Assembly: GCF_036711975.1 (NCBI RefSeq)
Contig: NC_091970.1
Span: 689,501-753,500, forward strand
Source: Onthophagus taurus
Taxonomy: Eukaryota; Arthropoda; Insecta; Coleoptera; Scarabaeidae
DNA length: 64,000 nt
Direction of reading: 5' to 3'
The stretch's first letter is position 1; every line of letters starts with the position of its first letter. A program made the position numbers and the translations under genes. Below the pieces are notes generated by a model. The model saw only the letters and a list, made by a program, of their open reading frames with translations. It ran no database searches and was not told where the DNA came from. Below, piece after piece: positions 1 through 64,000 of the stretch.

Positions 1-3000
1 ATCTTCATGAATCTTCAATTAAAATTAATTAAAATCAACGACTTTATGATTTATGACAATTTTAACCGGAAGTTGTAAATCGGAAATTATTAAAATTAAG
101 TAATTTTAAAAAAATAATCAGTTTAGATTGTAAGAAATTAAAAATGCTTTAAAATGAATATAAACATCATGGGGTTATTTTCAAAAATAAACGAGATATG
201 GTTGTTTTTAGGTCAACTTCCGGTTTGCAACTTTTTATTTTTGATGATAACTTAGTCGTGTTTGGTATCACTTTAAAAGAGATTTTCAATGATTTTCATG
301 AATTTTCAATTAAAATTAATTAAAATCAACGACTTTATGATTTATGACAATTTTAACCGGAAGTTGTAAATCGGAAATTATCAAAATTAAGTAATTTTAA
401 AAAAATAATCAATTGAGAAGGTGGGAAATTAAAAATGCTTTAAAATGAATATAAACATCATGGGGTTATTTTCAAAAATAAACGAGATATGGTTGTTTTT
501 AGGTCAACTTCCGGTTTGCAACTTTTTATTTTTGATGATAACATAGTCGTGTTTGGTATCATTTTAAAGGGTTTTTGATGATCTTGATGAATTTTCAATT
601 AAAATTAATTAAAATCAACGACTTTATGATTGATGACAATTTTAACCGGAAGTTGTAAACCGGAAATTATTAAAATTAAGTAATTTAAAAAAAATAATCA
701 ATTTAGAATGTGGGAAATTAAAAATGCTTTAAAATGAATATAAACATCATAGGGTTATTTTAAAAAATAAACGAGATTTGGTTGTTTTTAGGTCAACTTC
801 CGGTTTGCAACTTTTTATTTTTGATGATAACATAGTCGTGTTTGGTATCATTTTAAAGGATTTTCAATGATCTTCATGAATTTTCAATTAAAATTAATTA
901 AAATCAACGACTTTATGATTTATGGCAATTTTAACCGGAAGTTGTAAACCGGAAATTATTAAAATTAAGTAATTTTTAAAAAATAATCAATTTAGAATGT
1001 GGGAAATTAAAAATGCTTTAAAATGAATATAAACATCATGGGGTTATTTTAAAAAATAAACGAGATATGGTTGTTTTTAGGTCAACTTCCGGTTTGCAAC
1101 TTTTTATTTTTGATGATAACATAGTCGTGTTTGGTATAATTTTAAAGGATTTTCAATGATCTTCATGAATTTTCAATTAAAATTAATTAAAATCAACGAC
1201 TTTATGATTTATGACAATTTTAACCGGAAGTTGTAAATCGGAAATTATTAAAATGAAGTAATTTTTAAAAAATAATCAGTTTAGATTGTAAGAAATTAAA
1301 AATGCTTTAAAATGAATATAAACATCATGGGGTTATTTTCAAAAATAAACGAGATATGATTGTTTTTAGGTCAACTTCCGGTTTGCAACTTTTTATTTTT
1401 GATGATAACATAGTCGTGTTTGGTATCATTTTAAAGGATTTTCAATGATTTTCATGAATTTTCAATTAAAATTAATTAAAATCAACGACTTTATGATTTA
1501 TGACAATTTTAACCGGAAGTTGTAAATCGGAAATTATTAAATTTACGTTATTTTTAAAAAAATAATCAATTTAGATTGTAAGAAATTAAATATGCTTTAA
1601 AATGAATATAAACATCATGGGGTTATTTTCAAAAATAAATGAGATATGGTTGTTTTTAGGTCAACTTCCGGTTTGCAACTTTTTATTTTTGATGATAACA
1701 TAGTCGTGTTTGGTATCATTTTAAAGGATTTTTAATGATTTTCATGAATTTTCAATTAAAATTAATTAAAATCAACGACTTTATGATTTATGACAATTTT
1801 AACCGGAAGTTGTAAACCGGAAATTATTAAATTGAAGTAATTTTTAAAAAATAATCAGCTTAGATTGTAAGAAATTAAAAATGCTTTAAAATGAATATAA
1901 ACATCATGGGGTTATTTTCAAAAATAAACGAGATATGGTTGTTTTTAGGTCAACTTCCGGTTTGCAACTTTTTGTTTTTGATGATAACCTAGTCGTGTTT
2001 GGTATCATTTTGAAGCATTTTCAATGATCTTCATGAATTTTCAATTAAAATTAATTAAAATCAACGACTTTATGATTTATGACAATTTTAACCGGAAGTT
2101 GTAAACCGGAAATTATTAAAATTAAGTAATTTTTAAAAAATAATCAATTTAGAATGTGGGAAATTAAAAATGCTTTAAAATGAATATAAACATCATGGGG
2201 TTATTTTCAAAAATAAACGAGATATGATTGCTTTTAGGTCAACTTCCGGTTTGCAACTTTTTATTTTTGATGATAACATAGTCGTGTTTGGTATCATTTT
2301 AAAGGGTTTTTAATGATCTTGATGAATTTTCAATCAAAATTATTTAATATCAACGATTTTATGATTAATAACAATTTTAACCGGAAGTTGTAAACGGGAA
2401 ATTATTAAAATGAAGTAATTTTTAAAAAATAATCAGTTTAGATCGTAAGAAATTAAAAATGCTTTAAAATGAATATAAACATCATAGGGTTATTTCCAAA
2501 AATAAACGAGATATGATTGTTTTTAGGTCAACTTCCGGTTTGCAACTCTTTATTTTTGCTGATAACTTAGTCGTGTTTGGTATCATTTTAAAGGATTTTC
2601 AATGATTTTCATGAATTTTCAATTAAAATTAATTAAAATCAACGGCTTTATGATTTATGGCAATTTTAACCGGAAGTTGTAAATCGGAAATTATTAAAAT
2701 TAAGTAGTTTTAAAAAAATAATCAGTTTAGATTGTAAGAAATTAAAAATGCTTTAAAATGAATATAAACATCATGGGGTTATTTTCAAAAATAAACGAGA
2801 TGTGGTTGTTTTTAGGTCAACTTCCGGTTTGCAACTTTTTGTTTTTGATGATAACCTAGTCGTGTTTGGTATCATTTTAAAGGATTTTCAATGATTTTCA
2901 TGAATTTTCAATTAAAATTAATTAAAATCAACGACTTTATGATTTATGACAATTTTAACCGGAAGTTGTAAATCGGAAATTATTAAAATTAAGTAATTTT

Positions 3001-4055
3001 AGAAAAATAATCAATTTAGAATGTGGGAAATTAAAAATGCTTTAAAATGAATATAAACATAATGGGGTTATTTTCAAAAATAAACGAGATATGATTGCTT
3101 TTAGGTCAACTTCCGGTTTGCAACTTTTTATTTTTGATGATAACATAGTCGTGTTTGGTATCATTTTAAAGGATTTTCAATGATCTTCATGAATTTTCAA
3201 TTAAAATTAATTAAAATCAACGACTTTATGATTTATGACAGTTTTAACCGGAAGTTGTAAATCGGAAATTATTAAAATTACGTAATTTTAAAAAAATAAT
3301 CAATTTAGATTGTAAGAAATTAAAAATGCTTTAAAATGAATATAAACAACATGGGGTTATTTTAAAAAATAAACGAGATATGGTTGTTTTTAGGTCAACT
3401 TCCGGTTTGCAACTTTTTGTTTTTGATGATAACATAGTCGTGTTTGGTATCATTTTAAAGGATTTTCAATGATCTTTATGAATTTTCAATTAAAATTAAT
3501 TAAAATCAACGACTTTATGATTTATGACAATTTTAACCGGAAGTTGTAAACCGGAAATTATTAAAATTAATTAATTTAAAAAAAATAATTAATTTAGAAT
3601 GTGGTAAATTAAAAATGCTTTAAAATGAATATAAACATCATGGGGTTATTTTCAAAAATAAACGAGATATGGTTGTTTTTAGGTCAACTTCCGGTTTGCA
3701 ACTTTTTATTTTTGATGATAACATAGTCGTGTTTGGTATCATTTTAAAGGATTTTCAATGATCTTCATGAATTTTCAATTAAAATTAATTAAAATCAACG
3801 ACTTTATGATTTATGACAATTTTAACCGGAAGTTGTAAACCGGAAATTATTAAAATTAAGTAATTTTTAAAAAATAATCAATTTAGAATGTGGGAAATTA
3901 AAAATGCTTTAAAATGAATATAAACATCATGGGGTTATTTTCAAAAATAAACGAGATATGGTTGTTTTTAGGTCAACTTCCGGTTTGCAACTTTTTGTTT
4001 TTGATGATAACATAGTCGTGTTTGGTATCATTTTAAAGGATTTTTAATGCTCTTT
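1..4055. repeat. Satellite A, about 14 tandem copies of a ~289 bp unit (MED1 intron)
   Basis: The string aaaatgaata recurs at 151, 442, 731, 1020 and 1309 and onward to about 3911, giving a period of 289-291 bp. Copies are very similar, differing by a few substitutions. Each unit carries AACCGGAAGTTG and, about 150 bp later, its reverse complement CAACTTCCGGTT. The array starts before the window and stops about 40 bp before the acceptor of the MED1 exon at 4095, so it lies in a MED1 intron. I see no coding sequence in it. Confidence 0.95.
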
Positions 4056-4094
4056 AAGGATTTTTTATTAATTTTTAAAAAAATCTATTTTTAG

Positions 4095-7000
4095 ATCTTG
4101 AAGAAATGATAATGTTTGAAATAAGCGCGTTATCTTGGACACAAATCTCAATATCGCTCGAGCACCCAATAGAAGAAAGCATGGCAACGGCCGAAATAGA
4201 TTTATCGGACATCTCCATGCTTTCTTGCCGAATTCATAGCCCAGGGTCGCCTCCCCCAATAAACGCACCGGATGTCATCACCGAAATGGCAACGAAACAC
4301 TTAAACAAAAGCTTCTCAATCCCGGTTACGATGCGTTCCGTAATAAGGTTATGGGAGAAACAATTATCGCGCAAATCTCACTTTAATGGGCACGAAAATT
4401 TTAATTTACCCCTCGGTTCTGGCGATCCGGGGGGAAGAGGCAATCATCAAGGCGGGGGTTTAGCCGATTTTAGTAATTTAGAATCGAAAATGAAGCAAGA
4501 GAGTTCTCACTCGAGTGGGATTAATTTACCAATGTTGTCACATCACAACCAAGCCGGGATGTTTTTAAACGAAACTTTAATGAGTAGCGATAATTTTTCG
4601 AATTTTTCCACTTCAAACGATGGGAGCGCCATGTTAACAAACGTCGAATTAACCAACATTTTATCGGGGGGAAACGACAAGCCGAAAAGGTTAAAACGAA
4701 AAGATGATTGGAAATCATCAAAAAGAAAAGGCGAGGATGACTTATTAGACGCGTCCAGTTGTGATTCAACCTCAAGAAGTACCCCATTGTCGCAAGAAAC
4801 TTGTTCGGAAATTCCTACGCCTAATTCAGCGTTGGGGTTTCATTCGGATTTTGAAAGTTTGGACCCATCCGAATTGATTAGTGATAAGAGTGAATATGAT
4901 AATGTTGAGGATATTGACGTGGAGGAGATTTTATTGGGGAATTCGAAGTTTCGGAAAAAATCGCCTACTTTAGAGTTGGAAAGTAAAATATCGCCCAGTG
5001 TTAGTATCACCCCGATATCGTCTTCGAGTTTTAGTCAAAATTTAATTTCGATGTCAACGAATTCGTCGATAACGATCACCCCGATTCCTATGAAAACCGA
5101 TGAAAGAAATCGGAGCGATAAGAAAAGTAGCAAAACAAGATCTGAGGATAAAAATAGGTTGGATAAAAAGAGGAAACGGAAGCGCGAGGAGAGCCCGATG
5201 GGGCCACCCGAAAAGATTCCTCTAAAAGAAGGTAATAAATTAATAATTCGGTTATTAGGAAATATTTTTTATCGCCAACTGGCAGCAAAAACATACTTTT
5301 TGTAATTCGCGACGGTAATGAAAGCTATAACAGTACTCAAACGGGTGCTGTAATGAGTAGGGCACGGAACTTTTGTAACAAAACCCTCCACTCGTTCTGA
5401 TTAAAAGAACACCATACTGTTCAGTGGGAAATTAAAATTTCAAGTTAGAAAAAAATTGTGTTAACAAAAATTGTTCCTGAAACAATTCCAAACAAACTTT
5501 GTCAATAATTTTTTTTGATTTAATCAATAATTAAGGAGATAACCTCAAAATAATAATTTTTCCGTTTTTATACATAATTATACTTAAATACTTAATTAAT
5601 AGAGATGTAAAAATTTTTTATTAAGATAATTGATTCAAAATCGAAATTGAAACAAATTTTATTTAAAACATTTTTTAATAAAAACAATAATTGTTGAAAT
5701 AATTAATTTTGATAGCATACTATTCAGAGGGAAATTAAAATTTCAAGTTATCAAAAAATTGTATTAACAAACACTGTTCCTGAAGTAATTCTAAACAAAT
5801 TTTGTTAACAACATTTCTTGATTAAATCAACAATAAGGATATAACCTCAAAAATATTAATTTTTGTACCATACTGTTCAGTGGGAAATTAAAATTTTAAG
5901 TTAGAAAAAAATTGTGTTAACAAAAATTGTTCCTGAAACAATTCCAAACAAACTTTGTCAACAATTTTTTTTGATTTAATCAATAATTAAGGAGATAACC
6001 TCAAAATAATAATTTTTCCGTTTTTATACATAATTACACTTGGATGCTTAATTAATAGAGATGTAAAAATTTTTTATTGAGATAATTGGTTTAAAATCGA
6101 AATTGAAACAAATTTTATTTAAAATATTTTTTGATAGAAACAATAATTATTGAGATAATTAATTTTGATAGCATACTATTCAGAGGGAAATTAAAATTTC
6201 AAGTTAGCAAAAAATTGTATTAACAAACACTGTTCCTGAAGTAATTCTAAACAAATTTTGTTAACAAAATTTTTTGATTAAATCAACAATAAGGATATAC
6301 TCTCAAAAATATTAATTCTTATACCATACTGTTCAGTGGGAAATTAAAATTTCAAGTTAGAAAAAAATTGTTTTAACAAACACTGTTCCTGAAGCAATTC
6401 TTAACAAACATTGTTAACAAAATTTTTTGATTTAATCAATAATTAAAGAGATAACCTCAAAATAATAATTTTTCCGTTTTTATACATAATTACACTTGGA
6501 TGCTTAATTAATAGAAATGTAAAATTTTTTTATTAAGATAATTGATACAAAATCGAAATTGACACAAATTTTATTTAAAACATTTTTTAATAAAAACAAT
6601 AATTGTTGAGATAATTAATTTTGATAGCATACTATTCAGAGGGAAATTAAAATTTAAAGTTAGCAAAAAATTGTATTAACAAACACTGTTCCTGAAGTAA
6701 TTCTAAACAAATTTTGTTAACAAAATTTTTTGATTAAATCAACAATAAGGATATACTCTCAAAAATATTAATTTTTGTACCATACTGTTCAGTGGGAAAT
6801 TAAAATTTTAAGTTAGAAAAAAATTGTGTTAACAAAAATTGTTCCTGAAACAATTCCAAACAAACTTTGTCAACAATTTTTTTGATTTAATCAATAATTA
6901 AGGAGATAACCTCAAAATAATAATTTTTCCGTTTTTATACATAATTATACTTAGATGCTTAATTAATAGAGATGTAAAAATTTTTTATTAAGATAATTGA

Positions 7001-10000
7001 TTCAAAATCGAAATTGAAACAAATTTTATTTAAAATATTTTTTGATAGAAACAATAATTATTGAGATAATTAATTTTGATAGCATACTATTCAGAGGGAA
7101 ATTAAAATTTCAAGTTAGCAAAAAATTTTATTAACAAACACTGTTCCTGAAGTAATTCTAAACAAGTTTTGTTAACAACATTTTTTGATTAAATCAACAA
7201 TAAGGATATAACCTCAAAAATATTAATTTTTGTAGCATACTGTTCAGTGGGAAATTAAAATTACAAGTTGGAAAAGAATTGTGTTAATAAAAATTATTCT
7301 TGAAACAATTCTAAACAAATTTTGTCAACAATTTTTTTTGATTTAATCAATAATTAATGAGATAGCCTCAAAATAATAATTTTTCCGTTTTTATACATAA
7401 TTACACTTGGATGCTTAATTAATAGAGATATAAAAATTTTTTATTGGGATAATTGGTTCAAAATCGAAATTGAAACAAATTTTATTTAAAACATTTTTTG
7501 ATAAAAACAATCATTATCGAGATAATTAATTTTGATAGCATACTATTCAGAGGGAAATTAAAATTTCAAGTTAGCAAAAAATTGTATTAACAAACACTGT
7601 TCCTGAAGTAATTCTAAACAAATTTTTTTGATTAAATCAACAATAAGGATATAACCTCAAAAATATTAATTTTTGTACCATACTGTTCAGTGGGAAATTA
7701 AAATTTTAAGTTAGAAAAAAATTGTGTTAACAAAAATTGTTCCTGAAACAATTCCAAACAAACTTTGTCAACAATTTTTTTTGATTTAATCAATAATTAA
7801 GGAGATAACCTCAAAATAATAATTTTTCCGTTTTTATACATAATTATACTTAGATGCTTAATTAATAGAGATGTAAAAAAATTTTATTAAGATAATTGAT
7901 TCAAAATCGAAATTGAAACAAATTTTATTTGAAACATTTTTTGATAAAAACAATAATTATCGAGATAATTAATTATTTGATAGCATACTATTCAGAGGGA
8001 AATTAACATTTCAAGTTAGCAAAAAATTTTATTAACAAACACTGTTCCTGAAGTAATTCTAAACAAATTTTGTTAACAAAATTTTTTGATTAAATCAACA
8101 ATAAGGATATAACCTCAAAAATATTAATTTTTGTAGCATACTGTTCAGTGGGAAATTAAAATTTTAAGTTAGAAAAAAATTGTGTTAACAAAAATTGTTC
8201 CTGAAGCAATTCTTAACAAACATTGTTAACAATATTTTGTGATTTAATCAATAATTAAGGAGATAACCTCAAAATAATAATTTTTCCGTTTTTATACATA
8301 ATTATATTTAAATGCTTAATTAATAGAGATGTAAAAAAATTGTATTAAGATAATTGATTCAAAATCGAAATTGAAACAAATTTTATTTAAAACATTTTTT
8401 AATAAAAACAATAATTGTTGAGATAATTAATTTTGATAGCTTACTATTCAGAGGGAAATTAAAATTTAAAGTTAGCAAAAATTTTTATTAACAAACACTG
8501 TTCCTGAAGTAATTCTAAACAAATTTTGTTAACAAAAGTTTTTGATTAAATCAACAATAAGGATATAACCTCAAAAATATTAATTTTTGTAGCATACTGT
8601 TCAGTGGGAAATTAAAATTTCAAGTTAGAAAAAAATTGTTTTAACAAACACTGTTCCTGAAGCAATTCTTAACAAACATTGTTAATAAAATTTTTTGATT
8701 TAATCAATAATTAAGGAGATAACCTCAAAATAATAATTTTTCCGTTTTTATACATAATTATACTTAGATGCTTAATTAATAGAAATGTAAAAAAATTTTA
8801 TTAAGATAATTGATTCAAAATCGAAATTGAAACAAATTTTATTTGAAACATTTTTTGATAAAAACAATAATTATCGAGATAATTAATTATTTGATAGCAT
8901 ACTATTCAGAGGGAAATTAACATTTCAAGTTAGCAAAAATTTTTATTAACAAACACTGTTCCTGAAGTAATTCTAAACAAATTTTGTTAACAAAATTTTT
9001 TGATTAAATCAACAATAAGGATATAACCTCAAAAATATTAATTTTTGTACCATACTATTCAGTGGGAAATTAAAATTTTAAGTTAGAAAAAAATTGTGTT
9101 AACAAAAATTGTTCCTGAAACAATTCCAAACAAACTTTGTCAACAATTTTTTTTGATTTAATCAATAATTAAGGAGATAACCTCAAAATAATAATTTTTC
9201 CGTTTTTATACATAATTATACTTAGATGCTTAATTAATAGAAATGTAAAAAAATTTTATTAAGATAATTGATTCAAAATCGAAATTGAAACAAATTTTAT
9301 TTAAAACATTTTTTGATAAAAACAATAATTATTGAGATAATTAATTTTGATAGCATACTATTCAGAGGGAAATTAAAATTTCAAGTTATCAAAAAATTGT
9401 ATTAACAAACACTGTTCCTGAAGTAATTCTAAACAAATTTTGTTAACAACATTTTTTGATTAAATCAACAATAAGGATATAACCTCAAAAATATTAATTT
9501 TTGTAGCATACTGTTCAGTGGGAAATTAAAATTACAAGTTGGAAAAGAATTGTGTTAATAAAAATTATTCTTGAAACAATTCTAAACAAATTTTGTCAAC
9601 AATTTTTTTTGATTTAATCAATAATTAAGGAGATAACCTCAAAATAATAATTTTTCCGTTTTTATACATAATTATACTTAGATGCTTAATTAATAGAGAT
9701 GTAAAAATTTTTTATTAAGATAATTGATTCAAAATCGAAATTGAAACAAATTTTATTTAAAACATTTTTTGATAAAAACAATAATTATTGAGATAATTAA
9801 TTTTGATAGCATACTATTCAGAGGGAAATTAAAATTTCAAGTTATCAAAAAATTGTATTAACAAACACTGTTCCTGAAGTAATTCTAAACAAATTTTGTT
9901 AACAACATTTTTTGATTAAATCAACAATAAGGATATAACCTCAAAAAAATTTTTATATATATTTTTTTATACGAGTGGAGGGGGGAAATCGTATTGTTTT

Positions 10001-12121
10001 GTTACAAACTGAAATAATTTAATTAAATTAAAAATCATTCTTTTAATTTAAAAAGTATAGATTTCAATTCGAGTTATATTTTTAAATTTGCCGCTAACTT
10101 CACCTTTTAAAAGTTGACGTTTGTTCAGAATGACGGATAAAAACGTCAGTAATAATGGTAGTAATAATGGTAGGATTAAATAATTATTTGACAGGTGTAA
10201 TTGCATCTGAGGAATTCCCAACCAGTCGGAACGTTAATTAATCACTTTCCAAACAGTTATTCTGTGGTTGGAGGTTTTATTTATAAATCCAATCCGCCTG
10301 TATTCTAGTGGTTCGGTTCTTAGCTGAATAATTCCAAAAAATTCCCAAGAGATGGCGCCACATGCGTTCAATTTTTAAACAAGTTAATTTTATTTCTTTG
10401 CTATTCGACTTGATACATAAATAACTATTTTTTTTTTAATTTTAGGTATCCAAAAAATAAACGAATCCCCTCCTTTAATAACACCGAGCTCTCCGAGTAT
10501 GATAAGAAAATTTGCTTCATCGCCCACTCACACATCAAGGAAAATTTCGAGTCCAAATTTGTTGAAGTCGTCGTCGCATCAAAGCCCAAAACATTCCCCC
10601 GCCCACATTACAAGTTCTCCAAAACACACAATCGGAATTTCAAGCCCGAAAAGTCATGGGTTAAGCCCCAAGCATCCCTCGACAAGCGGAAGTGGCAAAC
10701 CAAGCATGTCGACGTTAAAAAACGCGGCGAATTCACCATCGAGTAAAAGCGAAAATAAAAAATCTTCGAGCAAGGATTCGTCATCTCGGGATAAAGACAA
10801 AAGATTATTTTCAAACTCAACGAAGAAAATTGATAAATCGATGGTGAAGGTGAAACAATTAGATTTAAACGCGGGATCAAACGAGATAATGGGGCAACTC
10901 CCCGATGGGTTAATCTCCCCCACTGGGTTAGATATGTCGAAGAACGCCAACGTAGCAAGAAAAAGCAAAGGGTTATTAGCGGTTATTGATAAATTAAAAT
11001 TAGCCCAATCTGACACAGCCACCGATTTATCTAGTAAAAATAAAGATAAAATAATTTTTAAAGACGTCAAAATAAACAACAAAATGGGAGAGAATAAAAA
11101 CTCGGAATACATGGTAAAACCGAGTTCCGATGGGATCAAAATAACAATAAATAAAACTCGCACGAAAGATTCATCATCGAAATGTTCTAATTCTAATAAA
11201 ACAAGTACGAGTTTATCGTCTTCTTCGGGAACGGGGTCCCCAAAAACGCACACCGGGTTAAAACCCGGCGTAAATAGCGGCCCGGCTTCGAAAAAACCAC
11301 AACAATTAAGCAAATCGAGTTCTGGGTCAAATTTAAACTCAAAATTAACCAACAAAACGATAACTAACAAAATTTCGAGCTCTTCGTTAATTAATAAATC
11401 GAAATCAAGTTCCGCAACCGATTTACGATTAAAAGATAGGATAAAACCCTCGAAATCGGATAAATCATTTTTTAATAAAGACCGAAAAGGTTCCCCCACG
11501 CAACGTGACGACGAATATAAATTAAAATTGGATCCGTACTCCTCAACGCCTTTGGTTGTTGAGGGATTTGTTAAACAGTTGGATAAAAAGTTTCAAATTC
11601 CGAAACTTTCCGCTCGGACCACATCGGATGATAAGAAGATTAAAAATTCCGTTGAAAACGATAATAAAGTTTATGATTTATTTAAAAATGATAAATACGC
11701 CATTTCGTTGCCGGGGAATAAATTGGGTGTCTTTGAAAATTCCCTCCGGTTAAATAATACCAGCCCGAAATCTAAGGACGATTTTTCCGATGATACGAAT
11801 ATGGTGGGGTTGAACTTTGCGAATGTGCCGTTAAGTTTGTCGACGAAAACGATGGAGTTGTCCAAGTTTATTATGCCGCCGCCTAAAGACGATAAGATTA
11901 AGGAAAAAAAGGAATCGAATGTTAACGCGGACGGGTTGGTCGATTATTCGAAAGATTCGAAAATTAACGCTATTGGGTTTCCTTCTTCGCCGTCCGTTAG
12001 TGTTCACATTGTTAAATCTCCCGCTCCAAGTCCCATGGTCAATCCAAGCCCGCATTCGGCGTCTTCGAGCATCACCGACGACGAACTTATGGACGAGGCT
12101 TTAGTTGGAATAGGAAAATAA
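4095..12121 (+). CDS. MED1: Mediator complex subunit 1 (MED1), C-terminal two coding exons (partial; 5' part lies upstream)
   Basis: MED1 is the Mediator subunit that links nuclear receptors and other activators to RNA polymerase II. Two exons are visible: 4095-5231 (acceptor tttttag, donor G|gtaata) and 10446-12121 (acceptor attttag). Joining them keeps the frame (G+GT, Gly, then IQKINESPP) and gives about 936 residues ending GIGK-stop. The first exon opens with the end of the conserved Med1 core (ISALSWTQISIS, then IPVTMRSVIRLWEKQL). The rest is the long low-complexity Ser/Lys/Asn-rich tail typical of MED1, with a conserved late block VARKSKGLLAVIDKLKLAQ. The N-terminal ~500 residues must lie upstream of satellite A. 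The 5.2 kb intron between the exons is almost entirely satellite B. I see no clear LxxLL receptor box; LTNIL in exon 1 is the nearest. Identity rests on recognition of the core and tail. Confidence 0.85.
5364..10006 (+). mobile_element. Satellite B array (~10 copies of a ~455 bp unit) bounded by short inverted ends
   Basis: gcatac-type unit starts fall at 5715, 6171, 6626, 7082, 7538, 7983, 8437, 8897, 9352 and 9807. Each unit is a pair of related halves. A ~163 bp half has CAGAGGGAAATTAAAAT and AAATCAACAATAAGGATATA; a ~292 bp half has CAGTGGGAAATTAAAAT and AATCAATAATTAAGGAGATA, plus an extra AT-rich stretch. The array is framed by GTAACAAAACCCTCCACTCG at 5364 and an inverted ACGAGTGGAGGGG...TTTTGTTAC at about 9970-10006. 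This suggests the array is the inside of a non-autonomous DNA element. It fills a MED1 intron. Confidence 0.85.
10007..10385. repeat. Interspersed repeat E, copy 1
   Basis: This stretch closely matches 26380-26975. Shared blocks include CTGAAATAATTTAATTAAA, TTTAAAAAGTATAGAT, TTGCCGCTAACTTCA, TTATTTGACAGGTGTAATTG and CTAGTGGTTCG, ending at a GATGGCGCCACATGCGTTC block. The copies differ by indels, so they are old dispersed copies of one non-coding element. Class not determined. Confidence 0.75.
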
Positions 12122-13060
12122 TCAAGGTTAGTTTATTTTTTTGTACAGGTTCGTTTTTTAGGGGCAGATTTCATTTTTTAATTTTATTTAACCTTTAAAA
12201 ATATGACATAACCGAACTGTCAGTGTGTAATTGTCAATTGATACGATCGATGAGCAAAAGATGGCGCTTAACATTTTTTTGATTCATTCAAAATAACTTA
12301 ATTTAAACTCATAATTCAAATTAGCTTAGATACAATATTTGAATAAACAATACTTGGAACTTAAATAATTTAATTTCGTAAATATTAATATTAATTAGAA
12401 TCGTCAAAAATATGTAATATTTGCGTTGTCAAAACGTTGTTGCAGCACTCGATAAGAGATGGCGCTGGTAGTAAATTATGAATTAAATTGAATTTGACAG
12501 TTTGAAAGTTCTTAAAATGTTTACAAAAAATTAATTGTGTGTTCGCTCACAAAAGAAAACAGTTAATCATAATTAACAGTTAATCAGTTTCATCATAATT
12601 TTTCTTTAGAGTGAATACTTCCTGCTGTAAGAAATGTTTTGATTAAACGCCAACAAGTACTTCTTTTAATTCCAGTATTTGAAAATTTTCCACTAAATAA
12701 AGCAGTTTTTCCCCGGTTTCATAACATTGAATCACGTAAACTTTTTCCTCTAATGTTAACATTGTATTTAAAAAACACACAATTTTGTTTTTCCATGGCA
12801 GTCCTTGTTAGAAATAAAATTGTTTGAAATGGATTTTTATCAAAGTAGGCCGATCATTCTGAAAATTTGCACATGGCCATAGTTTTTCATTCTGAACAAA
12901 ACTTCTTAGTGACACTTTGACGTACTGTAAACAGAAAAGGTACTTTACCTGCCACAAAAAAAGTTTTTCTTCCACTGTCAAGACACACGTTTTTTTTAAA
13001 TTGAAAATATGTTCAAAAAATTACAATTAATACCGAAAAAAATTTACCTTTTATAAGAGT
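12122..13060. other. MED1 3' flank / probable 3' UTR and spacer
   Basis: No convincing coding region. AATAAA at 12342 could end the MED1 transcript about 220 bases after the stop. AGATGGCGCT motifs occur near 12271 and 12463. Near 13060 the sequence TCCGGGGACACACTG looks like a transposon terminus bordering the next array. A 62-codon ORF at 12639 has no family features. Confidence 0.5.
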
Positions 13061-13084
13061 CGTTTACCTATCCGGGGACACACT

Positions 13085-16000
13085 GTATATATAAAAATTT
13101 TTTGAGGTTATGTTGTTAATTATTGATCAAATCAAAAAATTTTATTAACAATATTTGTTTAGAATTACTTCAGGAACAGTGTTTGTTAATAAAATTTTTT
13201 GCTAACTTGAAATTTTAATTTCCCGCTATCAAAATTAATTATCTCAATAATTATTGTTTTTATCAAAAAATGTTTTAAATAAAATTTGTTTCAATTTCGA
13301 TTTTGAATCAATTATCTTAATTAACCATCTAAGTATAATTATGTATAAAAACGGAAAAATTATTATTTTGAGGTTATCTCCTTAATTATTGATTAAATCA
13401 AAAAATTTTGTTAACAATGTGTGTTAAGAATTGCTTCAGGAACAGTGTTTGTTAAAACAATTTTTTTCGAACTTGAAATTTTAATTTCCCACTGAACAGT
13501 ATGGTACAAAAATTAATATTTTTGAAGTTATATCCTTATTGTTGATTTAATCAAAAAATGTTGTTAACAAAATTTGTTTAGAATTACTTCAGGAACAGTG
13601 TTTGTTAATACAATTTTTTGCTAACTCGAAATTTTAATTTCCCTCTGAATAGTATGCTATCAAAATTAATTATCTCAATAATTATTGTTTCTATCAAAAT
13701 ATGTTTTAAATAAAATTTGTTTCAATTTCGATTTTGAACCAATTACCTCAATAAAAAATTTTTACATCTCTATTAATTAAGCATCCAAGTGTAATTATAT
13801 ATAAAAACGGAAACATTATTATTTTGAGGTTATCTCCTTAATTATTGATTAAATCAAAAAAATTTGTTAACAATGTTTGTTAAGAATTGCTTCAGGAACA
13901 GTGTTTGTTAAAACAATTTTTTTCTAACTTGAAATTTTAATTTCCCACTGAATAGTATGGTACAAAAATTAATATTTTTGAAGTTATATCCTTATTGTTG
14001 ATTTAATCAAAAAATGTTGTTAACAAAATTTGTTTAGAATTACTTCAGGAACAGTATTTGTTAATAAAATTTTTTGCTAACTTGAAATTTTAATTTCCCT
14101 CTGAATAGTATGCTATCAAAATTAATTATCTCAACAATTATTGTTTTTATTAAAAAATGTTTTAAATAAAATTTGTTTCAATTTCGATTTTGAATCAATT
14201 ATCTTAATAAAAAAATTTTACATTTCTATTAATTAAGCATCCAAGTGTAATTATGTATAAAAACGGAAAAATTATTATTTTGAGGTTATCTCCTTAATTA
14301 TTGATTAAATCAAAAAATTTTGTTAACAATGTTTGTTAAGAATTGCTTCAGGAACGGTGTTTGTTAAAACAATTTTTTTCTAACTTGAAATTTTAATTTC
14401 CCACTGAACAGTATGGTACAAAAATTAATATTTTTGAGGTTATATCCTCTTATTGTTGATTTAATCAAAAAATGTTGTTAACAAAATTTGCTTAGAATTA
14501 CTTCAGGAACAGTGTTTGTTAATACAATTTTTTGCTAACTTGAAATTTTTATTTCCCTCTGAATAGTATGCTATCAAAATTAATTATCTCAATAATTATT
14601 GTTTCTATCAAAAAATGTTTTAAATAAAATTTGTTTCAATTTCGATTTTGAATCAATTATCTTAATAAAAAAATTTTACATTTCTATTAATTAAGCATCC
14701 AAGTGTAATTATGTATAAAAACGGAAAAATTATTATTTTGAGGTTATCTCCTTAATTATTGATTAAATCAAAAAATTTTGTTAACAATGTTTGTTAAGAA
14801 TTGTTTCAGGAACAGTGTTTGTTAAAACAATTTTTTTCTAACTTGAAATTTTAATTTCCCACTGAACAGTATGGTACAAAAATTAATATTTTTGAAGTTA
14901 TATCCTTATTGTTGATTTAATCAAAAAATGTTGTTAACAAAATTTGTTTAGAATTACTTCGGGAACAGTGTTTGTTAATACAATTTTTTGCTAACTTGAA
15001 ATTTTAATTTCCCTCTGAATAGTATGCTATCAAAATTAATTATTGTTTCTATCAAAAAATGTTTTAAATAAAATTTGTTTCAATTTCGATTTTGAATCAA
15101 TTATCTTAATAAAAAAATTTTGCATTTCTATTAATTAAGCATCCAAGTGTAATTATGTATAAAAACGGAAAAATTATTATTTTGAGGTTATCTCCTTAAT
15201 TATTGATTAAATCACAAAATTTTGTTAACAATGTTTGTTAAGAATTGCTTCAGGAACAGTGTTTGTTACAACAATTTTTTTCTAACTTGAAATTTTAATT
15301 TCCCACTGAACAGTATGGTACAAAAATTAATATTTTTGAGGTTATATCCTTATTATTGATTTAATCAAAAAATGTTGTTAACAAAATTTGTTTAGAATTA
15401 CTTCAGGAACAGTGTTTGTTAATACAATTTTTTGCTAACTTGAAATTTTAATTTCCCTCTGAATAGTATGCTATCAAAATTAATTATCTCGATAATTATT
15501 GTATTTATCAAAATATGTTTTAAATAAAATTTGTTTCAATTTCGATTTTGAATCAATTATCTTAATAAAAAATTTTTACATCTCTATTAATTAACCATCT
15601 AAGTATAATTATGTATAAAAACGGAAAAATTATTATTTTGAGGTTATCTCTTTAATTATTGATTAAATCAAAAAATTTTGTTAGCAATGTTTGTTAAGAA
15701 TTGCTTCAGGAACAGTGTTTGTTAAAACAATTTTTTTCTAACCTGAAATTTTAATTTCCCACTGAACAGTATGGTACAAAAATTAATATTTTTGAGGTTA
15801 TATCCTTATTGCTGATTTAATCAAAAAATGTTGTTAACAAAATTTCTTTAGAATTACTTCAGGAACAGTGTTTATTAATACAATTTTTTGCTAACTTGAA
15901 ATTTTAATTTCCCTCTGAATAGTATGCTATCAAAATTAATTATCTCGATAATTATTGTTTTTATCAAAAAATGTTTTAAATAAAATTTGTTTCAATTTCG

Positions 16001-19000
16001 ATTTTGAATCAATTATCTTAATAAAAAATTTTTACATCTCTATTAATTAAGCATTTAAGTATAATTATGTATAAAAACGGAAAAATTATTATTTTGAGGT
16101 TATCTCCTTAATTAATGATTAAATCAAAAATTTTTGTTAACAATGTTTGTTAAGAATTGCTTCAGGAACAGTGTTTGTTAAAACAATTTTTTTCTAACTT
16201 GAAATTTTAATTTCCCTCTGAATAGTATGCTATCAAAATTAATTATCTCAACAATTATTGTTTTTATCAAAAAATGTTTTAAACAAAATTTGTTTCAATT
16301 TCGATTTTGAATCAATTATCTTAATAAAAAATTTTTACATCTCTATTAATTAACCATCTAAGTATAATTATGTATAAAAACGGAAAAATTATTATTTTGA
16401 GGTTATCTCCTTAATTATTGATTAAATCAAAAAATTTTGTAAACAATATTTGTTAAGAATTGTTTCAGGAACAGTGTTTGTTAAAATAATTTTTTTCGAA
16501 CTTGAAATTTTAATTTCCCACTGAACAGTATGGTACAAAAATTAATATTTTTGAGGTTATACCCTTATTGTTGATTTAATCAAAAAATGTTGTTAACAAA
16601 ATTTGTTTAGAATTACTTCAGGAACAGTGTTTGTTAATAAAATTTTTTGCTAACTTGAAATTTTAATTTCCTGCTATCAAAATTAATTATCTCAATAATT
16701 ATTGTTTCTATCAAAAAATGTTTTAAATAAAATTTGTTTCAATTTCGATTTTGAATCAATCATCTTAATAAAAAAACTTTACATTTCTATTAATTAAGCA
16801 TCCAAGTGTAATTATGTATAAAAACGGAAAAATTATTATTTTGAGGTTATCTCTTTAATTATTGATTAAATCAAAAAATTTTGTTAACAATGTTTGTTAA
16901 GAATTGCTTCAGGAATAGTGTTTGTTAAAACAATTTTTTTCTAACTTGAAATTTTAATTTCCCACTGAACAGTATGCTAGAAAAATTAATATTTTTGAGG
17001 TTATATCCTTATTGTTGATTTAATCAAAAAATGTTGTTAACAAAATTTGTTTAGAATTACTTCAGGAACAGTATTTGTTAATACAATTTTTTGCTAACTT
17101 GAAATTTTAATTTCCCTCTGAATAGTATGGTATCAAAATTAATTATCTCGATAATTATTGTTTCTATCAAAAAATGTTTTAAACAAAATTTGTTTCAATT
17201 TCGATTTTGAATCAATTATCTTAATAAAAAATTTTTACATCTCTATTAATTAACCATCTAAGTATAATTATGTATAAAAACGGAAAAATTATTATTTTGA
17301 GGTTATCTCTTTAATTATTGATTAAATCAAAAAATTTTGTTAGCAATGTTTGTTAAGAATTGCTTCAGGAACAGTGTTTGTTAAAACAATTTTTTTCTAA
17401 CCTGAAATTTTAATTTCCCACTGAACAGTATGGTACAAAAATTAATATTTTTGAGGTTATATCCTTATTGCTGATTTAATCAAAAAATGTTGTTAACAAA
17501 ATTTCTTTAGAATTACTTCAGGAACAGTGTTTATTAATACAATTTTTTGCTAACTGAAAATTTTAATTTCCCTCTGAATAGTATGCTATCAAAATTAATT
17601 ATCTCGATAATTATTGTTTTTATCAAAATATGTTTTAAATAAAATTTGTTTCAATTTCAATTTTGAACCAATTATCTTAATAAAAAAATTTTACATTTCT
17701 ATTAATTAAGCATCCAAGTGTAATTATGTATAAAAACGGAAAAATTATTATTTTGAGGTTATCTCCTTAATTATTGATTAAATCAAAAAATTTTGTTAAC
17801 AATGTTTGTTAAGAATTGCTTCAGGAACAGTGTTTGTTAAAACAATTTTTTTCTAACTTGAAATTTTAATTTCCCACTGAACAGTATGGTACAAAAATTA
17901 ATATTTTTGAGGTTATATCCTTATTGTTGATTTAATCAAAAAATGTTGTTAACAAAACTTGTTTAGAATTACTTCAGGAACAGTGTTTGTTAATACAATT
18001 TTTTGCTAACTTGAAATTTTAATTTCCCTCTGAATAGTATGCTATCAAAATTAATTATTGTTTCTATCAAAAAATGTTTTAAATAAAATTTGTTTCAATT
18101 TCGATTTTGAACCAATTATCTTAATAAAAAATTTTTACATTTCTATTAATTAAGCATCCAAGTGTAATTATGTATAAAAACGGAAAAATTATTATTTTGA
18201 GGTTATCTCCTTAATTATTGATTAAATCAAAAAATTTTGTTAACAATGTTTGTTAAGAATTGCTTCAGGAACAGTGTTTGTTAAAACAATTTTTTTCTAA
18301 CTTGAAATTTTAATTTCCCACTGAATAGTATGGTACAAAAATTAATATTTTTGAGGTTATATCCTTATTGTTGATTTAATCAAAAAATTTTGTTAACAAA
18401 ACTTGTTTAGAATTACTTTAGGAACAGTGTTTGTTAATACAATTTTTTGCTAACTTGAAATTTTAATTTCCCTCTGAATAGTATGCTATCAAAATTAATT
18501 ATTGTTTCTATCAAAAAATGTTTTAAATAAAATTTGTTTCAATTTCGATTTTGAACCAATTATCTTAATAAAAAATTTTTACATTTCTATTAATTAAGCA
18601 TCCAAGTGTAATTATGTATAAAAACGGAAAAATTATTATTTTGAGGTTATCTCCTTAATTATTGATTAAATCAAAAAATTTTGTTAACAATGTTTGTTAA
18701 GAATTGCTTCAGGAACAGTGTTTGTTAAAACAATTTTTTTCTAACTTGAAATTTTAATTTCCCACTGAATAGTATGGTACAAAAATTAATATTTTTGAGG
18801 TTATATCCTTATTGTTGATTTAATCAAAAAATTTTGTTAACAAAACTTGTTTAGAATTACTTTAGGAACAGTGTTTGTTAATACAATTTTTTGCTAACTT
18901 GAAATTTTAATTTCCCTCTGAATAGTATGCTATCAAAATTAATTATTGTTTCTATCAAAAAATGTTTTAAATAAAATTTGTTTCAATTTCGATTTTGAAC

Positions 19001-19705
19001 CAATTATCTTAATAAAAAATTTTTACATTTCTATTAATTAAGCATCCAAGTGTAATTATGTATAAAAACGGAAAAATTATTATTTTGAGGTTATCTCCTT
19101 AATTATTGATTAAATCAAAAAATTTTGTTAACAATGTTTGTTAAGAATTGCTTCAGGAACAGTGTTTGTTAAAACAATTTTTTTCTAACTTGAAATTTTA
19201 ATTTCCCACTGAATAGTATGGTACAAAAATTAATATTTTGAGGTTATATCCTTATTGTTGATTTAATCAAAAAATGTTGTTAACAAAATTTGTTTAGAAT
19301 TACTTCGGGAACAGTGTTTGTTAATACAATTTTTTGCTAACTTGAAATTTTAATTTCCCTCTGAATAGTATGCTATCAAAATTAATTATTGTTTCTATCA
19401 AAAAATGTTTTAAATAAAATTTGTTTCAATTTCGATTTTGAACCAATTATCTTAATAAAAAAATTTTACATTTCTATTAATTAAGCATCCAAGTGTAATT
19501 ATGTATAAAAGCGGAAAAATTATTATTTTGAGGTTATCTCCTTAATTATTGATTAAATCAAAAAAATTTGTTGACAAAGTTTGTTTAGAATTGTTTCAGG
19601 AACAATTTTTGTTAATACAATTTTTTTCTAACTTGAAATTTTAATTTCCCACTGAACAGTATGCAGTTCTTTTAATCAGAACGAGTTACAAAAGTTCCGT
19701 GTCCG
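13085..19705 (-). mobile_element. Satellite B array, inverted orientation, ~14-15 copies of the ~455 bp unit
   Basis: Reading the minus strand gives the same dimeric unit as the array at 5405-9950. On the plus strand TTTCCCACTGAACAGTATGG and TTTCCCTCTGAATAGTATGC alternate every ~450 bp to 19655. Three consecutive units between about 17.9 and 19.2 kb are almost identical to each other, showing recent local expansion. The far edge (GCAGTTCTTTTAATCAGAAC then GTTACAAAAGTTCCGTGTCC) is the reverse complement of the left edge of the first array (5345-5405), so both arrays belong to the same element family. Confidence 0.85.
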
Positions 19706-20560
19706 AATTTGTTTAACTTTTAAATGATTCTGCCTCAATTTGTAAAATGTACAGTGTATTTTCTTACCGTATGTGATGAAATAAAAAAAAATAAATTAAT
19801 AAGAATCGTAATGAAACGGATTTCCGTTTTATTATTCATCTCGCGATAAAAATTAGCTTAGGAGAAAGAAATTAAATTTCTTTATATAAAAAATTAGTGT
19901 TAGAATTGCTGATAGACCATCACGTACCATTTTTGCAATTTTTTTTGTTTATACATGACTGTGCCCAGTGATGTTACACTTAATTCTTTTATTATAACAC
20001 AATTTCATTTAATTATTGATTTTTAGTATTTAAATGGTACAAAATTGCAGCAATAAAAATAAAAAAGTTAAAACGCATTTTTTTTTTTACATACATTGTT
20101 TAAGGTGTAACATCAAATGAAATTGTAGAGATAAATGGTATAAATTGTACATAAACATTATATATAAATTGTGATACAGTACATTCACTACTGCCCATAA
20201 ATATGTCTAAGTAAGACGAAAAAAAATGATGATAGGCGATAAAAATATATATTAAAAAAAAAGAAACGACTTTGTACTTAATTTGTAAATTACAGTTTTC
20301 TCCTTTTTTGTATGTTATTTATTGTGAATAAAGTTAAGAACATTTTCTACTTTTCATTTATAAGAATTATAAATTACATTACAACAAAAGTATAAATATA
20401 TTATAAATATATTTAAGAGCGGTAATATTTTGTAAAATGTTTTATTTATCTTGTGTTGTGCATAGTACAAAATTGTGAAATAATAAAATATATTATTATT
20501 GATTAATTTTATTTTATTTTTTATAAAAATGTATGCAACCCATTTGACAACTATTTACCC
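19706..20560. other. Intergenic AT-rich DNA
   Basis: No gene recognised. AATAAA-type signals near 19785 and 20326 could mark a transcript end. A distal 3' UTR exon of MED1 is possible because the stop codon at 12121 is followed at once by a donor-like AG|GTTAGT, but this is only a guess. GATGTTACAC near 19971 and GTGTAACATC near 20106 form a short inverted pair. Confidence 0.3.
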
Positions 20561-21775
20561 ATAATCCTTCGCGTTGCACCTAACTTCACGGCAAAGCTAA
20601 AATGACGTTGACACCAAATAAGAATCGTTCATTTTCTCTTCAACGCCGATCGGGTAAGGATCATTTTATTTTTTGCTCCTAAATCATCATTTATTTAAAT
20701 GATCATTTCAGTTTTATCTTTTTCGTTTAAATATTTGTTATTAACACAACATTTATTATCGTTTTATAAAATTATTTATAGAATGTGCGCAATTTTACGG
20801 AATTTATCCAATTTAAACTTGGTTTATCCAAATGGTTGACGATTTTCAACAATTAAAAAACGAGGTAGGTTTTTTTTTGATTGCTTAACAAAAAAAATTG
20901 CAGTTCCAGCTTTATATACACGCTTTTTTTAGTGTATGTAACGTTTTATACTGCAAAAATTAAAGTACTTGCTTACCACTTGCCAATAAAACAATGTTGG
21001 TATGAAATATTTGGGTACAACAACTTCATTTTTGATTTAACAAGTTTTTTAATTAATCTATTTTTTAGATTACTTTAATTCATTTCATTTGGATTGATCT
21101 CCCAAAATACAAATTGGTAAGTTTAAAATCTTAAATAGAAATCCCACAATTCCAGCTCTAAATAAATCCTACTCAATGAATTATTTAGCGTTTTATATTG
21201 TGGAAATTATTGCTAATCTGTACAGTTGATAATTTCTTTAAATAAGTTATCAATCTCTAAAGTATAGCTACAGCTTAAAATATTTGAATAAATAACACCT
21301 TTTTGTTATTTGCAGCTTTTTCAAGAAACCTTCAATAGAAGAATTGAATAATAAGTTAACAAGGTAAATTTTTTATTAAATTAGGTTTATTCCGAGACTA
21401 GAGTTGCTGGCAGTGATTTTATTTTAACTAGCTCAGTGCTAAATGATCTCGAAAAGCAATGATACCAGCTTATGCCCCAATTTGATTTATTATGGTCTTA
21501 TTGGGTACCTTGTGAGGCGACAATTTTTATTAACTTATTTTGTTGAATCTAATTTCATTTTCTTATTTTAAGGTTTATGATGAATTAAGAAAATGAAACC
21601 AGATCAAAACATTAGAATATATGATGAAAGGATATAGCAAGCTCAAAGAAGAAAAAGGGAAGAAGTGGCACATTTTGAAAGGCAAAGGATGGATGAGGGT
21701 ACATCAAAGAAGTTAAGTTTGATTTGTCATGTATTAAACAGGAAATTGTAAATTATTAATTAACAATAAAAAAAC
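20560..21775 (+). pseudogene. Possible decayed or unrecognised multi-exon gene
   Basis: Several short stretches look exon-like but do not join into one open frame. At 20831-20863 ATG opens MVDDFQQLKNE and ends at a good donor (GAG|GTAGGT). At 21069-21116 a phase-0 stretch between tttttttag and GTAAGT reads ITLIHFIWIDLPKYKL. At 21317-21362, after tttgcag, one frame reads FKKPSIEELNNKLTR before a donor. At 21592-21755 one frame reads MKPDQNIRIYDERI, then an in-frame TAG, then QAQRRKREEVAHFERQRM. The charged helical character of the last stretch is protein-like, but the internal stop and mismatched frames argue for a pseudogene. No family recognised. Confidence 0.3.
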
Positions 21776-22647
21776 GTTAATATTAATTTAATTGCGTAAT
21801 TAGCTACACAATATATATTTATGTATTGTGATGTTTCACTAGTGTGTTTTTACACAAGTTATTAAACTATAAATTTGGGTTTCTTTAATTTTAAGAGGCT
21901 CTTATTAAAAAAAATCAGGGTTTCAGGCAAGTTCAGGTTCGACAAAAAATTCATTTAATTAAACACAAAATCAAATTAACCCGTTTTATGAATAACAAAA
22001 AAAAATTGTTTTCCTAAATTTACTTTAATAACAATGTTTATTTACGAGAGATAACTTTTAAATAAAATAGATAACTGCGGTTATCGACTGAAATATCGAT
22101 ATTAGATTATACTAATAAATCTTTACCCACAAGTAAGTATTGATCAAAATTATAGGAAACTCTTGTGAGATGTTCTTTGAGTTTGATTCTTTAATTTTTC
22201 TTTTTGTAGGTTATGTTAAATAAGAAAATAAAATTATCATCCGACTTACTGCGAAAAAGAAAGGATTGGAGTTCAATGTGGTATCTGGATTATGGACTGT
22301 CTCTTGTGTTTGGGGCACTAACTAATTTTCTGGATTGTCTACAGGATTCTTCTTACAGGAAATTGAACTGCTTGTTCTTCGGAAATAGGGTCTTGGATGA
22401 TCTCGAAATAGGTTGTAGGATGATTCTCTTTTTATTTTAATATCGTAAGTTGATTTGACTTAAATTTTTGAGGTTATCTCTTGAGATTCAAAATTTCTTC
22501 TATCTGACGACGTGGATTCGACGCTGGTCCGACGACGACTCTTCCACTCCCTGTTCGCGATCTCCTTATATACCCCGGCACTCCAACTGTTTTTTCCTCG
22601 TTTCTGATTGGCCCTTAGCTTCGCGCCCTTTTCAAAATTCAAAATTC

Positions 22648-22985
22648 TTGCTTCGAAACTAGCGTCATCTCTTGATTTTTCTCGGAATTAACCGTCAAAA
22701 TTTAATTCTTTTTTCGTTGATTTCTCCCTTATTTCTTTATGAAACGTAATAAAACTTCGTATTCAACGTTGCCTTTTCTTGTTTTCAGACATACATTGGA
22801 GTACACGCCAAATTTCAACAATGAGTAAAGTTGGAAAAATTCAAATTTAAATCAAGGATTTCTTCCTCAAAATAACGTTAAAACCTCAAACGATGGGTGA
22901 AAAATGTGCTTTAGGAGCTGAATTATATTAATTGATACTTTTGGAAGCAAACTAAACGGTTTTAGATAAGATTTCCACCAACAAA
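22648..22985. repeat. Direct duplication, copy 1
   Basis: Nearly identical to 23157-23510. Both contain ACTAGCGTCATCTCTTGATT, ATGAAACGTAATAAAACTTC, a pyrimidine-rich stretch ending (C/T)AG then ACATACATTGGAGTACACG, and CAACAATGAGTAAAGTTGG. The first copy is preceded at 22560-22575 by a TATA-like CTTATATACCCC in a locally GC-richer promoter-like stretch. Reading frames after the ATG close within 10 codons in both copies. Confidence 0.75.
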
Positions 22986-23156
22986 AAATCTCTGCCAAAA
23001 TTTCAAGGTTATGTTGTCTCAGTGAACTAAACGATGGTTAATTTTATCACAGTATTGATTAAATTTAGTATTTCCCAAAATTTTTAATTAATTCATTACA
23101 AAAGCATATTATTTTTACCCTAATTATTATTAAAAAAGATTAAATTTAATTTGATT

Positions 23157-23510
23157 TTGTAATTCTCGCATCGAAACTAGCGTCATCTCTTGATTTTTCT
23201 CGGAATTAACCTTCAAAATTTAATTCTTTTTTCGTTGATTTCTCCCTTATTCTTTTATGAAACGTAATAAAACTTCGTATTCAACGTTGTCTTTTCTTGT
23301 TTTTAGACATACATTGGAGTACACGCCAAATTTCAACAATGAGTAAAGTTGGAAAAATTCAAATTTAAATCAAGGATTTCTTCCTCAAAATAACGTTAAA
23401 ACCTCAAAAGATGAATGAAAAATGTGTTTTAGGAGCTGAACTATAATAATTGATACTTTTGGAAGTAAACAAAACGGTTTAAGATAAGATTTTCACCAAC
23501 AAAAAAATCT
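23157..23510. repeat. Direct duplication, copy 2
   Basis: Second copy of the block at 22648-22985, about 510 bp downstream, diverged by scattered substitutions. The polypyrimidine-AG-ACATACATTGG junction and the ATGAGTAAAGTTGG string are both kept. Confidence 0.75.
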
Positions 23511-24440
23511 CTCTGTCACAAATTCTAGGTTATGTTCTCTCGGTGAACTAAGAGCATGTTAAAATTATTACAGTATGTATGGTTGCCTATTTCTTAAATA
23601 GTTAACAAAACCTTTCCCCTTTTTTTATGATTTATAAAAATTGTTTATTATACATTTCAATTTAGAATTAATTTAATTTTAAAAAGATAATAAAAATAAA
23701 ATTGTAATGTTATGCAACCAATCTTACACAAAATGACATCTGTCAAATAAAATTAATAAATTAATGATTTTACGAGAATTACACATAATTAAACAAATAT
23801 AATTTACAAATAATTTATTTATTTAATCGGTTATACGTGGGTGACAATCTTTTATTAATTTTTTTTTGTAAGGAAGTCAATAATAACATGCGAATTTAAT
23901 TATATAAATGGAAAAGTATTCAAACGTTACAATTAAAATAAAAATAAAATAAAAAAATTGTAAAAATCACAATCTAAGTTTATTGTTTAATAAATAAAAA
24001 AAGGACGAAGGGCTGTTACATCACGATTTTTTCATTTTTTTAATTTAACCTACGTTAAAACGGTATTATTTAACGAAGGGTGAACTTTTTTTAATTATTG
24101 TTACAGTCTAGTTGTGCGTATTATTATTTTCTTAATCATTTTTTTCTTCTAAATTGAATGTTTTTTGTAAAACCCCAAAAGTCGATTCATTTTCGTCTTT
24201 TATTTCCCTAAAGTTGCACATATTCTCTTAATAATCGCACATAAAGTGGAAAGAAAACGAAAGGATGAGTATTGCTATCATTATTTTCTTCAATCATAAA
24301 AAAAACAGTCCTTTAATATTCAGTACTTTTCAAAAAAATTTGTTTTCAATTAATAATTTTAATATCAAGAAAATTTTAAACCCCAATTCTTCTCTGTACA
24401 TTTTCTTTTCCCCTTTTTGTTCTAAATTAACTTATTTTTT
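23511..24440. other. AT-rich spacer and probable insomniac 3' UTR
   Basis: No gene on either strand. The part next to 24440 is expected to be the 3' untranslated region of minus-strand insomniac. TTTATT strings, read as AATAAA on the minus strand, occur in the stretch. Confidence 0.4.
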
Positions 24441-25259
24441 TTACATCCTCGATCCTTTATGTTGTAAAACTTTCGCGCGATCGCTATGCTCCACTTCGGG
24501 GCCTTCCGGAACGCCGCATTCTCGACTTACAACGCACAAAAATTCCGCGTGTTCGTCCGCCCCATAATTATATTGCGAACCGATGTTTACCAACTGTTCA
24601 AATCTCCAACCGTCGGACATAGTCGAAACCATCTGCGTGAGTTCATCTTCGTGACATTGCAACACCCTGTACACGTGCTTCTTGCTGTCGTTCGACGGCC
24701 GCGAATCACGGTGGTAAATACGATCTTTAACGAGAGTTATCAATTCGGCTACGTTATAAAATTCCGCTTCTTCAAGAACACCCTCTTCCGCAAGACCTTT
24801 ATTTATGACTAGTTTACCATGGCGAAGGTAATTGAGCACCGGGGAAAAATAACTCGGGTCACGGTCTATTAAATACGCCCCGGTATCATCCTAAAAGATA
24901 AATAAAATTTTATTGACAGGTGACGTTTACATAACCTCAAAAAAGTTTTATTTCTCTTTGTTATTAAAAAGATGTAATTAAAATCGCGTTTTATTTAAAA
25001 CAATTTAATGATTACAACAAAATTTAATTAATTATCGCTTAAATTAATGATTTAATTTTTTTTTTGTACTTGCCTTGTCTGATATGAGGTCGCTGTCCTC
25101 TTGAACTAATCTATACAAGAACGAGTTGGGATCTCGAGCCAGCGTAGTCTTCGTAGTTAAAAAATAAGTGCCCCCGACGTTTAATTTCACCCACTGCTTG
25201 TTACCGTTTTTGAAAAAGGCCTGTTTATTGTCTTCACCGTCCACGGCATAGTTGGCCAT
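24441..25259 (-). CDS. inc: Insomniac / KCTD5-type BTB-POZ adaptor for Cullin-3
   Basis: Insomniac is a BTB-fold protein that recruits substrates to Cullin-3 ubiquitin ligase; in flies it controls sleep and synaptic homeostasis. Two exons on the minus strand, 25259-25074 and 24890-24441, join in phase 0 to 211 residues, the length of the fly protein. The T1/BTB domain starts at [20 protein letters not shown] and runs across the junction ([18 protein letters not shown], then [14 protein letters not shown]). The C-terminal KCTD5-specific part has [20 protein letters not shown] and ends GSRM. The intron has a GC donor (GACAAG|GCAAGT) with a normal AG. The start is taken as ATG at 25259; an in-frame ATG 14 codons upstream gives a longer option. 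The leader contains CGAAGATGGCGACACC. Confidence 0.93.
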
Positions 25260-25504
25260 ATTTACTCGAACGGTGTCGCCATCTTCGAGACAATGTGGCA
25301 ATTATCAATCTGTATAGATGCGATCAAAAGTTAATTTGTTTTAATATATTAATTAAAATATAAATATAATAAACGTTTATGTATTAAAATGTTTTTAATA
25401 ACAACGAAATCATTAATAACATAACTAAACCAAAATTAATAATAAATCAATCGAAAGTAAAAACATTTTTATCTATTTTATTAATTTTAAAAGAACACAC
25501 ATAA

Positions 25505-25610
25505 AAAAGATTCGGGTTTAGCCGTGCGTCTTCAGACTTTTCCAAGTTCTTGTCTTTAGTTCTAGTTTTAATTGTTATTTCGCCCTAAATTCTTGTACAT
25601 TTTAATTGAT
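25505..25610. repeat. Interspersed repeat F, copy 1
   Basis: Shares TTCGGGTTTAGCC, GTCTTCAGAC and TTAGTTCTAGTTTTAATTG with 63852-63960, in a rearranged order. It is probably a dispersed non-coding element. Confidence 0.55.
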
Positions 25611-25629
25611 CTAAAAATATTTTTTTTGA

Positions 25630-25850
25630 TTTAATCCACTTACCTTACCTTTAAATTTCATCCATTTACCCATTTTGAATTAAATACAACCTTTAAATCC
25701 AATTAATTATGTGTTTTTCATTAAAAAAACTTAAATTCAACGTCAATTTTGACAAGCAAATACAATATTTGGTTCTTAATCACCATGGTAACCGAGTCAA
25801 GTTGGATAACCTTAAAATAATAAAATTTTATTCCGATTTTTTTATCAATT
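25630..25850. repeat. Tandem duplicate upstream of insomniac, copy 1
   Basis: Repeated at 25983-26190. Shared blocks are GATTTAATCCACTTACCTT, AAAAAAACTTAAATTCAA, AATTTTGACAAGCA and CACCATGGTAACCGAGTC. On the minus strand both copies contain AAGGTAAGTGG, an ideal 5' splice donor. They may therefore be alternative non-coding first exons of insomniac. In this copy the minus strand also has ATGGGTAAATGGATGAAATT just before the donor. Confidence 0.6.
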
Positions 25851-25982
25851 CTAACCTAATTTTTATTAATTTTAAAACATTTCGAATTCTTTACGATTAT
25901 CTCGCATTCATAACAAGTTCGTTAATTGTAATTAATTTAAATCGATTCTAATTAAGAGAAATAAATTAAAAATATCGCTTTT

Positions 25983-26190
25983 TGATTTAATCCACTTACC
26001 TTGTTTATAATTCCCTAGATAAACCAATTTTGAGTTAAACACAGAATTTTAAACCAATTAAATAAGACTTTTTCCTTAAAAAAACTTAAATTCAATTTCA
26101 ATTTTGACAAGCACTTACAATATTTGGACCTTAATCACCATGGTAACCGAGTCAAGTTGGATAACCTAAAAGTAATAAAATTTTAACCGT
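25983..26190. repeat. Tandem duplicate upstream of insomniac, copy 2
   Basis: Second copy of 25630-25850. The splice-donor-like AAGGTAAGTGG and the CACCATGGTAACCGAGTCAA block are retained; the upstream ATG of copy 1 is not. Confidence 0.6.
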
Positions 26191-26379
26191 TAATATTTTG
26201 CTTTATATTTTAATTTTTATTTTATTTTATATCTTTTTTTTAATATTTTTATTTTTTTGTATATTGCTTCTTAAATGAAATACACTGTATAAATAAAAAC
26301 ATAGATCTTTGATAGGCATTGATAGGAGAACCTGGGTCTGATTGTATGTCGAAATCCGACCGTAAGATGGCATTAGCGT

Positions 26380-26975
26380 CTATACTGAAATAATTTAATT
26401 AAACTAACAATTCTATTATTAATAGTGGGAATGATGAGGGACAGCAATAAAAATTATTACCAGTATCATTCTTTTAATTTAAAAAGTATAGATTCAAATT
26501 CGTGTTATATTATTAAATTTGCCGCTAACTTCAACTTTTAAAAAGGTAAAGTTTGTTCAAAATGACAGATAAAAACGTCATTTTTTAAAGTGATTTTTCG
26601 GTAAGAGTATAATAAAGTAATAATGGTATGATTAAATAATTAGATTACAATTGACATTATAGTTTTGTTTCAGCTAACGTTATAACTGGTTGGAAGCTGC
26701 AATCTCACATTTCATATTGATGCAGTAATATTCAAATGTTGCTGAATTATTTGACAGGTGTAATTGCCATAGGTAATTGCATCTGAGGAATTCCCAAAAA
26801 GTCAGAACGTTAATTGGAGCCACATAGTGGTTAAAAACCATTTTCCAAACAGTTATTTTATGGTTGGAGCTTTTATATATAAACCCAATCCACCTGTATT
26901 CTAGTGGTTCGATTCTTAGCTGAATAATTCTAAAAAATCTCCAACAGATGGCACAACATGCATTCAATTTTTAGT
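26380..26975. repeat. Interspersed repeat E, copy 2
   Basis: Homologous to 10007-10385 but longer because of internal insertions. Ends with the same CTAGTGGTTCG and AGATGGCACAACATGCATTC block. The 95-codon minus-strand ORF in it is low in protein character and is not called. Confidence 0.7.
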
Positions 26976-27152
26976 ACGAATAGCATCTTCCTTATATCTT
27001 CTGTAAATCAGGGGGTACAATAATATAAATATAAAAGTTTATTTTAAGAATGTTTATTGATAGATAGAGAAATAATAAAAATAGTTAATAACTTCATATT
27101 AAAAAAAATTTTGAATTTCCAATCACGATTAATCAATTCATTAAATCGCAAT

Positions 27153-28207
<1,055 letters not shown>

Positions 28208-28343
28208 CTAATTTTTAAATTAATTAATAAAAAGAATCGTTTTAACATATTTTACTTACGTTGGAATTCTTTTTTAAATAACTTTATTGACCTCCACAGG
28301 CAATGAACAGGCGATGAATGTCGTCTGAAGGGCAAACTTGCAC

Positions 28344-28374
28344 TTTATAAATACTGGAAAAGAAGGTCACGTGA
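28344..28374 (-). promoter_or_regulatory. Gapdh core promoter: TATA box with upstream TCACGTGA E-box
   Basis: On the minus strand TATTTATAAA covers 28353-28344, and a palindromic TCACGTGA lies 18 bp upstream at 28374-28367. A TATA box here would start transcription near 28315, upstream of the non-coding exon that ends at 28260. CACGTG sites bind bHLH-ZIP factors such as Myc/Max, USF or Mitf; which factor acts here is not shown. Confidence 0.6.
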
Positions 28375-28379
28375 TTAGA

Positions 28380-28784
28380 ACCTGCGCGTAGGTATTGCAG
28401 CGTTACAGTTCAAATTACAAAAGTGTTATCAAATACTTACATATTATCAAATCTAATCGTTTTACATAGTTTCATCGATTTTTTGGGTAAACTTTAGAAC
28501 AAATTTTTTAATTCTTACTTAAATTGGTGTAATACATTGAAATAGCTATCGAAATCGAACACACCCACAAAATTGAAGGTCAATTAGTTTCAACTTATTT
28601 ATTAATAATTATAAGTCGATTCAAATTAATTTTAAGTTTGAAATGACAGCTCATTTATGTCAAAAATGACAACTCATTTCTGTCAAAAATCTTTTTATTT
28701 TTTAATATTATTATTTATTATTATTAATATTTATTATGAATTTTTTGAATGAATAAAATTAATAATCATTTTAGACGTAATTTT
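28380..28784. other. AT-rich intergenic DNA upstream of Gapdh
   Basis: No gene seen. A short doublet of AAATGACAGCTCATTT and AAATGACAACTCATTTCTG occurs near 28640-28680. Confidence 0.4.
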
Positions 28785-28896
28785 CTTTTAAAATTAAGAA
28801 AATAGATAAAAATGTTTTTACTTTCGATTGATTCATTACCCTAACTTGTCACATTGCCTCGAAGATGGCGACACCGTTCGAGTAAATAAATTAATT
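28785..28896 (+). repeat. Inverted partial copy of the insomniac leader
   Basis: TTTTAAAATTAAGAAAATAG, AAAAATGTTTTTACTTTCGA and CACATTGCCTCGAAGATGGC here match the minus-strand sequence just upstream of the insomniac start, with about 150 bp missing in the middle. The match runs through the GATGGCGACACCGTTCGAGT leader and stops just before the insomniac ATG. It is a displaced fragment of the insomniac 5' region. Confidence 0.75.
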
Positions 28897-29286
28897 GAAG
28901 AAATCAGATTATTAGTTACTAATTTACAAATTTAAAGTTTAAAAAGTTGTAAAATGAAATTAAGGACGAAGTGTTACAAGTTTACAGGTTAAAATTTATC
29001 ATCACTTCAAGAAATTATTACTCAAGAAAACTTTTAAATGGAGAGACTATCCTACGTGTTGAACCTTAATTCAGGTTCTAATTTAGCTGCTAGCGAAGAT
29101 TTCAAAAGTAAGTGATGCTTTGAAAATGAAAAAATAACCGAAAGGAAAAAGAACACAAAGATGAGTTATTCTATGGTGGCAACAGTGGCTGTCATACTTA
29201 TTCCGCACAATTTTAAAGAAACAAATTTTTATAACTTTATTAAACTCAAAAATAACAATTTCAACATTAATAAACAAATATCAAAA

Positions 29287-29949
29287 TTACTTCTTGCTAC
29301 TAACACTTTTCTTCGCCCCTTTCTTAGTGGTAACAGCAACAGTTTCAACTTTCTTCTCAACAACGTCACCATCACCGTCATCTTCATTTTCCCTTTGACA
29401 CATAGTTTTTCTTAAAGCAATACGTTGTTCTCTCCGTTTCCTCGCTTCCCTAGCCCTTAATCGATGCGCCTCCGTTTGATCGGCCAACAATTTAGCCCTG
29501 GCCATGCTGGCTTTCTTCTTAAAAATGTACTCCATCATAACCCGTTTATTTTTGAATTGATTTCCCTTCACCTTGGCGTACAACGTGCTATAAAAATGTT
29601 TGTCGATTTTCTTAGCATCGCGATAACGTTTCAAAAAACGCCTTAAAACCCGCATTCGGAGCCGCCATAGAATGTTGGCGGGGTTGCGGGCTTCGCGGGT
29701 GCCTTTGCGTTTCCCAAAACCGCTGTGGCGTCCTTTTAAACGCGCCGCGGTGTTTTGGCGGGTTCGCGATTTAGAATGAATCGCCTCAGGTTTACAAATA
29801 ATGAGCCCATCTTTTAAGAGACGCGAAATCGCTTGACGGGTGTTCGCCCCCGCGATGTCAACGGTTTCGTTTGGGTCAATCCATATTTTTTTCTTACCAC
29901 AACCTTTTATCGACGCTGCGAGACGCTTTTGTAATCGTAAATTACTCAT
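29287..29949 (-). CDS. RpL19: Ribosomal protein L19 (eL19) type, intronless and diverged
   Basis: eL19 is a large-subunit ribosomal protein. The single 220-residue frame has the whole family layout: [20 protein letters not shown] at the start, a [20 protein letters not shown] block, [39 protein letters not shown] and a long basic helix ending EARKRREQR. Several normally invariant positions look changed ([47 protein letters not shown]). The last 40 residues form an unusual acidic-then-basic tail (ENEDDGDGD, then [12 protein letters not shown]). There are no introns, although animal eL19 genes normally have several. This points to an old, intact retrocopy or paralogue. A minus-strand AATAAA (plus 29236-29241) lies about 46 bases past the stop. 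Confidence 0.9.
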
Positions 29950-30009
29950 TCTTCAAAATTAAGTTAAACAACGATTTTTAACACCTTTTTATAATGAACG
30001 GAAGTTGAC

Positions 30010-30570
30010 AATGACAGATTTAAAATTAAAAGAATTATCTTTATTGTTTGATAGATGGCGCTGTTGCCGGTATTAATAATCTAAAAAAATCATTAAATAT
30101 ATTATATTTTGTTGTGGGAGATTAAAAATTAATTTATTATGAGTTAATATGCTTAAAAATGATTTGATTTAATATTGTAATTTAAAAGATAGGAAATAGA
30201 TTCAAAATTTAAAGAATTGTTTTTATTATTGATAGATGGCGCTGATATCGGTATTAATAATCTAAAAATATAATTAAAAATGTTTTATTTTGCTGTAGGA
30301 GATTGAAAATTAATTTATTGTGAGTTAATATGCTTAAAAATGAATTAATTTAATATTATAATTTCAAAGATAGGAAATAAATTCAAAATTAAAAGAATTG
30401 TATTTATTTCTGATAGATGGCGCCATTAGGTTAATAATACAATAGTATTACAATAATATAAAAATGTAATTAAAGTTATTGTAGTTTATAATATGATTTT
30501 GAAAAATTATAATTTAATTTGCTTAATAATGGCTTAATTTAATATTATAACTTAAAAGATTAATATAGAC
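30010..30570. repeat. Three tandem copies of a ~182 bp unit between RpL19 and Utp14
   Basis: TTGATAGATGGCGCTG-type blocks recur near 30048, 30230 and 30412. They are followed by GGTATTAATAATCTAAAA in the first two copies, and by a TTAAAAATGA(A/T)TT(A/G)ATTTAATATT block. The array sits in the shared upstream region of the divergent RpL19 and Utp14 genes, so it may carry promoter elements. Confidence 0.75.
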
Positions 30571-30669
30571 TTAAAAGTTTGACATGAAGTTGTGAAAAGT
30601 CAAAACATAACCTCAAAAATTTTCATCAACACGTGAACTTTATCTCAATTTTAAACAAATTTAATAACT

Positions 30670-32775
30670 ATGGATGAGTTTATTGATGAGAATGATGCGT
30701 TGATAGATTCAGATGAAGATGTGGATATAAAACAGCATAGTAAACTATTAGAAAATCTTGTAAGTTTAGATTCTAAACAGCCGGTTAAAAAACCAACAAG
30801 AACAGAACCAACTACACAAATATCTGAATATAATTTAGTAAAATCGATAACTGGGAATAAGGATACTGTTAAATTATATGAATTAACTAAGCCATTAAAG
30901 GCTAGAGCTACACATGTAAAAATAACTAAAGATGTTAAGAAATCAGATAAGAAAACCAAGACATTAGAAAAACCATTAGAAAAACCTCAAGCTGAAAAGG
31001 TAAGAAGAACTGTGGGGTATGAAAAAGGTAAAGAAGAAATAAGTAGATGGGAACCTGTTGTAACAAGTCATAGAGCTTCAACTTATTTATCATTTCCACT
31101 TAATTATGATACAAAAGTAGAAATTAATTCTAAAAGAGATACTAATTGGAAAGTAAAAACAGATTTAGAAAAAGCAATTGAAAATATTGAAAATGAAGGA
31201 AAAAAGATGGAAATTTATGAAATTGAACCTGAAATAGAAGCCCCCTTAACACTCCAAGAAATGATGGAACGTCGAAAAGAAATGGCAAAGCTACGTAGAT
31301 TTCAAACTTATCAAGAAATGAAAGCTAGAATGCAAAATAAAATTAAAAGTAAAAAGTATAGGAGGATCCTAAGAAAAGAGAGAGCTAAGCAGGAAATTAA
31401 AGATTTTGAAAAGCTTCAAAAGGAGAATCCAGAAGAGGCTTTAAAGAAATTGGAAGAAATTGAAAAAACAAGAGTGATGGAAAGAGCTAGTTTAAGACAT
31501 AAAAGTACAGGGAAATGGGCTAAAAATCAACAAATTCGAGCTAAGTTTGATAAAGATAGTCGACAAGTTTTAGCAGAACAATTAGCAATTAGTAAAGAAT
31601 TAACTCAGAAGAAACAAATTGTTGAATCAAGTGAAAGTGAAGTTGAAAATGATGATGAAAAAAGTGGTGACTTAGAATTTAATTTTTGGCTTACAAAGAA
31701 AATACCAGAAAAAAATGAAAATGAAGAAAAAACACCATTATTAAAGTCTAAAATTGTTGAAATAAAAGATGAAATTGAAAAGCCACAAAAGAAAAGGAAA
31801 TTAAAAATAAATAAAGATGTAAAAAATGAAGTTGTTAAAAAGCCAAAAGAGGAAAAATTAAAATTGCATGGAATGTCTGGTGATTGGGTTGATGAATCAT
31901 TTGTGGATGATTTAGCGAATAAATTGGAGGATAAATTTAAGGAAAAAGTTTTAAAGAAATCAACAAAACTAAAAAATGACCTTGATAAATTAAATTTGAC
32001 ACATAACCTAAAAAAGAAAAAAATTGGACCAAAAAAAGAAAATAAACCCAATTTAACATTAAAAAAATCAACTAAAAAGCCAATAATTGATGAACCCCTT
32101 GAAGAAGCAACAAAAATCACCAAAAATCCATCAAATAATAATATAAATAATTTAAAATCAATTTTAGACTCAACTGAAGTTACCTCCAACACAATTGAAC
32201 CAAATAAATATTTAAAATTAACTCCAACAAATGTAGAATCATCAAATCCCGATTTATATTCAACAAATGATAATGAAAATAACTCTGATTTAAGAGGAAT
32301 TATAGCAGAGGCTTTTGAAGATGAAGATTTAATTGAGGAATTCTCTAAAGATAAACAAGAAGAAATTGATAAAGATACCCCGAAAGATTTAGATTTATTT
32401 ATGCCCGGATGGGGTTCTTGGGGTGGCACAAACATTAAAAGTACGTCAAAAAGAAAACGTTTTATTATGAAATTTCCGAAAGATTTACCAAGGAATGATA
32501 AAAATAGAGGGGATTTAATCATAAATGAAAATACTTCTAAAAATATTAAACCGCACATGGTTAGTGATGTTCCATTTCCGTTTAAATCCGCCAACGAGTA
32601 CGAGGCTACGATTAAAGCGCCTGTTGGGAATACTTTTGTGCCAGAAACCGCTTTCCGGAGACTTACAAAACCGGGGGTGACCACCAAATTAGGTACGGTT
32701 ATCGAACCGGTTGACGAAAACGTTTTGATGAGGAAAATGAAAAAGTTTGAGAAAGTGTTTAAATTAAAAAAATAA
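30670..32775 (+). CDS. Utp14: U3 snoRNA-associated protein 14 (Utp14), small-subunit processome
   Basis: Utp14 is a nucleolar component of the small-subunit processome. In yeast it binds U3 snoRNA and activates the helicase Dhr1 for 18S rRNA maturation. A single exon encodes 701 residues. Landmarks in order: an acidic N-terminus; EISRWEPVVTSHRASTYLSF near 115-135; PLTLQEMMERRKEMAKLRRF and KARMQNKIKSKKYRRILRKE near 195-240; MERASLRHKSTGKWAKNQQI near 275-295; a Lys-rich middle; and the C-terminal LFMPGWGSWGG and FVPETAFRRL near 575-665. These are the conserved Utp14 blocks. AATAAA at 32792 implies a very short 3' UTR. Codon use in the first two thirds is very AT-rich. The long antisense ORF opposite 31605-32687 is a shadow. 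Confidence 0.95.
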   Translation: MDEFIDENDALIDSDEDVDIKQHSKLLENLVSLDSKQPVKKPTRTEPTTQISEYNLVKSITGNKDTVKLYELTKPLKARATHVKITKDVKKSDKKTKTLEKPLEKPQAEKVRRTVGYEKGKEEISRWEPVVTSHRASTYLSFPLNYDTKVEINSKRDTNWKVKTDLEKAIENIENEGKKMEIYEIEPEIEAPLTLQEMMERRKEMAKLRRFQTYQEMKARMQNKIKSKKYRRILRKERAKQEIKDFEKLQKENPEEALKKLEEIEKTRVMERASLRHKSTGKWAKNQQIRAKFDKDSRQVLAEQLAISKELTQKKQIVESSESEVENDDEKSGDLEFNFWLTKKIPEKNENEEKTPLLKSKIVEIKDEIEKPQKKRKLKINKDVKNEVVKKPKEEKLKLHGMSGDWVDESFVDDLANKLEDKFKEKVLKKSTKLKNDLDKLNLTHNLKKKKIGPKKENKPNLTLKKSTKKPIIDEPLEEATKITKNPSNNNINNLKSILDSTEVTSNTIEPNKYLKLTPTNVESSNPDLYSTNDNENNSDLRGIIAEAFEDEDLIEEFSKDKQEEIDKDTPKDLDLFMPGWGSWGGTNIKSTSKRKRFIMKFPKDLPRNDKNRGDLIINENTSKNIKPHMVSDVPFPFKSANEYEATIKAPVGNTFVPETAFRRLTKPGVTTKLGTVIEPVDENVLMRKMKKFEKVFKLKK

Positions 32776-33022
32776 TGTTTTTTATTATTTTAATAAAAAT
32801 AACCTCAAAATTTATTTTTTAACTCATTGTCACTTTGACCAACTGTCAAATCAAAATAGAATTTAAATTTATACGTTTTAAATGTACAATAATTAAATGT
32901 ATTAAAACAATTCTATTTGTTTAATGAATTTTCTTAAAAATGTTAATATCTTAGTACGATCTTATTAATTAAAAAGATTTTGATTTCAAAATGAAATAAA
33001 TTTTTCGTAAATTAAATAATAG
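32776..33022. other. Utp14 3' end and short spacer
   Basis: Contains the Utp14 poly(A) signal AATAAA at 32792-32797. No other feature is visible before the GC-richer exon at 33023. Confidence 0.6.
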
Positions 33023-33364
33023 ATGGCGCATCAATCGTGTGTATATGACGAAAATGTCCGCCGTGTTTCGGTTTCGGGGGGCAGAACACTATCAACTGGT
33101 ATCGCGTTAACGCCGTCGCAGCCGTCCGCTTTTTGGTGCGACCATGTGCGCGAAAACATGTCCAACAATCGACTGTTAGGCACCGTTTGCATCAAACCGC
33201 AGTGTGTGCCCCTTTTAAATGAGAACCTAAACCTTGTCAAAGTACTGTTCTCGGCCCAGCTGACCGAAGGGGGTCGCACCACCGATGATGGTCTCACCTG
33301 TTTTGACGTCTCCGCACCGATAGCCGAAGACAGAGTTACATCGGATTTTATATTACGCGTACAG
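33023..33364 (+). CDS. Candidate first coding exon of Regnase (long isoform)
   Basis: An open frame of 114 codons (MAHQSCVYDENVRRVSVSGG at its start, ILRVQ at its end) closes with a good donor, CAG|GTGAGA, in phase 0, matching the acceptor at 41050. It is markedly GC-richer than its surroundings, as expected for real coding DNA in this window. The ATG sits inside a recurrent TAGATGGCGC motif, so the true start could instead be the internal MSNNRLL methionine. No domain recognised; assignment to Regnase is inferred from strand, phase and lack of another downstream partner. Confidence 0.55.
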
Positions 33365-36300
33365 GTGAGAATTAACTAGATTGAGTTTATTGACATAAAT
33401 GTTTTGTTTTCTTAAAGAAACAAATGAAGTTGTTGTTTTAAGGTTATAATTAATACAATTTGAAGATTAATAATCAAGATTTAATTAATTCAACAAATTT
33501 ACATCGTCATTCAAAAGAAATACTACTCATTGTTGTTTTTATCTTTGCAACTTTATTATAAAGGTAACAATTTTTTTTTATTACTCATAAAATTCGTTAT
33601 TATCAATACGAAGGTGTAAATGAACATTAACATTATCTAAAAATGATATAAAATTAAAAAATACGCTTTAATACGGATTAATGTTGCAATACGAATCTTA
33701 TCTGTAACAATATCCGTAAATGATACTAAGATGTTTTTTTTTCTTTTAGCCTTTTGAATGTGTTTTTTGTTATGAAATTTTCGAAGAAAGATATAAGCGG
33801 GTGTAAAATTGCGTGAAAATAAGGTCGTAAACGCGGATTTGACCCAACTCTTGTTACGAATCTGGGTCGTTCTTATGCTGGAGAGACGTAGTTTCGTAAT
33901 TTATTGTGCTTTGGGGAACGAGTTTAGAAAGTTGACGGGTTTGCGCGAGCGAATAATAATAATAATATACTGCCTTCCTATTCGAGTGGGACAAACTATT
34001 AATTACCCCTCAAATATCGTTGATGTGATATGCAAATGTAAATGGATTTCATAAAAATAGATTTTGTTATTAGTTTTATTACGAAATAGTCGTTGACACA
34101 ACTTTAATATAATTAAAAGCAGTGAAATTGAAAAATTAAAACTTATTTACCCCATCTAGCGGTATTAATATAAAATTTACTTTTGACATTTAAATATAAC
34201 CACCTTTCTTCTTAAAATCTTATAAAAATTCAACCAAAAATACGTTTGTTGAGATGTAAAATATGTATTTAAAGTGGATTAAGGAAATTTTAACCCGAAA
34301 TTTATCCGTGAACATCGACAACATAACCTAACTTTGTATCCTGTCAATTTCAACTTTTTCACAAATCATTTCAATTTTATATGAAAAATTTTGTTTATTA
34401 TTATGTTTCTTTCGTTACAACCTAACTTTTTGATGTAAAAGTGACATTTCTAATTCGAAATTGTTGGATTTATAGTTTTCTTTATTAACTTTAAACTATA
34501 ATTTTAAATTTGACATCAAACGTCAGAATGAGAGGTTATATGTCAAAATGACGTTTCTTTCAATACAACCCAACTTTTTTGTTGATCGTGTTAGTCTGAT
34601 ATGTTATTGAATAAAAACCATATTCATTTCTTCTACTTATTTTATTATTAATTTAACTCTACTTTTTATTACAACTTGCATCGTTCTTACTTAACCCCTA
34701 AAATTCAAATGTCCCTATAGTTTGGATACGTTCCTTAATATTTTTAATATAAAAGTGACATTTCTAATTATAAATAAATTGTTGAATCTAAACTTGTTCT
34801 CTTTATTAACATTAAACTGTAATTTTAAATTTGATGTTAAAAGCGACATTTCTAATTCGAAATTGTTTGATTTGAACTTGCTTTTTTTAGAAACTACAAT
34901 TTTAAATTTGACAATATCAAACGTCAAAGTGACAGTTTAATTATAAAAATGACATTTCTTTAAAACGCAACGAATTTGTAATTTAAAATTTGATTGAAAT
35001 TCCTTGCACTGATTCTGAATCACCTGTATACGTTAAAGTGCACGTGTCTTGGGTGTTGTTTTGATTTTTCCTTATTAATCTTAAAAGGCAGTTGGTGTAA
35101 ATTTAGAATGTAAGCCGGTGATGTTTACGTCAAGTAGAAAAATTTAATAACAAGTCTTTTCTTGGAAGCTGTGAAATAACTCAGGCATTGCTCGTTTTGT
35201 AACAACGCACTTTTACCTGGGTATCTAGGAATTTAAAAAAAAATAAAATCCGTTGGATAACAATTTTATATAAAATCGATTTAATATGTAACAAAGAAAA
35301 AATTACTACTAAGTTGATGTATTTACCTTATTTTGAGTAAAAAAGAGGATATGCTATATATAAATAGATAAATCCTTCGTTTTTTTTTAAAGCTTAGTTC
35401 ACAATCGATTTAAATTTTTGTTATAAATTCTTTTTTATTTTAAACAATTTCAGTTTAGACGAATTCTTTTTGGTGTTGTTGTTATTTTTGGTGATTAGTT
35501 AATTTTTTTTGAAGGAAATTGCGGTTAAAATCGTTTAAATAATGTGCGCACGCATTTCAGTGGCCTCGTGTGACGTAGTAATTTGAAAACGCACACTTGC
35601 GGCCGAGCACGCCGAGATCCGGGTCGAATGACGGTCGCTGAACCGCGTCTTGACCTAGTGTGCCGTGTGGACTTGGGGGAGCGATCGTCGTTTATTTTTA
35701 AAACGTCACTTGTCAAAAATTTGACGTTTCCGATATTATTTTAAACGTCACAATCTTTATATATTAACAAAGTGGAGTTTAGTGACTATTTTTTTTTATT
35801 GGATGCAAAAAAGTGTTTGTAAGGTTGATTTTTTTTGTGGCAATTACCCATGTTAATAAATTAATAATGTAATAAGTTGAAAGAGACTTTGATTAACATA
35901 GCTCGACGCTTAGTAATCGACGAACGTTTTGTGTGTTCGGTGAAAGGTACCGGGGCCGTAGCCTGATGAAGGCTAAGATTTCATTAAAAAAAAGGTGCAT
36001 CCTGGTCCACAACTAAACCGGCACCTTTTTTTTGTTTCAACACGTACTTGACCAAGTAACGAAACGAAAAAAATCTTTTCAAATCCATCTAATTTTATTG
36101 TTATTATTAAATAATGTGGTACATCCGGTTAAAAATTTCTCTTTTTATTCCCCACGCTTTCATCATATAATAAACACAATTAATAACTCATTAACGAAAT
36201 AATTTTTATAATTTTTGATATTTATTAAGTTTCTCTTTTTGATATTGGGAGGAGTTTGTAATCTGGGGGGCCCCCCATTTTGCTTCGGGGGGAGGCTTCT

Positions 36301-39300
36301 CCGTGGTCCCGTGTGTATGTATATTCATTCGACGTCCGCAACGGACGAAGAATAACCGTTTTGTCGGAAACGAGAACATAAACCGGATGTTCTCTCGCTT
36401 GGTGGCTTTTTTAAAGTTTTTTTTTAAAGTAGTAGTAATAGTGCGAACTTATTTTAAACAACAAACGGTCATGGACGTGATGTTAGATCCGGGTTCGGTC
36501 CTCAAGACATGATCGTTGGAGGCGAGGTGAGTGAGACGAAGTATAATAAACAGGAAAATTTACTTTCTCCGAAATGAAATTGTCTAGGTATCAACCCGGA
36601 TCTAGAAAAAGAAATTCGATTTTAAACGAATTGGGATTTGTTTTGTTCTTTGTTGGAAATTATTTAAAACGTTAAATGAAATTTATTGAAAATAAAGTGA
36701 ATCTGTTCTTGGGAATTTGTAAATTAACCTAAAAGTGGGAAAATACTCAAGAATTCATTGAAAGAATTTTTTTATTAATTTGCTGTGGTTTGTCACGATA
36801 AAATGTGGCTTTGAAAGAATTCTTTGAAAAAAAAATCATATTTTGTATAACTACGATATCTTTAATTAAAAATTTTAAATTTGATAATATCAAACGTCAA
36901 AATGACATTTAACCTGTCAATTTTAATGTTTGATTTTGTCAAACAACCTAACTTTTCAATGTAAAAGTTACATTTGTAATTCGAAATTGTTGGATTTAAA
37001 CTTATTTCTTTTATAAACATAAAACTACAATTTCAAATTTGACAATATCAAATGTCACAATGACAGGTATAATGTCAAAATGACATTAACCTTAATTAAT
37101 TAACGTCAATTTGAATTAGATATTTTAAAAAATCCTCAATGAGGTTCGTTCCTTAATTCCAAGCCGTTTAGGAAAAATTAATTTTTTTTTATAACCCCAC
37201 TTTTAATAAACGTCAATTTAAATCAGATATTTTTGAAAATTTATATAAAATGAATGGCTCATCCTGGAAACTTTAAATTTGGTATGAAACAACCTCAAAC
37301 GTTCCTTTATAACCTCAATGAGGTTCGTTCCTTAACTCCAAGCCGTTTAAGAGAAATAAATTTTTTCGTGTAACCTCACTTTCAATAAACGTCAATTTGA
37401 ATTAGATACTTTTAAAAAGTTATATAAAAGGAATGGCTCATCCTGGAAACATTAAATTTTATATAAGATAACCTCAAAGATTCCTGTATAACCTCAATGA
37501 GGTTCGTTCCTTAATTCCAAGCCGTTTAGGAAAAATTAATTTTTTTTTATAACCCCACTTTTAATAAACGTCAATTTAAATCAGATATTTTTGAAAATTT
37601 ATATAAAATGAATGGCTCATCTTGGAAACTTTAAATTTGGTATGAGATAACCTCAAACATTCCTTTATAACCTCAAAAAGTTTCATTTCTTAATTCCAAG
37701 CCGTTTAGGAGAAATTTATTTTTCTGTATAATCTCACTTTCAATAAACGTCAATTTGATTAGAAGTATTTCAAAAATTTATATAGAAGGAATGGCTCATC
37801 CTGGAAACTGTAAATTGGGTGTGAGATAACCTCAAACATTCCTTTATAACCTCAAAAAGTTTCATTTCTTAATTCCAAGCCGTTTAGGAGAAATTAATTT
37901 TTTTGTATAATCTTACTTTCAATAAACGTCAATTTGATTAGAAGTATTTCAAAAATTTATATAGAAGGAATGGCTCATCCTGGAAACTGTAAATTGGGTG
38001 TGAGATAACCTCAAACATTCCTTTATAACCTCAAAAAGTTTCATTTCTTAATTCCAAGCCGTTTAGGAAAAATTAATTTTTTTTTATAACCCCACTTTTA
38101 ATAAACGTCAATTTAAATCAGATATTTTTGAAAATTTATATAAAATGAATGGCTCATCCTGGAAACTTTAAATTTGGTATGAAACAACCTCAAACGTTCC
38201 TTTATAACCTCAATGAGGTTCGTTCCTTAACTCCAAGCCGTTTAAGAGAAATAAATTTTTTCGTGTAACCTCACTTTCAATAAACGTCAATTTGAATTAG
38301 ATACTTTTAAAAAGTTATATAAAAGGAATGGCTCATCCTGGAAACATTAAATTTTATATAAGATAACCTCAAAGATTCCTGTATAACCTCAATGAGGTTC
38401 GTTCCTTAATTCCAAGCCGTTTAGGAAAAATTAATTTTTTTTTATAACCCCACTTTTAATAAACGTCAATTTAAATCAGATATTTTTGAAAATTTATATA
38501 AAATGAATGGCTCATCTTGGAAACTTTAAATTTGGTATGAGATAACCTCAAACATTCCTTTATAACCTCAAAAAGTTTCATTTCTTAATTCCAAGCCGTT
38601 TAGGAGAAATTAATTTTTTTGTATAATCTTACTTTCAATAAACGTCAATTTGATTAGAAGTATTTCAAAAATTTATATAGAAGGAATGGCTCATCCTGGA
38701 AACTGTAAATTGGGTGTGAGATAACCTCAAACATTCCTTTATAACCTCAAAAAGTTTCATTTCTTAATTCCAAGCCGTTTAGGAAAAATTAATTTTTTTT
38801 TATAACCCCACTTTTAATAAACGTCAATTTAAATCAGATATTTTTGAAAATTTATATAAAATGAATGGCTCATCCTGGAAACTTTAAATTTGGTATGAAA
38901 CAACCTCAAACGTTCCTTTATAACCTCAATGAGGTTCGTTCCTTAACTCCAAGCCGTTTAAGAGAAATAAATTTTTTCGTGTAACCTCACTTTCAATAAA
39001 CGTCAATTTGAATTAGATACTTTTAAAAAGTTATATAAAAGGAATGGCTCATTCTGGAAATATTAAATTTTATATAAGATAACCTCAAAGATTCCTGTAT
39101 AACCTCAATGAGGTTCGTTCCTTAATTCCAAGCCGTTTAGGAAAAATTAATTTTTTTTTATAACCCCACTTTTAATAAACGTCAATTTAAATCAGATATT
39201 TTTGAAAATTTATATAAAATGAATGGCTCATCTTGGAAACTTTAAATTTGGTATGAGATAACCTCAAACATTCCTTTATAACCTCAAAAAGTTTCATTTC

Positions 39301-42300
39301 TTAATTCCAAGCCGTTTAGGAGAAATTTATTTTTCTGTATAACCTTACTTTCAATAAACGTCAATTTAAATTAGAAATTTAAAAAAAGTTATATAAAATG
39401 AATGGCTCATCTTGGAAACTTTAAATTTGGTATAAGATAACCTCAAACATTCCTTTATAACCTCAAAAAGTTTCATTTCATAATTCCAAGCCGTTTTGGA
39501 GAAATTTATTTTTCTGTATAATCTCACTTTCAATAAACGTCAATTTAAATTAGATATTTAAAAAAAGTTATATAACATGAATGGGTGATCCTGGAAACTT
39601 TAAATTTGGTATAAGATAACCTCAAACATTCCTTTATAACCTCAAAAAGTTTCATTTCTTAATTCCAAGCCGTTTAGGAGAAATTTATTTCTCTGTATAA
39701 TCTCACTTTCAATAAACGTCAATTTAAATTAGAAATTTTAAAAAAGTTATATAAAATGAATGGCTCATCTTGGAAACTTTAAATTTGGTATAAGATAACC
39801 TCAAACATTCCTTTATAACCTCAAAAAGTTTCATTTCTTAATTCCAAGCCGTTTAGGAGAAATTTATTTTTCTGTATAATCTCACTTTCAATAAACGTCA
39901 ATTTAAATTAGATATTTAAAAAAAGTTATATAACATGAATGGGTGATCCTGGAAACTTTAAATTTGGTATAAGATAACCTCAAACATTCCTTTATAACCT
40001 CAAAAAGTTTCATTTCTTAATTCCAAGCCGTTTAGGAGAAATTTATTTTTCTGTGTAATCTCACTTTCAATAAACGTCAATTTAAATTAGATATTTAAAA
40101 AAAGTTATATAACATGAATGGGTGATCCTGGAAACTTTAAATTTGGTATGAGGTAACCTCAAACATTCCTTTATAACCTCAAAAAGTTTCATTTCTTAAT
40201 TCCAAGCCGTTTAGGAGAAATTTATTTTTCTGTATAATCTCACTTTCAATAAACGTCAATTTAAATTAGATATTTAAAAAAGTTATATACCATGAATGGG
40301 TGATCCTGGAAACTTTAAATTTGGTATGAGGTAACCTCAAACATTCCTTTATAACCTCAAAAAGTTTCATTTCTTAATTCCGAGCCGTTTAGGAAAAATT
40401 AATTTTTCTGTATAACCTTACTTTCAATAAACGTCAATTTGAATTAGATATTTAAAAAAAAAATTATATAAAATGAATGGCTCATTCTGGAAACTTTAAA
40501 TTTGGTATGAAACAACCTCAAACGTTCCTTTATAACCTCAAAAAGTTTCATTTCTTAATTCCAAGCCGTTTAGGAGAAATTAATTTTTTTGTATAACCTT
40601 ACTTTCAATAAACGTCAATTTGATTGTAAGTATTTCAAAAATTTATATAGAAGGAATGGCTCATCCTGGAAACTTTAAATTGGGTGTGAGATAACCTCAA
40701 ACATTCCTTTATAACCTCAAAAAGTTTCATTTCTTAATTCCAAGCCGTTTTGGAGAAACTAATTTTTTTTTATAACCTCGCTTTCAATAAACGTCAATTT
40801 TAATCAGATATTTTTAAAAAGTTATATAAAATGAATGGCTCTTGTTGGAAACTTTAAATTTGGTATGAGGTAACCTCAAACATTCCTTTATAACATCAAA
40901 AAGTTTCATTTCTTAATTCCAAGCCGTTTAGGAGAAATTAATTTTTCTGTATAACCTCACTTTCAATATGATTTGTATACATAATTTTTTTAACTTGTTC
41001 TTTTATCCCTAACTGAATTAAATTATTGATTTTAACCTTTTTGTTACAGAAATATGTAGACGATATATGTAAAGAGGGTTGCGCCGGTGCCGTAGCTGGT
41101 GAAGATTCTAGTTACGATTCGGATTGCGACGCGGAACCGTCCTGTTTCAGTCATCAGGATGTCTCCAGGACGACCAGCGACACCCTCGCCGCCGAATACG
41201 CCGAGTACGTCCAAACGAGCCCCGATTTATCCAGAAGTTACACAGCCAGGCAAGTTTCTTTTACATTTATTTCAAATTAAATAATCAATTCCACTTATTT
41301 AATTCTATTTAGGGTAGAGTTCGCGTTAAAATTGGGCTACACCGAACGTTTAGTTCAATCGGCCCTTCAAAAATTGGGCCCATCCCCCGCCCAAAACGAA
41401 TTATTAGCAGAATTAATTAAATTGGGGGCTCAAAGAGGGAGTTCTTGCGATAGTAGTCCTATTGAGGATAACCCCGAGGATCTTCAAGTTTTAGAACAAC
41501 AACAACAAATTTCCGCGCAATCGTTACGACCGATTGTTATTGATGGTAGTAATGTAGCGATGAGTCATGGTAATAAAGAAATATTTTCTTGTCGCGGGAT
41601 AAAGATTTGCGTCGATTGGTTTAAAGCGCGGGGACACATGGATGTAACGGTGTTCGTGCCGAAATGGAGAAAAGAAGCCCCTCGGCCGGATAATCAAATT
41701 CGGGACCAAGAAATCTTGGCCGATTTGGAACGCGAAAGACTTTTGGTCTTTACACCATCGCGATTTGTGGGTGGGAAAAGGATGGTTTGTTACGATGATA
41801 GGTATATATTAAAATTAGCGGCGGAAGTCGATGGAATAGTTGTAAGTAACGATAACTATCGGGATTTATGTCAAGAAAGTGCCGAATACCGTAAAGTCGT
41901 TGAAGAACGAATTTTGATGTATTCGTTTGTAAATGATCGTTTTATGCCCCCGGATGATCCTTTAGGACGATCTGGACCTACCCTCGATAATTTTTTACGA
42001 ACACAACCGAAAAAAGCCGATCCCCCTCCACCTTGCCCATACGGAAAAAAATGCACCTACGGTAATAAATGTAAATATCATCACCCCGAAAGAGGTCCAT
42101 TTCCGCATAAAAGCGTCACCGAACGTTTATCGGAACACGCTCAAAGACATTTATTAGCACGCGAAGGTGAAATAAGAAAAACCCCCGTTACAAGAACCCG
42201 ATCGAATGTCCCACCGGTTAAAGAACAACCACAACATGTAATCGTTTCAAAAAGTTTAAGCGTTGATAATGTTGGGTCGCCATCCTATCAAGTAGTGCAA

Positions 42301-42765
42301 GCGGAAAATTTACATCGAAAATTACAAAGGCAATTAACACTAAATCCATCAACGGATCCCCGATTATCACGACGTTACACCCCCACTCCCATCGGTACGA
42401 TACAAATTCAATCGGCGTATTTAACACCGCCGTCTTCTTGGGATGTTCATCCTCATGTTACAAGAATTGCTTCTGCGCCGGATTCTTATCGGCAATGGCC
42501 CCCACAACCGCATCTTCATCAACAAGGACACATGCATAGGGTGTCGAGTTGTTCTGATCCGCAATTAAATATGTGGCCGGGGCCGCAATGGGGTTCGCAA
42601 GGCGCTCAAAGTCAAAATCTTCAAGATGAAGCTCGAAGGAAGTTACATTATCATTTGGCCGCGATTTTTCCTGAGGAACAAGTTGCGAAAGCTATGCAAA
42701 TGTATCCGGATGAAACTAATCCGCAAAAAATTTGTGCTGCCATCCTTGGGATGTTCCCAAAATAA
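33023..42765 (+). CDS. Zc3h12: Regnase / ZC3H12-family endoribonuclease (PIN/NYN + CCCH)
   Basis: Regnases cleave stem-loops in 3' UTRs of short-lived mRNAs, often of immune genes. The confident exons are 41050-41249 and 41313-42765, joined as AG|G (SYTAR-VEFALKLGY) across a GC-AG intron. Domains in order: a UBA-like helical domain (FALKLGYTERLVQSALQKLG); the PIN/NYN nuclease with acidic catalytic motifs VIDGSNVAMSHG, CYDDRYILKL and DGIVVSNDNYRDL; a CCCH finger CPYGKKCTYGNKCKYHH (C-x5-C-x5-C-x3-H); a Pro/Gln/Ser-rich linker; and the C-terminal domain HYHLAAIFPEEQVAKAMQMY. Two upstream exons can each splice to 41050 in phase 0: 33023-33364 (total 664 aa) and 36509-36526 (total 556 aa). The last large intron is packed with satellite C. 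A family-level call; which ZC3H12 type is not decided. Confidence 0.9.
33365..36300 (+). other. Intron or upstream region of Regnase, with promoter-like GC-rich patch
   Basis: Mostly AT-rich with no coding region. The stretch at about 34390-34960 contains two to three degenerate copies of a ~200 bp block (TGACATTTCTAATTCGAAATTG, with AATTTTAAATTTGACA and CAAACGTCA), repeated again at 36850-37100. A CpG- and GC-richer patch at 35520-35720 looks like a promoter or non-coding first exon. The minus-strand ORF there is not credible as protein. Confidence 0.45.
36300..36526 (+). CDS. Alternative first exon of Regnase (short isoform, MIVGGE) with overlapping upstream ORF
   Basis: ATG at 36509 opens MIVGGE and the exon ends at 36526 with a near-ideal donor, GAG|GTGAGT, in phase 0 with the exon at 41050. 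An upstream ORF reading MDVMLDPGSVLKT (ATG at 36471, or longer from ATG near 36386) ends in TGA at 36510-36512, so the coding start and the upstream stop overlap as ATGA. The exon start is unknown. CGTCCGCAACGGACG near 36330 can form a hairpin. Confidence 0.55.
36850..37100. repeat. Degenerate intronic repeat (same family as 34390-34960)
   Basis: Shares TACATTTGTAATTCGAAATT-type and AATTTGACAATATCAAA blocks with 34440-34950. It borders satellite C directly. Confidence 0.5.
37100..40970 (+). repeat. Satellite C, about 21 copies of a ~180 bp unit with higher-order structure (Regnase intron)
   Basis: CCAAGCCGTTTA recurs near 37160, 37338, 37517, 37696 and 37876 and onward to 40930. Each unit contains TTCCTTTATAACCTCAA, AATTCCAAGCCGTTTAGGA, TTTCAATAAACGTCAATTT and AATGGCTCATCCTGGAAAC. 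Variants follow an order: units with ATAACCCCACTTTTAATAAA alternate with units having GTGTAACCTCACTTTC and GTATAATCT(C/T)ACTTTC. Blocks of three to five units therefore repeat almost exactly (37.1-38.0, 38.0-38.75, 38.75-39.3 kb). The last third (39.4-40.3 kb) is a more homogeneous run. Confidence 0.93.
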
Positions 42766-43510
42766 TTTTAACTCAAAAAAAAAAATAAATAAATAAGATG
42801 TTTATAAAAAAATGTTATATTTGTCGACAAATATTTAAAAAGATGGATAAAAACAATTTTATTTTAAAAATTCAAAAGTATCTAACTTGGTTAGCATTTA
42901 CAGGGTGATTATCTGATAATTTTCGGAACATCCTATATATAATTATTGTATATGTATACGGGTGGATTTTTGTTGGTTTTTTGTTTAATATAAAATTTAT
43001 TTCACTTACTTATGCGAAAAGAAGTAAACAAGAAGTTAACCACCTTGTATTAATCGAAAAACCAACTTCATCTAACGTATTTCTTTATATGTATGTCTAT
43101 ATACGTTGATACTATGTATCTCTAGTAAAAATTGTTGCAATTTTTGTATTATAAAGTAGCGTGTTTTATTAATAATAACAACAAAAAAAAATGTTAAAAA
43201 AATAATAAGAAACCGACCGTCTCTATCGTTTTTTCATACACTTTTACCCCCTAAATGTTTCTACTAAGAATAAGGTTTTATTTCATGGTTTCTTATTTTG
43301 TATATTATAGCATTAAGTGTTTTCCATCTATTAGTGTAGTCAAATATTAATTAGATCGGCTATAATGTATTAAAAACGCTACTTTTCGTTCAATTTATAT
43401 TTATGGAGCTTTGTAGATAGGAGTGTTCTAATTTTTTTTTATTTTATAACTTCTATACTGTTATTTATTTGCATTTGTAATTAAAAAACTAATAAAATTC
43501 GTTTTATAAG
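42766..43510 (+). other. Regnase 3' UTR
   Basis: AT-rich, no gene. AATAAA at 43491-43496, in the context of TATACTGTTATTTATTTGC, is the likely poly(A) signal. The same tail sequence reappears in every Nup42 5' duplicate downstream, which shows that it was part of the duplicated segment. Confidence 0.7.
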
Positions 43511-43539
43511 GATTTAATCTTATTATTTTTATTATTAAT

Positions 43540-43740
43540 TATTTAGCGCCATCTATTGCTTTTATAGCTGAAATTAAAACAACATAACCTCATTTCAATT
43601 TCATTGTGATTTTTATTAATTATTTCAAGTATTAACGATGTTTGTTTGTAAATTTCTTTTGCAAAGTAGTTGGAAATTTTATAATTTTTGTCGATTTGAT
43701 CATCAATTATTTCAATTTTCGATTTATAATTAAAAATTAA
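43540..43740 (+). pseudogene. Degenerate copy 1 of Nup42 promoter and exon 1
   Basis: AGCGCCATCTATTG, ACATAACCTCATTTCAAT and then AACGATGTTTGTTTGTAAAT at about 43636 align with the Nup42 leader and exon 1, but the zinc-finger frame is lost. No exon 2 follows before the next copy. Confidence 0.65.
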
Positions 43741-43769
43741 TAATATTAGCTTTTTTTAATGTTATTTGT

Positions 43770-44085
43770 TTAGCGCCATCTATCAGCGCTATAACTGAAA
43801 CTAATACAACATAACCTCATTTCAAATACATTGTTATTTGTATTAATAATTTAAAGTCTTAATGATGGTTATTTGTAAATTTCTTCTACAAGGTACATTC
43901 AAATTTGGTAATTCTTGTAGATTGATCATCAATTAGGTAATAATAACAAAAATTAAAGAATTATTAAAATTTAATTATAACCTAACTTTCTTTAAACTAA
44001 TACAGGGGGACACAACAATAATCAAAATGTAGCTCGGGCAATAATGATTGATCCAAATGCCTTAATACAAATCTTATTGAATAAC
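43770..44085 (+). pseudogene. Degenerate copy 2 of Nup42 exon 1 to exon 2
   Basis: Exon 1 starts with ATG near 43864 (MVICKFLLQGTFKFGNSCR). The second zinc ligand Cys is replaced by Phe, and a deletion shifts the frame before the His ligand. The exon 2 part (CAAAATGTAGCTCGGGC, ATGATTGATCCAAATGCC) is present but its acceptor is rearranged. It ends at the same junction (TTGAATAACTTTTATACTG) as the later copies. Confidence 0.7.
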
Positions 44086-44246
44086 TTTTATACTGTTATT
44101 TATAATTACAAGTTAATAAAATTAGTTTAATAAGGATTAAAATTTTATTTTTTAGCGACATCTATTGACGTAATAATTGAAACAAAAGCAACATAACCTC
44201 ATTTAATCTTTACTGCGATATTTATTAATTATTCTAAGCATTAACG

Positions 44247-44507
44247 ATGGTTGTTTGTAAATTTTTTCTACAAGGTACCTGCAAATTTGGTAATTCTTGT
44301 AGATTCGACCATCAGTTAGGTAATAATAAGAAAAATAAAGGATTTATTAAAATTTAATTATAACCTAACTTTTTTTAAGACAATTCCGGAGGATCATCAA
44401 TTTTAAAGCAGAATAATAATCAAAATGTGGCTCGGGCAATAACGATGGATCCAAATGCCTTAATACAAACCTTATTGAATAACTTTTATACTGTTATTTA
44501 TAATTAA
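44247..44507 (+). CDS. Nup42-derived minigene 1: single CCCH zinc finger, 66 aa predicted
   Basis: Exon 1, 44247-44319, encodes MVVCKFFLQGTCKFGNSCRF then DHQL, with an intact C-x7-C-x5-C-x3-H finger identical to Nup42. Donor G|GTAATA and acceptor TTTTAAG (exon 2 from 44380) match the Nup42 intron 1 sites. Exon 2 runs through QNVARAITMDPNALIQTLLN, then NFYTVIYN and TAA at 44505-44507. AATAAA follows at 44513-44518. The unit is thus a complete small gene with a Nup42-like upstream region and a poly(A) signal that derives from the Regnase tail. It lacks the FG and Gle1-binding parts. Whether it is expressed is unknown; a young, not yet decayed duplicate would look the same. Confidence 0.6.
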
Positions 44508-44644
44508 AAGTTAATAAAATTAGTTTAATAATGATTAAAATTTTATTTTTTAGCGACATCTATTGACGTAATAACTGAAACAAAAGCAACATAACCTCAT
44601 TTAATCTTTACTGCGATATTTATTAATTATTCTAAGCATTAACG

Positions 44645-44905
44645 ATGGTTGTTTGTAAATTTTTTCTACAAGGTACCTGCAAATTTGGCAATTCTTGTAG
44701 ATTCGACCATCAGTTAGGTAATAATAAGAAAAATAAAGGATTTATTAAAATTTAATTATAACCTAACTTTTTTTAAGACAATTCCGGAGGATCATCAATT
44801 TTAAAGCAGAATAATAATCAAAATGTGGCTCGGGCAATAACGATGGATCCAAATGCCTTAATACAAACCTTATTGAATAACTTTTATACTGTTATTTATA
44901 ATTAA
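44645..44905 (+). CDS. Nup42-derived minigene 2: single CCCH zinc finger, 66 aa predicted
   Basis: Near-identical to the copy at 44247: exon 1 at 44645-44717, exon 2 at 44778-44905, stop at 44903-44905 and AATAAA at 44911-44916. The finger, both splice sites and the reading frame are intact. The predicted protein appears identical to minigene 1, and its first 25 residues match Nup42 exactly. Its period relative to minigene 1 is 398 bp, and the same spacing (398 bp) separates it from the real Nup42 ATG. Confidence 0.6.
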
Positions 44906-45042
44906 AAGTTAATAAAATTAGTTTAATAACGATTAAAATTTTATTTTTTAGCGACATCTATTGACGTAATAACTGAAACAAAAGCAACATAACCTCATTT
45001 AATCTTTACTGCGATATTTATTAATTATTCTAAGCATTAACG

Positions 45043-46386
45043 ATGGTTGTTTGTAAATTTTTTCTACAAGGTACCTGCAAATTTGGCAATTCTTGTAGAT
45101 TCGACCATCAGTTAGGTAATAATAAGAAATATAAAAGATTTATTAAAATTTAATTATAACCTAACTTTTTTTAAGACAATTCCGGAGGATCATCAATTTT
45201 AAAGCAGAATAATAATCAAAATGTGGCTCGGGCGACAACGATGGATCCAAATACCTTGATACAATCCGTAATTAACGATATGGTGGCTGCGGAACAAGGG
45301 AAACAATGGATTTTTTCAAGTTATAGCCCTTTTAAGGACAAGCCGACTTTCCCTGGATTCGATGATAAAAGTTTTGAGGAGATCCGATTGGGGTTTTATG
45401 AAGCTAATAAAGCTGGAACTATAGAACATTATGTAAGATATGTTTAATGATTTAGATATATAATTGATTTATTTTTTGTTAAGAAACAAATGGTTCAAAT
45501 GTGGTACCAAGAAGCGTTCGGAAGGATAAAAACATTACAAAATCCTAATCAGGAAATTGTGAAATTATTAACACAAATTTATAATACAAATCAACAACAA
45601 CCATTTCAAAATAATAATAACGGATTTGGTTCAAATAATATTCTTGGAGCTAATTCGCAAAATTCAATTTTTGGTGGTAATAAACAACAAAATCCACAAA
45701 ATAATAATGTTTTTGGACAAAATACGATCTTTGCAAACGCAAATAATTCACCGTTTTCAACAAATCAATCTCCATTTGGAAATAATGCTAATAATCAATC
45801 AAAAACGTTTAACCAAAATCCAACAAATATGTTTAATCAAAATAATTTTAATCAAAACTCAATTTTTAGTAATAATAGTATATTTAGTAATAATCAACCC
45901 CCACAACAAATACAACAACAATTTAGCAACATTCAGCCATCAAATAATCCATTTGCTAATAATACAATTCCTCAATCGAGTCCATTTGCACCCCAAAACA
46001 TTCAACAAAGCGCCCCATTTAATCCCCCTGCAACTCAAGCAACCCCATTTATACCCCAACCTAATCCCAATCACACAAACTTATTTAATCCGCAAAATCA
46101 AAGCACAATCTTTCAAAATCCAGTTCAAAATAATCCAATATTTAATAACCCGGCACCTAATTATTATCAAAATCCCCAAAATGTATTTAATCAAAATTCG
46201 ATTTTTGGAAATTCAATTTTGAATAAAAATCCTGGAGGTGATGCAGCAAAACCGAACGTTATTGATAACAATTCGTATTCGAAAATAGAGGATTTAACGC
46301 AAGAGGAAATTAAATCATTCGAATGTGACGAATTCGATTTTGGGAAGATTCCTGAACGACCTCCAACGTTAGAAATGTGCTTTTAA
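45043..46386 (+). CDS. Nup42: Nucleoporin Nup42 (NUPL2/hCG1 type), CCCH finger plus FG-like repeats
   Basis: Nup42 sits on the cytoplasmic face of the nuclear pore and works with Gle1 and the DEAD-box helicase Dbp5 in mRNA export. Three exons, 45043-45115, 45176-45432 and 45484-46386, join in frame to 410 residues. Residues 1-24 form the zinc finger (Cys4, Cys12, Cys18, His22). The conserved block GKQWIFSSYSPFKDKPTFPG, then GFDDKSFEEIRLGFYEANKA, spans about 60-100. About 200 residues of Asn/Gln-rich NxF repeats follow; only about five are true FG (GFGSN, IFGG, VFGQ, PFGNN, IFGNS), the rest being FS, FA or FN. The C-terminal ECDEFDFGKIPERPPTLEM is the Gle1-binding-type tail. Both ends of the gene are tandemly duplicated in the flanking DNA. 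Confidence 0.9.
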
Positions 46387-48015
46387 TTATTTTTTGATCA
46401 AAAAACTCTTTAATAATTTGATATCTGTCAAATATCAATGATTTAAAAAAAAATCGATTATTTTCGTTTTTTTTTTTTGATTTATTATCAAATTAAATTG
46501 TAATTAATCAATGGTTTCGATAATATTTATTATAAATGCTTTGTTTAAATAACAATAATTTATTTAAAAAAAAAAGTGTTTATCTAACTTCACACTTAAC
46601 ATTTCTAATCTGGGGATATTTTGTTAAAAAAGAAATAAACTCTCTAACGTCTTTGTTTACGTTTAAATGTGACGAATTCGATTTTAGAAAGATTATCGAA
46701 CTCCTCTAACGTTAGAAATGTGCATTTAATCATTTTTTTAATCAAAAAACCCCATACCAATTTGATACCTGTTAAATATCAATGATTAAAAAGAAATCGA
46801 TTATTTTAGTTTTTTTTTTTTTTGATTTATTATCAAATTAAGTTGTAATTAATCAATGGTTTCGATAATATTTATTATACAAGCTTTGTTTAAGTAATAA
46901 TAATTTATTTAAGAAAAAAAGTATTTTATCTAACTTCACACTTAACATTTCTAATCTGGGGATATTTTGTTAAAAAAGAAATAAACACCAGTCTTTGTTT
47001 ACGTTTAATCGTTTGAATGTGACGAATTCGATTTCGGAAAGATTCTCGAGCGTCCTACAATGTTAGAAATGTAGTTTTAATTATTTTTTAATCAAAAAAC
47101 TATAACAATTTGATATCTGTCAAATATCAATGATTTAAAAAAAATCGATTATTTTAGTTTTTTTTTATTTATATCAAATTAAATTGTAATTAATCAATGG
47201 TTTCGATAATATTTATTATAAATGCTTTGTTTAAATAATAATAATTAAAAAAAAAAAGGATTTTATCCAACTTCACACTTAACATTTCTAATCTGGGGAT
47301 ATTTTGTTAAAAAAGATGTTTAATCGTTTGAATGTGACGAATTCGATTTTGGAAAGATTCCCGAACTCCTCTAACGTTAGAAATGTGCTTTTAATCATTT
47401 TTTAATCAAAAACCCCATAACAATTTGATACCTGTCAAATATAAATGTTTAAAAAAAATTGATTATTTTGTTTTTCTTTTTGATTTATATCAAATTAAAT
47501 TGTAATTAATCAATGGTTTCGATAATATTTATTATAAATGTTTTGTTTAAATAATAATAATTTATATGAAAAAAAAGGTATTTTATCTAACTTCACACTT
47601 AACATTTCTAATCTGGGGATATTTTCTTAAAAAAGAAATAAACACTAGTCTTTGTTTACGTTTAATCGTTTGAATGTGACGAATTTGATTTTGAAAAGAT
47701 TTTCGAGCGTCCTACAATGTTAGAAATGTGTTTTTAATTATTTTTTAATCAAAAACTCCATAACAATTCGATATCTGTCAAATATCAATGATTTAAGAAA
47801 ACTCGATTATTTTTGTATTTTTTTTTTTATTTATTATCAAATTAAATTGTATTTAATCAATGTTTTCGATAATATTTATTAAAAATGCTTTGTTTAAATA
47901 ATAACTATTAAAAAAAAGTATTTTATCTAACTTCACATTTGACATTTGTAATCTGGGGATATTTTGCGTTTAAAAAAAAAATAGACGCCAGTCTTTGTTT
48001 ACGTTTAATCGCCAT
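46387..48015 (+). repeat. Tandem copies of the Nup42 3' end (last codons plus 3' UTR), ~315-350 bp units
   Basis: GTGACGAATTCGATTT of the real gene at 46325 recurs at 46669, 47019, 47334 and (variant) 47675, each followed by the Nup42 3' UTR (ATCAATGGTTTCGATAATAT, TTCACACTTAACATTTCTAA, TCTGGGGATATTTTGTTAAA). Copies at 46669 and 47334 stop early with ELL-stop. Copies at 47019 and 47675 keep ERPTMLEM before their stops, so the array alternates two types. All lack an upstream coding region, so they are treated as non-coding remnants. Confidence 0.88.
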
Positions 48016-48184
48016 CAGATGTCAACGATACATGTTTTGTGTAACGTTCAAAAACCTCATTTCCATGCAATCTCTAACGGGTGACCGATACAAAACTCGA
48101 TAATCCACATTTAAGTGTATAATAATGTAGCAAGAGTCGCACAATAACCGCTTCATACAGTACCCCATCGCCCTAACTAAAATA

Positions 48185-51100
48185 ATGGATTCAAAACCAC
48201 AGCATCAAACAACCGACACCGACGAAACCTCATCAGATTTAGGGGGTATCAGACCGTCGTTTAGATTTCCACCGGCCCCGCGTTTATGTAAATGTGCAAA
48301 CAGCATCACCTCACGAAGTGTAAGCTATAATTCAGATAGTTCAGTTAGTGATGGAACCCTATTAAGGACGAGGAGACGCAACAGGCGAAGGTATCTAAAG
48401 CATCTCCCTCCAATCGGTGTCTTTTGGGACATTGAAAACTGTCAGGTTCCCAAGAATAAAAGCGCCTCGTCCATTGTACAAAAAATCAGGGAATTATTCT
48501 TTGACGGTTACCGAGAAGCCGAGTTTATCGTTGTTTGTGATGTTAAAAAAGAAAACGCACAAATTATACAAGACTTACACGATGCTCAAGTTAATTTAAT
48601 TCACGTCTCGTCGACCAGCAAAAACGCGGCAGACGAAAAACTACGACAGAGTCTTCGTAGGTATGCGGAAACGTATTCGGCTCCGTCTGCCGTAGTTTTG
48701 ATCTCAGGCGATATAAATTTTGCGGGTGATCTCTCCGATTTACGTTACCGGAAGAAAATTCAAGTCATTTTAATACATAATTGTAACGCTGCGGATGCCC
48801 TCATATCGTGTGCTAATAAGTCGTATGCTTATGGAAGTCTTACAGAAAATTTACCGTTATTAAAAACAAAAATTTCAAGCCAGTATGAAATATTAATTGA
48901 AAATTTACCAATTAATTGTGGAATGAAGAAATTAAGGAATCGATTGAATCGGCTTTCAGATAATTGTGGAGGAAAAGTTATTAATGTTGATATTAAATTG
49001 GGGGCGGCTGTTTTGGTTTTTAGTAATTATAATTTTGCTATTAGGTAAGTTTTTAACCTAAAAATTATTTTTGGTGATTTTCATTTTTTAATGTTTTTGA
49101 ATCTAAAATTAAGTTGGTATGATTCGTTTGATATTAAATTGGAGCGACATTCATTATTAACAGAACTGTCACTGTTACATAGAAAATATTTATATAAAAT
49201 TAATTTCTTGAAAGATCCTCGTGGAAATATCACCAATTATTAATTAAAGTATCCTCTTTTTAATGCAAAACGCCGTTTTGAAAAATCACTTTTAGTTTTT
49301 GAGAAATAAATTTTTGAAATGATCGACAATTTTTTCGAATTTTGCAATTTTCGCCGATTAAGTTTTAAAAATTCGTATAAAATCGATTTCTTGGAATATG
49401 AGTATGAAAATTTCCCAAAATGTTAATAAAAGTGCCCTCTTTCCAATGAACCAATACGTTTTGAAAAATAACTTCGTTTTTGAGAAAACAATATTTGAAG
49501 TTTTGATAAAAATTTCATTGATAATTTTCAAAAGTCGCTGTAAAATAAATTTCTTGAAAGATCGTTGTGGAAATATCACCAATTATTAATTATAGTATCC
49601 TCTTTTTAATACAAAAATCACTAGTTTTTATTGATGAAATAATTTAAAAATTATTTTTGGTGATTTTAATTTTTTAATGTTTTCGAATTAAAATTTAAGT
49701 TGGTATGATTTGTTTTGAAATGGTTGAATTGGAGCAAAAACTGGTTTCTTGTTCCTAGTTTCTAACTTGTTGGTGCAAGCGAAAACGGCGTGTTCTGTTA
49801 ATTTATTTTATTTCGTTTAAATTAATCTTAAAAAGTGAACGTAAAGTTTTAAAAAAATGTCCGAGTATAAACCTTACCCCAATAAGAGGTATTTTAAATA
49901 AACTTGTTTATTTTAAATTATATTTTTTTGGTTAATTTGTGCAAATTACTTTTTTGTATAAAAAATGATGTTGTAATAAATTTTTATTTCTTTTTGTAGG
50001 GCCCAAAGGCGTCTCCGAGGGGAGGATGTTTATGGATACAAAATTCGATTGTCAAATCCAACGAACGTTGGAGATTTACCAGCTAGAAATTTTACCCGTA
50101 AATATTTCTGATATATTTTTTTTTATTTATATTAATTTGTTTAATAAATTAGCTCGTCCACCAAAGTCTGTGGAAGGCGCCGGACAATCCTCAGGTTATT
50201 GCAGCCAAGATGGCGGCAATTATTACCCTAATAGTCAAAATAATAGCTGGGATTCCAGGAAATATTTACAAGAACAGGTAATTAAAGTTACAATCATTTC
50301 TATTAACGTTAATAAATACTTTTTTTTCCTATAATACTTGTCAAGATAAATTATTTAGGGTTTCTTTGGTTTTTGTTTAGGACCCTTATAAAATTTATGT
50401 TGTTTTCCTGATTTTTAGTAACATTTTCAGTAACTAAATAGTTGAGGTTAAAATACTAATAAATTTTTAGATAAATACGATTTTAACGCAGTACATATTT
50501 ATTGTAAAAACGTGCTACAAACTAATGAAATAGAACAAAACACCTTTTCTAAGTAAACAAATGTCAAATAAACGCAAATTTCGATGATTTAAGCATAAAT
50601 TAATTAATTTTCATAAAAAAAAAACCATGACGTTTCATAAAATTGACATTTAATTTTGACAAATTGTTGTGAAGTTGGTTACAATTGCTAACATTGAATT
50701 AGTGTCACATTGAAGTTTAAACTTTATTCAAAACTTTATTTAAAAAATAAATTTGTCTACAACTACCTTATAATATATACCTTATGAATGAGTTTTCTAA
50801 ACCAAAAGGGTAGTCATTTTTCACGGAGTGAATAATAATCATCATTTACGTGCAATCAACTTGACAGTCTAATAATAATTATTAGAAACGTTAAAATTTC
50901 AAAAAACGTCAATTTAATTCAATTTTTTAGGACTTTCTAAAGATTTGACGTTAAAAAAACGTAAACAAATTCCTTTTTTTGTATGATTTAAGCATAAATT
51001 AATTAATTTTCGTAAAAGAAAAACATGACGTTTCATAAAATTGACAAATTGTTGTGAAGTTGGTTACAATTGAATTTGTGTCAAATTGACGTTTTAACTT

Positions 51101-54100
51101 CATCCAAAAATTTATCGAGATTTTTATTTATTTTATTAATATTTTCTTAAATGATGACAAAACATAAGGCCGAGTTTGAGTCTTTCTTCGTTGGAAGGTT
51201 AAATTTAATCTCCCGATTTAAGTTACAATGACAAAAAAGAAGCACTGAATTTTTATTTAACCCATTTATAACCTCACTTTTTTTTGTAATCATTCTATTA
51301 TTATTATTTTTTTGTTATTTATTAGGACACCGCTAAAAATTTACCATACATACCTCAAGACAACTTCTTTGTCCCAATAAAATCATCAAATTCTTTGCAA
51401 ATAACCCAACAACGTTCGTCGACGCCGATGGATGATTCGATGGGGGCTTGCGGAGTTTCTTACCCAAACCGATCAAGATCAAACAGTGCGTTCGCGTTGA
51501 AAGAGGAAGAAAACGCGACTTATCAAGCAAACATTGGCTACAAAACCATCGAATTGTTGATTACCAATTTGGACCCGAGTCTTAATTTAAAATCCGTCCT
51601 TCAAAATTTAATCAAAGACTATGTTATGGTGGTTGGTTTGAACATTACGTACATGAAGGACACTCCGATCGCAAGTGTTAAAGTTGCCTCGCATCAAGAT
51701 GCTCAGTACCTGATCTCTAAATTACATCGTTACAAACTTGGAAATAGGAGGATTATCTTTTCGTATGTTCAAAGTGATAATATCGATCCTGCTTATTTAA
51801 GGGATAGAGTTATTTCTGTTTTAACTGTAAGTATTTTTTTTATTATTTAAATCGGGATTATTTAAATATAAATATTGCCATTTAATACAGCTACACAACA
51901 AAAGATGGCACCACTATGAAATTAGAATTTGAAGTTACACTATTTGACAGTTCGATTATTATTGACAGGTTAAGTTAACTTTATATGGTTATTTATTGAT
52001 ATTAACTTTATTTGATTATATTTTCAAGATAAATCTATATAATAATAATAAATGTGGCTGTATTTAAAAAAATTAAATCTATATCTTAATTAAATCCTTG
52101 ATATATATAATAATATATCCTTGATAAGCATCCTAGGGTTGTTATTTATTGATTAGAAAACATTCCTATTAATTTTTCTAAATTCTTTCGTTTTTGTTAA
52201 GTAATATAAAAAGACTTTTAATCGATTTAAACCATTTTGACACACACTAATCATCTTATTCTATTTTCTGGTATGTTTGAAACATTTCTGAAAACGTCAG
52301 AATTGTTTTTTTTTAATCCTTTTATTCTCTATAGGTGTCTTAGGGTTGTTATTTATCGATTAAAGCTATTTTGATTCACACCAATGAACTTTTCATATAC
52401 TCAAAAATGTTGGAATCTTCTGGAAAATCTTCCTATTCGTTTTTCTAACTACTTTCGTTTTTGTTAAATAATATAAAAAGACTTTTAATCGATTTATATC
52501 ATTTTGACACACACAAATCAATTTTTTCTATTTTCTGGTATGTTTAAATCACTTTAAAAAACATCAAAATCATTTTTTTTAAATCTCTTCGTGCTCATTA
52601 AGTATTCTAAAGATGATTTTAGTCAGTTAGAGCCATTTTGACACAAACCAATCAACGTATCCCATATTCATAAATATTTGAAACTTCTGGAAAGCACCAT
52701 CATTCATTTTTTTGTCTTCCGGGGGTTTTGTCAACTCATCTATAAGTAGTACCAATCGATTTGACTCATTTTGAAGGCCACAAATCAACTTTTTCTGTTT
52801 CTTGGTACCTTTAAAAGTCTCAAAAAATATCTAAATCACTTTTGTTCTTAAAAAAAATGTCAAAATCATTTTTGTTAGTTCGTTCGTCCTTGTTAAGTAT
52901 TTTAGAGATGGTTTTACTCAGTTTTAGATATTTTGACGCTCACCAATCAACTTTTTCTACTTCTTAGTATCTTTAAAACTCTTTCAGAACATGTCAAAAT
53001 CATTTTTGTTTCATCGTTCATTCTTATTAAGTATTTTAGAGACGGTTTTAGTCAGTTTTAGCTATTTTGACACACACTAATCAACTTTTTCGATTTTCTG
53101 GTATGTTTGAATCATTTTCAAAAAGATCAAAATCATTTTCTTCTAATGTCTTCGTGCGTCTTAAGTATTCTAGAGATCAGGTCAGTTACCAACCGATTTT
53201 ACCCATTTTAACGCCCACCAATCAACTTTTTTTACTTCCTGGTATTTTTAAAACTCTTTCAAAACATGTCAAAATCACTTTTGTTTCTTCGTTCATTCCT
53301 ATAAAGTATTTTAGAGATGGTTTTAGTCAGTTTTAGCCATTTCGACACACACCAATCAACTTTTTCGATTTTCTGGTATGTTTGAAACACTTTCAAAAAA
53401 CACCAAAATCATTTTTTTTAATCACTTTGTGGTCCTTAAGTATTCTAGAGATAATTTGAGTCATTTACCAACCGATTTGACCCATTTTAACGCCCACCAA
53501 TCAACTTTTTCTACTACTTAGTATCTTTAAAACCCTTTCAAAAAATGTCAAAATCACTTTTGTTTCTTCGTTCATTCTTATTAAGTATTTTAGAGATACT
53601 TTTAGTCTGTTTTAGCCATTTTGACACATACCAATCAACTTTTTCGATTTTCTGATATGTCTAAATCACTTTCAAAAGCATCAAAGTCATTTTTTTCTAC
53701 TCTCTTCGTGCTCCTTAAGTATTTTATAGATGATTTTAGTCAGTTACCAATCGATTTGACCCATTTTGACGCCCACCAATCAACTTTTTCTATTTCTTAG
53801 TATCTTTAAATCTCTTTCAAAACATGTCAAAATCATTTTTGTTTCGTCGTTCATTCTTATTAAGTGTTTTAGAGATGGTTTTAGTCGGTTTTAGCCGTTT
53901 TGACACACACCAATCAACATTTTCTTTTTCCTAGTATCTTTGAAATACCACCAAAACACATCAAAACAGTTATTTTAGTCCTTTTAGCCTCACTAAGTAT
54001 TTTTGAGGTGGTTTTAGTGAATTAGAACAATTTTCATTCACACCAATCTCTTCTGGAAAGAACCCCAATTAAGTTTTTTAACTTTTTTCGGTTTTGTCAA

Positions 54101-57100
54101 GTAATCTGAAAATGTTATCAAGCGATTTTAGCCATTTCTATTTGTTTTAGTGTCTTTAAAACATTTTCAAACATCAATTTAATCAATTTTTGGCAGAAAA
54201 AATGGCAATTTCTTTTCTTATTAATAAATTTCTTTTAATATTTAAATTTTAAATGATGAAAATATAGGCCGATATTAACAACATTGATTGAGACCTCTTT
54301 TCGCTTAAGAAAAGGGAGATCTCTCAATGTTTTGTGATGATAAAACTGTATTGAAGCTTGATCTGATTAAATATCATTTTTAATTTAATTTATTCTAAAA
54401 TAATTCAATTTTTTTAAACACTTTTCTTTTTAATTTTAGGAATTCCCCGGAAATCGACTTCCCTTATATCATTTAATCACGCTACTTCAAAGCAGATTTA
54501 ACATAAAAGTATCAAAATACGAATTGAACAGACTGAAAGATACCGTTCGTATCGAAGACATCAACAGCGAACGAATAATTAGTTTAATTCCGGAAATGCG
54601 TTCTTCGCCAACCGTTGAAATCAATACATTATTATTAGCGTATTGTAACGTACATTGTCCCAACGGTTTTTTTAATGAACATTGGTATGGCTCCCAAAAT
54701 TATACTTTACCCAACATAAACATGCCTCTACAAACTTTTTCCAACAAATTACACACTTTATTAACGTTACACATGGATATTTTACCACTTTTAAGGTAAT
54801 TATTGAAAAAATTAAATTATTAATTAATTAAATTATCGTGTTTTGTAGTTTCCCAATTTGTTATGAATCAATTTTTGGAGAAGAAATCCCCACAGATGAA
54901 AACGGGGTCCCTTTAGAGCATTTAGTGACTTGCGTGGAGGGTGTAAGTCTCAATTTTGGAGGTCCAAGGCGAAACGTGAAATACCTAAAACGTTCGAATC
55001 AAAACATTGATAGTCACGTAGTTAAAAATGAGGATGAAACGATTGGATCGGACACAATGTCTGAAGAGAGTAACGCCAATTTTCGAATACTTAGTCGAGA
55101 AATCTTTGAAATCTTAAGCATGACTAAGAACTATCAGTTGAATCTTTCGAAATTTATCCCGTTGTATCACAATCATTATCGACGACAATGTAAACTTGCT
55201 TATTATGGGTTTACAAAGTTAATTGATTTATTACAATGCCCATATTTATCTAAAGTTATACAGGTAGGTGATTTTTTTTCTCTTAAATTACTTATTACAA
55301 AGTTAACTTAAGTAACTTTTTGAAATGAGATTTAAGTAACATTTTATGGAACCAGTTCAAGTTGGTAACATTGGGTCATTCATTTTTTTAGTTGTCAATG
55401 TGACAATTTGAATACATTTTGTGTTTTGACAATTTATGATTGTCAATTCAAATTTCTATTTTCAAGTGTTACCAACTGCTAAAAAGCTTACAAAATTTTT
55501 AGCTTACAAAATGTATATAACCTAACCTCAAAAATGTTTCATTTTTTAAACCAGAGCCGTTTAGGAGAGAATTTTTTTCTTTAACCTCACTTTTAACATT
55601 TAACAGACGTCAAATTAAATCATCTATTTTCAAAAGCTTCTATAAATAGGATTTTTGACCCGAAAATCTTAAAATTTAGTCTTAAAACTTCAAACGGTCC
55701 TATATAACCTCAAAATAAATACTCGACTGGTGCACATAAGGGTATCAATCATCTATATCGAAACTATCTCCATTCATCCATGGCAGTCATCCATTTACTC
55801 TTAAAATCAGATTTAATATAGGACAGTTTATGCTTCAGGATATGACGCAGTGTTCACACGAAGTCACAGATGCCTAAATTGTGTCATAAATCATAACCTA
55901 CTGTATAAAGGTAATAATCAGAGCCCGGACAGTTTAGGAAAAGTGCGCCCCTCTCCACGAAACGAATTCCATGACAACGACATAAGTACGTTGTTGTCAC
56001 TTTTGACACCTTTTAAGTTACTCTTCAAAATTGAATTTCGAAGAGCGATGAGCGTACCAGGAGCGTACCTTAGCGAAGAACTTGCAGTGCAACATTAATT
56101 AATGAATTAATAAAAATAATGTAAAAATACGCACTGAATTATTCATTTTTGGTTTTATTAAATTTATAATTAATAAATTAATTATAAATTATAATTTATT
56201 TTGTGACATAAGGTATGACGTATCCGACAGCTTCGCACGCTTCGATTGAATATTGAGACTGGAGTGGGAGGCGTTTTAGGATAATTTTCCTAAACTGTCC
56301 GGGCTCTGGTAATAATAGACTAAATACCTTCACTTTCAATATCCATATCGAATCAAATCTTCTCAACAAAAGTATCACTGACTGTAAATGCTGTATTTCT
56401 TATTGTTTTAGAATAAAGCTAAAAATAAACTTTTTTCTTTAGTGTCGTCGAAAAAATTAAATTTACAGTTTCCTGTAAATTACGTTACTATAACTAAAAA
56501 TTAAAAAAACATGTTTCTCAAAACAATGCAATCCATTAAATATTTCCGTATGAACAGTTGGTGTAATAAACATAATTATTTGTTTTTAAATACCAGAAAA
56601 ATAATACCCTGTGATTTAAGTATCGCTCCGTAATTTACAGGAAACTGTAAATTTCATGTCTTCGACGACACTAGATTTATTCTAGTAATATTCTAGACCA
56701 TATATTCTAGATGGTCTTGTTCACTGGATTATGTCGTGATAATCTAACAGAAGTCAGGCGGGCAAGATTGATAGCTTTATATCTGGTTCCAAACCGAATT
56801 TTTATTCAGCCATGCTGTTTGCGTTATTTGGCACATACATTTCATATTCCTTACTGCAATTCAATCTTCAACTTATTGTCTCTGCAGCAACGTCGAGTTG
56901 TTTCTAATTTGATTTTCCTTTTCAAGCTTGTTAATGGCATGCTAGATATCCCCTATCTTATGCCTGAGTTGAGCTTCAAGGTACCATAACGGCTTAACAT
57001 GTTACAACGCCACATTTCGTGTGTATCTCTCTTTGACGTTTCTTTACGCTCTTTTAGAGAATGTGTACCGTTTAACCCTTTGTGTATCGACGGTACTTTA

Positions 57101-60100
57101 AAGTACCAGTAGTTTTAAACACTCATTTTAAAAAGAAAGCTTTGAGCTTTCATTTAGAACAAGTCTCATTCCTTAATTTCAATAAATACGGCTTCCAGGA
57201 ATTTTTAAGTTAGCATCTTTTTTGACACTTTTAGGTTATACGAAAATGTAAGTTTTATTTCAACATTTTTTTTCTCAATATTTTTCCAATCCAACCCAAC
57301 AATTCTTATACATCATTTTAAAGAGAAAGCTTTGAGCTTTAATTTAAAATAAGTCTCATTCCTTAATTTCAATAAATACGGCTTTCAGGAATTTTTAAAT
57401 TAGCATCTTTTTTAACATTTTTAGGTTATACGAAAATGTCAGTTTTATTTCAACATTTTTTTTCTCAATATTTTTCCAATCCAACCTGACGATTATTATA
57501 TATCATTCTAAAAAGGAAGCTTTGAGCTTTAATTTAAAATAAGTCTCATTCCTTAATTTCAATAAATACGGTTTCCAGGAATTTTTAAATTAGCATCTTT
57601 TTTGACACTTTTAGGTTATACGAAAATGTAAGTTTTATTTCAACATTTTTTTTCTCAATATTTTTCCAATCCAACCCAACAATTATTATACATCATTTTA
57701 AAGAGAAAGCTTTGAGCTTTAATTCAAAATAAGTCTCATTCCTTAATTTCAATAAATACGGCTTCCAGGAATTTTTAAATTAGCATCTTTTTTGACACTT
57801 TTAGGTTATACGAAAATGTAAGTTTTATTTCAACATTGTTTTTCTCAATATTTTTCCAATCCAACCCGACGATTATTATATATCATTCTAAAAAGGAAGC
57901 TTTGAGCTTTAATTTAAAATAAGTCTCATTCCTTAATTTCAATAAATACTGTTTCCAGGAATTTTTAAATTAGCATCTTTTTTGACACTTTTAGGTTATA
58001 CGAAAATGTAAGTTTTATTTCAACATTTTTTTTCTCAATATTTTTCCAATCCAACCCAACAATTCTTATACATCATTTTAAAGAGAAAGCTTTGAGCTTT
58101 AATTTAAAATAAGTCTCATTCCTTAATTTCAATAAATACGGCTTTCAGGAATTTTTAAATTAGCATCTTTTTTGACATTTTTAGGTTATACGAAAATGTC
58201 AGTTTTATTTTAACATTTTTTTTCTCAATATTTTTCCAATCTAACCTGACGATTATTATATATCATTCTAAAAAGGAAGCTTTGAGCTTTAATTTAAAAT
58301 AAGTCTCATTCCTTAATTTCAATAAATACGGCTTCCAGGAATTTTTAAATTAGACACTTAGATTATGCAAAAATGTTAGTTTTTGCTCAATATGTTTTTT
58401 GACTTTTAACAGACGTCAAATTAAATCATCTATTTTCAAAAGCTTACATATATAAATTGGATTTTTGACCCGAAAATCTTAAAATTTAGTTATAGTGCAA
58501 GAAAACATAACACAACATCAAAAAGGTTTTTAATACAAATAATTTTAATACTATATTTTTTTTTAGATAATGGGCGATGGTGATAATCGAGTTATAACAT
58601 TAACACATTCAGCTCAAATTCGTCGATTCACTCGCGATTTATTTAAAGTACTAAAAGCGCATCAACGAAAACCGATAACTTTAAACGAATTTCCATCGAT
58701 TTACGAACGGGCGATTAAACGTCCGTTTAACGTTTTCGAATACGGTTTATGCGAGTTGGAGGATTTATTAAACGAAGTGCCGAAAGGAGTTATAGTCGTT
58801 TCGAAAGAAAATCCCGACGAAACCGTAACAATTTCGATCCCAAAACCGATTCAAACCGCCGAACAAGTTATTCGTACAAAACAATTCGCCGAAAATGTCA
58901 TCAAATTGTTGTATCACACACCTCAAGGTTCGATGATGTTCAATAAATTCGTTCCAGCATATCATTGGCATTTTGGGCATCAGTGTCGAATAAGCGATTA
59001 TGGGTTTACAAAATTGATTGATTTATTTGATGCGATTCCGGAAACGGTTCGAATTGAAGATCTTCCGAATGATGAAAGAAAAATTTCTTTAACAGCGCCG
59101 GTTGCGTTGAGAATTTTAGGTTTAAAAATACGGAATATAATACAAACCTCTAAATTAGCTACTGTACCTTTAGTGGATTTACCATCGACTTATTTGAAAC
59201 AATACGGTTACCCACTTCTTCCTCAAACGTATGATTGCGAAACAATCCTAGAAGTTCTTCAAAAATTAACAGATTATGTTGATGTTTCTATAAGCAGCGC
59301 TGGTCCGATGCTTATTTTAGCCTCAGCCGAATTAAACGCAACCGCAATAATGCGAATTTGGTCGATATTATTGCAACCTCCCCATCAATTAACCGCCAAT
59401 GAATTTATTAATCGGTATCAAGAAAATTTTCATACCTACACTTATTTGACGCAACTCGAAGATTTAAAAGAAATCGTTTCAATTCAAGGGGATGATAATA
59501 ATGATAACAAAACGGTTCAATTAAACGCTTTTTATGAATTGGCTGCGGAATTTTATCATTTATTGTATAAAGCTGGAGGAAAGATTCGATTGGGACAATT
59601 GGAAATAAGGCATAAGCAAGTTTATAACAAAACGATTTGTTATGAAACCTTCGATTCTGATGGTTTGGAAGATTTACTGGGAAAAATGGATTTTGCCTTT
59701 GTTGTTCAATGGCCGGCTGGAAGGACTTATGTTTCTTTAAAACTTTCTCTTAGCGGTAAGTGGCTTAATTATAACAAATTTTGGTTTAATAAATAAATAT
59801 TTTTTGTCCACAACTACCTTATTCTAACATTAATCATTAACAATCAAAAACATGACGTTTCATAAAATTGACATTTAATTTTGACAAATTGTTGTGAAGT
59901 TGGTTACAGTTGGTAATATTGAATTTGTGTCACTTTGACGTTTAAACTTTATTCAAAAATTTATTTAAAAAATAAATTTATGGAATCAATTTCAATAGTA
60001 TTCTACTCACATATAATAATATAATATTAATAGCTTATGGAATTCCACTCCCGGTGCATTGCGATACAATCACGGAAACGTCCGAAAATCAAGGAGGGAT

Positions 60101-61195
60101 CGTTTGGCCTCCCGTACCCCCCTTATCGATGTGGAACCACGGACTGAGTCTATGTGAACCTGCAAAGCCCGATACTCCCCCCGCAAACGTAAGATTTTTG
60201 TTGCTAAAAGAACGGTTTTTTTAATTAAAGGTAGATATTAAACAAATTTTTTGCAGCCCGGAAATGTGTACAGCCCGAAAACATCACCCGTTAGTATTGT
60301 TTATTTGTCGTTTTCGTTTTCAGTTTTGTTTCTAATTGAGTTTAAGCTTTTTTTTCGATTTCTTTTTATTTTTCAAGATGTTTTCAATACATCTGCCCAT
60401 TTTTAACACTCCATCAAAGGCGATCACCACGTGGAGATCTATATTATCACCGATGCCAAATTTACAACCGGTTTATACATATCCTGGGATATCGTCTCCA
60501 CATCCGGCGGAAGTTCCTATGCCAAATAAACTTTTAGAGAAAGGTAAATTAAATTTAAAATAAATTGAGGTTATGTTTATAATTTTTAATTATTGCGATT
60601 AATTTTTTAACCATAATAATGATAATAAAACAGTTCAATTAACTGCTTTTTATGAATTAGCAGTGGAATTTTATCATTTATTATAATATAAAAGGTTATG
60701 TTCAAAAGTAAATTGAGGTTATTTTTAATTATTACGAGGTTGGCTACTAATTCTTAAAAAAAATCGTTTCAATTCAAGGGAATGATAATAATGATAATTG
60801 ATAACAAAACAGTTTAATTAACCACTTTTTATGAATTAGCAGTTACAATTTCATCATTTACTATATAAACGTTGTTTAAAAGTAAATTGAGGTTATGTTT
60901 ATAATTTTTAATTATTACGAGGTTGGCTGCCCTTTTTTTTAATTTTTCCATTTGACAGATTAGTAACGTAACCTAAAAAATTAAATTTCGTTAATTTTAG
61001 ATGATTCAAACGATTCCGGCGTAATTAATCAATCAAAATCAAATTCAGAAACGGATTCTTCGACGGAGAAGGAAAAACAAACCGGTAAGTGAGATAAATT
61101 TCGAAAATAATTAAGATTAAAAAGTTGAAATTGTTGAAGGTACAAAACCAAAGATACTTTCTACTGGTAAGAAGTCACAATTAAAGTTCGAATAA
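48185..61195 (+). CDS. Marf1: Meiosis regulator and mRNA stability factor 1 (MARF1/limkain b1)
   Basis: MARF1 is an RNA-binding nuclease-like protein that in mouse oocytes and flies silences target mRNAs and retroelements during meiosis. Twelve exons join in frame: 48185-49044, 50000-50097, 50153-50277, 51326-51826, 54440-54795, 54849-55263, 58567-59755, 60034-60188, 60257-60289, 60378-60543, 61001-61084, 61140-61195. They total 4038 bases, 1345 residues, ending KKSQLKFE. The NYN domain starts at LPPIGVFWDIENC (Asp82) with KNAADEKLRQSLRR and LISGDINFAGDLSDLR. An RRM begins YEILIENLPINCG and crosses into exon 2; a second RRM is in exon 4 (IELLITNLDPSLN to RRIIFSYVQ). LOTUS/OST-HTH domains follow from exon 5 (LPLYHLITLLQSRFNIKVSK) through exon 7, including two YYGFTKLIDL- or DYGFTKLIDL-type repeats. 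The tail is Pro/Ser-rich. Exon 9 is a 33 bp microexon. Start chosen at the first ATG after upstream stops. Confidence 0.92.
49190..49625. repeat. Three degenerate direct copies of a ~170 bp block (MARF1 intron 1)
   Basis: AATTTCTTGAAAGATC, GTGGAAATATCACCAATTAT and AGTATCCTCTTTTTAAT near 49201-49265 recur near 49551-49610, with a weaker copy (TTTCTTGGAATATGAGTATG, GTGCCCTCTTTCCAATG) at 49390-49445. Confidence 0.65.
50610..51110. repeat. Interspersed repeat G, two copies in MARF1 intron 3 (third at 59840-59990)
   Basis: The string CATGACGTTTCATAAAATTG, followed by GACAAATTGTTGTGAAGTTG and GTTACAATTG, occurs near 50625 and 51025 and again near 59850. Flanking sequence (CTACAACTACCTTAT near 50757 and 59808) is shared by the first and third copies. 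Confidence 0.7.
52190..54180. repeat. Degenerate tandem array, ~140-150 bp units in dimers (MARF1 intron 4)
   Basis: CCAATCAACTTTTT-type blocks recur about every 140-150 bp (for example near 53220, 53357, 53508, 53634 and 53778). Two unit types alternate: one with TTTTGACACACACCAATCAA and TTTTCTGGTATGTTTGAA, the other with ACGCCCACCAATCAACTTTT and CTTAGTATCTTTAAAA. The copies are far more diverged than in satellites A-D, so this array is older. Confidence 0.8.
54280..54331 (+). other. Intronic imperfect hairpin
   Basis: AACATTGATTGAGACCTCTT faces GGGAGATCTCTCAATGTT across a short AT-rich loop, forming about 20 base pairs with one bulge. It lies about 110 bases before MARF1 exon 5. It could be a small-RNA precursor or simply a MITE relic. 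Confidence 0.35.
55500..55710 (+). repeat. Solitary diverged monomer of satellite C
   Basis: ACCTCAAAAATGTTTCATTT, AGCCGTTTAGGAGAGAATTT, TAACCTCACTTTTAACA, CAGACGTCAAATTAAATCA and TATATAACCTCAAAA follow the same order as one satellite C unit at 37.1-40.9 kb. A second partial copy (CAGACGTCAAATTAAATC, GACCCGAAAATCTTAAAA) lies at 58395-58490. Confidence 0.65.
55919..56308. mobile_element. hAT-type MITE (390 bp) with perfect 8 bp target duplication
   Basis: Terminal inverted repeats of about 24 bp begin CAGAGCCCGGACAGTTTAGG and are perfect at both ends. The flanks are an exact 8 bp direct repeat GTAATAAT at 55911-55918 and 56309-56316. The CAG start and 8 bp duplication are diagnostic of hAT transposons; the internal 340 bp has no transposase. 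It is inserted in MARF1 intron 6. Confidence 0.85.
56442..56671. mobile_element. Tc1/mariner-type MITE (230 bp), TA target site
   Basis: The ends read GTGTCGTCGA and TCGACGACAC with TA immediately outside both. Inside each end is AAATTTACAGTTTCCTGTAA or its inverse, itself a small palindrome, so the inverted ends pair over about 45 bp with one mismatched patch. The size and TA duplication fit a mariner-like MITE. Confidence 0.75.
56711..57100 (+). mobile_element. Non-LTR retrotransposon fragment (end of reverse transcriptase ORF)
   Basis: An open stretch reads LSLQQRRVVSNLIFLFKLVN then GMLDIPYLMPELSFKVP. This is the pattern just after the reverse transcriptase domain in Jockey/CR1-like elements (an LexRR...LxFLxKLxNGxxDxPxLL motif). 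A stop follows, then frame-shifted remnants. Only the tail of the element is here, so it is a dead 5'-truncated copy. Confidence 0.6.
57115..58365. repeat. Satellite D, ~6.5 copies of a 190 bp unit arranged as 380 bp dimers (MARF1 intron 6)
   Basis: GCTTTGAGCTTT occurs at 57139, 57329, 57519, 57709, 57898, 58089 and 58278. Units alternate between CATTTTAAAGAGAAAGC and CATTCTAAAAAGGAAGC types, and between CCAACCCAAC and CCAACC(T/C)GAC types, giving a two-unit higher order. Each contains TCATTCCTTAATTTCAATAA and a TTTTAGGTTATACGAAAATG block. Confidence 0.9.
59840..59990. repeat. Interspersed repeat G, third copy (MARF1 intron 7)
   Basis: Matches the blocks at 50620-50700 and 51020-51080 through CATGACGTTTCATAAAATTG and GACAAATTGTTGTGAAGTTG. 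Confidence 0.7.
60600..60885 (+). repeat. Two decayed fragments of MARF1 exon 7 within intron 10
   Basis: ATAATGATAATAAAACAGTT and CTTTTTATGAATTAGCAG, then GGAATTTTATCATTTATT (60612-60685), and AAATCGTTTCAATTCAAGG with AATGATAATAATGATAA (60760-60870) match exon 7 at about 59465-59570 (the EIVSIQGDDNNDNKTVQLNA region). Both carry stops and frameshifts. A linking AAATTGAGGTTAT(G/T)TTTA block is repeated three times. Confidence 0.8.
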
Positions 61196-61900
61196 AAAAA
61201 AAAGTAATTTTTAATGTGTTCCTTTCAATTTTAATCACGTAATTAAAATAAATTTAAGTAAATAGCGTTTCCGCTCCTGCTCTATATGCGTTTTCATTAT
61301 AAAATTTTTTATCGAAAAGGCATATCGTAACACTACCGGAAATCGTTACAAAATCACTTATATTTAAGCATTCCAATAATGTTTCTGTGATTGTACGTAG
61401 TAATTTTTTACCAACTGTGGTTAATTTTTTATTGTTAAAAGTTTACTTAATCTTCGAGTCAAAGTATGATCTCTTTGTACCGCCGACAAGGTATTAAGTC
61501 TTTCTCTTTATTAGTGTTTTGATCAATTTGTTTTTGTTCTGATGAATGCATTTAAATGGTTACAAGTTAATATCAACAAAGTATGTGTGTTGAGAATAAT
61601 AAATGAAAACGGTAGATTTTATGTACGTCGCCCTGATTCACAAATCTTATCTAGCCAAGTCATATTAATTATATATATTTTTATATTTCACGTGACTATT
61701 AAGGCGATTAGTGTGTAAGAAATTAAATGTATAGTTTCGATGGAATGCAAAAGAAATTTATGTTATACGTGATTTTTCCCAATAAATTTTTACGTCTTTT
61801 CAAAAAAAAATAAATTAATATCCATTTTACGTATCTTAACCGAATCCTTTGGTCCTTTTCACACAAATCGGTTTCCAGATAAACGGTATGTGTGTGTTAA
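61196..61900. other. MARF1 3' UTR and spacer
   Basis: Follows the MARF1 stop. AATAAA strings occur overlapping the stop (GAATAAAAAA) and near 61790 (CCAATAAATTTT). No coding region recognised. Confidence 0.5.
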
Positions 61901-62880
61901 GGTAAGTTTCCACATGCATGGATTACTGGCCCCAATGAGGTGCATGTGAAAATAGCAAATGGAGGAAATAACAAAAATGGACACTTAAAGTACGCGAATT
62001 GATCTCTACTTGTAATAGTAACGCAGAGAAGAAAGCTGAGTTCTTGAACGACATGCAAAAATATTATACATATTGTCGAGACTTGGAGATGTTCCATCAA
62101 TACAGTTTTTAATTGGAAAAGGAGTAAATTTGACATGAATGCCTATGAGGCTATAAGCAATGGACTATTATTACCAATGAATGTTCAAATTTAACAATAC
62201 ACTCTAATCTCATGATATTTATTTTTAGATAAAGAAGTGGTCTAACATCAGAGACAGTCATTGCAAATCAATAAAAAATGTGGAAGCTGGAGCTGTTGTA
62301 ATAAGACTTACTGTGTATTATGATCAGCTATTTAAACAACATTATGTCTAGAAGAGACACGCATTCCAGAACACACGTTAAATTCAGAGGAAAATGATGA
62401 AGTTAATAACAGAGAAATGGTAACTGTCGTCTGTGTAGAGCCATCAAGTTTGAGAGAGATTAGAGAACTAATAAGTGAAAAGATGGCATTAATCAAGAAA
62501 CTTCCAGGATATAGTTCTTCTCAACATAACAACCCAATAGCTTAATCATCAAAATAAAAAAGAGATATTAGGCAAGCATCAATCAGCAAGTTACTGCAAA
62601 TTGTAAAACTGAATATTCATTTTGGAAAGCAACTAAATATCTTAAACGACCAGTAACACAAGTGCCTCCTATTGGAAACCACTTTTGCAAAGTATCTAGA
62701 AATAAGATTTCATCTTAATGAGTGAGCTGATGAATTGCTGAGTCTCATTCCCAGGACTTGCCTTGATGTGATCTCAAGTACATCCTCCTAAGGAAGTTAC
62801 TGAAGAAGTTGAGAAATAGATCTTGAAGCACCTCAAATCTATTACTAATCAAAGAAACTTGATATCATCTCATTCTAACT
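61900..62880 (+). mobile_element. Decayed Jockey-like LINE fragments, possibly rearranged
   Basis: One frame near 62420-62545 reads MVTVVCVEPSSLREIRELIS then EKMALIKKLPGYSS. Another near 62610-62720 reads FWKATKYLKRPVTQVPPIGN. Both resemble segments ahead of and inside the reverse transcriptase of Jockey elements, but with stops and frameshifts. Their order is the reverse of an intact element, suggesting two separate fragments. Weak assignment. Confidence 0.4.
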
Positions 62881-63478
62881 AGTTATTTTTAAATTAGATA
62901 AAATTGAGGTTGGTAGCCCTTCCTATCATTTCGATTTTTTTGACAGAAACGGTTTCTCGTCAAGTTTTAATTAATTTATTATTAATTATCTAATTATTAA
63001 GTATTTTATTATGTTTATTCTTCACGAATCGATCCTTTTTAGTTATAACTCGATGAGTAAATAGTTTTTATCAACATGAAATTCTTTTCTAAAATAATCT
63101 TGGGTTGAGATCAAAAGAAATTACCAAGATTATTGGTTTTATTAATATAATTATCACTTCAATTTTTTAGTTGAATAACAATTTAAATAATAAATTAATA
63201 ATTACATTAATATTTCCCTAAAAATTAGTTGTTTTTAAATTTCATAAAGTTGAGGTTGGTAGCCCTTCCTATCATTTCGATTTTTTTGACAGAAACGGTT
63301 TCTTGTCAAGTTTTAATTAATTTATTATTTATTATCTAATATTATGTTTATTCTTTACGAATCGATTCTTTTTAGTTACAACTCAGTAAGTAAATAGTTT
63401 TTATCGAATTGAAATTCGTTTTTAAAATAATCTTGGGTTGAGATCAAAAGAAATTACCAAGATTTTTGGTTTTATTAT
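62880..63478. repeat. Direct repeat pair, ~250-275 bp each, ~350 bp apart
   Basis: GTTGGTAGCCCTTCCTATCA, CGATTTTTTTGACAGAAACG, ATAATCTTGGGTTGAGATCA and AAAAGAAATTACCAAGAT occur at 62908-63145 and again at 63255-63470, with small indels. The second copy is interrupted at its end by the MITE at 63480. Confidence 0.85.
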
Positions 63479-63479
63479 A

Positions 63480-63849
63480 CTCCGTTTTTAAACCAGGAGG
63501 AGTATTTTAAATTTGTCACCAGATTGACCTTGCACGTGATTGGTTGAATGCGAGGAAGGTTCACACACAGGCAATTTTGAATTTGACGGTTAGGTTATTA
63601 ATCATTCGACAGTTTAATTTTATTTTATTTACTTTTGTAAAATTATATTTTAAAATAAATACACTCATAACTTCAATGTTAATTTGTATGTTTAGTGTTG
63701 ACGATAACAAACGAAAATAAACACAGTAATAAATAAATAAATAATTATTAATTTAAATTTACCGCCAAAATATCTAGTGATATTTTCTGGTGATTTTTGC
63801 CAGTGTAAATCTGACTTTCGCGTTTACTTCTCCTGGTTTAAAAACAGAG
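63480..63849. mobile_element. TIR-bounded MITE (370 bp), TA target site
   Basis: CTCCGTTTTTAAACCAGGAG at the left end faces CTCCTGGTTTAAAAACAGAG at the right end, with TA on both outer sides. One mismatch in 20 bp. No ORF inside. TA duplication and size suggest a Tc1/mariner-type MITE. Confidence 0.75.
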
Positions 63850-63851
63850 TA

Positions 63852-63960
63852 TAGTTCTAGTGCAAGTGTTAGTTCTAGTTTTAATTGTTATTCAGCGCTA
63901 AGTTGTATATTTTTAAGTTTCGGGTTTAGCCCTGTGTCTTCAGACGCTGAATGTTAGGTA
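63852..63960. repeat. Interspersed repeat F, copy 2
   Basis: Contains TTAGTTCTAGTTTTAATTG and TTCGGGTTTAGCC with GTCTTCAGAC, shared with 25505-25610 in different order. The window ends shortly after. Confidence 0.5.
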
Positions 63961-64000
63961 AGGTTAGTTTTGTTTACAAACATTAATTATACCATGAAGT

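Follow-up and report, generated by a model that had tools for sequence, protein, structure and literature searches.

Finger-bearing partial copies of the Nup42 5' end in a tandem array of Onthophagus taurus

Upstream of the nucleoporin gene Nup42, in the stretch of 64,000 nucleotides of Onthophagus taurus DNA analysed here (the window), two short units, C1 and C2, read as complete minigenes with a start codon, a CCCH zinc finger, an intron, and a stop codon. Are they small genes in their own right, or fragments of Nup42 too young to have decayed? Both answers were raised in the initial annotation, which proposed that the products might compete with Nup42 for ligands and named recent duplication as the plain alternative. 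The two answers are weighed here on the anatomy of the units, their relatives in the same array, and the behavior of comparable sequences under simulated mutation.

Anatomy of the units and of their source gene

The units and the gene from which they derive are composed as follows.

44247..44319, + strand: C1 exon 1, with ATG and CCCH finger (exon edges, translation, Pfam profiles)
44320..44379, + strand: C1 intron, 60 nt, GT...AG (sequence)
44380..44507, + strand: C1 exon 2 piece with non-Nup42 tail, TAA stop included (sequence)
44513..44518, + strand: C1 AATAAA, possible poly(A) signal (hexamer shortly 3' of the stop)
44645..44717, + strand: C2 exon 1, with ATG and CCCH finger (exon edges, translation, Pfam profiles)
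44718..44777, + strand: C2 intron, 60 nt, GT...AG (sequence)
44778..44905, + strand: C2 exon 2 piece with non-Nup42 tail, TAA stop included (sequence)
44911..44916, + strand: C2 AATAAA, possible poly(A) signal (hexamer shortly 3' of the stop)
45043..46386, + strand: Nup42, source of the copies, three exons (45043-45115, 45176-45432, 45484-46386), 410 aa (translation, Pfam, structure matches)

Start codon, finger exon, splice sites, open frame, and stop had been described for both units, and on translation the description proves exact to the base. The predicted length of 66 residues is likewise correct, and the spliced products of C1 and C2 are identical. The product carries neither FG repeats nor a Gle1-binding motif, as had been claimed; the units lack the later part of exon 2 as well as the exon with the FG part and the segment coding for that motif. 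Their finger has the same residues as that of Nup42 and exceeds the Pfam cut-off of zf-CCCH (PF00642; 35.6 bits vs 20.5), and the cut-offs of PF18044 and PF18345 are passed as well. The residues following ALIQ stem partly from diverged exon 2 and partly from formerly intergenic sequence (homologous to ~43450-43500). Each unit is a 5' gene fragment with a start codon, fused to non-coding neighbor sequence.

The introns of C1 and C2 are identical and agree with intron 1 of Nup42 at 58 of 60 positions. When read unspliced, all three frames run into a stop after 36 residues, so that translation of Nup42 from its ATG requires removal of intron 1. The start context is common to C1, C2, and Nup42 (A at -3, G at +4), and none of the three has an ATG within the 52 nt of leader examined. 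The AATAAA hexamer begins 6 positions past the last stop base in both C1 (44513) and C2 (44911). Since such a hexamer occurs by chance within 30 nt in ~9% of cases at the window's rate, and is already present in the intergenic sequence at 43491, it is taken as luckily inherited. Because each unit comes with the Nup42 leader and an AATAAA just past the stop, its transcription is plausible.

Nup42 itself, the nucleoporin also known as NUPL2 (hCG1), is the source of the finger, leader, and intron of both units. Its N-terminal CCCH finger spans residues 2-22 (PF00642; 32.2 bits, cut-off 20.5). At the opposite end a Gle1-binding motif is present: residues 370-408 match the Gle1-binding fragments of NUP42/Nucleoporin like 2 in 6b4j_C (E 0.0009) and 6b4f_C (E 0.00096), and residues 371-408 match 7tbl_f (E 0.0012). 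The best of the 18 matches in the structure search is the CCCH finger protein CPSF4 (E 0.00089), found via the finger. The middle part is rich in N and F and displays FG, IFG, and PFG motifs, as read from the translation alone. The neighbors of Nup42 within 41281-49048 are a homologue of Regnase-1/ZC3H12 (frame 41281-42765) and a homologue of MARF1 (frame 48131-49048), both with NYN-type domains.

The tandem arrays and the origin of C1 and C2

C1 and C2 belong to an array of five tandem units, Nup42's own 5' end included, with spacings of 227, 382, 398, and 398 bp. Decayed copies lie on either side of the young ones and the gene.

43638..43710, + strand: D1, oldest unit, exon-1-like, second zinc Cys codon now Trp (56/73 identical to Nup42 exon 1)
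43865..44081, + strand: D2, older unit, with exon-1-like part, intron-like part, and exon 2 remnant at 44011-44081 (64/71 identical to Nup42 exon 1)
46654..47976, + strand: four decayed tandem copies of the Nup42 3' end and its flank (sequence comparison)

The proposed descent from the 5' end of Nup42 is borne out by the 398-bp register and by the high identity among the three youngest members. C1 and C2 agree at 393 of 398 positions (5 differences), and C2 agrees with the Nup42 5' end (C3) at 392 of 398 (6 differences); register and identity together set this likeness apart from chance. C1 and the Nup42 5' end differ at 10 of 398 sites. Divergence from the gene increases from C2 through C1 and D2 to D1. 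In D1 the exon 2 piece is missing before the next unit starts, and in D2 the second finger Cys has turned into Phe and one base is deleted ahead of the His; the second zinc-ligand Cys is lost in both of these older units upstream of C1. The array is confined to this locus. A search of the whole genome (290.8 Mb, 33 contigs; G+C of the window 28%) with one unit, in which very common words are passed over, gave five matches among the best candidates scored, namely the five array units. The first 149 residues of Nup42 gave seven, all at the Nup42 locus, and neither unit copies nor a second Nup42 were found elsewhere among the best candidates of the nucleotide and protein searches. With the finger model, 18 matches were obtained in the genome, three of them C1, C2, and Nup42. 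A tRNA scan found nothing, and a sigma-70/terminator scan, based on bacterial models, was uninformative (13 promoter-like sites vs 14.8 in shuffles).

On the 3' side, the copies comprise the ECDEFDFGKIPERPP stretch from the last portion of the coding region, together with flank, at a spacing of 314-350 bp, and GKIPERPP is whole in none of the four. Nup42 is accordingly bordered on both sides by copies of its own two ends. Arrays with a period of at least 30 bp occupy 38% of the window. In a comparison set of 19 further stretches, 189.5 kb in total and picked by position, not at random, the share is 22%; their distribution is patchy, with 0 to 100% per comparison stretch and 7 of the 19 holding none. 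Long arrays with periods of ~150-460 bp are located at 1-4054, 5411-9951, 13317-19663, 37134-40968, and 57115-58353. Among the remaining arrays in the window that have a period of at least 100 bp, none overlaps a stop-to-stop frame of at least 100 residues, which makes the Nup42 5' array unusual in the window for including coding sequence. As for telomeric repeats, exact TTAGG arrays occur at a single internal place in the whole genome (2 overlapping matches) and no TCAGG arrays were found in it; the telomeres may carry a different repeat, or chromosome ends may be absent from the contigs.

C1 and C2 are probably 5'-partial tandem duplicates of Nup42, of recent date, whose tail was recruited from non-coding sequence. 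Each 398-bp unit contains the sequence upstream of Nup42, its finger-bearing exon 1, its first intron, and the beginning of its exon 2, fused to a non-coding stretch from upstream that provides the last residues, the stop, and the AATAAA. The most likely origin is an unequal exchange, in an array-rich region, between Nup42 and the older partial copy D2, presumably between the exon 2 remnant of D2 and exon 2 of Nup42. The new unit would thereby have obtained a living head from Nup42 and, from D2, a tail joined to intergenic sequence. This fits the Nup42-like head of C2, which agrees with the gene at 147 of 148 positions in the upstream part and at 73 of 73 in exon 1, combined with a D2-like tail, as the end of the exon 2 piece of C1 and C2 and the sequence following it are common to D2 and unlike Nup42. 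The mosaic is imperfect. Taken as a whole, the exon 2 piece is equally close to Nup42 (92/100 identical) and to D2 (70/78 identical, with 22 gap columns), and among the sites shared with D2 (44438, 44440, 44457, 44462) lie others that agree with Nup42 (44443, 44447), so that subsequent point changes have to be reckoned with. Given their Nup42 leader, start context, and splice sites, C1 and C2 would be transcribed to some degree, yielding either the 66-residue finger peptide or, if the copied exon 1 skips the exon 2 piece of its unit, ordinary Nup42. A small effect on fitness and eventual loss would be expected, as with D1 and D2.

Such partial duplication with a recruited tail is already known. 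For Drosophila yakuba, the accessible text of a survey gives 43 putative cases in which a 5'-partial tandem duplicate recruited non-coding sequence, and 30 cases with activated transcription; as in C1 and C2, a 5' gene fragment is joined to formerly untranscribed neighbor sequence (PMC5460883). The Nup42 locus differs from these cases in its five tandem units, with decayed ones beside young ones; what it adds is several ages side by side. A Nup42-like gene has also undergone recent duplication in place in Drosophila melanogaster, where, according to the part of the report available, the near-identical neighbors CG18787 and CG18789 show limited homology to NUP42 and encode products differing at 3 residues; unlike C1 and C2, they are not 5' fragments (PMC10864285). 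The Nup42 array can be viewed as a snapshot of proto-gene making in an array-rich genome, with leader, start, finger, intron, and stop inside one 398-bp unit and older, decayed units next to it. For annotation it is a warning, as gene-finding programs may annotate C1 and C2 as genes or give Nup42 a false extension.

Intactness and the competing readings

Whether intact frames indicate selection was assessed by placing random mutations on a 447-bp stretch, with or without 15% indels and with or without the requirement that the CCCH residues be retained. After 2-5 mutations, start, splice dinucleotides, and frame were kept with P 0.94-0.84 if indels were left out and with P 0.87-0.71 at 15% indels; with the CCCH residues also required, the values were 0.89-0.75 and 0.84-0.65, respectively. 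After 12 mutations, P was 0.67 without and 0.44 with 15% indels, or 0.51 and 0.35 if the CCCH residues had to be kept. Across these criteria, P spans 0.65-0.94 at 2-5 mutations and 0.35-0.67 at 12, so the intact state of C1 and C2 is no evidence of selection, and two intact copies at 6 and 10 differences from Nup42, shared by the lineages, are no surprise if neutrality is assumed. The reading that the initial annotation had offered as the plain alternative, young copies whose decay is yet to come, is thus the better one, since intactness is expected at the divergence of C1 and C2. The dN/dS of the finger was dropped as a test: among C1, C2, and Nup42, the 73-nt finger exon contains 1 synonymous difference, which leaves the ratio without power.

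The idea that C1 and C2 encode a functional 66-residue zinc-finger protein, a competitor of Nup42 for some RNA or protein ligand, appears very improbable. Its appeal lies in the open frame with the finger residues of Nup42, intact in both C1 and C2, in the start context and the ATG-free 52-nt leader, in the AATAAA past the stop, and in the existence of ligands outside the FG part: according to the accessible text of a review, human hCG1 (NUP42) binds CRM1 and Gle1 via non-FG regions, the finger not being named there (PMC9132428). Against it, intact frames are expected without selection in the simulation, the powerless dN/dS adds no support, and a zinc ligand is lost in both older copies. The Gle1-binding motif, moreover, is carried by the Nup42 C-terminus, as far as the available part of the source goes, and would be missing from the peptide (PMC5998080); 'zinc finger', 'ZnF', and 'CCCH' have 0 occurrences in the main text of that paper. 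The Nup42 finger alone is untreated in the accessible portions of PMC13242641, PMC10864285, PMC9132428, PMC5998080, and PMC5460883, a selection that leaves subscription literature largely outside its scope. If C1 or C2 transcripts exist, the locus would allow a direct test of the finger acting alone. A more elaborate form, in which recurrent unequal exchange between D copies and the live gene re-creates an intact gene for a finger-only peptide, which, made from the Nup42 leader, titrates a ligand of the finger, seems slightly less probable still. Misassembly of one unit into an inflated copy number would suit a region rich in tandem arrays, but the copies differ from each other (5/398 sites between C1 and C2, 6/398 between C2 and the Nup42 5' end), and the older, diverged units D1 and D2 adjoin them; an artefact is accordingly the least probable of the explanations considered.

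A further possibility involves the sequence ahead of the start codons, which contains a composite element in every unit.

44152..44201, + strand: composite upstream element of C1, TTAGCGACATCTAT ... ACATAACCTCA (5/5 genome matches are array units)
43543-43592, 43770-43819, 44550-44599, 44948-44997, + strand: the same element in the other units (exact genome matches)

C1 and C2 might give Nup42 additional promoters and alternative initial exons that splice to the acceptor before 45176, the array thereby raising or varying the dose of Nup42. Joined to the real exons 2 and 3, the first exon of either unit would give a protein identical to Nup42, and for this reason a role as alternative first exon is no less plausible than one as competitor peptide, should the units be transcribed. 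The element is kept in 5/5 units, the decayed ones included, and exact matches elsewhere in the genome are lacking; its part ACATAACCTCA is also present before Utp14 in the window, where it stops 54 nt ahead of the presumed ATG. Even so, the idea is considered unlikely. The 16 invariant columns around the motif in D1, D2, and Nup42 are reached in 2125/20000 shuffles and hence do not go beyond chance, and motif conservation was dropped as promoter evidence. Of the 5 exact non-array matches of ACATAACCTCA in the window, the one at Utp14 is the only one tied to a gene start, and near matches number 72 in the window vs 0.85 expected, many of them inside arrays. The nearer acceptor and the AATAAA within each unit would, in addition, favor a short transcript. 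Recent partial duplication stays the preferred account of C1 and C2.

A separate observation concerns AGCGCCATCTA, which, together with its one-mismatch forms, occurs 11 times in the window vs 0.18 expected, 8/11 of these in two repeat clusters. The places are 43545-43555, 43772-43782, 30052-30424, 12258-12466, and 33020-33030. The reverse complement of AGCGCCATCTA resembles the core of the insect CTCF motif; in C1, C2, and Nup42 the core reads GCGACATC.
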